In this document: piece after piece, positions 1 through 31,310 of the stretch | Numbering within the stretch: position 1 is the first letter of the stretch | Layout: every line of letters starts with the position of its first letter | Source: a virus | Virus record (IMG/VR): IMGVR_UViG_3300030090_001388 | Location: 1-31,310 of that record | Length of the DNA: 31,310 nt | Strand: one strand, 5' to 3' | Position numbers and translations under genes: made by a program | Notes under the pieces: model-generated | Told to the model about the DNA's origin: nothing | Seen by the model: only the letters and a program-made list of their open reading frames with translations | The model's database searches: none

Positions 1-10
1 TGCACTGACC

Positions 11-724
11 ATGCCTGTTCAGCACCGCAAAACGCCTGAATATGAAAACCCCGTCTGCCAGAATGAAGGATGCGAAAACCCGCGCACACCGCAGGGTAAA
101 ACAAAAAAAGGCAAAACAATCTATAGGTCAATTTGCAACAAATGCTACGGCAAGATACTTAGAAGCAGACCAGCCAGTACCAAAAAAACCCGAATTTGCG
201 CAACTAACGGTTGCGACAATCACGCGCAATATAGTGGCACTAAAAAAAACGGCAGACAGGTATTTCGGGAAACTTGCGGCGAATGTCGTAGCGGGAAACA
301 AGTTGATCAAAGAGATATAAAAACTGATGCGCCATTGAAATACGGGAACACTGTCACAGGGGGCGGTGACGCGCATCATTGGAGAGCCAAATCCGCGTTA
401 AGGTATATTGACTTAGAAAGCGGGATATTTTCGGTTTATGCGACCAGTTGGATAAACAACAAAACCAGCAAGGGTAGATACAGAAACTCAACATTTGCAC
501 TTCTTCACGAACAAGCATTGGATCTTTTCAGAGACGGGGATAGCGTTGGAGAGATCAGGCGGAAGCAGCCAAAGCTATCTCGTACAAAGGGCGAAAATGA
601 ACTTCTAAGCATTGATGGGATACTGGCGCGACTTGTAAAAGCAATTGTCAGGCGCGGAACCGAGCAAGAAAAGTTATGGCTCAAGCAACAAAGAAGGAAC
701 ATTGAGAGGGCGCACCCCAACTAA
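11..724 (+). CDS. Twin zinc-ribbon protein of unknown function (5' end may lie outside window)
   Basis: This 237-residue protein carries two copies of a four-cysteine motif with identical spacing, C-x4-C-x20-C-x2-C, at residues C16/C21/C42/C45 and C63/C68/C89/C92. Each copy contains a basic turn of the type GTKKxGRxxxR between the cysteine pairs, so an internal duplication of a treble-clef or zinc-ribbon module is clear. The remaining C-terminal part (about 101-237) is basic and I do not recognise it. Zinc modules of this kind usually bind nucleic acid, so a DNA-binding or homing-endonuclease-like role is possible but is inference. The reading frame stays open to the first base of the window and no Shine-Dalgarno precedes the ATG at 11, so the true start may be upstream. 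Its TAA stop overlaps the next ATG (TAATG), which indicates coupled translation. Confidence 0.75.
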   Translation: MPVQHRKTPEYENPVCQNEGCENPRTPQGKTKKGKTIYRSICNKCYGKILRSRPASTKKTRICATNGCDNHAQYSGTKKNGRQVFRETCGECRSGKQVDQRDIKTDAPLKYGNTVTGGGDAHHWRAKSALRYIDLESGIFSVYATSWINNKTSKGRYRNSTFALLHEQALDLFRDGDSVGEIRRKQPKLSRTKGENELLSIDGILARLVKAIVRRGTEQEKLWLKQQRRNIERAHPN

Positions 725-1236
725 TGACTAAATTTTTAAAAAAAACACTTGGTTGGTTCAATCAAAAAGACAGCATAAACTCTAGCTGGACTGACAGAGC
801 AAGGCTTGTAGAAATACATACTATTGATGTTTTGGAAGATCCCGTTAGGCCTGAGCTGGATTTGGAATGGAGAAAGGCATTCGGCAGAAAGATATTTGGA
901 CTTCAATGTGAGGATGAAATCCTAGCGGTTGTGTGTTTAGCGTTTACAAACGACGTGCCTCATTCGGTTCGTGAGCTGGATCTCATGAGCAGGGTTAGTC
1001 AATATGAGAAAAATGCAATGATCGCTATCGCCTACACGGTTTGGTCCGAGAAAAAGGGCGCTGGAAAAAAGATAATGGAGGAGGTTATTGAATACGCGAG
1101 AGCAAAGGGCTTTAAAAGGCTGGTAACTTTATCTCCTCTAACCCCAACAGCCACCCATTACCACATCAGAAATGAGGCTAGGCTTATAGGACTTAACGCC
1201 TCTACCCAAAATTTCGAGTACAGGTTAAAAGATTAA
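724..1236 (+). CDS. GNAT-type N-acetyltransferase-like protein
   Basis: The 170-residue product has a GNAT-like acetyl-CoA binding segment at about residues 104-121, with the loop EKKGAGKKI corresponding to the family's R/Q-x-x-G-x-G/A turn followed by a helix. A later KRLVTLSPLTPTATHYHIRN segment fits beta strand 5 and the helix of the fold. Similar small GNAT-like proteins are common in marine phages. The substrate is unknown; it could modify a host protein or a small molecule. It starts on the last base of the previous stop codon (TAATG) and ends the same way into the next gene, so it belongs to a tight plus-strand operon of at least four genes. The N-terminal 50 residues are not clearly part of the GNAT fold. 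Confidence 0.7.
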   Translation: MTKFLKKTLGWFNQKDSINSSWTDRARLVEIHTIDVLEDPVRPELDLEWRKAFGRKIFGLQCEDEILAVVCLAFTNDVPHSVRELDLMSRVSQYEKNAMIAIAYTVWSEKKGAGKKIMEEVIEYARAKGFKRLVTLSPLTPTATHYHIRNEARLIGLNASTQNFEYRLKD

Positions 1237-1673
1237 TGACTTCCAGACCTATATACGAGAAAAGCTCAGATATCTCCAATGAGGAGCTTGTCGCTGAGAA
1301 GCTCTCAAAGATATGGGACTTTGATAGCTGGCAGAGAAATCCTCCACGATATCCAATAGATATTTCTCTAATGAAGGATAGACATATCAAGGCATTCGCG
1401 GAGATCAAATGCAGAAATGTGGACATCGACACCTATAGCACCTATTTACTTTCTGTGGGAAAGGTCATGTCGGCACACTCACTCACAAAGGCTACCGGTC
1501 TTCCGTGTTTTCTGGTTGTTCAATGGATAAACTGCCTTGGCTGGATAGACCTTGAAACAATCGAGCCTTTGTATGTTGGATGGGGAGGACGGATAGACAG
1601 GCGGGACTCCCAAGATATGGAGCCGGTGATGCATTACGATTTAAGCCAGTTTAAACGAGTGGAGAACAAATGA
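1236..1673 (+). CDS. PD-(D/E)XK nuclease-like protein
   Basis: The 145-residue protein has the layout of a small PD-(D/E)XK nuclease. An N-terminal helix with E17 is followed by D42 in the strand PIDISLM and then the E56-x-K58 motif in AEIKCRN. The sequence after it (STYLLSVGKVMSAHSL, then LPCFLVVQW) fits the helix and the last core strand. In phages this fold serves Holliday-junction resolvases, recombination exonucleases and restriction-like enzymes; which applies here cannot be said. It is translationally coupled on both sides (TAATG upstream, ATGA overlap downstream at 1670-1673). The codons for QF-KR near its end contain one copy of the GTTTAAAC palindrome (1649-1656). Confidence 0.65.
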   Translation: MTSRPIYEKSSDISNEELVAEKLSKIWDFDSWQRNPPRYPIDISLMKDRHIKAFAEIKCRNVDIDTYSTYLLSVGKVMSAHSLTKATGLPCFLVVQWINCLGWIDLETIEPLYVGWGGRIDRRDSQDMEPVMHYDLSQFKRVENK

Positions 1674-1918
1674 TATACAAAGATAATCACGTAAACATGG
1701 GCGGTCTGGTTTTGTGCAAAAAACTTCTTTTTTTAGAAACTGCAATTAATTTTGAAAAATCTTATGTTTTTAGATGGCGCAGAGAAGATAAAGTCTACCG
1801 ATCCGACCGAATGTTTAAACTATTAACCTTCATAAAAAAAGCTATTTTCATTCCCCATTGGAATCCAGTTGACATCAAGGAATATAAACATCTAACTGGA
1901 CGTGAATTTCCATCATAG
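1670..1918 (+). CDS. Small protein of unknown function, end of plus-strand operon
   Basis: This is an 82-residue protein that I do not recognise. It is basic and rich in aromatic residues, with no signal peptide or clear transmembrane helix. Its start overlaps the previous gene by four bases (ATGA), which is the main support for its being real. It is the last gene of the plus-strand operon; its TAG stop lies only 14 nt from the end of the convergent cyclase gene. It contains one GTTTAAAC copy (1813-1820) and a second lies just past its stop (1921-1928). No factor-independent terminator is visible after it. Confidence 0.55.
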   Translation: MIYKDNHVNMGGLVLCKKLLFLETAINFEKSYVFRWRREDKVYRSDRMFKLLTFIKKAIFIPHWNPVDIKEYKHLTGREFPS

Positions 1919-1919
1919 T

Positions 1920-1929
1920 CGTTTAAACG
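1920..1929. other. 10-bp palindrome CGTTTAAACG in the convergent junction
   Basis: The 14 nt between the plus-strand operon and the minus-strand cyclase gene hold a perfect 10-bp palindrome, CGTTTAAACG. A second palindrome, ATTTAAAT, follows at 1931-1938 and overlaps the end of the cyclase gene. The stem would be short and AT-rich with no loop and no T-run, so it does not look like a standard bidirectional terminator. It is one of 14 GTTTAAAC copies in the window and the only one outside a coding region, so a protein-binding role is more likely than a hairpin role. Confidence 0.5.
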
Positions 1930-1932
1930 CAT

Positions 1933-3720
1933 TTAAATATTAAGTGTGTAGACTTGCAACGGATCTGACTGACCCTTAACAGTAATGGTCTCAACATAAC
2001 GAACCATGTCAGGAACCTTCTTTGCGGTTGGCTCCCCGATAAGAACAGGAACTTCTCCCCTCTTGATCAGCCCCCTAGTTTTTCCCTCCAATCTGGCGGC
2101 GGTATTTACCGTATGGCCCACCACAGAATAGTCAAAACGCTTTTCTGATCCCATGTTTCCGACCACACAAAGGCCCGTATTGATTCCAATGCCCACGTTT
2201 AAACGCTCTATTCCTTCCTCTTCCAGCTCATCATTCAAGAATTTAAGCGCAATTAGCATGTCTCTGGCGGTACAAACGGCTTTTTCCTCGTGGTCATCAC
2301 AGTCAAGCGGAGCATTCCACAGCAAAAAAAGACAGTCTCCGATGTACTTATCCACTGTTGCTCCATTGTTAAGAGCAACGTCTGTAAGGCTTGTCAGGGC
2401 TTTGTTCATAATCCAGACCAATTTCTGAGGATCGTCCTGTAGGCTCTCAGAGAGCGGTGTGAAGCCGACCAGATCACAGAAGAGGAACGTCATCTCTTTT
2501 GTTTCACCGCCTAACACGAGCTTAGAGGGGTCATCCTGTAGCTGTTTCACCAGATCAGGGGAGACATAGGTCCCGAATTGACCCTTGATCTGCATTTTTA
2601 GCCTGTATTCAGTCAGCATTCTCTGGAAAACCCCTGCACCTCCTACCGTCAGGGCAGAAAGCACCGGTAATGAGGCATCTAACAGCATTCCAAACCTTAA
2701 ATACGCCCAAACTGACGAGATTGCCGTTAGAGAGGAGATCGTAAGAATGCCTATCGCCACCCCATAAACAGGCAGAAAACGCGCTGAAAGCGCAGCTAAG
2801 AGAGCCAAAATCAGTAAGACTAGCGTTTCAGCAGCTAATGACCAGTCTGGTCTGACTGGAGAAGAGCCACTCAGGAGAGTCTCAAGAAGATTAGCTTGAA
2901 TCTGATGCGGGAAGAGCTGACCGATGGGAGTTGGAACCAATGGACTTATTCCTGCTGCTGTTACTCCAACGTAAACAATCTTGTTTTCTACATTCTGTTT
3001 AAACGTTGTGTTCCAATCAATCCAAATCCTGCCTGCCGAATCTGTCTGGATCGTGTCATAGGCTGGAATCCTAACCGCTTCGATCCCTGACTCTCCTGCT
3101 CTGACCTGATAACTGGGATCACCTGCCAGACCTCGCAAAACATCCACAGACAGTGCCGGGTATAGCTGCCCCTGCACATTGATCAGGGTCGGAATTCTCC
3201 TCACCAGACCATCTACTTCGGGCGCTGCATTTACTACGCCGGTTCCTGTGGATGCCTCTTGTAATGCTTGAACATTCGGGAGAATACCGCTGTATTGCAT
3301 CGCATTCTCAAGAACAGGCCCCATCGTGGCTACGCCTATATCCCATCCATCACGCCGGTCCGTGTCTGTGGTAGCTACCGCAGAAAGAAAAGTTGGAATT
3401 TCACGCATACTTAAAGCAAATTCTCCATCCTGAAGAAACCGATCCGGCTCAGGAAAAAGAACAGAATAGACAACAGCAATAGCGCCTCTTTCAGCAAGCT
3501 CAGTGTTTAAACTTGCTAAGTAAGAACGAGGCCAAGGCCACTGACCTTTTTCTTCAAGTGCTGCCTCATCAATGTTGTATAAAGCTATAAGTTCGCTGTC
3601 TCTGTCCTCTTGAGAAGTTAAAAGAACATCAAAGTATTTAAGCCTGATTGTTTCTACGGGCCAAGGATCAAAAACTCTGATTGCAACAACAAAGACAATA
3701 ATAGGAATAAGCAGCTTCAT
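1933..3720 (-). CDS. CHASE2-domain class III adenylate cyclase (membrane sensor)
   Basis: The 595-residue membrane protein has an N-terminal transmembrane helix (about 3-17) and an extracytoplasmic CHASE2 sensor domain (about 25-285) with family features such as QWPWPR, then GVVNAAPEVDGLVRRIP. Three transmembrane helices follow (about 297-314, 318-340 and 349-368), then a cytoplasmic class III cyclase domain (about 405-590). Catalytic residues are intact: metal-binding D416 (FCDLVGFT) and D462 (YIGD), purine-selecting K458 and D530, and transition-state N539 and R543 (VNTAARLEG). The K/D pair predicts ATP rather than GTP as substrate, so it should make cAMP. The length is normal for the family, so it appears functional. 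Its ATG shares a base with the TGA of the preceding phage gene (TGATG), so it is translationally coupled into the late operon. Three GTTTAAAC copies lie within it (2197, 2997, 3505). Confidence 0.92.
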   Translation of the reverse strand: MKLLIPIIVFVVAIRVFDPWPVETIRLKYFDVLLTSQEDRDSELIALYNIDEAALEEKGQWPWPRSYLASLNTELAERGAIAVVYSVLFPEPDRFLQDGEFALSMREIPTFLSAVATTDTDRRDGWDIGVATMGPVLENAMQYSGILPNVQALQEASTGTGVVNAAPEVDGLVRRIPTLINVQGQLYPALSVDVLRGLAGDPSYQVRAGESGIEAVRIPAYDTIQTDSAGRIWIDWNTTFKQNVENKIVYVGVTAAGISPLVPTPIGQLFPHQIQANLLETLLSGSSPVRPDWSLAAETLVLLILALLAALSARFLPVYGVAIGILTISSLTAISSVWAYLRFGMLLDASLPVLSALTVGGAGVFQRMLTEYRLKMQIKGQFGTYVSPDLVKQLQDDPSKLVLGGETKEMTFLFCDLVGFTPLSESLQDDPQKLVWIMNKALTSLTDVALNNGATVDKYIGDCLFLLWNAPLDCDDHEEKAVCTARDMLIALKFLNDELEEEGIERLNVGIGINTGLCVVGNMGSEKRFDYSVVGHTVNTAARLEGKTRGLIKRGEVPVLIGEPTAKKVPDMVRYVETITVKGQSDPLQVYTLNI

Positions 3721-3986
3721 CAGTGAATATCAAATTCCCAACAATGAATCACAGCATTCCACGGAATAATCATTGGAGTATTAAAGATTGTTTCGTCTTT
3801 GTCGTAAAGATCGGTAGCGAGAATGATGCATTCTTCAGTTGAAGCAATGGCATAGCCAATGGTTGAACGGATAACAGGAGATAATTCTGCTATATCCTTA
3901 ATTGGAAAGTCTTTTGCCTCTATCCATGCATCCTCCCAAATAACCTCAGTAATTGGATGCCTGTTTTTATTAACATCTTCTACCAT
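3720..3986 (-). CDS. Small conserved phage-type protein, function unknown
   Basis: The 88-residue acidic protein has the pattern VIWEDAW near the N-terminus, then TIGYAIASTEECIILATDLYD and IIPWNAVIHC. This resembles a small protein often seen in tailed phages in which a 'W-x-D' strand is followed by a 'vGyl..t.d.i.la.s' strand pair and a 'IP...I' end; I know of no assigned function. Its start overlaps the preceding gene by 7 nt, and its stop overlaps the start of the cyclase gene. It marks phage backbone between the curli module and the cyclase. Confidence 0.65.
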   Translation of the reverse strand: MVEDVNKNRHPITEVIWEDAWIEAKDFPIKDIAELSPVIRSTIGYAIASTEECIILATDLYDKDETIFNTPMIIPWNAVIHCWEFDIH

Positions 3987-4285
3987 TTGACTTTATCTGC
4001 CCAATAAGCTGCTGACATTTTACCTTTCTTTATATTCTTACCATGTCTAGCTTTAAAAGATTTGCGTCTAGCTTTTTGTTTTTTTGATTCGCCTTTTTTT
4101 GGCTTACCCGCAGTCTTGACTCCCTGCTGCCCAAACCGAATCGTCTTAACCTTATCGCCTTCTTTAGCAACCACAACGTGAGATTTCTTGGGATGACTGG
4201 GGGTTCTCTTGGGCTTGTTAAAACCAGCAACACCGGCCCTTGCTAAACGCGGGTCTTTTTTGCTCTTACGCTTTTTTTCGGGCAT
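3980..4285 (-). CDS. Basic DUF6321-like phage protein
   Basis: The 101-residue, strongly basic protein contains the segments RLARAGVAGFNKPKRTPSHP, KSHVVVAKEGDKVKTIRFGQ and RRKSFKARHGKNIKKGKMSA, ending AAYWADKVKW. I recognise this as the small basic family listed as DUF6321, which is found widely in phages of aquatic bacteria. Its function is not known; the charge suggests nucleic-acid binding or a virion-associated role. A clear Shine-Dalgarno (AGAGGA) precedes the ATG, and the gene overlaps the upstream one by 20 nt. The family name is from memory and should be checked with a profile search. Confidence 0.8.
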   Translation of the reverse strand: MPEKKRKSKKDPRLARAGVAGFNKPKRTPSHPKKSHVVVAKEGDKVKTIRFGQQGVKTAGKPKKGESKKQKARRKSFKARHGKNIKKGKMSAAYWADKVKW

Positions 4286-4523
4286 TTTTAGTCCTCTTGA
4301 ATGATCTGTTCTTAGACTTGGATGTTACCTTGAGGTTGCTGGCTTTTTTGTTTTTAGGATTACCATCTCTGTGATGCACATCCTTTCCGTCTCCCTTGGA
4401 AACCTTACCCTTCTTCTTCATTGTGGCACGACTAGCGTTCCTAGAAGCACGTCTTTTCTTCTGCTTCTTCTTGCCCTGATAATTGTCGTATTCCTTGCGG
4501 TAATTTCGTTTTTTCTTTGGCAT
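4266..4523 (-). CDS. Small basic HNH-like phage protein
   Basis: The 85-residue protein is dominated by Lys and Arg and carries an HNH-like core, GKDVHHRDGNPKNKKASNLK, at about residues 46-65: two adjacent histidines, then Asn residues and a terminal NL. The core is followed by VTSKSKNRSF. HNH endonucleases use this arrangement, but the protein is very short and lacks visible zinc-binding cysteines, so it may be a reduced DNA-binding relative rather than an active nuclease. The same gene commonly lies beside the DUF6321 gene in marine phages, in my recollection. An AGAGG Shine-Dalgarno is placed normally. It follows the second curlin-like gene by 8 nt. Confidence 0.75.
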   Translation of the reverse strand: MPKKKRNYRKEYDNYQGKKKQKKRRASRNASRATMKKKGKVSKGDGKDVHHRDGNPKNKKASNLKVTSKSKNRSFKRTKNARKKA

Positions 4524-4531
4524 CTTGACCT

Positions 4532-5317
4532 CTAATCAAACTGATTTACTGTAACCGTTTTATTACAGCTTGATGTGCAATCAAGCGTTACTGTGTAATT
4601 CTTTACGTCGGTCCCGGTTTGTGTTGCATTTACTGTGTAATTTCCTTGTTTCACAAGTATATTGCCAACGTGTGCGCCATCACCACTTTGCGTTAAGTTG
4701 ACCGTGGAGTTGTCAGCAGGATTGTTTCTGAATTCAATATCCCCATCCTTTGCGCCGCTGCCTGATTGAGTGATCGTGGCATCATTGTTATTGCAGTTAC
4801 CACAGCTTTTAATATAGGCATTGTGATTACCACTACCTGATTGCGTGGCAGTCCATGTGCTGTCATCCCCAAAGGCATAGAATTTGGCGTAATGATTTCC
4901 GCTCCCGGTCTGACTGATTGTATACACGTTGTCATCGCCAGACATATAAATTTCACCATGCTTATCGTTACCAACCTGAGTAACAGTCATCTCGTTTGAG
5001 TCTTGGTCAGCGTCAATGTAGCCAGTGTTATCGTTACCCGTCTGTGTGATCGTATACTCATTGCCAGTGTGATTGGTGTACTGACTATAGGCTTTAGCTA
5101 AATTATCATCGCCATTCTGGTCAATATCTATTTCGGCACTAGAACAAGTATGGGTTGTAAACGTACCGTTGCTCAATCCGCACCACACACGAGCGGTATT
5201 ACCGGTGCCTATTTGGTCTATGTAAATGCTGGTATTAGTGCCTTTTGTGTCTATTTCCACAGAGTTGTTAGCAGCAAAAACGGAGAAACTAGTTAGACTG
5301 ATTAATATAAATCGCAT
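4532..5317 (-). CDS. Curlin-like amyloid repeat protein (CsgA-like), long form
   Basis: This 261-residue secreted protein has a signal peptide (MRFILISLTSFSVFA) and then about nine to ten imperfect repeats of 20-30 residues with the curlin core Q-x-G-x-[GD]-N, for example QIGTGN (35-40), QTGNDN (92-97), QTGSGN (136-141) and QSGSGN (159-164). E. coli CsgA has five repeats, so this would build a longer beta-solenoid subunit. The start at 5317 is chosen over an in-frame ATG at 5332 because a strong Shine-Dalgarno, GGGGGAGG, sits 5 nt upstream and the signal peptide begins there. It overlaps the fecR-like gene by 29 nt. Unusually for a curlin it holds six cysteines, C46/C58, C172/C175 and C247/C251. 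It is the likely major fibre subunit exported by the CsgG/CsgF pair. Confidence 0.85.
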   Translation of the reverse strand: MRFILISLTSFSVFAANNSVEIDTKGTNTSIYIDQIGTGNTARVWCGLSNGTFTTHTCSSAEIDIDQNGDDNLAKAYSQYTNHTGNEYTITQTGNDNTGYIDADQDSNEMTVTQVGNDKHGEIYMSGDDNVYTISQTGSGNHYAKFYAFGDDSTWTATQSGSGNHNAYIKSCGNCNNNDATITQSGSGAKDGDIEFRNNPADNSTVNLTQSGDGAHVGNILVKQGNYTVNATQTGTDVKNYTVTLDCTSSCNKTVTVNQFD

Positions 5318-6368
5318 TATCGCCTCCCCCATTTACTTCTGCCTGTATCTTCACGCCAGCAGTCATTATATCTATCTTATAGGGAGAGCCTTTGTCTAGT
5401 TCTAGGTCAATCGTATTTTCTACATTTCTTACAAAAAACAAGCTAGGCCCGTCTGTAAAGGTGTACACCTGTAACTGTTGGTCAAAGCCGGGAATCACGC
5501 CTTCAATTTCTACACCATCCATCTCATAGACTTTCGCTTGCTTTCTTGACTCAGAGACTTGAACCAGAAGATCGCCAAGGAAATCGACTGCCAGTAAGTC
5601 AATGTCTAATCGCCCCATATCTTCTTCAAGCGCATCTTCATCGAGTTCGTTGTCTTCCAGCGCATCTTCTTCGAGTAAATCCACATCGAGAATATTAGAA
5701 GCTGTGCCACTTTGCTCGTCCACCGCCTCTTGAATTTCATCGGGAGGGCTGACGATTAACAAGTTATTGAGGAAGTTCATGGTCATCCCTTGGAGAATGA
5801 CCGGCGGGGTAGGGGGAGACTCAGAGACAGTGACCGCAGTCGCCTGCCACGGCTCATTCATAACTACCTCGCCAGCCATTGAAGTGACCACTATTTCGCC
5901 GCTAGCTTCACCATTCTCATCAGGCAACAAGATAACCATCGTCTCGCCAATTTCAGATACATGGGTCGTGAACTCCGTCCCACGAATCGCGACGGTGGCT
6001 ACTGGAGTCCTGATAGAAACATTCTCTCTATTGATACGGCCTAGCGCACCTGTCAAAAATCTAGCCGTTCCAGAGGCCATATTGAGAGCTAGACGAGACT
6101 GTGATGGGTCAGGATCAAACACAAAGTCATCAATAACGATGCTGGAACGCTCAGTCAGGCTTACAGTGCTGTCATCTAGGAATGTAATGGATAACCTGCC
6201 GTTACCAGTTCTGACATTATCCATGCTGGCAATACCAAGCTCTAACGCAGCAACTAAGGAATCATCAGAGTCCTCACGAAGCACCTCACCGATGCCGCGT
6301 AGCTCAGAAATAGATCCAACTTGAGCGTTAGCTACAATCGGCAGGAATATCAGCAGCCACTTACACAT
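5289..6368 (-). CDS. FecR-domain periplasmic protein with curlin-like C-terminus
   Basis: The 359-residue protein has a signal peptide (MCKWLLIFLPIVANA) and a FecR domain at about 50-150, recognised from NVRTGNGRLSITFLDDSTV and SIRTPVATVAIRGTEFT. There is no transmembrane helix after the signal peptide, so it is predicted to be periplasmic or exported rather than a membrane anti-sigma factor. A Leu/Asp/Glu-rich repeat segment lies at 227-258. The last 11 residues, DNAIYINQSN preceded by Gly, resemble the first strand of the neighbouring curlin-like protein (NNSIYLTQSG), which suggests that it docks to or templates the fibre. FecR proteins of this type are commonly encoded beside CHASE2-cyclases in bacteria. 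It overlaps the curlin genes on both sides (19 and 29 nt). Confidence 0.85.
   Translation of the reverse strand: MCKWLLIFLPIVANAQVGSISELRGIGEVLREDSDDSLVAALELGIASMDNVRTGNGRLSITFLDDSTVSLTERSSIVIDDFVFDPDPSQSRLALNMASGTARFLTGALGRINRENVSIRTPVATVAIRGTEFTTHVSEIGETMVILLPDENGEASGEIVVTSMAGEVVMNEPWQATAVTVSESPPTPPVILQGMTMNFLNNLLIVSPPDEIQEAVDEQSGTASNILDVDLLEEDALEDNELDEDALEEDMGRLDIDLLAVDFLGDLLVQVSESRKQAKVYEMDGVEIEGVIPGFDQQLQVYTFTDGPSLFFVRNVENTIDLELDKGSPYKIDIMTAGVKIQAEVNGGGDNAIYINQSN
5323..5330 (-). promoter_or_regulatory. Strong Shine-Dalgarno for the long curlin gene
   Basis: On the minus strand GGGGGAGG is followed by a 5-nt spacer and ATG at 5317. It lies inside the 3' end of the fecR-like gene. It decides the start of the curlin gene, and it is among the strongest ribosome sites in the window, which fits high production of a structural subunit. 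Confidence 0.75.
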
Positions 6369-7063
6369 TGATCAATATCAATTACACCGCCAGTTGTCAC
6401 AGCTATTATGTCAACAATCCCGCTGGTTGATCCAGATGCGTGGGTCTGGTCTATGTCGATATTGTTCGTTGACCCCGTAATGTCTGCCGTGATGCTACTT
6501 GATGCATTTCCGGTCTGAGTTGTATCTATATCGTTACTTGAGCCGTCCACATCCCAGTTATTCACACCACTCACCACCTCACTTACGATGTTGAGATTGT
6601 TGCTCGTTCCGGTCACTACGATGTCTGTATTGCCGCTGGTTGCCGTAGCTGCTGCGCCTTGCGTATAGCTCAATACATTTGAATCGCCGGTAGCAGCAAA
6701 GTCAAAATCAGTGGATTGCACATCACCAGACGCACCTAGCGCCAATGTCTGAGTATTGGAATCACCTGTGCTTCTCAAAGTAAAACTGGCAGAGTTAGCC
6801 TGTGCCGCCGTCATCGCAATAGTGTTGCTATCGCCAATCTGATCTATATCAGCCGTAAGCGAAGTACCTGTAAGAGAGACCCTTGCGCTGGTGGTTCCAA
6901 CCACGTTGGAGTTGCCTATCTGGTCGATATTAAGGGTCAGGGCTGTCGAGCCGCCAGATTGAGTCAGATATATGCTGTTGTTGGCAGCATTAGCTGAAAT
7001 GAAATAGGCAAGTGAATACAAAAGAAACAAGTAAACAAAGCAGCTTTTAATCAGTAATCTCAT
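6350..7063 (-). CDS. Curlin-like repeat protein, short divergent form (possible nucleator)
   Basis: The 237-residue protein starts with a long signal peptide (MRLLIKSCFVYLFLLYSLAY, cleavage near ANA-ANN) and then NNSIYLTQSGG. Repeats of about 23-27 residues follow, with cores QIGNSN (48-53), QIGDSN (75-80), STGDSN (98-103), ATGDSN (124-129), VTGTSN (150-155) and VDGSSN (172-177). The central repeats have lost the glutamine of the curlin consensus, so it may be a nucleator (CsgB-like) or minor subunit rather than the main fibre; that assignment is inference. It ends in a cysteine pair (C233, C237). The start at 7063 is chosen because AAGGAGGT lies 5 nt upstream and the ATG overlaps the csgG stop (ATGA). 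Confidence 0.8.
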   Translation of the reverse strand: MRLLIKSCFVYLFLLYSLAYFISANAANNSIYLTQSGGSTALTLNIDQIGNSNVVGTTSARVSLTGTSLTADIDQIGDSNTIAMTAAQANSASFTLRSTGDSNTQTLALGASGDVQSTDFDFAATGDSNVLSYTQGAAATATSGNTDIVVTGTSNNLNIVSEVVSGVNNWDVDGSSNDIDTTQTGNASSSITADITGSTNNIDIDQTHASGSTSGIVDIIAVTTGGVIDIDQCVSGC

Positions 7064-7875
7064 TCTGAACCTCCTTGTGGGGTATAGTCCCACATATCCT
7101 GCTGAATGCCTTGATGCACCAGTTCCAGAACTGCCGCTTCAATGGCACTTCTAACTGCATAGGTCGCAGTCTCGTTTCTGGCAGCCCCTGCTTCTATCTC
7201 AACGAGTTCAGTTCCGCCAGTTTCTGTAAATATAAAGGTATCAAAGTTTGTCGCCGTTGAATATATCTGCTTACTAGTGATCACATTCAACAACACCTGT
7301 CCCGTTTGAACGAGAACGGCTCTCAGAGACACGGTAACCTCATCCACTCGGTACTGTGCGCTTGCACCTATACCCAAATAACGCGCCCCTGCACCGCCAC
7401 TTAGAAGGTTTGTATCGTAGCCAATAATCCCGCCTGCGAGTATCAATCCTGAAAACAATAGTGGCTCTAGTTCATTAGCGCCCTCTCCATCATAATTGTT
7501 ACGGGTTGAGATAATTAACTGCCGTTCTCTGGTCAAAACGTCAAGATTTGCGCGTTCTGCAACCAAAAACCACGTACCGTTTCCGGCTGACATTAAGGCG
7601 TCAATCAGAAAAGAATCCGCCCCCTGAGTTACGGCAGTTGAAAACAATGCCATGTTATCGGCTGTAGCACGTTGACCTGTTTGATCTGCAAAAGAATAGA
7701 CACTCACTACAGCCTTTTGACGAGGCATCGGCAAGTTCTGAAGATCAGTCAGAGTTGGTCTTTCTACCCGTGGCTCTGGTGAGCAGTAATTACTTAAAGT
7801 GCCGCATGTATACGGGTCAACGCTAACGCACCCTGAGACTAAGAGTCCCATAGCACATAAAGTTAGAGAGCGCAC
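7060..7875 (-). CDS. csgG: CsgG-like outer-membrane curli secretion lipoprotein
   Basis: The 271-residue protein matches CsgG in length (277 in E. coli) and through its whole body: lipobox LVSGC with C16 as the lipid-bearing residue, then VVSVYSFADQTGQ (56-68), FSTAVTQGA (78-86), ERANLDVLTRERQLI (107-121), GGIIGYDTNLLSGGAGARYL (148-167) and DEVTVSLRAVLVQTGQVL (178-195). CsgG forms a nonameric outer-membrane channel for unfolded curlins. In the constriction loop the Phe before STAV is retained (F78), but the E. coli Tyr and Asn positions appear to be Asp or Asn and Leu here, so gating may differ. The start is a GTG without a clear Shine-Dalgarno, overlapping csgF by 13 nt, so translation probably depends on csgF. 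An extra cysteine pair (C24, C31) follows the lipobox. Confidence 0.93.
   Translation of the reverse strand: MRSLTLCAMGLLVSGCVSVDPYTCGTLSNYCSPEPRVERPTLTDLQNLPMPRQKAVVSVYSFADQTGQRATADNMALFSTAVTQGADSFLIDALMSAGNGTWFLVAERANLDVLTRERQLIISTRNNYDGEGANELEPLLFSGLILAGGIIGYDTNLLSGGAGARYLGIGASAQYRVDEVTVSLRAVLVQTGQVLLNVITSKQIYSTATNFDTFIFTETGGTELVEIEAGAARNETATYAVRSAIEAAVLELVHQGIQQDMWDYTPQGGSE
7069..7076 (-). promoter_or_regulatory. Consensus Shine-Dalgarno AAGGAGGT before the first curlin gene
   Basis: AAGGAGGT on the minus strand is 5 nt from the ATG at 7063 and lies in the last codons of csgG. It fixes the start of the curlin gene ten codons inside the longest open frame and predicts much stronger initiation than at csgG, whose GTG start has no clear ribosome site. 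Export channel and subunit would thus be made in unequal amounts. Confidence 0.75.
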
Positions 7876-8333
7876 TCGTCTGTACTACAGATGCCAAATG
7901 ATCCGACAGGTATGCGGATCTCCGTAATTCCTCCGTCAAGGTCAGTCACTAAAAGAACAATCTCTGTGCCCGTATTAACGAAACTAATTTGATTTCCCTG
8001 AAGATCAAATACTCCACCGGAACCACCACTCTCGCTATTGAAAAGAGAGTTAGCTAAATCCTGTGAAAGTTGAGCAAAGATGCGGCTTTCAAGGTTTCTG
8101 ACGAACTTAGCTAAAGTAGTATTTTCCTCTGCTCGAAGTATATCTTCTGCCTTGGATTCAAGTTCATCCAGTATTTCAGCTTTACGGGTTCTTTCCTGCT
8201 CATCAATCGTTAAATAATGCGCAGACTGACCAAACCCACTAAAAGAAGGGTTACTGAAGGTGAAAACCAGATCGGTTGCTTTGGCTGGAACTGCAAACAG
8301 GCTAATCGTTATTAACATCAACCACTTTTTCAT
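7863..8333 (-). CDS. csgF: CsgF-like curli secretion and assembly accessory protein
   Basis: The 156-residue protein has a signal peptide (MKKWLMLITISLFAVPAKA) and the CsgF N-terminal signature TDLVFTFSNPSFSG. In E. coli this segment plugs the CsgG channel, and the rest of CsgF forms a cap at the cell surface that couples secretion to nucleation. The middle contains a charged helix (about 44-75) and the C-terminal half strands such as GTEIVLLVTDLDGGITEIRI. It is slightly longer than E. coli CsgF (138) and ends with a cysteine pair (C149, C154). The AGGGAG ribosome site lies inside the preceding holin-like gene, and the two coding regions overlap by 32 nt, so the curli module is fitted closely to the phage lysis genes. 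No csgE is found next to it. Confidence 0.88.
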   Translation of the reverse strand: MKKWLMLITISLFAVPAKATDLVFTFSNPSFSGFGQSAHYLTIDEQERTRKAEILDELESKAEDILRAEENTTLAKFVRNLESRIFAQLSQDLANSLFNSESGGSGGVFDLQGNQISFVNTGTEIVLLVTDLDGGITEIRIPVGSFGICSTDECAL

Positions 8334-8565
8334 CTTTCTGCTCCCTTAGCTCAATCACCGTGTCAAGTTTCTGCTGTAACCGTATGATGTCATTATCAAG
8401 CATACGACATCTGTCTATGAGTTTAATCAACGTGACGTTAGCCTCTGCCAGTTTTGTCTTAATATTATTGGTTATAAAGTTCCAGATAAAATGGATCATG
8501 TACAGCAGACCGACAGTCGCTACTATCGGAAAACCGTACTCGCTGATTGCTGCGGCTACATCCAT
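8302..8565 (-). CDS. Small membrane protein with coiled coil, holin-like
   Basis: The 87-residue protein has one N-terminal transmembrane helix (about 11-32, GFPIVATVGLLYMIHFIWNF) followed by an amphipathic, coiled-coil-like tail with the phrase CRMLDNDIIRLQQ. The pattern repeats that of the preceding gene (FPI plus hydrophobic helix, then MNHDIVRLD), so the two look like paralogues. They sit next to endolysin and spanin genes, so a holin or pinholin partner role is likely, but this rests on position and topology. Its 3' end overlaps csgF by 32 nt. Confidence 0.65.
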   Translation of the reverse strand: MDVAAAISEYGFPIVATVGLLYMIHFIWNFITNNIKTKLAEANVTLIKLIDRCRMLDNDIIRLQQKLDTVIELREQKDEKVVDVNND

Positions 8566-8846
8566 TAATCTCTTCTTGCATCTTCTTTCCCATCGGCTCT
8601 GGCAATTCTGTTCAGATCGGGCCTGATCCCAAGAACACTACACATTGTTGCATCAAGCCTAACAATATCATGATTCATGGTTTTTACTCTATTATCAAGA
8701 GCTTGGACAATGCCATGTATTCCGTTGACCTGACCTATAACCGATTCTAAGATGTACTTGATCGTCAGGAATATGAAAAATCCTGCAATCAACGCAATAG
8801 CAATCGGGAACCCAACGTCACCGATCAGGGCAAAAGCCTCGTTCAT
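8565..8846 (-). CDS. Small membrane protein, holin-like (paralogue of the following gene)
   Basis: The 93-residue protein has a single predicted transmembrane helix (about 10-33, GFPIAIALIAGFFIFLTIKY) and a cytoplasmic tail with a predicted coiled coil (NRVKTMNHDIVRLDATM). BhlA-type phage holins share this one-helix plus charged-tail design. It overlaps the upstream gene by 4 nt (ATGA) and the downstream paralogue by 1 nt (TAATG). The duplicate pair may act as a holin and a regulator, which is inference. Confidence 0.65.
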   Translation of the reverse strand: MNEAFALIGDVGFPIAIALIAGFFIFLTIKYILESVIGQVNGIHGIVQALDNRVKTMNHDIVRLDATMCSVLGIRPDLNRIARADGKEDARRD

Positions 8847-9154
8847 TCTTCCTCGCCCTTAAACTTCTTGGATTGCCCAGAGGTTCCAGCGTAAATTCCA
8901 AAGACAGCGCCCATAGCTCCAACAATTATAGAGACCAAGCCAGCCTGCTCCAGATTAGGCTCTTCCAAGGTCATAAACCACAGGACAACCTCATAAACAA
9001 GATAGATGTATACGCCCACAAAGATTCTCGGAAAAATTCTCCATGCATCAACAGTTCTCGCTAGATGTATCCACCGTTGATAAGGATTTACCCCTATGTT
9101 GTTAGGGGTGACTTCTACCTCAAGATCAATTTTCTTTTTTATTGGTTCATCCAT
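8843..9154 (-). CDS. Two-helix membrane protein, candidate holin
   Basis: The 103-residue protein has a charged N-terminus and two hydrophobic helices, about 45-62 (FVGVYIYLVYEVVLWFM) and 74-92 (GLVSIIVGAMGAVFGIYAG), separated by the short acidic loop EEPNLEQA. This shape and loop are familiar from small membrane proteins in the lysis region of marine podoviruses, where they are usually called holins. With the two genes downstream there are three small membrane proteins in a row, and which one makes the lethal hole cannot be decided from sequence. Confidence 0.65.
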   Translation of the reverse strand: MDEPIKKKIDLEVEVTPNNIGVNPYQRWIHLARTVDAWRIFPRIFVGVYIYLVYEVVLWFMTLEEPNLEQAGLVSIIVGAMGAVFGIYAGTSGQSKKFKGEEE

Positions 9155-9156
9155 AG

Positions 9157-9546
9157 CTACTCTTCCTCTTGATCTCTCGTTGGATCATTATCACGATAAT
9201 ACTTAATGATGTTTAAACTCTGTCTGATATACCGCCTAATATCGGCTAGGTTATTCGCTAGGTTTTCATAGGCTTGAGAGGTAAGCGCATAGTAAGCCAG
9301 AGCAGGTGCATTACCCTCATCGTAATTATCAATGTATTCCCTCATCACACTCGGATTAAGGACTACCCACTCTATTTCAGCAGGATTAACCGCTTCAGGA
9401 AGTGTGGGATGATACATGGGAGCCGGTTCTGTAATAGTGACAATCTCTACCGGAGCTACTTCCGGCACAGCCGGAGGATCACTAAACAGATTGCCTAAAG
9501 TAGAACAACCACTAAGAAAAACACTACTCAGTAACAGGTACTTCAT
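9157..9546 (-). CDS. Lipoprotein in lysis cassette, candidate outer-membrane spanin (Rz1-like)
   Basis: The 129-residue protein has a lipoprotein signal (MKYLLLSSVFLSGC, C14 as the lipidation site), a Pro/Val-rich linker (about 24-55), and a helical C-terminal domain containing VVLNPSVMREYIDN and NNLADIRRYIRQSLNIIKYY. Its start overlaps the upstream Rz-like gene by 23 nt in another frame, the usual layout of inner and outer spanins. It is longer than classical Rz1 (about 60 residues), so it may be a different lysis lipoprotein. It contains one GTTTAAAC copy (9211-9218). Confidence 0.6.
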   Translation of the reverse strand: MKYLLLSSVFLSGCSTLGNLFSDPPAVPEVAPVEIVTITEPAPMYHPTLPEAVNPAEIEWVVLNPSVMREYIDNYDEGNAPALAYYALTSQAYENLANNLADIRRYIRQSLNIIKYYRDNDPTRDQEEE

Positions 9547-9943
9547 CGAATTGCCTTGGGTTAGTTAGATCAACGAACTGTTGGTGTACCTGTGCAGTAC
9601 CTCGGTTTACAACTCCCTCAATAAGTCCCGGACGGGCGATAGCAAGGTTATTGAGATCATGTCGAGCAAAGGTGTTGCGCATCTCAGAGACCTCCTGACG
9701 AGCCTCATCATTAGCCTCGGTTAGCTCTGTAATCCTTAACTGATTTTCTCGTTGGGCTTGTAGCTGCTCTTCTAGCTGAGTATTTTGCTGAGAAATAGTA
9801 TTCTCAAGAACTTCCTGATTATTAACTGAGGTTTGAAGCTCTACCTGAAGTTGCCCTATTTGAGCTTTCTGCATATTGATATAAAAGTAACTGCCTCCAG
9901 CAGTAGCGATTAACAAAAAACCTAGAGCAATACTAAGATTCAT
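9524..9943 (-). CDS. Rz-like inner-membrane spanin
   Basis: The 139-residue protein has an N-terminal membrane anchor (about 3-23), a long Gln/Glu-rich coiled coil (about 26-95) and a conserved-looking C-terminal block, FARHDLNNLAIARPGLIEGV followed by NRGTAQVHQQFVDLT. This is the organisation of Rz-type i-spanins, which link the inner membrane to an outer-membrane lipoprotein and fuse the membranes at lysis. Its 3' end overlaps the lipoprotein gene, and it follows the endolysin gene by about 100 nt. Confidence 0.72.
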   Translation of the reverse strand: MNLSIALGFLLIATAGGSYFYINMQKAQIGQLQVELQTSVNNQEVLENTISQQNTQLEEQLQAQRENQLRITELTEANDEARQEVSEMRNTFARHDLNNLAIARPGLIEGVVNRGTAQVHQQFVDLTNPRQFDEVPVTE

Positions 9944-10010
9944 AGAGCAATACCATAATTGTTAAAGCAACAAACCATCGAACAGCAACAATAGCTTCCC
10001 TGTCAGACAT
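9933..10010 (-). CDS. Possible 25-residue transmembrane protein
   Basis: A short open frame, MSDREAIVAVRWFVALTIMV and a few further residues, fills the space between the endolysin and Rz-like genes and overlaps the latter's start by 11 nt. It has one hydrophobic helix with a charged N-terminus. No convincing Shine-Dalgarno is seen. The position in the lysis cassette and the overlap make it plausible as a small lysis protein, but it may be chance. Confidence 0.35.
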   Translation of the reverse strand: MSDREAIVAVRWFVALTIMVLLYES

Positions 10011-10041
10011 ACAACAACATAAACATCGGCACTTACGCATC

Positions 10042-10482
10042 CTACTCAATATATCTACCAGTTCTTATCATTTCAGTCAGCGTTTTAGCCCTGTTCCCAA
10101 CCTGAGAGGACCATCTTGAATCAAGAAACTCATCAGCAGCCGCTCTCCAATTTTTACTAGCCATTGCCGCAAGAGCATTTTTAAAAGCTCTTAAACGTGT
10201 TTGACCAAGATTAAAGCTGATATCAATCATTGCATCTTGCCTAACCGAATCAAGGTCGGAAAACCATGAATACTCTGAGTCAAGCTCAACATAAACCCTA
10301 TCTATATCATTTTGCAGAAGATAATCTATCTCATCTTCGGATAGACCAATGCCGCCTTCAGGATCTATATTTCTTCCCACGCCAACAGTGATCTTGGATG
10401 CACTGCATTTATAAGCATGGGATTCGACTCCCTCATGTATCTTGAGCATTTTTATTAATTTGCTTGAAGTTTTATCGTTCAT
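10042..10482 (-). CDS. GH24 (T4-type) endolysin
   Basis: The 146-residue protein is a T4-lysozyme family muramidase that cleaves peptidoglycan at lysis. The catalytic triad follows the E-x8-C/D-x5-T pattern: E17 (HEG), C26 (AYKC) and T32 (ITVGVGRN), so the middle residue is Cys rather than Asp, a known variant in the family. Later motifs DAMIDISFNLG and FKNALAAMASKNWRAAADEF fit the C-terminal lobe. No signal peptide or anchor is present, so it needs a holin. Its start overlaps the giant gene's stop by 4 nt (ATGA). A GGGA-type ribosome site lies upstream. Confidence 0.93.
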   Translation of the reverse strand: MNDKTSSKLIKMLKIHEGVESHAYKCSASKITVGVGRNIDPEGGIGLSEDEIDYLLQNDIDRVYVELDSEYSWFSDLDSVRQDAMIDISFNLGQTRLRAFKNALAAMASKNWRAAADEFLDSRWSSQVGNRAKTLTEMIRTGRYIE

Positions 10483-13400
10483 TTTTGTCTTTCCCTTTGT
10501 TCATCTGAAAGCAAAGCTCTATAAAGGTTAGGGCTAGGAGTAACACTTTGAATAAGCTCTTCAAGAACTTGCATTTGTAACTCTATTTCCTTATCAAAAG
10601 ACAGCAGTCTTCTTCTTCTTTCTTCACGAGACATGCTTCTATCTTGAAGCATTCTATTTCTTGCTGTAGTTGTTTTCTGTAGTTCTTGTTGAGCATAATA
10701 AACAACGTTAGAAGCAGTTTGTGGATCTATACTGTAAAGGTTTAATCCTGCAAATTTTAATGCTGCCTGAGTAACCGTGTTTCCCTCTCCTCCTCTGGAG
10801 GATCTTTGACCAGAAGAAGCATCAATTAATCGCTTGGTTGCTCCATAGTCTGTATGAAGAAATCCGGGCAACATATATTGATTAGCTAAATAAAGTATTG
10901 TGTCTGTTACCTGACCACGGCCCTGAAATAGCTCTTCTTTTGCCCCTCCAATCCATAAAGGCTCACCTTCTTTTCTAATTGGTTGCAAAGTAAATGGATC
11001 TATATTCGTTAAGGGGCCATGCAAAGCCCATAACGGACCTCCAAAAAGACCAATAGTGCTTATAATATCCTTCCCATTTATCCCTTCCTTTTGTGGACCC
11101 GGAGCAAGCTGTTTTACCCCTTTGATAGCCTGATAGGAAAGGTCTGTGAAAGCTCCCCACGGAAAAATAAAACCAAGGTCAATTAACTGAACCCTGCCAT
11201 TAGAGTCTCTTATAGGAAGGGGGAACGTTGCGCCGGGATTCTTAGCAAAATCAGGCAAAAGATTCAGCATTGTTTCATATTCTTCATCGTCAATATCAAA
11301 CATATTCTTAAATACTGCCTCAAGTCCCAACATCATTCCCACATAAGGAGCAAACTTAAAGGGCCTGTTTATAGCGGTATCTAATAAAACAGGGGCAACT
11401 TTATAATAAAAAGTTAAAAACGGAATACCTATAGGACTTGTCCTAGTACCTCTTACAAAAGGAGGCACAAGAGAATAATCAAATAAATATTTCTGAGCTT
11501 TTAAGAAAGCCTCATCAGCCGTACTCTGCTGATGCTCCATCATATCCAAGGCAATAGCAGTTTTACCCATAACCTCTATATTTTGATACCACTGACCAGA
11601 CTTCTTCATAATCTTTCTGAAAGTCTTTATGTTCAACCAATTAAGAATTCCAGCGTCTTCAATGGTAACTTCATTAAGCATCTGCTCAATATCTTCAACA
11701 AATCTATATAGCTCTGATTCAGTAAACGAGGCTTCTGCAACCCCCCTATCAAGCATCGCTTTGTAATGCTTAGATTTTTCCATTGCCTCAGCAAATTCTT
11801 GCTCAGACATTTTGTTCTTATTTTTTACCGCGTTTTTATAGGCAATTATTTCTCTGACTGACTTAGCCATATTTGGCAATATCCTGTGCATTGGAACACC
11901 GGATAGATGCATAAGAATCATATTAGAAAAAGTATTACGGGCAACTGTCGGAGGGTTAAGAGGAACCTTGATTCCTTTCCATATAGCTGTTGCCTTTCTT
12001 GCAGCTTTTCCTAGCTTGGTATAGGAGTTGTCTCCCCATCCCGTGTAACTTACACCGGTAATAACATCATCATAAATAGTTGAATGAACAGCCATGCCAG
12101 CAAGTTTTCCATACTTAGGATGATTAGGAACCCGTTTAAACGACTGCCCTCCAGCAAGAATCTCTAAACCGCCGGGATCTATTGCGTCTAACTTTTTAGG
12201 ATCTACATTTTGATTGGAATCAAGAACTGCTCCAAGACCTAACTCTTTGGCATATTGCTGCAAAACAGGAATATAAGCCTCTCGTAACATTTGAGCCGTA
12301 GCAATCATTTCCTGAGCTTTCTTTTGATCTCCATCTTGAAAATACTTTGCGTTATTTTCAAAGTCTTGGGCTGCTCTGTGCATCCAAAAAACAGAATCTT
12401 CCATCTGTTTTCCAGTGTTAGGATCTATCCATTTAACCATCAATTTGTCGTCTTTTAATGCCCAATTTTTTCCTTTTGATATAGAATCAAAAAACTCCAT
12501 CAGGGCTATATCTCTCATGGATCTCTGTATATGCCTTCCAACAACAAATTCTGGAGCGAGTTCAGTTAAATCTCCAAGTAAATTACGAGTTGTAACATCA
12601 TCTACAGGGATTTTTTGTTCTTGCAAATAAGAAAGGGATTTTCCAGATGGATCTGCCAAAATATGTTTAAGATACATTTGGGGCATGTAAGATCGCTTAT
12701 TTGATTCAAACGTATCTGGTCGTAAAAGACCCCTTGAAACGAGTTCTTTTCCTATATCCTCAATAACATTTTTTGCCCTGACAGCAGACTTAGCCACATT
12801 TTTATCTATTGCCTGAAGTACCTCTAACCTAGAAGCCTCTCCATCAGCAGGAGAGGTTGTCATATAAGAAACAAGCGCCTTACGTAAATTTTCTGAGTCT
12901 GCTCTCTTTTTAGGATTTCTTTTATCAAGATAGGGAGCAAGGTCATTTCTTAATCGTAGGGCAAACTCTTCTACTCTATGTATAGTTCCTAAAAACTTTC
13001 CACGTTCCAGAAGATATTTTTCCCTGTCATGCAAGCCTTTAAGAGGTTGTGCTACGCTGCTATCCAGCCAATTGGTTATTTTTGATCTTGTATTATCAAA
13101 TAAACGTTTTCTTTCTCTAGCTCCAGACCTTCCTAAAGCTGCCATAGAATAGGCAACAACATCGGTTCCGCTTTCCCCGCCTTTTCTGTCAGTCATATCA
13201 GAAGTTATTGGAAAATATGTGCTTGAATTATTAGCAGCAGAAACTATTTGCCTACCTCTTGACACCTGTTCAGGAGGAAGGTCTAGGGGATCTATATCTC
13301 CTACCTCATACATTCCAGATTCTTCTGCAATTTGACGTGCTAATATTTCTTCATCTGTAAGGGGTTGCTGCTCTAAAGTCTCTTCAAAAAAAGTTTCAAT

Positions 13401-16400
13401 ATTAGGTAAATCAGCCATTTCATCAGGAGAAACGATCCTTGCTCCTGTTGGCCCCTCTCCAAACCAAACTACCTGCTTATTTTTTTTGTAATCCTTTTTC
13501 TCTCTATTTGAAAAAGTTCTTGTTAAATTTTCTCTAAGCTGATTCGGTATTTGATGATCGTACATCTGGACAAAACCAGAGATTCCTACAGGTATATCTA
13601 TAGAACCATCCGGTTTTCTTGCATTGGAAAGGTTCCTTCTTGATGTCTCACTAAAATACTTATTAAAAAGATTTAAAGTCTCTGTATCCACAGTTTCCTT
13701 AGACATAAGTCTTTTCTCAAGATCCAGAACCTCTTGGGTTGTTTCGTTAATAAACTCAATGATATTGGGGATTTCCAGAGTTTCCTGATCGTTTTCAAAT
13801 TGGGCTTGCTCTTGCTTATAAAGAACAAGATTTGCAACATCTTCTCCTATCCAATTATTAAACTTTCGTTGATCAAATCTTTTTGGTCTGTCTTTTCGTA
13901 TAGGACCTATATCAGTAGGAACAGAATATTGCACTTGATAGCCGTCTTCGGCATTTTGAAGTCGAGTTATAGACAGTCCAGATATATGATCTTTAAAGTT
14001 CTCCCAGTACCTTTCTTTCTGAAAATTAGAATTAGCAACAGTTATTCCATCGTAGCCTCCGTCAACAGCGATTCTGACAGCATGACTAAGACCTAGATTT
14101 ATCCATTCAGATTGTTTTTTAAATGGCAAATTTGGATAGCTACCGTCCTTTCCATAAACCCGATCCTCATGTTTAGCAAGGTTTTTTCTTACTTCATTTT
14201 TTTGTGTTCTGTTTAAACGAGACCATGTGTTTCCACGTCCGTACATAGATTCTGCTGCAATATCTCTTATTTGTGCGCCTGCTCCCTGATGTATATCGGA
14301 TTGAACCTCTTCAACAACTAAAATTTTCTTTCCGTCTTCTGTGAGAATATCGGAAACACGAATATGAACTATAGGATTTTTAATGTTTCCGGTATGCCCT
14401 TCAGCATAATAGTTAGGTATTGTCTTTCCCTTATACAAATCAGAGGGAACATCGACAGGAGAAGAAATAACAATCATTCTAGCGCTTTCAGGGCCTACCT
14501 TATATTGATCCCATGAATCATAAAAATCTTCAGAAACCCTTCTTTTGCCCCATACCGTGTAATCTATAAATGGAGGACTTATATCAAGAAATCCTTCTCC
14601 AGCAACTGGAGCAGGACCCTTCTGAGCTATTGGCAAAACCCTAGACCTTGGATCACCTTGAAATTCTTCTGGATTACGAAGTCCAAAAATTCTGCGTTGT
14701 GCTTGTTTTATTTCATCTTGATAGTTAGTAATATTTCGATCTTCTAATGGAGATGTGCCTGCTCTTGTTGCGAGAGCTTCCCATAAATCAGAGATTTCTT
14801 TTATGTCACCGATACTCCGAGGCATAAGGCCAAAATCACTAAGAATAGCGTTTTCTTTAAAGCCATCTTCAGCAATTTCAGCAAAAACATCTTCTGAATT
14901 AATTCTCTGACCAATTTGTCTTTTTAAGACAAAATCCTGCAAATCCGACAACGCCTCATTTTTTAACTCTTCAAATCTAGGATCATTATCTAGCTCATAA
15001 AAGACACTATCTCCATCGCTTGTACGACCTAGAAATCTTGGATTAGGCTCTCCATCTATAATCTCTCTGTTGTCAAAAAACTCATCAAAAAGCTCCTTGT
15101 TTTCTTTTCTTAGCCCTTCCCATTTTTCATAGATAGGTTTTATATCTTCAGGAAGTTTGTTTGGCTCTCCAGATTTTATCTGCTCTGAGCTAAGAACACT
15201 CATAAGCGTTCTAAAGGGATATATTTTTGAAAAATATCTTCCGTACTGAATGTAGTTTTCTCTCAACTGATCTTCTGCCATTGACAAAGCAATCTGATCC
15301 GTTGATGAAAGCCTAGCGTCTTCGGTATATCCAGCTACATGTATCTCTACTAAGTGAGATTCTTTTTTTAATTCTTCTAAAAGCTGCTTCTTAGTTATTT
15401 TTTCGTCAAAGTTTCTTGAAAGAAAATCAGGAAGCTGAGAGTTGAGCAATTCAGCCATTTTAAAGTCACCCCTAGATACAGCACCTGCAAGAAGTCCTGA
15501 CTTTATTGGGATTCCGTTATTGTCTTTTTTTCCTAAAGTATCAAGCCATTCAGATCCTTTGGCAGAATTTTGTGTCTTTTTATCTTCCAGAAAAGATGTA
15601 AGCTCAGATTTAAGGCGATAGTTATATTGTTTTGCTGCTGCTTTACCCATGTGAATCATAGGCAAAGGGCTGTCATCTGCGGTTCCACTTGGATCAATAC
15701 GGCCTATAGGCTCTTGTGTCCCAATCTCCCCTTTTCTAACCATATCGAGCAAAGACTTTATCTTTGCTTCCTGAGCTGCAAGTTCAGAAGGAGTAAAAAG
15801 CTCCAGCTCGGCAGTCAGGGAGTCTTTATCAGTGCCATTTATAAACCGTCCAATCCGTTTAAACAGATTATAGATGGAATCGAGTATTCTTCTCAGGGGT
15901 CCTTTATCAAGCTCTTTGGTAAGTACGTCAGGTGGCTTGCCGTTTCTTTCCATTGCGCTGTTATAGTACCCGGATGTATATGCCAGCAGCTCCTGAATAT
16001 CTGTTTCTGTTCCCGGCTCAATATCCTTGAACGCAAGACTGTAACCATCTTCGCCAAGTAACTCTTGAACTACGCTTCTTAACTTGGCGCGAGTCTCTGG
16101 TAAGTCAATATAGTTTTGTTGTTCTTCTGTAAAAAATCCTTCTCTTAGAAGATAGTGAGTTGCTTCATGGAAAGCGGCGTTTTGAGGATCAGCATATTCA
16201 TTTTCTGCGGTTGAGACGGCAACTATGTTTCCAATCTGACGGCCCATAACAGGAATACCGTTTTGGTCAAATAAACTATTTGCTATCCTGCCATCAGCGT
16301 TAGGAGCTGCCTTTTTAATAATATTGTTGATACTAGTTGCTATTGCTATGTCTACGTCTGTAGGGTCTCCTAACATAGGCTCAAGTATTGTTCCTTGAGA

Positions 16401-19400
16401 GCCTTCCATAGGCAGCAAACTTCTTCCCGTCCTAGTATACCAATCAGCCCAAACTGCCGGAGAGTATCCCCTCTTTTTAAATTCAGCAGCAATGTTTTCT
16501 ATAGAAGATCTAGGGGTTACTATTTCACCGCTTTCCCTTGGCCCTTTTTCAAGATAATGTCTAAAGGTTTCTGCCACCATCGTATCAATATCAACATCTG
16601 GCCTTTGTCTCCAAGACTCCATGCCCATATCAATAAAATTAGGAGCTATACCTAGTTCTGCTGCTCTTGACCTAAATTCTTTTAACTGATCAACAGTTAT
16701 AGGTGATGTAACCTGTATTGTTTCTGACAAAGGAACATTGATAACCTGAGATTCTGGAGATGCCTCCAGAACAGGGTTAATCAACTCATTCTTTATTTGC
16801 TTCCCTTTAGCTCTTAATTCTTTAACAGTAGGTTTTTTTCCGTTGTTCTGTAAAAAATGCCTTTGAAGGAAGTTTATATATTTTTTGTCTCTTGTCCTTT
16901 GCTCTTTCCCTTCGGGGGTGTTTGCCTTACCTTTGGGAGGGGCTGCAACCTCATGCAGAGCCTTGTCAACTTCAGAAGCAAAAACCAATTCCTGATTAGT
17001 GTCAGGAATAGTTATCCTCTCTTGTCCTAAGTCATCGGGAAGTCTCTGGGCAAGAGGAGAAAAGCCTCTAATACCATTCCTTGCTGTATCAAAAGACTCT
17101 TCAGTAAGATTGTATTGATTCTGTAACCTATCCAGCTCTAATAAAGGATCTGCCATTTCTTCAACGGGAACTGTTTTAACTGTTACGCCAGCGTTATCAG
17201 TAACTCTTAAAGTCTTATCTGCCTTTATAAAATCAACATTAAATAAAGGAGACTTCTTCTGTTTATTTCTTGCTACAGACTCATTGCCAATCTTTTCTAT
17301 TAACTGGGCGCGTTGATCTCCTGTCATACCAATAACAGAGCTTGAAGGGTTTCCTGTAACCTCCTTAATAAGAGGCTTTAAGTCTTTTTTATTAAGACTA
17401 GAATTAGCAAGAGCTTGATCTACATCATAAATACGCTTACCCGCCGCATGATCATTAACAAAATCACCAAAACTTCCAAGTTCAAATCCATCCCAATCTG
17501 CCGGAGGCGTTCCTTCTTCTTTTAACCTCTGATTATCTTGTTCGACTTCTTTATTGTTCTGAGCTGCATATGATCTTGATAAGGTTTCAAACTCCTTGAT
17601 ATCTAGGTTATAGTTTTTAGCAGCATTCTGTTCTTGTTGACTGGGATTTTTTGTTCCTCTTGTTCTACCTCTCCTATAGGCAATATCGCTGTAAATATCA
17701 GGAGCGTTAATCTCTCGTGAAACCCCTTCTTTGCGGTATTTTACAGTTGGAACAAGCGATGTTTGTTGGGACTCTTCTGCTTGCCTTTGTTTAACTAGCT
17801 CATCTGTACGCTCTTTTATTCTATTATCAAATCTATCGCCTGCCTCGTCTCCAAATTCTCGGCGAACAGTTGCTCCCATATCCTCAGCATCGTAACCAAG
17901 TTTGGTATCTTCAGCGCGGCGATCAATCTGGGCTAACTCTTCTGCTGTAAGACCTTCAATTTCTGCTGGTCTAGTGTCTACTCGTTGAGCCACTGATGGT
18001 TGAGTTTCTGCTGTTTCTGCGTCTGTAAGAATTGCGTCAACGCCAGTCTTTAGCTTTCCGTCTAATTCCTCATCATAAACACGTTGGTCTTCAGCCTTAA
18101 CAGGAGCAGTCTCTGAGTTGTTTTCTACTGGTGTTGGCTCGTCAACCCTTCCTTCTTGGTCTGTTCCTTCCCGATAAATTCCCCGCCTGTTATTTTCAAT
18201 AGCAAGAGCAGTGTAATCAGACTCTTGCTGTGAAGTAGGATTATCTGTTAGTCGCCAGTCTTTTTCTTTTTGAACAAGAAGATTATTTACTTCTTGATCG
18301 CTTAAAGTTCCTATCTCAACAGAACCAGAAGGTTGATTGTTTTCATCAACTGTTCCTATCCGATACTTCGGAGTATAGATATTCTCATTCCCAAACAGAG
18401 AAAATCCCTGATCCCCAACTCCATCCTGCGGATCTCTGGGAACCGAAATAGATTCGCCGGTACTGTTTATTCTTACTCTGGCATTGTCTCCTTCTATCCC
18501 TTCAAAAGTTCCTTGCTGTGGGTTTCCATTCTTATCATATAAGGTAAGATTTTCTACTTTCTGTAGCTCTTCTTCAGAAGCAACAGGAGGTAATTTTGTT
18601 CCCTCATAGCCTGCTTGTACTTGCTCTGCTGTTGGTCTAGGACCCCCTCTAAGTCTGCTCCCCTTACCACTTAGCAATAGATCAAAGATTGCACCTGCAC
18701 CAGCACCATAGCCAAAATCTTCTGATAAAGAGCTATCAAACCAGTCCATATCAGGGTTATATCCGCCTATATGTGTAGCATTGATTCTCTGTAAAACTTG
18801 AGCGCCAGCTTCCTGAAGGCCCTCCATTCCTCCGTTTACAAAGGCGCTTGTCATTTTATTGACAATCCAACTTGGACTGTTGCCTTTTGGGAAACCCCTT
18901 AAAACGCTCTCTATAGGCACTAACTCGGTAAGCCCAATAAGGCCACCCGTAGCTATTGATAAATTTCTTTGTCCTTGGGTGTAATCCCCTCCTGCTTCTT
19001 TAAATGCCGCCATCATTTGGCTTGATTCGCCTGCTCCGGCAGAGCCTGCTGCTGACCATTTTAAAGCGCCTAAACCTCTTGCAAAATTTCTTGCTTGTTG
19101 AGCTGCCTTTAGAGCAGCCGGTCCACTTGCAGCAAGTGTTGCCGCTCTTCCAGCCATTCCAGCCTGACCTAATCCGGGTATGGCAAAAAGGAACATACTG
19201 CCTACTGCTTCAGAGAGCTTTCCAACCACCCCTTCTTCGTTGCCTACGAATTCTCTGGCTTCTTGTAGGATCTCAAAAGCCCTGCTTGTATCGGGATCTA
19301 TCCCCTCAATATTACTTCCGGTTACAACATCAGCCATTGCAAGGAGTCCTTCTCCCATACTAATAGCTGTTTGTCCTACTCCTTTGGCAATTCCTCTAGG

Positions 19401-19796
19401 TATAGTAGCTAAAGCTCCTCCCCAAGGATCTTCTTCTTCTTCAATTGGGGTAAAGACAGCAGGAGCCTGACCAGCGCCAGTTGAGGGAGCGCCCTGAAAT
19501 AAGTCATAAGCGTTTTGAATGTCTCGTGGAACTGGCTGTTCAGCCGGTTGCTCCATAAGCTCTTGGGGAGGAGGAGGTGGCTCCTCTAATCCCATTACGT
19601 TTCCAAAAAATCCGCCGGGACGAATTGTTCTTAGCGGGGCAGGCGCTCTAGTGTCTTTTGGCTGAGACGACTCAATTAAAAGTCTTTCAGCTAAAGGAAT
19701 ATCGTATTGATCTAAAGCATCTGTCCAGTTGTCAGGAGCAGGCTTGCCTTGAAGTGCTAAATCAATAAGTTCTTCATAAGTTGGAGGATTTGCCAT
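10479..19796 (-). CDS. Giant polyvalent phage protein (3105 aa) with LPD38-like C-terminus and metallopeptidase-like motif
   Basis: At 3105 residues this is nearly a third of the window. A low-complexity N-terminus leads to a Gly/Ala-rich hydrophobic region (about 125-260). A zinc-peptidase-like motif, AFHEATHYLL, places H1210-E1211-x-x-H1214. Near residue 1830 lies a domain with KILVVEEVQSDIHQGAG, known from many phage polyvalent proteins. The region about 2590-2960 (AIWKGIKVPLNPPTVARNTF, then TSPIGIPFLTFYYKVAP) resembles LPD38. In podoviruses proteins of this kind take the place of large internal virion proteins and are thought to be ejected with the DNA; that role is inferred from size and position between virion and lysis genes. 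Its stop overlaps the endolysin start. Three GTTTAAAC copies are present. The ribosome site is unusual and is listed separately. Confidence 0.88.
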   Translation of the reverse strand: MANPPTYEELIDLALQGKPAPDNWTDALDQYDIPLAERLLIESSQPKDTRAPAPLRTIRPGGFFGNVMGLEEPPPPPQELMEQPAEQPVPRDIQNAYDLFQGAPSTGAGQAPAVFTPIEEEEDPWGGALATIPRGIAKGVGQTAISMGEGLLAMADVVTGSNIEGIDPDTSRAFEILQEAREFVGNEEGVVGKLSEAVGSMFLFAIPGLGQAGMAGRAATLAASGPAALKAAQQARNFARGLGALKWSAAGSAGAGESSQMMAAFKEAGGDYTQGQRNLSIATGGLIGLTELVPIESVLRGFPKGNSPSWIVNKMTSAFVNGGMEGLQEAGAQVLQRINATHIGGYNPDMDWFDSSLSEDFGYGAGAGAIFDLLLSGKGSRLRGGPRPTAEQVQAGYEGTKLPPVASEEELQKVENLTLYDKNGNPQQGTFEGIEGDNARVRINSTGESISVPRDPQDGVGDQGFSLFGNENIYTPKYRIGTVDENNQPSGSVEIGTLSDQEVNNLLVQKEKDWRLTDNPTSQQESDYTALAIENNRRGIYREGTDQEGRVDEPTPVENNSETAPVKAEDQRVYDEELDGKLKTGVDAILTDAETAETQPSVAQRVDTRPAEIEGLTAEELAQIDRRAEDTKLGYDAEDMGATVRREFGDEAGDRFDNRIKERTDELVKQRQAEESQQTSLVPTVKYRKEGVSREINAPDIYSDIAYRRGRTRGTKNPSQQEQNAAKNYNLDIKEFETLSRSYAAQNNKEVEQDNQRLKEEGTPPADWDGFELGSFGDFVNDHAAGKRIYDVDQALANSSLNKKDLKPLIKEVTGNPSSSVIGMTGDQRAQLIEKIGNESVARNKQKKSPLFNVDFIKADKTLRVTDNAGVTVKTVPVEEMADPLLELDRLQNQYNLTEESFDTARNGIRGFSPLAQRLPDDLGQERITIPDTNQELVFASEVDKALHEVAAPPKGKANTPEGKEQRTRDKKYINFLQRHFLQNNGKKPTVKELRAKGKQIKNELINPVLEASPESQVINVPLSETIQVTSPITVDQLKEFRSRAAELGIAPNFIDMGMESWRQRPDVDIDTMVAETFRHYLEKGPRESGEIVTPRSSIENIAAEFKKRGYSPAVWADWYTRTGRSLLPMEGSQGTILEPMLGDPTDVDIAIATSINNIIKKAAPNADGRIANSLFDQNGIPVMGRQIGNIVAVSTAENEYADPQNAAFHEATHYLLREGFFTEEQQNYIDLPETRAKLRSVVQELLGEDGYSLAFKDIEPGTETDIQELLAYTSGYYNSAMERNGKPPDVLTKELDKGPLRRILDSIYNLFKRIGRFINGTDKDSLTAELELFTPSELAAQEAKIKSLLDMVRKGEIGTQEPIGRIDPSGTADDSPLPMIHMGKAAAKQYNYRLKSELTSFLEDKKTQNSAKGSEWLDTLGKKDNNGIPIKSGLLAGAVSRGDFKMAELLNSQLPDFLSRNFDEKITKKQLLEELKKESHLVEIHVAGYTEDARLSSTDQIALSMAEDQLRENYIQYGRYFSKIYPFRTLMSVLSSEQIKSGEPNKLPEDIKPIYEKWEGLRKENKELFDEFFDNREIIDGEPNPRFLGRTSDGDSVFYELDNDPRFEELKNEALSDLQDFVLKRQIGQRINSEDVFAEIAEDGFKENAILSDFGLMPRSIGDIKEISDLWEALATRAGTSPLEDRNITNYQDEIKQAQRRIFGLRNPEEFQGDPRSRVLPIAQKGPAPVAGEGFLDISPPFIDYTVWGKRRVSEDFYDSWDQYKVGPESARMIVISSPVDVPSDLYKGKTIPNYYAEGHTGNIKNPIVHIRVSDILTEDGKKILVVEEVQSDIHQGAGAQIRDIAAESMYGRGNTWSRLNRTQKNEVRKNLAKHEDRVYGKDGSYPNLPFKKQSEWINLGLSHAVRIAVDGGYDGITVANSNFQKERYWENFKDHISGLSITRLQNAEDGYQVQYSVPTDIGPIRKDRPKRFDQRKFNNWIGEDVANLVLYKQEQAQFENDQETLEIPNIIEFINETTQEVLDLEKRLMSKETVDTETLNLFNKYFSETSRRNLSNARKPDGSIDIPVGISGFVQMYDHQIPNQLRENLTRTFSNREKKDYKKNKQVVWFGEGPTGARIVSPDEMADLPNIETFFEETLEQQPLTDEEILARQIAEESGMYEVGDIDPLDLPPEQVSRGRQIVSAANNSSTYFPITSDMTDRKGGESGTDVVAYSMAALGRSGARERKRLFDNTRSKITNWLDSSVAQPLKGLHDREKYLLERGKFLGTIHRVEEFALRLRNDLAPYLDKRNPKKRADSENLRKALVSYMTTSPADGEASRLEVLQAIDKNVAKSAVRAKNVIEDIGKELVSRGLLRPDTFESNKRSYMPQMYLKHILADPSGKSLSYLQEQKIPVDDVTTRNLLGDLTELAPEFVVGRHIQRSMRDIALMEFFDSISKGKNWALKDDKLMVKWIDPNTGKQMEDSVFWMHRAAQDFENNAKYFQDGDQKKAQEMIATAQMLREAYIPVLQQYAKELGLGAVLDSNQNVDPKKLDAIDPGGLEILAGGQSFKRVPNHPKYGKLAGMAVHSTIYDDVITGVSYTGWGDNSYTKLGKAARKATAIWKGIKVPLNPPTVARNTFSNMILMHLSGVPMHRILPNMAKSVREIIAYKNAVKNKNKMSEQEFAEAMEKSKHYKAMLDRGVAEASFTESELYRFVEDIEQMLNEVTIEDAGILNWLNIKTFRKIMKKSGQWYQNIEVMGKTAIALDMMEHQQSTADEAFLKAQKYLFDYSLVPPFVRGTRTSPIGIPFLTFYYKVAPVLLDTAINRPFKFAPYVGMMLGLEAVFKNMFDIDDEEYETMLNLLPDFAKNPGATFPLPIRDSNGRVQLIDLGFIFPWGAFTDLSYQAIKGVKQLAPGPQKEGINGKDIISTIGLFGGPLWALHGPLTNIDPFTLQPIRKEGEPLWIGGAKEELFQGRGQVTDTILYLANQYMLPGFLHTDYGATKRLIDASSGQRSSRGGEGNTVTQAALKFAGLNLYSIDPQTASNVVYYAQQELQKTTTARNRMLQDRSMSREERRRRLLSFDKEIELQMQVLEELIQSVTPSPNLYRALLSDEQRERQK

Positions 19797-19830
19797 TTTT
19801 TGTACTACGTAAAGACGCAGTAAACTCCCT
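19797..19830 (-). promoter_or_regulatory. Split ribosome-binding site with hairpin before the giant gene
   Basis: Reading the minus strand: AGGGAG (19830-19825), TT, the inverted repeat TACTGCGT-CTTT-ACGTAGTA (19822-19803), CAAAAA, then ATG at 19796. The stem has 8 pairs, one of them G-U, with a 4-nt loop. Unfolded, AGGGAG is 28 nt from the ATG, too far to work; folded, the effective spacing is 8 nt. The same AGGGAG with 7-8 nt spacing precedes the genes starting at 23874 and 8333. RNA hairpins that bring a distant Shine-Dalgarno close to the start are known for T4 genes 25 and 38. Confidence 0.6.
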
Positions 19831-19835
19831 ATTTT

Positions 19836-21992
19836 TTATAAAGTAGAACCGATATCTAACCAATTCCAATTATCTTGCTGCCTCATACCTTCCAGATTAG
19901 ATATAAAAGCAGCTTGATTTATCTGACCGCTATCATCTCTTGATCTTTGCATCACCGCTTCCAATGATGGCCTTAATTGAGTCATTAAAGCGCGGTCGCC
20001 GTATCTTGTAATACCAGAGTCTTCAACTCGTTCCTCCCATTGATTCCATGCATCTGCCAATGGATCAGCCGAAGTTCCTGCTTCAACAGCAGCCTTATAA
20101 AGCTCATTGACCTCTTCTAAATTCCTATCAATTCCAATGTTTGCTGCAACCTGAGCAGGCTCAACACCATATTGCGCATAAAGCAAAGCATTAGCTCTTT
20201 GGTGCTGCGGCATATCTACAAGAACTCCTGTTTGTACATCCCTAGAAAGAGTTCCAACTGTATCGTTGTAATTTTTTGTTTCACCCGCTACCCAATCTCG
20301 AAGAGCTTGTTCGTGATCTCTGGCATCCCTAGCACTTTCTTTAGCATCAGTATAAACCTGAAAGTTATAATCACGAGCCTCTTGAGCCAAATCATTAGCC
20401 TCTTTAAGAGCAGCTAGGAAGTTAGTTCTAGTAGTTGCTGCGGTAGTTGCCCTTCTGCTCTGTTCGGTAAGAAGACCCTGCCTTCTTGTAAAGGAAGCGT
20501 TAGCTCTGGTTGCCTTGCGATTAAAAGCATCCACCGCATGTTGATAGATTTCTTTTTGTTCCTGACCAGTCATCTTATTCATAACTCCGCTGGCATCTCC
20601 AAATGCACCTGCCATTGCTGTTATAAAGTCAGGGCTTCCTTTTTCTGCCGCATTAAAAAATGCCTGAGCCAGCCCCAAGTTGGTCTGTGTTTTAATTCTA
20701 TTCTTAATGGAATCTCGATCAGGAATTCCCTCTTCAAGCTCGTCAAGATCAAGCATATATTGATCTATTTCTTCTCCTAGCTCTTTTATTCTATTGGATT
20801 CTTCTGCTTCAAAATTAGAAAGCTCTGTTCGTGTTGATGTTTCTGTTGCATCTAATCCCAAAGGATTTGGAATAGAAGAAATCAATTGACTTAATACCTG
20901 CTGTTGTTGTTTATGAGCAAGAGTAGCACCAGCGACCAAAGGATCTACTTTTGGAACACTTGCACCATACTGAGGACCTCCGATTACTTGGTTTGGAGGA
21001 GTTACACCATCACCAGCACCAGTAACAGGAGGAGTAGTAGTAGCACTAGCACCACCATCAACAGTATTGACAAGATTTCCAGAGCCTATATTAGCCATAT
21101 CTGGACCACCTATAGGTTGAGAAAATTCAGTCGGCTCAACGCCTGCTGGAAAGAATCTGGTAGTCAACTCGTCAAGTTTTCCACCCCTAGTTGGCAAACC
21201 TAGAGCTTGCGCTCCTCCAAAATAAGGGTCTGTTTCAAGCCCTGTCCTTGCCTGTTCTTGGTGATATTCATCTAATGATTTTTGAGGAATAATAGGCTGA
21301 TCATACATTTCTGGTGGAACATATCCGTAGTTTCTCCCCATCTCTTCTCTTTTCAAGAGATTTTCTCTTTGCTCAACTACCAAAGGATTATAAACAGACG
21401 CTATAGATTCAGGTGTTTCTTGAAGTCTTTGTGCATATTCTCCACTGGCTCTTTGAATCTGTGAAGGATCAGCTCCAGCAGCTATTAACTCTTGAGGAGT
21501 CATTCCCTGAAACGTCTGAGCAAGAGCTTCTTGAAAATATGGGTTGTAAGCAAACTGACCACCATTATCAAACTTGCGTATCAATCCTCCCACACGAGCA
21601 GCCGGAACCTGTTGTCGGAGCATTTCAGGAGCAAGCTCAGGCATAGTGTTTTCAGGCATTCTTGATAATGGAGGGTTACGCATCCCTGTTTGAGGGACAT
21701 TAGCCTGCATCATCATCGGGTCTTGAGGGATATCCATTGGATTTCCTGTAATACCCATAGGATTATTAGGAACGCCTATCGCTCTTTGAATCAAATTATC
21801 CAAAACAGTCGTATTTTCTTGAGGTTGGGCAGCAGCTTCAGCTCTGGTAACTTCTCTATCTTTCATTTCAGTTGCTGCAATCAAAGACTCAATTCCTTCC
21901 TGTTGAGTTAGCTGCGCAAGACTCTCATCTGGAAGGCTAGAAACTCTGCTAGCAAGGCCAACTAAATCTTCTACATTTGACGGTGATGCCAT
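19836..21992 (-). CDS. Probable internal virion protein with helical C-terminal half
   Basis: The 718-residue protein has an N-terminal Pro/Asn/Met/Gln-rich half and a C-terminal half (from about 370) rich in charged helices, such as NFEAEESNRIKELGEEIDQY and the Arg/Ala-rich segment near 500-560. Residues 134-147 carry GGLIRKFDNGGQF, a version of the F-x-x-GG motif that recurs in neighbouring virion proteins. It lies directly before the giant gene, the position where T7-like phages encode internal core proteins, so a core or ejection role is likely. No enzymatic motif is seen. A strong AGGAGG ribosome site precedes the ATG. Confidence 0.65.
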   Translation of the reverse strand: MASPSNVEDLVGLASRVSSLPDESLAQLTQQEGIESLIAATEMKDREVTRAEAAAQPQENTTVLDNLIQRAIGVPNNPMGITGNPMDIPQDPMMMQANVPQTGMRNPPLSRMPENTMPELAPEMLRQQVPAARVGGLIRKFDNGGQFAYNPYFQEALAQTFQGMTPQELIAAGADPSQIQRASGEYAQRLQETPESIASVYNPLVVEQRENLLKREEMGRNYGYVPPEMYDQPIIPQKSLDEYHQEQARTGLETDPYFGGAQALGLPTRGGKLDELTTRFFPAGVEPTEFSQPIGGPDMANIGSGNLVNTVDGGASATTTPPVTGAGDGVTPPNQVIGGPQYGASVPKVDPLVAGATLAHKQQQQVLSQLISSIPNPLGLDATETSTRTELSNFEAEESNRIKELGEEIDQYMLDLDELEEGIPDRDSIKNRIKTQTNLGLAQAFFNAAEKGSPDFITAMAGAFGDASGVMNKMTGQEQKEIYQHAVDAFNRKATRANASFTRRQGLLTEQSRRATTAATTRTNFLAALKEANDLAQEARDYNFQVYTDAKESARDARDHEQALRDWVAGETKNYNDTVGTLSRDVQTGVLVDMPQHQRANALLYAQYGVEPAQVAANIGIDRNLEEVNELYKAAVEAGTSADPLADAWNQWEERVEDSGITRYGDRALMTQLRPSLEAVMQRSRDDSGQINQAAFISNLEGMRQQDNWNWLDIGSTL

Positions 21993-21993
21993 T

Positions 21994-23358
21994 TTAGCCT
22001 CCTAATCCTCTCATGCCGCTCATCATCTGCATCCCACCTAATCCCATGTTCATCATCTGAGCATAAGGATTGGGCCTTGGCTGAAATTGCATTACTTCTG
22101 ATGAAGGCGTTACAGGAAGTCCAGAAAGCAACTGCTGGAAGAAAGCTAAGTTTTGTCTTGGGTAATCCCGTTGGTTTATAAAGTCCTGATATGACTGATC
22201 CATCATTTGTTGACGCTGTGCCTGCAATTCTCCTCCAACACCACGTAAACCAGCCATCCTCTGCAAATCAAGTGATTGCTCTGTACTAGCCATTGAAGGC
22301 AGCATACCAGCGGCCTGAAGCCTTCTAGCCATTGCTGCTTCATAAGCCCTTTGATTCGCTAAATCTGCGCTCATAGCCTGCTGACCTGCGGCCTGATTAG
22401 CTCTTTCTCTTGCTTCAAAAGCACTCAGACCCATCTGTCCTTGGCTTTGTCTTGCCCTTTCTTGGGCTAAATAAGCATTTAAATCAAGCTGACCTTCTCC
22501 AAGTCTTGCTCTTTCTTGAGCTTGATAGGCAGTTAAGCCCATTTGACCTGCGGCTTGTCTGGCTCTCTCCTGAGCCTCGAATCCGCTTAACCCCATCATT
22601 CCCTCTCTCTGTCTTGCAGCTTCTTGTGCTTCACGCGCTCGTTGCGCCTGAGAGACATCCATACCGGCAAGCCTTGCCGATTCTCCAAATCCTCTCTGTA
22701 GTTGTTGGGCTTCCATGTCAGTCAATCTTTCTTCCAGATCACGTCTGGCAGTGAAATCCTGAAGAGCAGCACGACTTCCGCCGAATGCTCCCTGTTGAGC
22801 AGCCTGCATATCACGCTGAGCCTGACCCTCATCAAACCTTTCTATTGCTCTACGCTGTAATCTATCAAGAACAGCTTCCTGATAAGGGTTCTGGTAAGCA
22901 CCCATTCTTCCTCTGATAGGGTCCTCACCAAATTGCCCTGCCCGATAAAGAGGGCCAAGCTCACCAGACTGATAAGTATCTGGCGCATTCTCAGACTCAT
23001 ATCTTTGATCAAAATCACGAGACTGATAAAGATCCCCCATCTGTCCGGGTGTATATCGACTGCTTACCTGTGGAACACCGCCTACACCACGGGCCATATC
23101 CATAGCTGTTCGTTGAGCTTGCCGCATTCCCGGCTGGTCTCTGCCAGCTATAGCGGTAATCCCTTGAAATGCGCCCATTTGCTCAGGCTCAAATCCTGCA
23201 ATTCTCTGGCCTTGATAAGGCTGATACTCTTCACCAGCTAATGCCTCTGCGCTACGCATCATCCTCTGAAAATAAGGTTTAGCGTAATCAGGAAGAGCCT
23301 GTTGAGTTACAGTTGAAGAGGTCATCTGTGGAGAGCTACTACGTCTGCTTGAACCCAT
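21994..23358 (-). CDS. Gln/Arg-rich repeat virion protein
   Basis: The 454-residue protein begins with a segment that I associate with marine phage structural proteins, ALPDYAKPYFQRMMRSAEAL, then EEYQPYQGQRIAGFEPEQMG. Its middle holds five tandem 18-residue repeats (about 251-340) and its C-terminus is rich in Met and Gly. It is predicted to be largely helical. I infer a role as an internal virion or tail-associated protein from its place among structural genes; no catalytic motif is seen. Its stop is 1 nt from the next gene, and an AGAGG ribosome site precedes its start. Confidence 0.65.
   Translation of the reverse strand: MGSSRRSSSPQMTSSTVTQQALPDYAKPYFQRMMRSAEALAGEEYQPYQGQRIAGFEPEQMGAFQGITAIAGRDQPGMRQAQRTAMDMARGVGGVPQVSSRYTPGQMGDLYQSRDFDQRYESENAPDTYQSGELGPLYRAGQFGEDPIRGRMGAYQNPYQEAVLDRLQRRAIERFDEGQAQRDMQAAQQGAFGGSRAALQDFTARRDLEERLTDMEAQQLQRGFGESARLAGMDVSQAQRAREAQEAARQREGMMGLSGFEAQERARQAAGQMGLTAYQAQERARLGEGQLDLNAYLAQERARQSQGQMGLSAFEARERANQAAGQQAMSADLANQRAYEAAMARRLQAAGMLPSMASTEQSLDLQRMAGLRGVGGELQAQRQQMMDQSYQDFINQRDYPRQNLAFFQQLLSGLPVTPSSEVMQFQPRPNPYAQMMNMGLGGMQMMSGMRGLGG
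22339..22608 (-). repeat. Five tandem 54-bp (18-residue) repeats
   Basis: Units at 22608-22555, 22554-22501, 22500-22447, 22446-22393 and 22392-22339 encode 18-residue repeats of the type xxGQMGLSAFEAQERARQ. The first four are similar; the fifth is degenerate. Each has an invariant Gly at position 3 and A-Q/R-E-R-A in the helix. They look like helical repeats and may allow change of copy number by recombination. Confidence 0.85.
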
Positions 23359-23370
23359 ATCTAATTCCTC

Positions 23371-23874
23371 TTATCCTTCTGCGACTTTTAAGTTGCTAAC
23401 AATCTGTAAATCCGGCTTTTGGATTTCAGATTCTTTATCCTTAAAGTCTTCAAAATCTTTCGTCATAATTACGTATTTTTCAGTCCATTTTTCTTTTTTG
23501 AGCCTTCTTGCCCATCCGCGCCTTCCAGACATCTCCATCCCATCACATCCTGAAACCTTGCCCCAACTGGCAATCATAATTTCTGTTTCGTTAAACCACT
23601 CATCCAACCTTTCTCCTGCCAGATATTGTACAGAAATCATAAATTTGCGTGGGTATTGCATCATTTCTGTAATAACCACGCCAATAATTGGATCTCCTTC
23701 TAAATCTTCATCCCAAACGATCCACATATGCTGTTGACCGGACAGCAGCATATGAAGAAGGTCTGATAATTCAAATCTTCCATCACTACTAGGCTCTAGC
23801 TTCTTCAAGATATCCTCACATCTTTCCCAAACAGAACCAATTAGATGAGGAGGAACCATAGAAGATGTTGTCAT
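23371..23874 (-). CDS. GNAT-like phage protein
   Basis: The 167-residue protein has strands MWIVWDEDLEGDPIIGVVIT (50-69) and a C-terminal motif, GCDGMEMSGRRGWARRL (109-125), that resembles the end of GNAT-type acetyltransferase folds found in marine phage structural clusters. The R/Q-x-x-G-x-G loop for acetyl-CoA is not clear, so enzymatic activity is uncertain. It sits between two virion proteins. The AGGGAG ribosome site with 8-nt spacing lies over the end of the upstream gene. Confidence 0.6.
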   Translation of the reverse strand: MTTSSMVPPHLIGSVWERCEDILKKLEPSSDGRFELSDLLHMLLSGQQHMWIVWDEDLEGDPIIGVVITEMMQYPRKFMISVQYLAGERLDEWFNETEIMIASWGKVSGCDGMEMSGRRGWARRLKKEKWTEKYVIMTKDFEDFKDKESEIQKPDLQIVSNLKVAEG

Positions 23875-23875
23875 T

Positions 23876-25753
23876 CTATGCGCTCCCTGATATATCCATC
23901 ATGCTTCTAGGTTGAGCTGGAGAGCCATTTTTAGCTAACCTGATTCCTGAAACCATATTATCAAGAATCTCTGCGCCTCTTCCTGTGCTTCCGTCTCCTA
24001 TATCAGATACTGCATCTGCCGGAAGAATGTATTCATCCCTTGATACTAAGATAGGCTCTTGTCCTTCAATAGAAGCGGGAATAACATCATCCATTCCTCC
24101 ACCAGAACCCGGAACCAATCCTTCAAAAGGAGAAGAAAATAATCCGCCCTGTTTAAACGCAGACCTAGCCCCACCAGATCCCCAAGGATTGCCGCCGCCA
24201 TAAGAAGGCGAGGGACTTCTTCCTGCTTTTCCTGAACTTCTACCAAAAGAAGGTCTTGGCGGAGGCGGTGGAGATGGCACACGGCCTCTGCCTGCCTTAC
24301 CTCCAAACCCTCTATTTCCACCAAAAAAAGGTCTTGGTGCAGGAGGTGGAGGAGCAAATACTGGAGCAGGACCTCCTTTTCCACCCATAGGAGACGCTGA
24401 TTGCATCCCAAATGGTGAGCCATATCCCATCTGTTGCTGCATTGGATACATCACAGGGGGAGGCATTCCATATCTTCCTGTTCCTATTACATTTCCTATT
24501 CCCCTGACACCAAAGGGTGTAGTAGGAGCAAACATGCCTGTTCCCGGCAATCCAAACCCCGGTGTCCGACCCTGATATGGATCATAGTAAGGCATTGATT
24601 GTGGTTCTTGTGGTGCTTGAATATAACGTCTACCTTGAGGAGTAAAATTTCCTTGGGGGGGAGCAATAGGTTGAGAAAAAGGTACGGCATTTGGAGATGT
24701 GCCTTCCATCTGATCAGGTCCTACTGGCGTAGTTTGCGTAGCAAAATCAGGATTTCGACTTTCAGGTAACAAGAAATCTGAATTGTTGTTAGTAGTCTGA
24801 ACGCTTCCAGTCAATGGATCAGAAGTAATATCTTGAGCCTCTCTCCATTCTCTTAAAGCAGAACGGTATTCCATATGCCCACCTTCATCAGAAGTGCCAA
24901 AATCACTTCTTTTCGGCGCTGCATCTCCGTACTGAGGTCCTTCATTAATCATTGGATTTCCGGCATCTTCCCAAATCTTAGAGAAGTTTGAGGCTGGCGC
25001 AGGTGCAGGAGGATCAATAAACGGCTGTGCCGCAGGTGTTGGTGCTGGACCCTGACCCGAATTGAGGGTTTCCATACCTACTAATGACGCTGGATTAGTA
25101 GGGCCACTGTATTGCGGCAGCTCAGTATGTGATTGAACGAATGGAGCCGAAGGATCAAATTGTGCGGGTGGTTGCATCACCGGTGGTGGTGGCTCAGTGG
25201 GTCTACCGACCACTTGCGGAGACATTAGTGGAGAAGGCGCTACCGGGGGTGGTGGTGGCATTATCGCAGCCATCTCCTGTGGAGGTGGTAAAGGAGAAAG
25301 CTGTGGAGGAACAGTCATTAATGGAGGTGGAGGCTGCATTACTGGAGAAGCAGAAGGTACAGGAGCAGGCGCATTCTGTTCGGCTTGCCACTCCCTCAGC
25401 GCATCTCTGTATTCCATATGACCGCCCTCATCACGAGAGCCGAAATCACTTCTTCTTGGTCTGCGATTTATTCCTTTTTGAGTAGTCAGACCGCCATCCT
25501 GAAACCGCTTAATGAACTGAACTCCGCCAGTCTCCTGACTTGGGTTATATCGAAACATCATTTCACTATTTTTTCCGAAAATATTCGGCCTATTCAAACG
25601 TAGAGTTCCTTGCTTACTATGCACGTCCCTAAGTACAGGGATACCCGATCTTTTTGTTAGCTCATTAATGATCTTATCCTCTGGAGTGTATTTTCCAGTC
25701 AGAACCTCCATTATTGCTCTTTGCAATCCATCACCGTCAGGAAAATCTGCCAT
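23876..25753 (-). CDS. Proline/glycine-rich virion protein with internal duplication
   Basis: The 625-residue protein has an ordered N-terminus (1-90) ending in KRFQDGGL (F84), a long Pro-rich region with runs of four to five prolines, a Gly/Pro/Ser/Arg-rich stretch (about 470-535), a second F-x-x-GG motif (FKQGGLF, near 532), and a C-terminal block, DDVIPASIEGQEPILVSRDE with LPADAVSDIGDGSTGRGAEI. The C-terminal block is familiar from marine phage structural proteins, where 'DDIPA.IDGQ..a.lS.GE.V.PAdvVs.lG.Gs...Ga' is recurrent. A 28-residue segment is duplicated. Function is unknown; the composition suggests a flexible structural protein. Confidence 0.7.
   Translation of the reverse strand: MADFPDGDGLQRAIMEVLTGKYTPEDKIINELTKRSGIPVLRDVHSKQGTLRLNRPNIFGKNSEMMFRYNPSQETGGVQFIKRFQDGGLTTQKGINRRPRRSDFGSRDEGGHMEYRDALREWQAEQNAPAPVPSASPVMQPPPPLMTVPPQLSPLPPPQEMAAIMPPPPPVAPSPLMSPQVVGRPTEPPPPVMQPPAQFDPSAPFVQSHTELPQYSGPTNPASLVGMETLNSGQGPAPTPAAQPFIDPPAPAPASNFSKIWEDAGNPMINEGPQYGDAAPKRSDFGTSDEGGHMEYRSALREWREAQDITSDPLTGSVQTTNNNSDFLLPESRNPDFATQTTPVGPDQMEGTSPNAVPFSQPIAPPQGNFTPQGRRYIQAPQEPQSMPYYDPYQGRTPGFGLPGTGMFAPTTPFGVRGIGNVIGTGRYGMPPPVMYPMQQQMGYGSPFGMQSASPMGGKGGPAPVFAPPPPAPRPFFGGNRGFGGKAGRGRVPSPPPPPRPSFGRSSGKAGRSPSPSYGGGNPWGSGGARSAFKQGGLFSSPFEGLVPGSGGGMDDVIPASIEGQEPILVSRDEYILPADAVSDIGDGSTGRGAEILDNMVSGIRLAKNGSPAQPRSMMDISGSA
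24830..25456 (-). repeat. Duplicated 28-residue segment
   Basis: Copy 1 (25456-25373, residues 100-127) and copy 2 (24913-24830, residues 281-308) share RSDFG, then DEGGHMEYRxALREW. Copies differ at about eight residues and more at DNA level, so the duplication is old and kept by selection on the protein. The segment is probably a short folded or binding module inside an otherwise disordered chain. Confidence 0.8.
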
Positions 25754-25759
25754 ATCTAA

Positions 25760-26701
25760 TTATCCAATTAAACCGCCACGTTTAAACTGTCTAGGACGAA
25801 CATCTATATCGAAAGGATTTCTGTAATAATCCCATTCAGGATCAACTCCGGGTCTGTATCCTTGAGGAGCTGCCTGAAATCCCCTGTCCTTTAAGATTCC
25901 TTCTCCCCAATCATCTTCATCGTCTTCAAGCATTGCTCCCATAGGATCAGGTTGCCAAGACATTCCAGCGGCTGTCATCCCCGGAACAAGACCTGTAGGA
26001 ACTATTCCTGTAGTTGGGTCAAAAGGAGAGGCTAGAGACTTATCTAATCCTCCTAGGAATTGTGATGTTTTACCTGCCGGATCTAGCCCAAATATATTTG
26101 AACCAGCAGAAGCAAGAGTTCCCGGTTGCGCAGCAGCCAGTCCTCTCTCTAACATAAGTTTATCAATGCCTTGCTGAACAGCAGGCATGTTTCCTCCTAC
26201 ATTAGAAGGAATAGATGTATACGAGTATGGCGCTCCTTTAGATGCTGCATCAGCAGCAACTGTAGCCGCATCAGCAGCCGCTTTAGATCCACTAGCAGCA
26301 ACGTCCTTAGCACCACCACCTAATCCTTTAAGAAGCTCTCCACTAACCTTTCCCATTAAGGCACTCATCAGCCCTGATTTAATTCCTTCTTTAAGGTCTC
26401 CTGTCTCTATAAAAGACCCTAATCCAGATCCAATAGCGCCAGCAGCTAATGAGCCTAAACCTCCCAACATTCCTGCCCCGCCTAAACCAGAACCTAAAAG
26501 ACCAAGAGCCAGAGGTAAAAAGGCTTCTGGCTGTCCTGTATCAGGGTTTCTTGTAAGAGATCCTGTTGGAGAAAGAGAAGCAAGCCCCTGAACCTCTATT
26601 GGGTTCATATGAACAAGCATGGAATCTCCATATCTACCACGACTTGCAAGATTTTCAGCCATTGGCTGCATAGGAGAGTTATGTCTATTTATATTTGGCA
26701 T
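25760..26701 (-). CDS. Marine-phage type virion protein with F-x-x-GG C-terminus
   Basis: The protein of about 313 residues contains ENLASRGRYGDSMLVHMNP and EVQGLASLSPTGSLTRNPDT near the N-terminus, a block I recognise as frequent in pelagiphage-type virion genes. A Gly/Ala/Leu-rich hydrophobic region follows (about 65-135), which could insert in a membrane, then an Ala-rich helix. It ends in QFKRGGLIG, the motif shared with neighbours. The ATG at 26701 overlaps the previous TGA (TGATG); a GTG one codon upstream is the alternative start. Function is not established; a membrane-active ejection protein is one possibility. Confidence 0.68.
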   Translation of the reverse strand: MPNINRHNSPMQPMAENLASRGRYGDSMLVHMNPIEVQGLASLSPTGSLTRNPDTGQPEAFLPLALGLLGSGLGGAGMLGGLGSLAAGAIGSGLGSFIETGDLKEGIKSGLMSALMGKVSGELLKGLGGGAKDVAASGSKAAADAATVAADAASKGAPYSYTSIPSNVGGNMPAVQQGIDKLMLERGLAAAQPGTLASAGSNIFGLDPAGKTSQFLGGLDKSLASPFDPTTGIVPTGLVPGMTAAGMSWQPDPMGAMLEDDEDDWGEGILKDRGFQAAPQGYRPGVDPEWDYYRNPFDIDVRPRQFKRGGLIG

Positions 26702-27033
26702 CACGATATCTCTAGTGTTGATACGAACACATCAAAGTAATTGGCTGTTCCTGCTGTCATCTTGAGTATGTCGCTTTCATCAAGAATAAGAACCTCACCA
26801 TTTTGTAAAAACGCTTTCTTAGTCTCTGCTGCTATAGATTCCTTGTCAAAAGTCTTAGTTGCTGAGGCAGAAGTGTCTGTAACCTGAATCGTTAAAGTCG
26901 CAGCATTAGATCCATTTGAGTTATAAGCACTAATGGTTTTAACTATTGCTGTAGTTGCTGACGGCACTGTATATATAGTTGCTGAAGTGGTAGCACTTAA
27001 AGAAGTAATCGTATTTATATAGGTATTAGCCAT
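26701..27033 (-). CDS. Small beta-rich structural-type protein
   Basis: The 110-residue protein is rich in Thr, Ser and Ala with alternating hydrophobic strands (NTYINTITSLSATTSATIYT, then NAATLTIQVTDTSASATKTF), typical of a beta-sandwich virion or decoration protein. The ATG at 27033 is preferred to an in-frame TTG at 27048 because it overlaps the stop of the 56-residue gene upstream (TAATG). There is no strong Shine-Dalgarno, consistent with coupling. It precedes the block of low-complexity virion proteins. Confidence 0.6.
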   Translation of the reverse strand: MANTYINTITSLSATTSATIYTVPSATTAIVKTISAYNSNGSNAATLTIQVTDTSASATKTFDKESIAAETKKAFLQNGEVLILDESDILKMTAGTANYFDVFVSTLEIS

Positions 27034-27203
27034 TACGAAATAAACCAATCCATAGCTTCTATGGGGTTATTCGTTTCCCTAGACGTATTTATGTTTGCAA
27101 AGTTTAAACGCAATTGATTGATAAGCCTTAACATATATTCATGATTATAATCCCTAGAAGGCATTTCCAGAGGAATCCTAAAACTGGCGGATTCATTGCT
27201 CAT
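27033..27203 (-). CDS. Short 56-residue tail-region protein
   Basis: This short gene fills what would otherwise be a gap. It begins MSNESASFRIPLEMPSRDYN, continues HEYMLRLINQLRLNFANINT and ends EAMDWFIS. Its ATG overlaps the tail hub gene's stop (ATGA) and its TAA overlaps the next ATG (TAATG), strong support that it is translated. Small proteins with 'R-D-Y...L..LE..F..i' helices next to the tail hub are common in marine podoviruses. Function unknown. One GTTTAAAC copy lies in it (27102-27109). Confidence 0.7.
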   Translation of the reverse strand: MSNESASFRIPLEMPSRDYNHEYMLRLINQLRLNFANINTSRETNNPIEAMDWFIS

Positions 27204-29032
27204 CTTCTTCCATCCTGACGCACATCAAGCCTTACGTCTCCTAATCTCCATCCATTAGCAGCATCGCTATTTTCAACCCTTACACGAACCTGTCTTCCTC
27301 TGGCTCTCACATTACTCATTTGAGTAGTAGACCCAACACTTGCCGTGCTGGAAGAAACTAATGTCCCAGATCCAGATGATCGTGTTTTTAAGGTGTAAGT
27401 GACTGTCGGAGTTGCCGCTGATCCTGTAAATAAAATGTCGGGAATAATTCTTCTGACAAAGGCAAAATTATTTCCGTCATCTATGTCAAAATCAGCAGAT
27501 TCAACATAAGCACTCATTGCAGACCCGTCATTGTCATAGCCTGTTTCATGGCTATAAATGTAATTACTAGACGTTGCCATTGGTGTTACAGAGCTTGTTC
27601 CTGCATCATCCCAAGCTGTTCTGGAAAGCTGTCCTATTGACCAGTTATTTTCTAAATAATTATAAATAACATAACGGTCTATTTCTTCTGAAGAAGAAGA
27701 ACAGTAAAACCACATAATTTCATTAAACTGAGCATTCCTAGCTGCAAAAATCTTAAATTCCTGCCTGTCATTTATATCTTCAAACACATAGGCTCTAACT
27801 GTGCAGGGCAATGACTGAATGCTTCCGTTATAAATATAAAAATTGTCCTTATCCATAAAATAAACAGCATTATTAGCATTAATAGCTGAATTAGGAGAGG
27901 CAATGCTTACTCCTTGAGTAACCAAATCAAAACCAAAAATAAAGGGAGGCCCAACAAATCTCATGCTGTATATGGAAACGTCGGTCCAAATAATTATTTC
28001 CTGACGTGTTTTTATTCCACAAATAATTTTAGAGCCTGAAGATAGCCTTGTGTCTCCAGCCGTATTAGTTGTTGTAGGAGTCCAGTCTGCTGCGTTTGCC
28101 TGATCTGACCATCTAACCTGCATATAGTCTATGCTACTGCCCCCATAAGGAGTGCATCCTAATGCAATAACATGTCGGTCCTTTTCTGAAACAAGAACCT
28201 GTAATGCTTCTGCTGGTGTTCCAGAAGCACCGCTTAAACTAGATATAGGAACTGACCTAGTAGAAGTTCCGCTACTTTTATCCCAATAGCAAATTTCTCC
28301 CAATCTTGGGCAAGCTATAAGATCCTCTCCGAAATTATCTAAGGACCATAATCTTAATTGAGAAGCAAAACCTAATGTTCCTCCGCCCCATGAAGATTGA
28401 CCCCAATACCCTGAAGAATAGCCAAATCCATCAACGTAAGAATCAAGACCTATATTAATCTGATATTTTCCTACAGTGCTACCTCCTCCGTTCCCGCTGT
28501 CAGAGCTATTGGCAGTAACAGTATCCCCATCAGTATCTTTAGCTGTTATTTTGTAAGAATTATCATTTGTAATGCTATCTATTTCATACTCTTGATTTAA
28601 AACATTAGCAATAACATTTCCACCTAAAGAAGCTGCATCACTAAACGTTACATAGTCTCCCTTTACTGCCCCATGAGCAGTATCTGTAACAGTTATTTCT
28701 GAAGATCCATTGGTTGCACCAAAAGTTACATCGCCTGCTGAAGTTGTGCTACGCAAGGGGGTTATGTCGTAATAGCTGGTTCCCTGTAAAGCATATAATT
28801 TTTTATGGGTTCCTATGGCAACAAACAAATCACCGTTTAAAGCTGACCATTGATGTAGCTTTCTAGCTGTGCCTACAAAAGTATTTGTATTTCTTTTTTC
28901 CCAACCGCCTATTTTTTCAGGACGACCAGACCTGAAACGCACAAAGTTTGCGTCATACCATCCACCCTCATTGCTATAGGCAGTTCCTTCCCTATTAATT
29001 CCGGGGTTAAAGTTATAACGAACAAAAGGCAT
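27200..29032 (-). CDS. Large tail hub or nozzle-type protein
   Basis: The 610-residue beta-rich protein starts with MPFVRYNFNPGINREGTAYS, then WYDANFVRFRSGRPEKIGGW, a start that I know from large tail proteins of marine podoviruses. The body shows repeated strand pairs with LWSLDNFGEDLIACPRLGEI and IIIWTDVSIYSMRFVGPP, as in propeller-like tail nozzle or stabilisation proteins (T7 gp12 or P22 gp10 role). It ends in a segment of RGRQVRVRVENSDAANGWRL type, an end also frequent in that group. A 40-residue insertion-like domain (about 95-180) is rich in Asp, Thr and Gly. Role is inferred from resemblance and from its place between fibre and internal virion genes. Confidence 0.72.
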   Translation of the reverse strand: MPFVRYNFNPGINREGTAYSNEGGWYDANFVRFRSGRPEKIGGWEKRNTNTFVGTARKLHQWSALNGDLFVAIGTHKKLYALQGTSYYDITPLRSTTSAGDVTFGATNGSSEITVTDTAHGAVKGDYVTFSDAASLGGNVIANVLNQEYEIDSITNDNSYKITAKDTDGDTVTANSSDSGNGGGSTVGKYQINIGLDSYVDGFGYSSGYWGQSSWGGGTLGFASQLRLWSLDNFGEDLIACPRLGEICYWDKSSGTSTRSVPISSLSGASGTPAEALQVLVSEKDRHVIALGCTPYGGSSIDYMQVRWSDQANAADWTPTTTNTAGDTRLSSGSKIICGIKTRQEIIIWTDVSIYSMRFVGPPFIFGFDLVTQGVSIASPNSAINANNAVYFMDKDNFYIYNGSIQSLPCTVRAYVFEDINDRQEFKIFAARNAQFNEIMWFYCSSSSEEIDRYVIYNYLENNWSIGQLSRTAWDDAGTSSVTPMATSSNYIYSHETGYDNDGSAMSAYVESADFDIDDGNNFAFVRRIIPDILFTGSAATPTVTYTLKTRSSGSGTLVSSSTASVGSTTQMSNVRARGRQVRVRVENSDAANGWRLGDVRLDVRQDGRR

Positions 29033-29202
29033 TATTTATTTTTACCCTTAGATTTTATTTTTACATTCTTAGTGGTATAGGCTTCATCTACATCTTTTGT
29101 ATTAGGATCATCCTTTATATACCGACCCTTTCTGTCTCTGGCTCTTACTGTTATAGACTCAATTTGTAAAAAGAATCGTTTAAACCAGTTTAAAAAACTC
29201 AT
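29032..29202 (-). CDS. Short 56-residue basic protein before the tail hub
   Basis: The product begins MSFLNWFKRFFLQIESITVR and continues ARDRKGRYIKDDPNTKDVDE, ending in a Lys-rich tail. A TAGGAG ribosome site lies 7 nt upstream of the ATG, and the TAA overlaps the tail hub ATG (TAATG). The segment 'A-R-D-x-K-G-R-Y/F-x-x-D-D-P-x-T' followed by 'EAY' is one I associate with small proteins of marine phages. Function unknown. One GTTTAAAC copy (29178-29185) is present. Confidence 0.75.
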   Translation of the reverse strand: MSFLNWFKRFFLQIESITVRARDRKGRYIKDDPNTKDVDEAYTTKNVKIKSKGKNK

Positions 29203-29212
29203 TTTTTTGCTC

Positions 29213-29908
29213 CTAAGCAGCTAAGTCTGTATTCCAAACGTTAAGGTTTGCAGCAACCGTCCTTCTTTCTCCCGGCCCTTCAAACGGATAGACCATGTGC
29301 TGAAGCCAGCTAGGAAATAAATACAGCTTGCCAACCTGTGGCTGTAACGAAGTGGATTGAGGTGGACATAAACGCTCTACATCCATCAAAGAATTTTTAC
29401 CATATTGAAAGCATAAGTACCCATCACAAGCCCCACTAGAATTGTAAAGGCTATAATTTGGTGTGCCTGCTGTTGGCTGATCCAGTATTTGCTGTGGAAC
29501 CTTTGTCCAAGTTGTTATTGAGATTCCCATTATCGTTTTAGTTCCATGATCATGAATAGGGTTATAGTCCCTTTCAAAAGAATGAACCGACCAAAGCTCA
29601 TCGACCTCAACTTTTCTGGTTCCAGTAAGCATATTTCCAGTCTGTTGACCAAAATGTTTAAGATACTCAATGCCAAGACCGCAGATTAGATCAGAAAACT
29701 CCTTTAACTCAGGAACTTCGTGATTCATCGTCAACTGCTGTCCGTGCTTAATCTGACCCACCAGAGTTCCTGCATGGGAGCGACGTTCCTCGCTCTCAAG
29801 CAACTCATCAAGATACTGATTTAGATTAACCACCATCTCGCTTGGCAGGTCTGTCTCCAGCATAAATGCTGCTGGCAATGTCCAGATATTGACGTTTATA
29901 TCAGCCAT
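29213..29908 (-). CDS. 2-oxoglutarate/Fe(II)-dependent oxygenase-like protein
   Basis: The 231-residue protein fits the double-stranded beta-helix oxygenases found in many marine phages (2OG-FeII_Oxy_5-like). Candidate iron ligands are H119 and H121 in NPIHDHG and H204 in WLQHMVYPF; R215 or R216 in GERRTVAANL is placed to bind 2-oxoglutarate. KLYLFPSWLQH is the typical strand before the distal His. Such enzymes hydroxylate proteins, nucleotides or small molecules; the substrate here is unknown. The position within the tail genes suggests modification of a virion protein or a role late in infection. It is coupled to the upstream gene by TAATG. Confidence 0.82.
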   Translation of the reverse strand: MADINVNIWTLPAAFMLETDLPSEMVVNLNQYLDELLESEERRSHAGTLVGQIKHGQQLTMNHEVPELKEFSDLICGLGIEYLKHFGQQTGNMLTGTRKVEVDELWSVHSFERDYNPIHDHGTKTIMGISITTWTKVPQQILDQPTAGTPNYSLYNSSGACDGYLCFQYGKNSLMDVERLCPPQSTSLQPQVGKLYLFPSWLQHMVYPFEGPGERRTVAANLNVWNTDLAA

Positions 29909-30240
29909 TAGCTAGGAATTGTGTAGGATGTATCAGGCACAGGATTCGATGGTGGATTGGTAATTACACTATCTACCTGAGAAGCGAATATCGCATCCCA
30001 CTTAGCTGTCGGACAAATCCCTTCAAGCTCGCTCTTTGTCCAAGAACCTTTAGCTTTCTTAGCAAAGACCGTAGCTCCAGAAACAGGGTCTACGTTTTCT
30101 ACTGTAGCTGAAAAAGTACCCGTGTAATAAGTATCATCACCTTCGCTATCGTTTTCATATGTCATCTCTAGGTTCCACTTTTCAACCTTGCTCGACTTGA
30201 CAAACGGCACCGCCTTAGTGAGTGTTTTCGTGACTGCCAT
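29908..30240 (-). CDS. Small structural-type protein of unknown function
   Basis: The 110-residue protein starts MAVTKTLTKAVPFVKSSKVE and is rich in Thr, Ser and Val with alternating strands (WNLEMTYENDSEGDDTYYTG), then a short helix with PTAKWDAIFASQVD. It has a Pro-rich end. I have no specific family assignment; beta content and the position between fibre and oxygenase genes suggest a tail accessory protein. A strong AAAGGAGAT ribosome site precedes the ATG. Confidence 0.6.
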   Translation of the reverse strand: MAVTKTLTKAVPFVKSSKVEKWNLEMTYENDSEGDDTYYTGTFSATVENVDPVSGATVFAKKAKGSWTKSELEGICPTAKWDAIFASQVDSVITNPPSNPVPDTSYTIPS

Positions 30241-30241
30241 C

Positions 30242-31310
30242 TTAATCTCCTTTACATTTGCATTTAGGCTGCGCTTTCAATTCCTCTACTTCCGCAGACA
30301 GTTCTTGAACCGCATTTACCAGATACCAAGTTACGTTCTCTGGATTAACACTCTTGGCTCCTGTGCTTTCTTCTTTGACTACATCAGGTAAAACAGTTTC
30401 TATTTCTTGAGCAATGACTCCGACTTGAACGCCTTCCTTGTCAACTGCTGCATGTTTAGGCAACTCAGTCACTTCCTCTGGGGTTCTGTACTCAAAGCTC
30501 CTAACCTGTATTTGATTTAGCTTACTTAAACCTGTTGAGTTATCCGATATGTTTTTCTTAATTCGCTCATCAGAAGTCGTACTCCAATTTGCGCTATTAT
30601 TTTCGTTATAAGCACCGTTAGCGCCACCAATGAATCCCGTATCAGCGCCTTTTCCGGTTATGTTGTTACCAACAAGCACTTCATTGCTGACATCTGCTCC
30701 TGAAACATCGGAATACTGACCAACAACGACATTGTTTCCACCTGTTGTCAGGTTGACATCATGCACACAAGAAACATAACCAATTATTGTGTTGTTGGAG
30801 CCTGTGGTAAGTGCGCCTGCTACGCTTTCACCTATTACAACATTATTAGCTCCGGTGGTAATGTTTTCACCTGCCTTATGCCCTATCGCTACATTATGAT
30901 CGGCTGTTGTCGCGTCTAAAAGAGCAGAAGCCCCAACTGCAACATTTTCTGCACCTGTGGTGCTTACATATAAAGCACTAGCACCAACTGCCGTATTGTT
31001 GCTCGCTGTTGAAGTTGCGTTTAAGGCATGAAACCCAACGGCTGTATTGTAAGTGTCTCCTGCGGTGGCGGGATTATGAGCAGCTAAAGACCCATACCCG
31101 ACTGCTGTGTTTCTAGCACCATTTGTAGTTGCTGTAAGAGCATTTTTACCTACTGCTGTATTATAAGATGCTGTGGTATTTGCATCTAATGCTGCATGAC
31201 CAACAGCAACATTGTCCGTTCCTGTGGTGTTTACGGTTAGAGCAGACGCTCCGACAGCCGTGTTATTATCTGCCGTGGTGTTTGCCCCTAATGCACTAGC
31301 ACCAAGAGCA
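30242..31310 (-). CDS. Tail fibre with C-terminal S74 intramolecular chaperone (5' end outside window)
   Basis: The open frame runs without a stop from the window end (first full codon at 31309) to 30242, about 355 residues, and is missing its N-terminus. The visible N-terminal part consists of about 17-residue repeats with the core NTAVGxxAL, as in head domains of trimeric autotransporter adhesins. The C-terminal part carries the S74 chaperone signature TTSDERIKKNI, then QIQVRSFEYR and VGVIAQEIETVLPDVV. The Ser of SDxR is the autocleavage nucleophile in this family, so the chaperone (about the last 115 residues) should be released after trimer folding. A helical end with EELKAQPKCKCKGD follows. 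It should bind the host surface. Confidence 0.9.
   Translation of the reverse strand, partial: ALGASALGANTTADNNTAVGASALTVNTTGTDNVAVGHAALDANTTASYNTAVGKNALTATTNGARNTAVGYGSLAAHNPATAGDTYNTAVGFHALNATSTASNNTAVGASALYVSTTGAENVAVGASALLDATTADHNVAIGHKAGENITTGANNVVIGESVAGALTTGSNNTIIGYVSCVHDVNLTTGGNNVVVGQYSDVSGADVSNEVLVGNNITGKGADTGFIGGANGAYNENNSANWSTTSDERIKKNISDNSTGLSKLNQIQVRSFEYRTPEEVTELPKHAAVDKEGVQVGVIAQEIETVLPDVVKEESTGAKSVNPENVTWYLVNAVQELSAEVEELKAQPKCKCKGD
30640..31310 (-). repeat. Array of about 17-residue head repeats in the fibre
   Basis: About twelve units of about 51 bp encode N-[TV]-A-[VI]-G followed by 12 variable residues, for example NTAVGASAL, NVAVGHAAL, NTAVGKNAL and NTAVGFHAL. Two units are longer by three to four residues. 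Each repeat is one coil of a trimeric beta-roll. The array continues past the window edge, so its full number is unknown. Confidence 0.85.

Follow-up and report, generated by a model that had tools for sequence, protein, structure and literature searches.

A predicted CHASE2-class III adenylate cyclase at the end of a phage curli module, and a possible route from curli to cAMP

A phage curli (type VIII secretion) module ends with a gene for a predicted CHASE2-class III adenylate cyclase, and we propose, with a probability of roughly 0.4, that this enzyme is an envelope-sensing output of the module. The module lies in a stretch of 31,310 nucleotides (hereafter the window; positions 1 to 31,310 of the IMG/VR record IMGVR_UViG_3300030090_001388). 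Phage curli modules with a cyclase are already known, and the window copy is a further example: Wittmers et al. 2022 (PMC9599517) described such a module, which includes genes for FecR and an adenylate cyclase, from myoviruses as well as from nine podovirus-type pelagiphages, and the cyclase gene is already annotated in HTVC008M (KC465899) and Melnitz (MZ577097). Our analysis adds to these descriptions the CHASE2 identity of the module's sensor and the recognition of FecR and CHASE2-cyclase as a common bacterial neighbourhood. It also adds what looks new relative to published accounts, a FecR protein ending in a fibre-subunit-like strand; the text of PMC9599517 mentions neither CHASE2 nor this C-terminal strand.

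Genes for CsgF and CsgG were reported in ocean phages by Zaragoza-Solas et al. 2020, and a role of CsgGF in lysis was proposed by Buchholz et al. 2022. The functions suggested for the curli genes of abundant ocean phages include sibling capture, lysis timing, and uptake, and there is no agreement among them (PMC7029224, PMC9004378, PMC9599517). The cyclase, found at the end of nearly every such module, and the fibre-like strand of FecR provide defined, testable parts for this question. If the proposal is true, a phage would be monitoring amyloid secretion and signalling its state through cAMP. The cited literature contains no biochemistry on any phage copy of the cyclase.

The cyclase gene and the curli module

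The cyclase gene begins with ATG and encodes 595 amino acids on the minus strand, while the plus strand over the same interval is full of stops. Pfam searches placed CHASE2 (PF05226) at residues 9-310 (E 1.2e-36, 127 bits against a cut-off of 26.3) and Guanylate_cyc (PF00211) at residues 407-547 (E 3.6e-17, above the gathering cut-off). Combining hydropathy with an AlphaFold2 model (mean pLDDT 89), we assigned residues 1-22 to a transmembrane helix, about 25-290 to a periplasmic CHASE2 domain, about 294-382 to three long transmembrane helices, and 406-595 to the cyclase; CHASE2 is thus predicted to lie in the periplasm between the N-terminal helix and the further membrane helices. The model shows the N-terminal helix, a mixed alpha/beta CHASE2 domain, the three long helices, and a cyclase fold that superposes on CyaC, Cya2, and Pseudomonas aeruginosa CyaB (TMt 0.84-0.89).

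The first-pass annotation, which gave no strand, had claimed intact CHASE2, transmembrane, and class III cyclase domains with six named catalytic residues. Pfam, hydropathy, and the model all bear out the domains, and D416, K458, D462, D530, N539, and R543 are found exactly as claimed, completing the class III set of two metal-binding aspartates, the Lys/Asp pair for ATP, and the Asn/Arg pair for the transition state. Read from its sequence, the ORF is an intact CHASE2-class III cyclase with ATP-type residues, and its product is predicted to be a membrane enzyme that makes cAMP from ATP. The full-length PHROGs family for this protein, phrog_35576, is annotated as of unknown function.

The cyclase, the rest of the module, and the genes upstream of it are as follows, in the direction of the minus strand:

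10482-10042, minus: lysozyme, upstream of the module
9943-9157, minus: spanin-like overlapping pair (hydropathy, lipoprotein start, gene overlap)
9154-8843, minus: holin-like protein (hydropathy, gene overlap)
8565..8846, minus: TM1, small membrane protein of 93 aa (phrog_18771), conserved at the module head
8302..8565, minus: TM2, small membrane protein of 87 aa, conserved at the module head
7863..8333, minus: CsgF (Pfam CsgF, E 4.3e-18)
7060..7875, minus: CsgG, outer-membrane pore lipoprotein (Pfam CsgG, E 3.6e-48)
6350..7093, minus: first curlin-repeat protein, with degenerate repeats (Curlin_rpt 20.5 bits, just missing the cut-off of 20.7)
5289..6368, minus: FecR-domain protein of 359 aa with a signal-peptide-like N-terminus (Pfam FecR, PF04773, E 5e-11)
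5292..5318, minus: curlin-like strand NAIYINQSN at the FecR C-terminus, residues 351-359 (motif, conservation)
4532..5332, minus: second curlin-repeat protein, CsgA/B-like (Pfam Curlin_rpt, E 6e-13)
4523-3720, minus: small genes, including an HNH endonuclease, between the second curlin gene and the cyclase
1933..3720, minus: CHASE2-class III adenylate cyclase

The first curlin protein was aligned with its HTVC008M and Melnitz homologues, and the second obtains a better signal peptide from an in-frame ATG at 5317. Across phage loci the order is conserved as TM1-TM2-CsgF-CsgG-curlin-FecR-(curlin)-cyclase. The window has the layout of the pelagiphage type VIII secretion module, with csgF, csgG, a curlin-repeat gene, and fecR in order and then the cyclase. 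It shares the genes and their order with HTVC008M and Melnitz, but differs in the extra small genes, one of them the HNH endonuclease, that precede the cyclase. The small leading genes were named histidine kinases in PMC9599517; judged by position, TM1 and TM2 are these genes. Pfam found no kinase domain in either, and each has a hydrophobic N-terminal stretch.

The attribution to a phage genome also held. The record is classed as viral and contains virion-protein genes, and the cyclase lies near csgG on the strand that carries the virion and lysis genes. Given these virion genes and the close relatives found in hundreds of viral contigs, we rejected contamination or host DNA as the source. 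The strand that the curli module shares with the virion genes fits late expression of the module, and expression of curli and FecR in metatranscriptomes was reported in PMC9599517. A 610-aa virion protein matches phages of the DSL-LC04, Roseobacter CRP-901, and HTVC023P types at 31-40%.

A probable lysis cassette (8843-10482) lies directly upstream of the curli module, in which spanin and holin are names that we give to genes that look like these by hydropathy, lipoprotein start, and gene overlap. A single ORF of 3105 aa at 10479-19796 probably encodes an internal virion or ejection protein, and a 2OG-Fe(II) oxygenase-like protein is encoded at 29213-29908, within the virion gene region. No tRNA was found in the 31-kb record.

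FecR, its C-terminal strand, and bacterial neighbourhoods

By its predicted layout, the phage FecR is a periplasmic FecR-domain protein and not an anti-sigma factor. The window FecR has a signal-peptide-like start followed by the FecR domain, with the anti-sigma N-terminal domain and its transmembrane helix absent, and none of the neighbouring genes examined was recognisable as coding for a sigma factor. In structure comparison, the fold resembles the periplasmic domains of the FecR-type anti-sigma proteins PupR and BDI_1681 (best E 1.9e-3).

The C-terminus of this protein resembles a curlin strand in its half-repeat motif and in spacing, and the FecR model places a strand at residues 352-357. 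All 184 complete phage FecRs carry a loose motif, h.x.h.x.Q, within their last 16 residues, although these loci came from different searches, some are possibly one contig, and the independent phages are somewhat fewer. The strict form, N.h.h.Q, was found in 52 of 59 phage FecRs, as against none of 278 control ORFs and none of 247 other module proteins. Among 39 phage FecRs, 26 residues are invariant, Q357 being one of them, and the last two motifs lie 21-22 residues apart in 34 of the 59, the curlin period being 22-23. Ten FecR C-termini compared with the curlin profile (PF07012, Curlin_rpt) gave no match at E 10, and we therefore do not claim membership of the curlin family for the tail. Position-weight scores of the tails had a median of 9.1, against a control 99th percentile of 6.0; since only two tails beat the control maximum, the claim is based on motif, position, and conservation.

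We considered whether the tail could be a by-product of the overlap with the second curlin gene. This is disfavoured: the tail persists in three loci (L035, L051, and L070) that showed no curlin gene overlapping the end of FecR. Six FecRs whose contigs extend far enough downstream, yet show no cyclase in the next 6 kb, also keep the tail, which may therefore serve curli alone.

Unlike the phage proteins, the bacterial FecRs examined (14 of 14) have no curlin-like tail. The pairing of FecR with a CHASE2 sensor is nevertheless shared with bacteria. In Burkholderia contaminans, the gene for a periplasmic FecR-domain protein adjoins that of a CHASE2 sensor in the BiofilmReg operon, which is tied to biofilm (PMC5192318); its output is a histidine kinase, whereas that of the phage is a cyclase. 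Closer to the phage arrangement, FecR-domain genes stand beside CHASE2-cyclases in Alphaproteobacteria: among the matches listed, 31 of 100 alphaproteobacterial CHASE2-cyclases had a FecR gene no more than 5 kb away, where about 0.6 would be expected from random placement in 4-Mb genomes, observed and expected values both being approximate.

An alphaproteobacterial origin of the module was proposed by Wittmers et al. (PMC9599517). As a possible source, we looked for a bacterial curli operon already holding FecR and cyclase, and saw neither gene in three alphaproteobacterial curli loci; nor were curli genes seen beside the bacterial CHASE2-cyclases inspected. The phage module resembles what would be expected if a curli operon had been fused to the FecR/CHASE2-cyclase pair seen in bacteria.

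Occurrence, conservation, and exchange among viruses

Phage-encoded membrane cyclases had been described as rare in the first-pass annotation, and for isolates this stands: full-length matches occur in 6 of 50,697 phage isolate records, representing two lineages, HTVC008M (two records) and Melnitz (four records), with the surrounding module checked in one record of each. It fails for marine viral contigs, in which the gene is common, relatives being encoded on at least 493 IMG/VR stretches. The gene had also been suggested as one to look for in other phages with csgG, and it is indeed there: where a phage CsgG locus has 7.5 kb or more of sequence after it, FecR is present in 40 of 40 cases and the cyclase in 38 of 40, these loci being the nearest to the window, so that the fraction may drop further away.

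The window cyclase is 39% identical to that of HTVC008M and 35% to that of Melnitz. All six catalytic positions are kept in 77 of the 79 viral homologues that cover them, and the median pairwise dN/dS is 0.125 (369 pairs), with values of 0.07-0.15 for the neighbours of the cyclase in the module. By this measure, the phage cyclases are under purifying selection, and together with the breadth of the IMG/VR occurrences the ratio argues for more than a chance presence. Broken or altered copies exist in a few contigs (L074, L020). The Melnitz cyclase (L003:8962-11013) has Ser at the positions of N539 and D530, plus a C-terminal extension, and may be inactive; the loss of N539 in this isolate implies that activity is not needed in every phage.

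The cyclase has evidently been swapped by recombination, separately from FecR. Between the window and one related locus, L018, the CsgG, curlin, and FecR proteins are 93-96% identical (FecR 96%), as against only 62-63% for the cyclase, and the L018 cyclase is 96% identical to that of another locus, L014. DNA identity between the window and L018 falls from 87% to 69% near 4509-4523. Five contigs from MAGs named Flavobacteriaceae, Rhodobacteraceae, and Pirellulales (L084, L085, L086, L087, and L092) carry the phage module or cyclase and look like misbinned phage contigs.

A putative route from curli to cAMP and its alternatives

We propose the following sequence of events. The phage would express the curli secretion module in its host, with CsgG and CsgF forming an outer-membrane pore that exports the two curlin-repeat proteins. 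FecR, encoded between both curlin genes, would be exported to the periplasm, where its C-terminal strand could pair with curlin subunits or fibre edges. It would then report the state of curlin to the periplasmic CHASE2 domain, which would in turn switch the class III homodimer on the cytoplasmic side and alter cAMP in the infected cell, and this cAMP would act through a host cAMP receptor. In the complete circuit, the CHASE2 cyclase would be under the control of FecR, whose strand would read the curlin subunits or fibres; cAMP in the infected cell would then track the state of the phage's curli and perhaps the timing of lysis. Taken whole, this circuit strikes us as rather doubtful. The sequence-level basis of the proposal consists of the intact cyclase with its ATP-type residues and domain layout, the conserved order of the genes, the purifying selection, the strand in FecR, and the frequent pairing of FecR with CHASE2-cyclases in bacteria; from these we infer the contact of FecR with curlin or CHASE2, the signal and its sign, the late timing, and the target of cAMP.

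That FecR might read curlin and act on CHASE2 is suggested by analogy with the Burkholderia FecR/CHASE2 operon and with the CHASE2 cyclases of Sinorhizobium meliloti. CyaD1, CyaD2, and CyaK of that species likewise fuse CHASE2 to a class III cyclase, and they signal an outer-surface event as cAMP (PMC13001267, PMC5498481): cAMP rises on a signal perceived via the outer-membrane protein NsrA (PMC13001267), and CyaD1 with CHASE2 deleted produces cAMP constitutively (PMC5498481). In that system NsrA serves as the outer-membrane partner and the CRP-family protein Clr as receptor, whereas the neighbours in the phage are CsgG/curli and FecR.

The closest competitor holds that an active auxiliary cyclase raises cAMP to reprogramme host metabolism, that CHASE2 senses a signal other than curli, and that the FecR strand caps or anchors the fibre. 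We regard this as a real possibility, though at less than even odds. In its favour, the cyclase is intact and under purifying selection, the tail persists in the six modules without a nearby cyclase, and recombination moves the cyclase separately from FecR and the curlins, which argues against a finely matched FecR-cyclase interface. Set against this are the near-constant presence of the cyclase in the curli cluster (38/40) and the enrichment of FecR/CHASE2-cyclase pairs in Alphaproteobacteria, with no curli genes beside the loci inspected.

A second alternative is the reading of Wittmers et al., in which cAMP activates genes for curli or biofilm, much as csgD is controlled by CRP-cAMP in E. 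coli. Such control of csgD is known in Gammaproteobacteria, as cited in PMC9599517, but CsgD is absent from these phages according to the same paper, and the curli genes concerned are the phage's own, on the virion-gene strand. Moreover, the suggestion in the first-pass annotation of a phage step under cyclic-nucleotide control, such as curli export, found no support: no cNMP-binding domain was detected in the eight records searched (the window record, HTVC008M, Melnitz, and five other related records). We thus consider activation of curli by cAMP unlikely. The architecture instead suggests a putative flow from curli state to the cyclase, the reverse of cAMP controlling curli export. If cAMP acts, it probably does so through a host receptor, or else through a protein that escapes the domain search; we found nothing usable in the literature on cAMP and CRP in Pelagibacter.

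A different cyclic nucleotide as product (cGMP or a pyrimidine cNMP) is very unlikely, and so is a role in defence or counter-defence signalling. Class III cyclases do vary in substrate, and Cya2, a close structural match, is a guanylyl cyclase; however, almost every viral copy retains K458 and D530, the residues characteristic of ATP use, and the adjoining genes are for curli rather than defence. Least credible, and already disfavoured, is a functionless passenger captured with the module: the Melnitz copy without N539 and the few broken or altered genes would suit it, but the dN/dS of 0.125 and the intact catalytic residues in 77 of 79 homologues do not, and many viral contigs besides the myovirus-type isolates retain the cyclase, as those isolates do.

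Follow-up and report, generated by a model that had tools for sequence, protein, structure and literature searches.

Phage-borne curli-type secretion modules encode a FecR-domain protein that looks like an exported protein ending in a curlin strand

Introduction

A 2022 study (PMC9599517) described, in pelagiphages, a type VIII secretion system (T8SS, curli) module that includes FecR and a nucleotide cyclase. The module is found in HTVC023P-type podophages and pelagimyophages in the order csgF-csgG-curlin-FecR-curlin-cyclase, with one or two genes in front, and no CsgC, CsgD or CsgE is reported in the accessible text. The first genes were labelled as histidine kinases and FecR as an iron regulator, viral curli proteins were recorded at all 65 GOV2.0 stations, and metatranscript evidence was given for the phage genes (PMC9599517). 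Proteobacteria have FecR-CHASE2 operons. In one of them, the Burkholderia BiofilmReg operon, an exported FecR-domain protein adjoins a CHASE2 membrane signalling protein, which is a histidine kinase; the FecR protein bears LysM, and the accessible text describes no curli genes (PMC5192318).

Here, a 31,310 bp stretch of DNA (the window; IMG/VR record IMGVR_UViG_3300030090_001388) was compared with these systems and with the E. coli curli genes (csgBAC-csgDEFG). The window is a fragment, and the phage is uncultured.

Results

Gene content and order

The genes of the module and the adjacent lysis cassette, in the direction of transcription, are as follows.

10042..10482, minus strand, phage lysozyme of the lysis cassette (PF00959, E=3.8e-13)
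9524..9943, minus strand, inner-membrane spanin-like (Rz) gene (phrog_739, Rz-like spanin, 3.7e-11)
9157..9546, minus strand, outer-membrane spanin-like (Rz1) gene with lipobox-like LSGC, overlapping the Rz-like gene (phrog_812, Rz-like spanin, 2.4e-13)
8843..9154, minus strand, TM103, small membrane protein, holin candidate (phrog_10198, function unknown, 1.2e-19)
8565..8846, minus strand, TM93, first of the pair before csgF (phrog_18771, 1.3e-28)
8302..8565, minus strand, TM87, TM93 paralogue overlapping csgF (phrog_18771, 1.8e-25; phrog_4898, holin, weak, 6.2e-4)
7863..8333, minus strand, csgF (PF10614, E=4.3e-18; phrog_35372, 2.5e-34)
7060..7875, minus strand, csgG, lipoprotein pore, Cys16 (PF03783, E=3.6e-48)
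6350..7093, minus strand, curlin 1 (PF07012, E=4.6e-4; AlphaFold2 beta-solenoid)
5289..6368, minus strand, FecR-domain protein, signal peptide at the start and curlin strand at the C-terminus (PF04773, E=5.1e-11; phrog_37870, 2.8e-72)
4532..5332, minus strand, curlin 2 (PF07012, E=6.4e-13, five repeats)
4266..4523, minus strand, HNH-like small ORF, non-core (PF13392, 5.9e-6; 3 matching ORFs among 84 sources)
3980..4285, minus strand, small ORF, non-core (phrog_7595, 3e-42; 7 matching ORFs among 84 sources)
3720..3986, minus strand, small ORF of unknown function, non-core (8 matching ORFs among 84 sources)
1933..3720, minus strand, CHASE2-domain class III nucleotide cyclase (PF05226, 1.2e-36; PF00211, 3.6e-17)

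The first-pass annotation had placed five curli-module genes between 4532 and 8333 on the strand of the lysis genes, and the Pfam matches on the minus strand bear this out, with curlin 1 just under the cut-off and assigned with the help of a solenoid model. Neighbours from csgF to curlin 2 overlap when the longest ORFs are taken, the true starts being possibly shorter, and three small ORFs separate curlin 2 from the cyclase. Upstream of the module are the lysozyme, two Rz-like spanin genes and three small membrane-protein genes, followed beyond the lysis genes by a 3105-aa ORF, which has no Pfam match at E<=0.01, and then by head and tail genes. Neither Rfam families nor tRNA genes were found in the window. 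The promoter and terminator scan gave no signal above shuffles (17 where 15.3 were expected, and 7 where 6.7 were), so the late timing of the module is read from gene order only. The earlier placement of curli-type export genes among the late genes of a phage is supported.

The order csgF-csgG-curlin-FecR-curlin-cyclase is common to the window and the pelagiphage module. However, the window belongs to another podophage with higher G+C (42.9%), its set directly follows the lysozyme, spanins and holin candidate, and the three small ORFs precede the cyclase. Melnitz, an OM43 phage, and HTVC008M also carry the module with FecR, two curlins and cyclase, and their CsgG proteins are 43-46% identical to that of the window, but both are Kyanoviridae records, unlike the podophage of the window. 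The full arrangement with FecR and cyclase, which the first-pass annotation took to be unrecorded, is thus both published (PMC9599517) and present in these two phages.

Curli export genes and curlins

CsgG, CsgF and curlin-repeat substrates, the type VIII components found in the window, are shared with E. coli curli, to which the window adds FecR, a CHASE2 cyclase and a membrane pair. CsgG matches the solved CsgG structure 3x2r (E=9.4e-42) and its lipid-attachment residue C16 is invariant (19/19); judged by these family matches, CsgG and CsgF are of the normal kind. Curlin 1 scores 20.5 bits against PF07012, where the Pfam cut-off is 20.7, and its AlphaFold2 model is a beta-solenoid with a mean pLDDT of 86.6. 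A Foldseek search of this model against the PDB recovered no solved curli fibre (best E 0.15). Both curlins have an export signal, assigned by eye. CsgC and CsgD had no match among the window proteins scanned, and CsgE was found in none of 16 phage records including the window, several of which are fragments; the control was positive only in E. coli. CsgE is present in 41,090 of 43,279 CsgA-bearing genomes (PMC10192328) and is a helper that has been called non-essential (PMC7029224). These genes make up a type VIII (curli) secretion module that a phage carries beside its late and lysis genes, and for which formation of extracellular amyloid is predicted.

Membrane pair and lysis cassette

The window genes in the position of the histidine kinases of PMC9599517 encode membrane proteins of 87 and 93 aa, a correspondence by place alone. 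TM93 is composed of a hydrophobic helix and a coiled coil and ends in RRD. The 84 sources contain 77 ORFs matching TM93 and 72 matching TM87, and none of 18 members of both paralogues matched a kinase family at E<=0.1. The two genes in front of csgF encode small membrane proteins that lack a kinase domain. TM103 is a holin candidate from its position and hydrophobic stretches only, and a holin role for TM87, from position and the weak phrog_4898 match only, is putative.

The same pair also occurs in lysis cassettes that have no csg genes (L190, L196 and L201; L178 was left out of this set, as its contig stops right after TM87). Together with the position of the module, which in the podophage lineage of the window lies within the lysis cassette or next to it, this favours the proposal of PMC9004378 that only the CsgG/CsgF pore matters, opening or depolarising the envelope and so timing lysis. 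In Melnitz, there were no lysozyme or spanin matches within the ~9 kb fetched each side of the module (nor in HTVC008M), but a cell wall hydrolase gene lies ~8 kb upstream, which also speaks for the pore. Melnitz is reported to be without csgA/csgB in the accessible text of PMC9004378; in contrast, both curlin-repeat proteins are annotated in the Melnitz-3 GenBank record, together with FecR and the cyclase. Curlins and a curlin-tailed FecR are retained in several phage lineages, including Melnitz and HTVC008M, which goes beyond the needs of a mere pore and makes the pore-only proposal unlikely.

The FecR-domain protein

FecR anti-sigma regulators consist of a cytoplasmic anti-sigma domain, one membrane helix and a periplasmic FecR domain. 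The FecR ORF of the window instead has a signal peptide, assigned by eye, at its start, the FecR domain follows soon after, and no other domain reached the cut-off, nor was a cytoplasmic anti-sigma part matched. The domain and its fold are real, as the model aligns with the cell-surface signalling domain of PupR (6ovk, Z 15.4 over 137 residues, rmsd 2.6).

At its C-terminus, the protein carries the curlin strand NAIYINQ (residues 351-357). The corresponding motif, I-x-I-x-Q, ends all 50 distinct FecR copies of a first set, for which the expression was composed after the first tails had been inspected. The unaltered expression was run on a fresh set from other contigs (53 ORFs, with 8 end-cut ORFs and copies shared with the first set dropped) and matched 34/34 distinct copies; the motif was also present in 4/4 phage contigs within MAGs. 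The background was 8 of 490 ORFs, but six of the eight are second curlins missed by the search, and the corrected figure is 2/484 non-curlin ORFs. In the clear cases L022, L026 and L060, the motif is present without gene overlap; only these were used because some other apparent cases are FecR genes with an unrecognised second curlin (e.g. L018). Residue Q357 is invariant (32/32), while most tail residues have pLDDT<50 in the protein modelled alone, as would be expected of a segment that folds on a partner. None of 32 bacterial FecR tails carried the motif, though many of these ORFs are cut at the locus edge and come from other FecR proteins; in L084, the sole bacterial FecR of the phage-module type, the tail Gln is absent.

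An iron-responsive regulator of the module in a relay of the FecA-FecR-FecI type, as proposed in PMC9599517, would account for the FecR domain and fold (PF04773, PupR). The signal peptide, the curlin strand at the C-terminus and the adjoining CHASE2 cyclase, a pairing common without curli, argue against this, and no sigma-factor or TonB-receptor ORF was seen in the window. We therefore regard an iron regulator as very unlikely, and neither this label nor that of histidine kinase is supported by the present data. The so-called iron regulator looks more like an exported protein ending in a piece of amyloid.

Alternatively, FecR may be a surface anchor or nucleator like CsgB that exits the cell, its tail seeding or capping the fibre and its FecR domain holding it at the outer membrane. 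The curlin end motif of the tail would suit this role. So would a match of model residues 14-112 to the cell surface anchoring domain of 5ix9, an entry deposited as antifreeze protein (Z 7.3 over 72 residues, rmsd 1.6; Foldseek E 1e-2), although a Z under 8 possibly reflects just a common arrangement; 5ix9 was also the single, weak match of the FecR profile to PDB sequences (E 0.26). An anchor would require passage of a folded FecR domain through CsgG, and a protein so often partnered by CHASE2 is more likely to be periplasmic, leaving this a possible but rather unlikely role.

The cyclase and its pairing with FecR

The active site of class III cyclases comprises two metal-binding Asp, a Lys, an Asn and an Arg. 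Residues D416, D462 and R543 are conserved in 29/29 cyclases and K458 and N539 in 28/29. Residue 536, His in the window and Asp in 27/29, lies outside these named residues.

In the bacterial class of Hyphomonas, 50 genomes have both a FecR and a CHASE2 gene, and in 18 of these the two are neighbours, against 1.2 expected (among the matches listed). For this count, the 6-kb limit was chosen after the matches had been viewed, the genomes lack independence from one another, and the 18 include the Hyphomonas that carries the module. Both domains were present in 5 of 59 fetched loci, which are too short to show neighbours. The frequent adjacency in this class, with the same pairing in the Burkholderia biofilm operon (PMC5192318), gives the pair the look of a sensor unit of the periplasm and not of an iron switch, as far as gene neighbourhoods can tell. 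No cAMP-binding protein was found in any of the 16 phage records; the receptor for any effect of cAMP would thus have to come from the host.

Distribution and origin

The module is widespread in ocean phages, and one scan of viral contigs yielded 439 CsgG-encoding stretches. Of the CsgG-bearing IMG/VR loci, 80 were kept, most of which share the core order as far as the contig extends. The order is conserved over podophage and myophage types. L083 deviates: its membrane pair comes after FecR, and its cyclase lies on the opposite strand.

G+C is 45.5% in 1933-8333 and 42.2% in the rest of the window, as might be seen in an assembly chimera or bacterial contamination. However, spanins, membrane pair and csg genes lie together on single contigs in seven loci (L008, L010, L013, L014, L016, L019 and L231), and the module is present in cultured phages. 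Many separate viral contigs share this order. A chimera, which the first-pass annotation had named as a point to check, is thereby refuted and its probability is practically nil.

The lineage of the window has 40-53% G+C, above most other carriers, and the module in such podophages suggests that hosts extend beyond SAR11 and OM43. A similar module is present on one Hyphomonas chromosome (Hyphomonas sp. TMED17, L084). In quick trees, its CsgG and cyclase fall inside the viral group beside L022, L074 and L078, a placement that would fit phage-to-bacterium transfer. A purely viral clade was not rejected in the AU test (p 0.157), and L084 is a long branch. L084 as a simple donor of the phage module was considered and dropped.

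Discussion

Late export of curlin amyloid with FecR as the link between curlin and cyclase is the reading we prefer and, in our estimation, an evenly balanced proposition. Late in infection, the cell would export curlin via CsgG and CsgF and amyloid would form at the surface. As a curlin-binding adaptor outside the cytoplasm, FecR would pair with curlin through its acidic linker and its last strand. The pairing would be by strand augmentation, in the manner of curlin subunits with each other, which dock via beta-sheet augmentation (PMC10192328). The FecR domain would report to the CHASE2 domain, such that curlin load or assembly changes cAMP; both the FecR-curlin and FecR-CHASE2 contacts are predicted. 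As CsgE was not found, FecR may also stand in for it as a periplasmic escort or cap, and the TM93/TM87 pair would tie the module to lysis. The weakest step is the benefit, in which amyloid might alter the dying cell's surface or what surrounds it, and so hold cells or keep other phages out. The benefits put forward in the first-pass annotation, which were to tie cells together, exclude rivals, coat virions or open a pore for lysis, are conjectural. For clumping, the nearest experimental hint points against it, as no clumping was seen by the authors in Melnitz cultures (PMC9004378), although the Melnitz-3 record has both curlins, FecR and the cyclase.

In a more specific and still unlikely form, FecR would be an amyloid-gated signalling adaptor. 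Its terminal strand would dock on curlin, whether exported or still waiting, and FecR and CHASE2 together would convert export state to a cAMP signal. In this way the phage would couple the assembly of extracellular amyloid to the host's late programme or lysis. To our knowledge, no sensor is known that uses an amyloid strand to signal fibre assembly to a cyclase, and a literature search of titles and abstract openings found none.

The module is not new. What is new in this analysis is the FecR signal peptide with its terminal curlin strand motif, the FecR-CHASE2 pairing, the kinase-less membrane pair, the higher-G+C lineage and the Hyphomonas copy. Together, the FecR tail and the FecR-CHASE2 pairing would give a specific, testable mechanism for an ocean-wide phage module.

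Gene content of the late region

Judged from family matches and gene order, the late region of the window, a 31310-base virus record from IMG/VR, carries a curli-type export gene set. On the (-) strand, a 3105-aa ORF is followed by a lysozyme gene, two spanin-like genes and three small membrane-protein genes (TM103, TM93 and TM87), and then by csgF, csgG, curlin 1, FecR, curlin 2, an HNH-like ORF, two small ORFs and a CHASE2 cyclase gene.

19796-10479, (-) strand: 3105-aa ORF, without a match in a Pfam search

The first-pass annotation had placed csgF, csgG, two curlin-like genes and a FecR gene after the lysis genes on one strand, and both the family matches and the order confirm this. All module genes match their families far above chance level except curlin 1, which has a marginal Pfam score (4.6e-4); its model, built from 25 relatives, is a beta-solenoid with a mean pLDDT of 86.6. 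The window CsgG aligns over its full length with the solved E. coli pore (E 9.4e-42), and all 19 of a diverse set of phage copies retain the lipid-attachment Cys. CsgE was found in none of 16 records.

Recurrence of the module

A CsgG scan of viral contigs matched 444 stretches, 439 of them encoding a relative. The best 80, together with HTVC008M, Melnitz (an OM43 phage), the window and one window copy, made up 84 sources. ORF matches were found for CsgG in 84, CsgF in 82, curlin 1 in 81, TM93 in 77, FecR in 74, TM87 in 72, cyclase in 54 and curlin 2 in 47; many contigs stop inside the module, and this search missed some second curlins. Most sources share one gene order as far as the contig extends; one locus, L083, departs from it. 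The module is not an assembly chimera, as its order repeats across viral contigs, HTVC008M and Melnitz included. A 1499-base record named Salmonella phage S.Kent 1-2-1 (OR851715.1) also encodes a CsgG relative (39% identity) and is perhaps a host fragment.

The full arrangement with FecR and cyclase had been thought unrecorded but was already in print in 2022: the portions of PMC9599517 available describe csgF-csgG-csgA/B-FecR-csgA/B-cyclase in pelagipodophages and myophages, report its transcripts from metatranscriptomes and trace its origin to Alphaproteobacteria. Passages of an earlier paper report csgF/csgG in pelagimyophages and coin the term 'sibling capture' (PMC7029224, 2020). For Melnitz, the corresponding text of PMC9004378 (2022) proposes a lysis role for the pore, reports that clumping was not seen and states that csgA/csgB are missing. 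In the Melnitz-3 GenBank record (L003:8989-14706), however, two proteins are annotated as curlin-repeat proteins, alongside FecR and a cyclase, so the lack of clumping argues against simple sibling capture by the full module.

The membrane pair and the lysis cassette

In nearly all loci compared, TM93 and TM87 occupy the position before csgF; the two are paralogues, each a small coiled-coil membrane protein. The passages of PMC9599517 label the gene(s) here histidine kinases; none of 18 TM93/TM87 members matches a kinase family. Among the best 80 of at least 80 TM93 matches, 71 loci include csgF or csgG, 5 end too soon and 4 show neither, one of the latter (L178) on a contig that stops just after TM87. 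The other three have the following arrangement, a natural module-free form of the lysis cassette.

L190:324-4040, L196:3774-7490, L201:3914-7823: csg-free lysis cassette, TM103-TM93-TM87 directly before spanin, lysozyme and terminase

Their lysozymes are 0.93-0.97 alike, and as close relatives they count as one case, not three. In five further loci (L009, L011, L054, L056 and L059) the csg module separates the membrane genes from the spanins. On these arrangements, TM93/TM87 is probably a phage lysis element carrying an attached csg module. The pair accompanies the module in myophages too.

Lineage of the window phage

The 610-aa head protein has its nearest matches in podophages and other phages, e.g. 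DSL-LC04, Roseobacter CRP-901/902, HTVC027P and HTVC023P (31-40% identity). A search of 50,697 phage records with the C-terminal 999 residues of the 3105-aa protein gave a single weak match, to Manatee Spring phage (24% identity). The G+C content is 42.9% in the window and 40.4-53.2% in 15 close relatives (L004-L017, L019), against 33.5% and 36.7% in the HTVC008M and Melnitz stretches; of the remaining 65 loci, 54 are below 40% and 11 above. From its G+C content, the host is probably neither SAR11 nor OM43. Since the window cyclase (1933-3720) groups with L054/L056/L059 and its CsgG with L005/L019/L009, the module seems to be mosaic within this podophage lineage. Two other genes were recognised, the second transcribed toward the late region.

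29213-29908: 2OG-Fe(II) oxygenase gene (PF13759), among structural genes
1236-1673, (+) strand: phage PDDEXK endonuclease-family gene (PF24579, 3.8e-35)

Bacterial relatives

Five of 80 CsgG loci retained from genome contigs (L085-L089) carry the TM pair together with a module of phage type. Their source MAGs are assigned to Sphingobacteriales, Saprospirales, Synechococcus and Rhodobacteraceae, and the five loci probably represent phage contigs that were binned with bacterial genomes. One locus is chromosomal.

L084:9465-15488: csgF-csgG-curlin-FecR-CHASE2 cyclase, without the TM pair, on a chromosome contig of Hyphomonas sp. TMED17

This 705-kb contig has ordinary metabolic neighbours by eye. 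The other 74 loci, some on short contigs, gave no FecR match. Within its class the L084 FecR scores far above any other match (E 3.7e-72 vs 1.5e-37 for the next, 385 genomes), and among 398 genomes of its order no other reaches E<=1e-35. Quick CsgG and cyclase trees place L084 within the viral group, next to phages L022/L074/L078 (support 97 and 99, respectively), although the data do not reject a purely viral clade (p 0.157). This grouping hints at transfer between phage and bacterium, in either direction. The L084 cluster includes FecR and cyclase, contrary to the statement in the available part of PMC9599517 that neither is within bacterial T8SS operons.

The FecR protein and its tail

FecR begins with a signal peptide (by eye). 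The model of its FecR domain resembles the signalling domain of PupR (Z 15.4, 137 residues, rmsd 2.6); after it come an acidic linker modelled at low confidence (about 200-277) and a small beta domain (280-345), and pLDDT is <50 in 9 of the final ten residues. All 32 non-redundant copies have Q357, and I353/I355 are conserved in >=90%. In the window the closing residues, N-A-I-Y-I-N-Q, are spaced like the curlin kernel, N-$-Y1-$-Y2-$-Q. The kernel is given in this form in the accessible text of PMC10192328, where curlin subunits are described as joining via strand augmentation.

A tail expression anchored at the protein end, [IV]x[IVN]xQx{0,3}, matched 50 of 50 distinct FecR, 27/31 curlin 2 and 8/54 curlin 1 proteins (52/54 in a looser form), and no CsgG (0/58), CsgF (0/55), TM93 (0/47), TM87 (0/44) or cyclase (0/39). 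It matched 8/490 other ORFs, six of them second curlins overlooked by the search, leaving 2/484. Across about 18,300 other FecR positions, the core appears 7 times. Because the expression was composed after the first tails were viewed, it was retested unchanged on FecR ORFs from contigs fetched with TM93 (53 ORFs, 8 end-truncated, 34 distinct and new; median similarity ratio to the nearest first-set copy 0.46), and all 34 carry the tail. It is also matched in 4/4 FecR from phage contigs within MAGs; the Hyphomonas FecR does not match and ends in SVFILE.

In the window, the tail sequence overlaps the start of curlin 2. An artefact of gene overlap was rejected, the tail being retained without overlap in L022, L026 and L060. 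On sequence grounds, the phage FecR protein ends in a curlin strand, and as curlin subunits join by strand augmentation, a lone strand on a flexible tail is naturally predicted to be a curlin-binding element. The fresh set makes the tail firmer and does not touch its partner, so the odds of an adaptor role are unchanged. No mention of this tail was found in the titles, abstract openings and passages of the published work consulted, which does not prove its absence.

FecR, the cyclase and a possible role for the module

In the class of the Hyphomonas genome, 142/385 genomes have FecR-type matches and 67/142 have CHASE2 matches; the two lie within 6 kb in at least 18 of 50 genomes with both, vs 1.2 expected. 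A Burkholderia biofilm operon holds a FecR/LysM protein and a CHASE2 kinase, according to part of PMC5192318. The predicted phage CHASE2 cyclase retains its catalytic residues; residue 536 is His in the window and Asp in 27/29 relatives. A cAMP-binding protein was found in none of the 16 phage records searched. Given the bacterial adjacency, the Burkholderia operon and the catalytic residues, the FecR-cyclase half appears to be a pre-existing signalling pair of the periplasm that, in the phages, has gained a curlin strand.

Curlin amyloid would be exported late in infection, with FecR acting as a curlin-binding adaptor of the cyclase; the module may be coupled to lysis via the TM93/TM87 pair, and would bring the phage an ecological benefit. 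This kind of module is already known from other phages, and the FecR tail is its feature worth following.

Follow-up and report, generated by a model that had tools for sequence, protein, structure and literature searches.

The question raised by this locus is how ribosomes find the start of a gene for a protein of 3105 residues when the Shine-Dalgarno (SD)-like sequence in front of it lies far upstream. The window, by which we mean the entire 31,310-base IMG/VR virus record that was analyzed, carries close-packed genes on the minus strand, including a 718-aa gene followed by the 3105-aa gene (Table 1). On this strand, the 39-nt gap between the two reads AAAAT, AGGGAG, TT, TACTGCGT-CTTT-ACGTAGTA, CAAAAA and then ATG. 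The stop codon of the 718-aa gene is located 5 nt upstream of the SD and 13 nt upstream of the stem, and the distance from AGGGAG to ATG is 28 nt in the unfolded RNA and 8 nt with the hairpin folded. The original prediction had listed the same elements and both spacings, which proved exact on re-reading; its layout of the hairpin stands as well, but it omitted that the structure lies on the minus strand and that one of the eight pairs is a G-U pair. As developed below, we assign a probability of roughly 0.55 to the reading that this leader is a lineage-specific accommodated (split) ribosome-binding site of the type described for bacteriophage T4 gene 25.

Table 1. Features at the junction between the 718-aa and the 3105-aa genes, with positions in the window (predicted energies; SD pairing scored with an assumed CCUCC core)
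Feature	Position	Strand	Remark
718-aa gene	19836..21992	-	homologues immediately precede the giant gene in L166-L168
Stop codon TAA of 718-aa gene	19838-19836	-	
Gap from 718-aa stop to 3105-aa ATG, 39 nt	19797..19835	-	
AGGGAG, SD-like	19825..19830	-	best 7-mer pairing -7.0 kcal/mol, third strongest of 29 starts scored
Hairpin: stem TACTGCGT / loop CTTT / ACGTAGTA, 8 pairs, one G-U	19803..19822	-	-7.6 kcal/mol, 37 °C
CAAAAA, hairpin to start codon	19797..19802	-	no SD; best near pairing +0.4 kcal/mol
ATG of giant gene	19794..19796	-	N-terminus aligns with starts of L166, L167 and L168
3105-aa gene	10479..19796	-	probably large virion/ejection-type protein, inferred by position
UCCU in codons 3-4 (Met = 1)	19785..19788	-	predicted pairing with AGGG of the SD, whole-leader fold

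Any interpretation of the leader depends on the start codon. According to coding statistics, the in-frame score over codons 1-67 is 0.46 bits per codon, with the two other frames below -0.7, and the giant proteins of three loci, L166 to L168, align from Met-1 (MATQEE... versus MANPPTYEE...). These loci were found with the C-terminal portion of the 718-aa product, and homologues of the 167-, 454-, 718- and 3105-aa proteins occur there in the order of the window. Since the coding signal sets in at codon 1 and the N-termini in the three loci are homologous, we accept ATG 19796 as what, by all indications, is the true start of the gene. A start at Met-68 had been considered because in distant relatives the shared domain is preceded by about 34-48 residues; it was ruled out, as the coding signal is at full strength over codons 1-67 and the proteins of L166-L168 begin at the position of Met-1. 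With regard to the function of the giant protein, a Pfam search gave no match, and its only recognizable stretch is formed by residues 1791-1930 (14007-14426, minus strand), with a weak match to phrog_7348, labelled endolysin. The product of a 610-aa gene of the window (29032-27200) is similar to proteins labelled 'stabilization' or virion structural in phages, with the best record in phage DSL-LC04 (39.6% identity) and further matches at 31-35% in the Pelagibacter phages HTVC027P and HTVC023P. In phage DSL-LC04, the last gene of the corresponding block is annotated as DNA transfer protein; as the 3105-aa gene has the matching position, its product is probably a large virion or ejection protein.

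SD sequences were scored against an anti-SD core that we take to be CCUCC; with this core, which may not be that of the host, AGGGAGU at 27 nt reaches the value given in Table 1, whereas the region 2-12 nt upstream of the ATG offers no pairing. Thus, the leader combines a distant SD (28 nt, beyond about 18 nt) and the lack of a normally spaced one with a stable hairpin between SD and AUG that is predicted to reduce the spacing to 8 nt, within the range of 5-11 nt looked for in an accommodated site. The minus strand of the window holds 11 copies of AGGGAG, two of which stand at normal spacing, 7 nt in front of the gene starting at 8333 and 8 nt from the ATG of the gene starting at 23874, the latter in agreement with the match in folded spacing that had been claimed for this gene.

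The predicted stability of the hairpin is considerable. Folded in isolation, it has an energy of -7.6 kcal/mol at 37 °C and of -12.2 kcal/mol at 10 °C, and stem pairs 2-7 form with a probability of at least 0.97 in all contexts and at all temperatures tried (10-37 °C). The stem is predicted to be unfolded in a fraction of 4e-11 of the molecules at 4 °C, rising to 4e-6 at 37 °C and to 2.5e-4 at 50 °C. The original prediction had suggested temperature control of the giant gene, which is at odds with a stem predicted to stay folded from 4 to 50 °C, with an unfolded fraction below 3e-4 even at the upper end. An RNA thermometer is hence not supported, as no melting is predicted in the physiological range and the SD resides outside the hairpin. 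The fold of the leader as a whole is unexceptional (z -1.27, with 16 of 200 shuffles as good).

Folded leaders of a similar kind are known from phage T4. As summarized in a review (PMC3014915), folding reduces the spacing from 27 to 11 nt at gene 25 and from 22 to 5 nt at gene 38, the mechanism has been demonstrated with mutations, reporters and DMS probing, and only close T-even phages share the arrangement found at gene 25. Both T4 leaders (L169 and L170) were run through the same script as the window leader and were recovered with similar values. For gene 25, the script gave an SD of -5.6 to -5.8 at 24-26 nt, 5-7 stem pairs closing a 4-nt loop, a folded spacing of 8-10 and a spacer energy down to -7.0; for gene 38, an SD down to -7.7 at 18-22 nt, a stem of 5-6 pairs, a folded spacing of 6-7 and a spacer energy down to -8.6. 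The window leader, with an SD of -7.0 at 27-28 nt, 8 pairs, a folded spacing of 7-8 and a spacer energy of -8.3 kcal/mol with the hairpin, matches the two in geometry and predicted stability, as had been proposed. In particular, it shares with gene 25 the distant SD closely followed by a hairpin with a 4-nt loop (7 pairs there, 8 here), a folded spacing of about 8, a similar spacer energy (-7.0 and -8.3, respectively), the position at a two-gene junction and, apparently, the restriction to a lineage. The two differ in the position and size of the gene and in the sequences of SD and stem, and, as far as the review's account goes, gene 25 is an experimentally demonstrated case kept in close T-even phages, whereas the window site is known from its sequence. 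Similarly, the hairpin of gene 38 brings a distant SD to about 5-7 nt, but its stem is shorter and GC-rich with a UUCG loop, and its SD abuts the stem. In Escherichia coli thrS, a hairpin lies between the ribosome-binding site and an upstream single-stranded region and not between SD and AUG. While this layout differs from the SD-hairpin-AUG order of the window, a hairpin is described there that the ribosome accommodates in its folded state (PMC3936740), as is proposed here for the window leader. A literature search retrieved no mention of the leader of this giant gene, by which we do not claim that it is unpublished. The giant gene opens with the same nine bases as T4 gene 25, the best-known case of this leader type: ATGGCAAAT (19788-19796, minus strand), likely a coincidence.

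Several estimates were made of how often such an arrangement would arise by chance. When the 28-nt spacer was shuffled with dinucleotides preserved, stems of 8 pairs that leave a spacing of 4-10 after folding appeared in 374 of 20,000 shuffles and a hairpin of equal stability in 85 of 20,000. The full arrangement, in which a strong SD is distant, a near one is lacking and a stem with at least 8 pairs restores the spacing, was found at 5 of 34,469 distinct ATGs of the related loci, counted in any frame and on either strand, and at 1 of 980 ATGs within the window. The former rate corresponds to about 0.004 expected cases over the 29 window starts scored, before allowing for other patterns that might have been picked. 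A looser class, with at least 6 pairs, is not enriched at starts (2 of 1037 crude gene starts versus 7 of 4239 internal ATGs), and one of the two starts is the giant-gene leader of the window itself; crude starts were taken from the longest ORFs, and some contigs among the loci overlap, duplicates having been removed by leader sequence only. By themselves, 8-pair stems are common, with 29 on the minus strand compared to 17.3 +/- 4.7 in shuffles; nearly all of these 29 stems (perfect or with one G-U, at least 8 pairs) are situated within genes. The split arrangement is rare and no general device of this phage group, and it is unlikely, but not impossible, that the instance in the window arose by chance.

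Geometry, stability and the low chance rate lead us to favor a T4-gene-25-type site, and we infer from the same elements that ribosomes use SD, hairpin and AUG together. The 30S subunit would bind AGGGAG just past the codon that ends the 718-aa gene, and the stable 20-nt hairpin would be looped out rather than melted, which would place the AUG at 8 nt from the SD, a spacing near that seen elsewhere in this phage between AGGGAG and a start codon. Folding would also cut the path from the stop codon to the AUG from 39 to 19 nt and could thereby aid the restart of ribosomes that have finished the 718-aa gene. The hairpin would act as a constitutive spacer-shortener rather than a temperature switch.

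The relatives compared comprise homologues of the giant gene in 80 viral loci (the best 80 of 116 domain matches) and one genome contig; the first neighbor search had covered the best 80 of 598 confirmed matches. Starts were assigned by a script as the most upstream ATG or, otherwise, GTG or TTG. Excluding L158, in which no start was found, 80 of the 81 loci together with L166-L168 gave 83 starts and 70 distinct 45-nt leaders; L152 is without a measured gap to the upstream stop, L118 has a gap of 51 nt, and L109, for which a gap of 266 had been obtained, was merged with L108, whose leader is identical. Seven loci that were read separately are relatives of the same kind, and most recur in this set because their contigs are represented there by differently cut segments. 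The proteins of the relatives are only about 30-40% identical to those of the window. Neither the split arrangement nor an 8-pair stem is present in any of the 70 distinct leaders from the best 80 of 116 matches and the additional loci, including L166-L168, and aligning the junction with those of relatives revealed no counterpart of the hairpin. No close relative of the junction was found in viral_contigs, genome_contigs or the phage collection, searches with the 718-aa protein in full and with the giant protein, either entire or as residues 1-400, returned no close protein relatives, and an exact degenerate SD-hairpin-ATG pattern had 0 matches in viral_contigs. The leaders of the distant relatives differ from that of the window and lack the hairpin. 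The arrangement appears to be young or local, and its absence at 30-40% identity would not mean that it is non-functional; this distant absence is no refutation because the T4 gene 25 arrangement, according to the review, is likewise missing from distant T4 relatives (PMC3014915).

The same leaders bear on the main alternative, a possible but clearly less probable one, in which initiation at ATG 19796 is SD-independent or coupled to termination, either by ribosomes ending the 718-aa gene or by S1-assisted binding to the A-rich CAAAAA leader, while AGGGAG and the hairpin are incidental or leftovers of a rearrangement at the junction. Among the distinct leaders from the best 80 of 116 matches and the additional loci, the giant gene begins -4 to 17 nt from the preceding stop in 68 of the 69 measured, 29 of the 69 overlap the stop by one base, and a near SD better than -3.5 kcal/mol is absent from 44 of the 70. 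The closest syntenic relatives, L166-L168, behave likewise, their gaps measuring 3, 17 and 17 nt at near-SD energies of +0.6, -0.5 and -0.5, and several other starts of the window also have no near SD. SD-poor, coupled starts thus seem to be normal for this gene family, and as the family commonly does without an SD, a coupled start is supported for the window gene, too. However, its 39-nt gap exceeds those of 68 of the 69 measured relatives (from the best 80 of 116 matches and the others), so that simple coupling should be weaker here. Furthermore, a coupled start leaves as coincidence that a strong SD used elsewhere in the phage has its spacing corrected exactly by the hairpin, at a low chance rate.

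Another alternative is suggested by the longer folds, in all of which the hairpin persists and the AGGG of the SD additionally pairs with UCCU of codons 3-4. This pairing, which encloses the hairpin, is part of the minimum-energy folds of 101 and 161 nt, where the GGG of the SD is mostly paired (0.79-1.0). It might mask the SD until a ribosome terminating at the 718-aa gene, or a protein, opens the fold, tying the amount of giant protein to that of its neighbor. We consider such regulation unlikely: shorter fragments fold otherwise, the pairing is not conserved, and little weight is given to masking because the mean accessibility of the SD, 0.23, resembles that of other window genes (the two further genes preceded by AGGGAG have values of 0.19 and 0.24). 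A two-state junction that joins masking to the split site is similarly improbable. Here, codons 3-4 would mask the SD unless the 718-aa gene is translated; a ribosome terminating at 19836 would cover the SD region and stop short of the stem, the folded stem would present the AUG at 8 nt, and giant protein would be made in proportion to its neighbor, by a split site that arose independently of that of T4.

The predicted stable hairpin between two cistrons might also serve RNA processing or stability, e.g. as an RNase III cleavage site or a barrier to decay. This is very improbable, as the stem has only 8 pairs, which is short for RNase III, occurs as a single copy with no repeats within the window and matched no known RNA family in an Rfam search. 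That the hairpin, sitting in an intergenic gap, is an intrinsic terminator or a promoter element can practically be dismissed, since on the coding strand the stem is followed by CAAAAA and not by a T run, and none of the terminator- or promoter-like sites in the window lies at the hairpin. The two longest gaps between minus-strand genes are located elsewhere, at 27049-27199 (151 nt) and 29033-29212 (180 nt).

If the T4-gene-25-type site works as proposed, the solution known from T4 genes 25 and 38 would also have arisen in a tailed phage that is unrelated to T4, in front of the gene encoding its largest protein, and it would caution against calling such genes SD-less by linear spacing alone. 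As a single, unconserved instance, its general weight is modest.

Two further observations concern the relatives. In all of L166-L168, the palindrome GTTTAAAC directly precedes ATGG at two genes, those for the 167-aa and the 718-aa homologues (e.g. gggcGTTTAAACATGG; positions 510-517 and 2739-2746 in L166, and at the same genes in L167 and L168), and is not seen before the corresponding window genes. In addition, a contig filed under the Chloroflexi MAG TMED70 (L164, 5001-5765) encodes a homologue of the N-terminal domain of the giant protein; it is probably a phage contig that was binned with this MAG.
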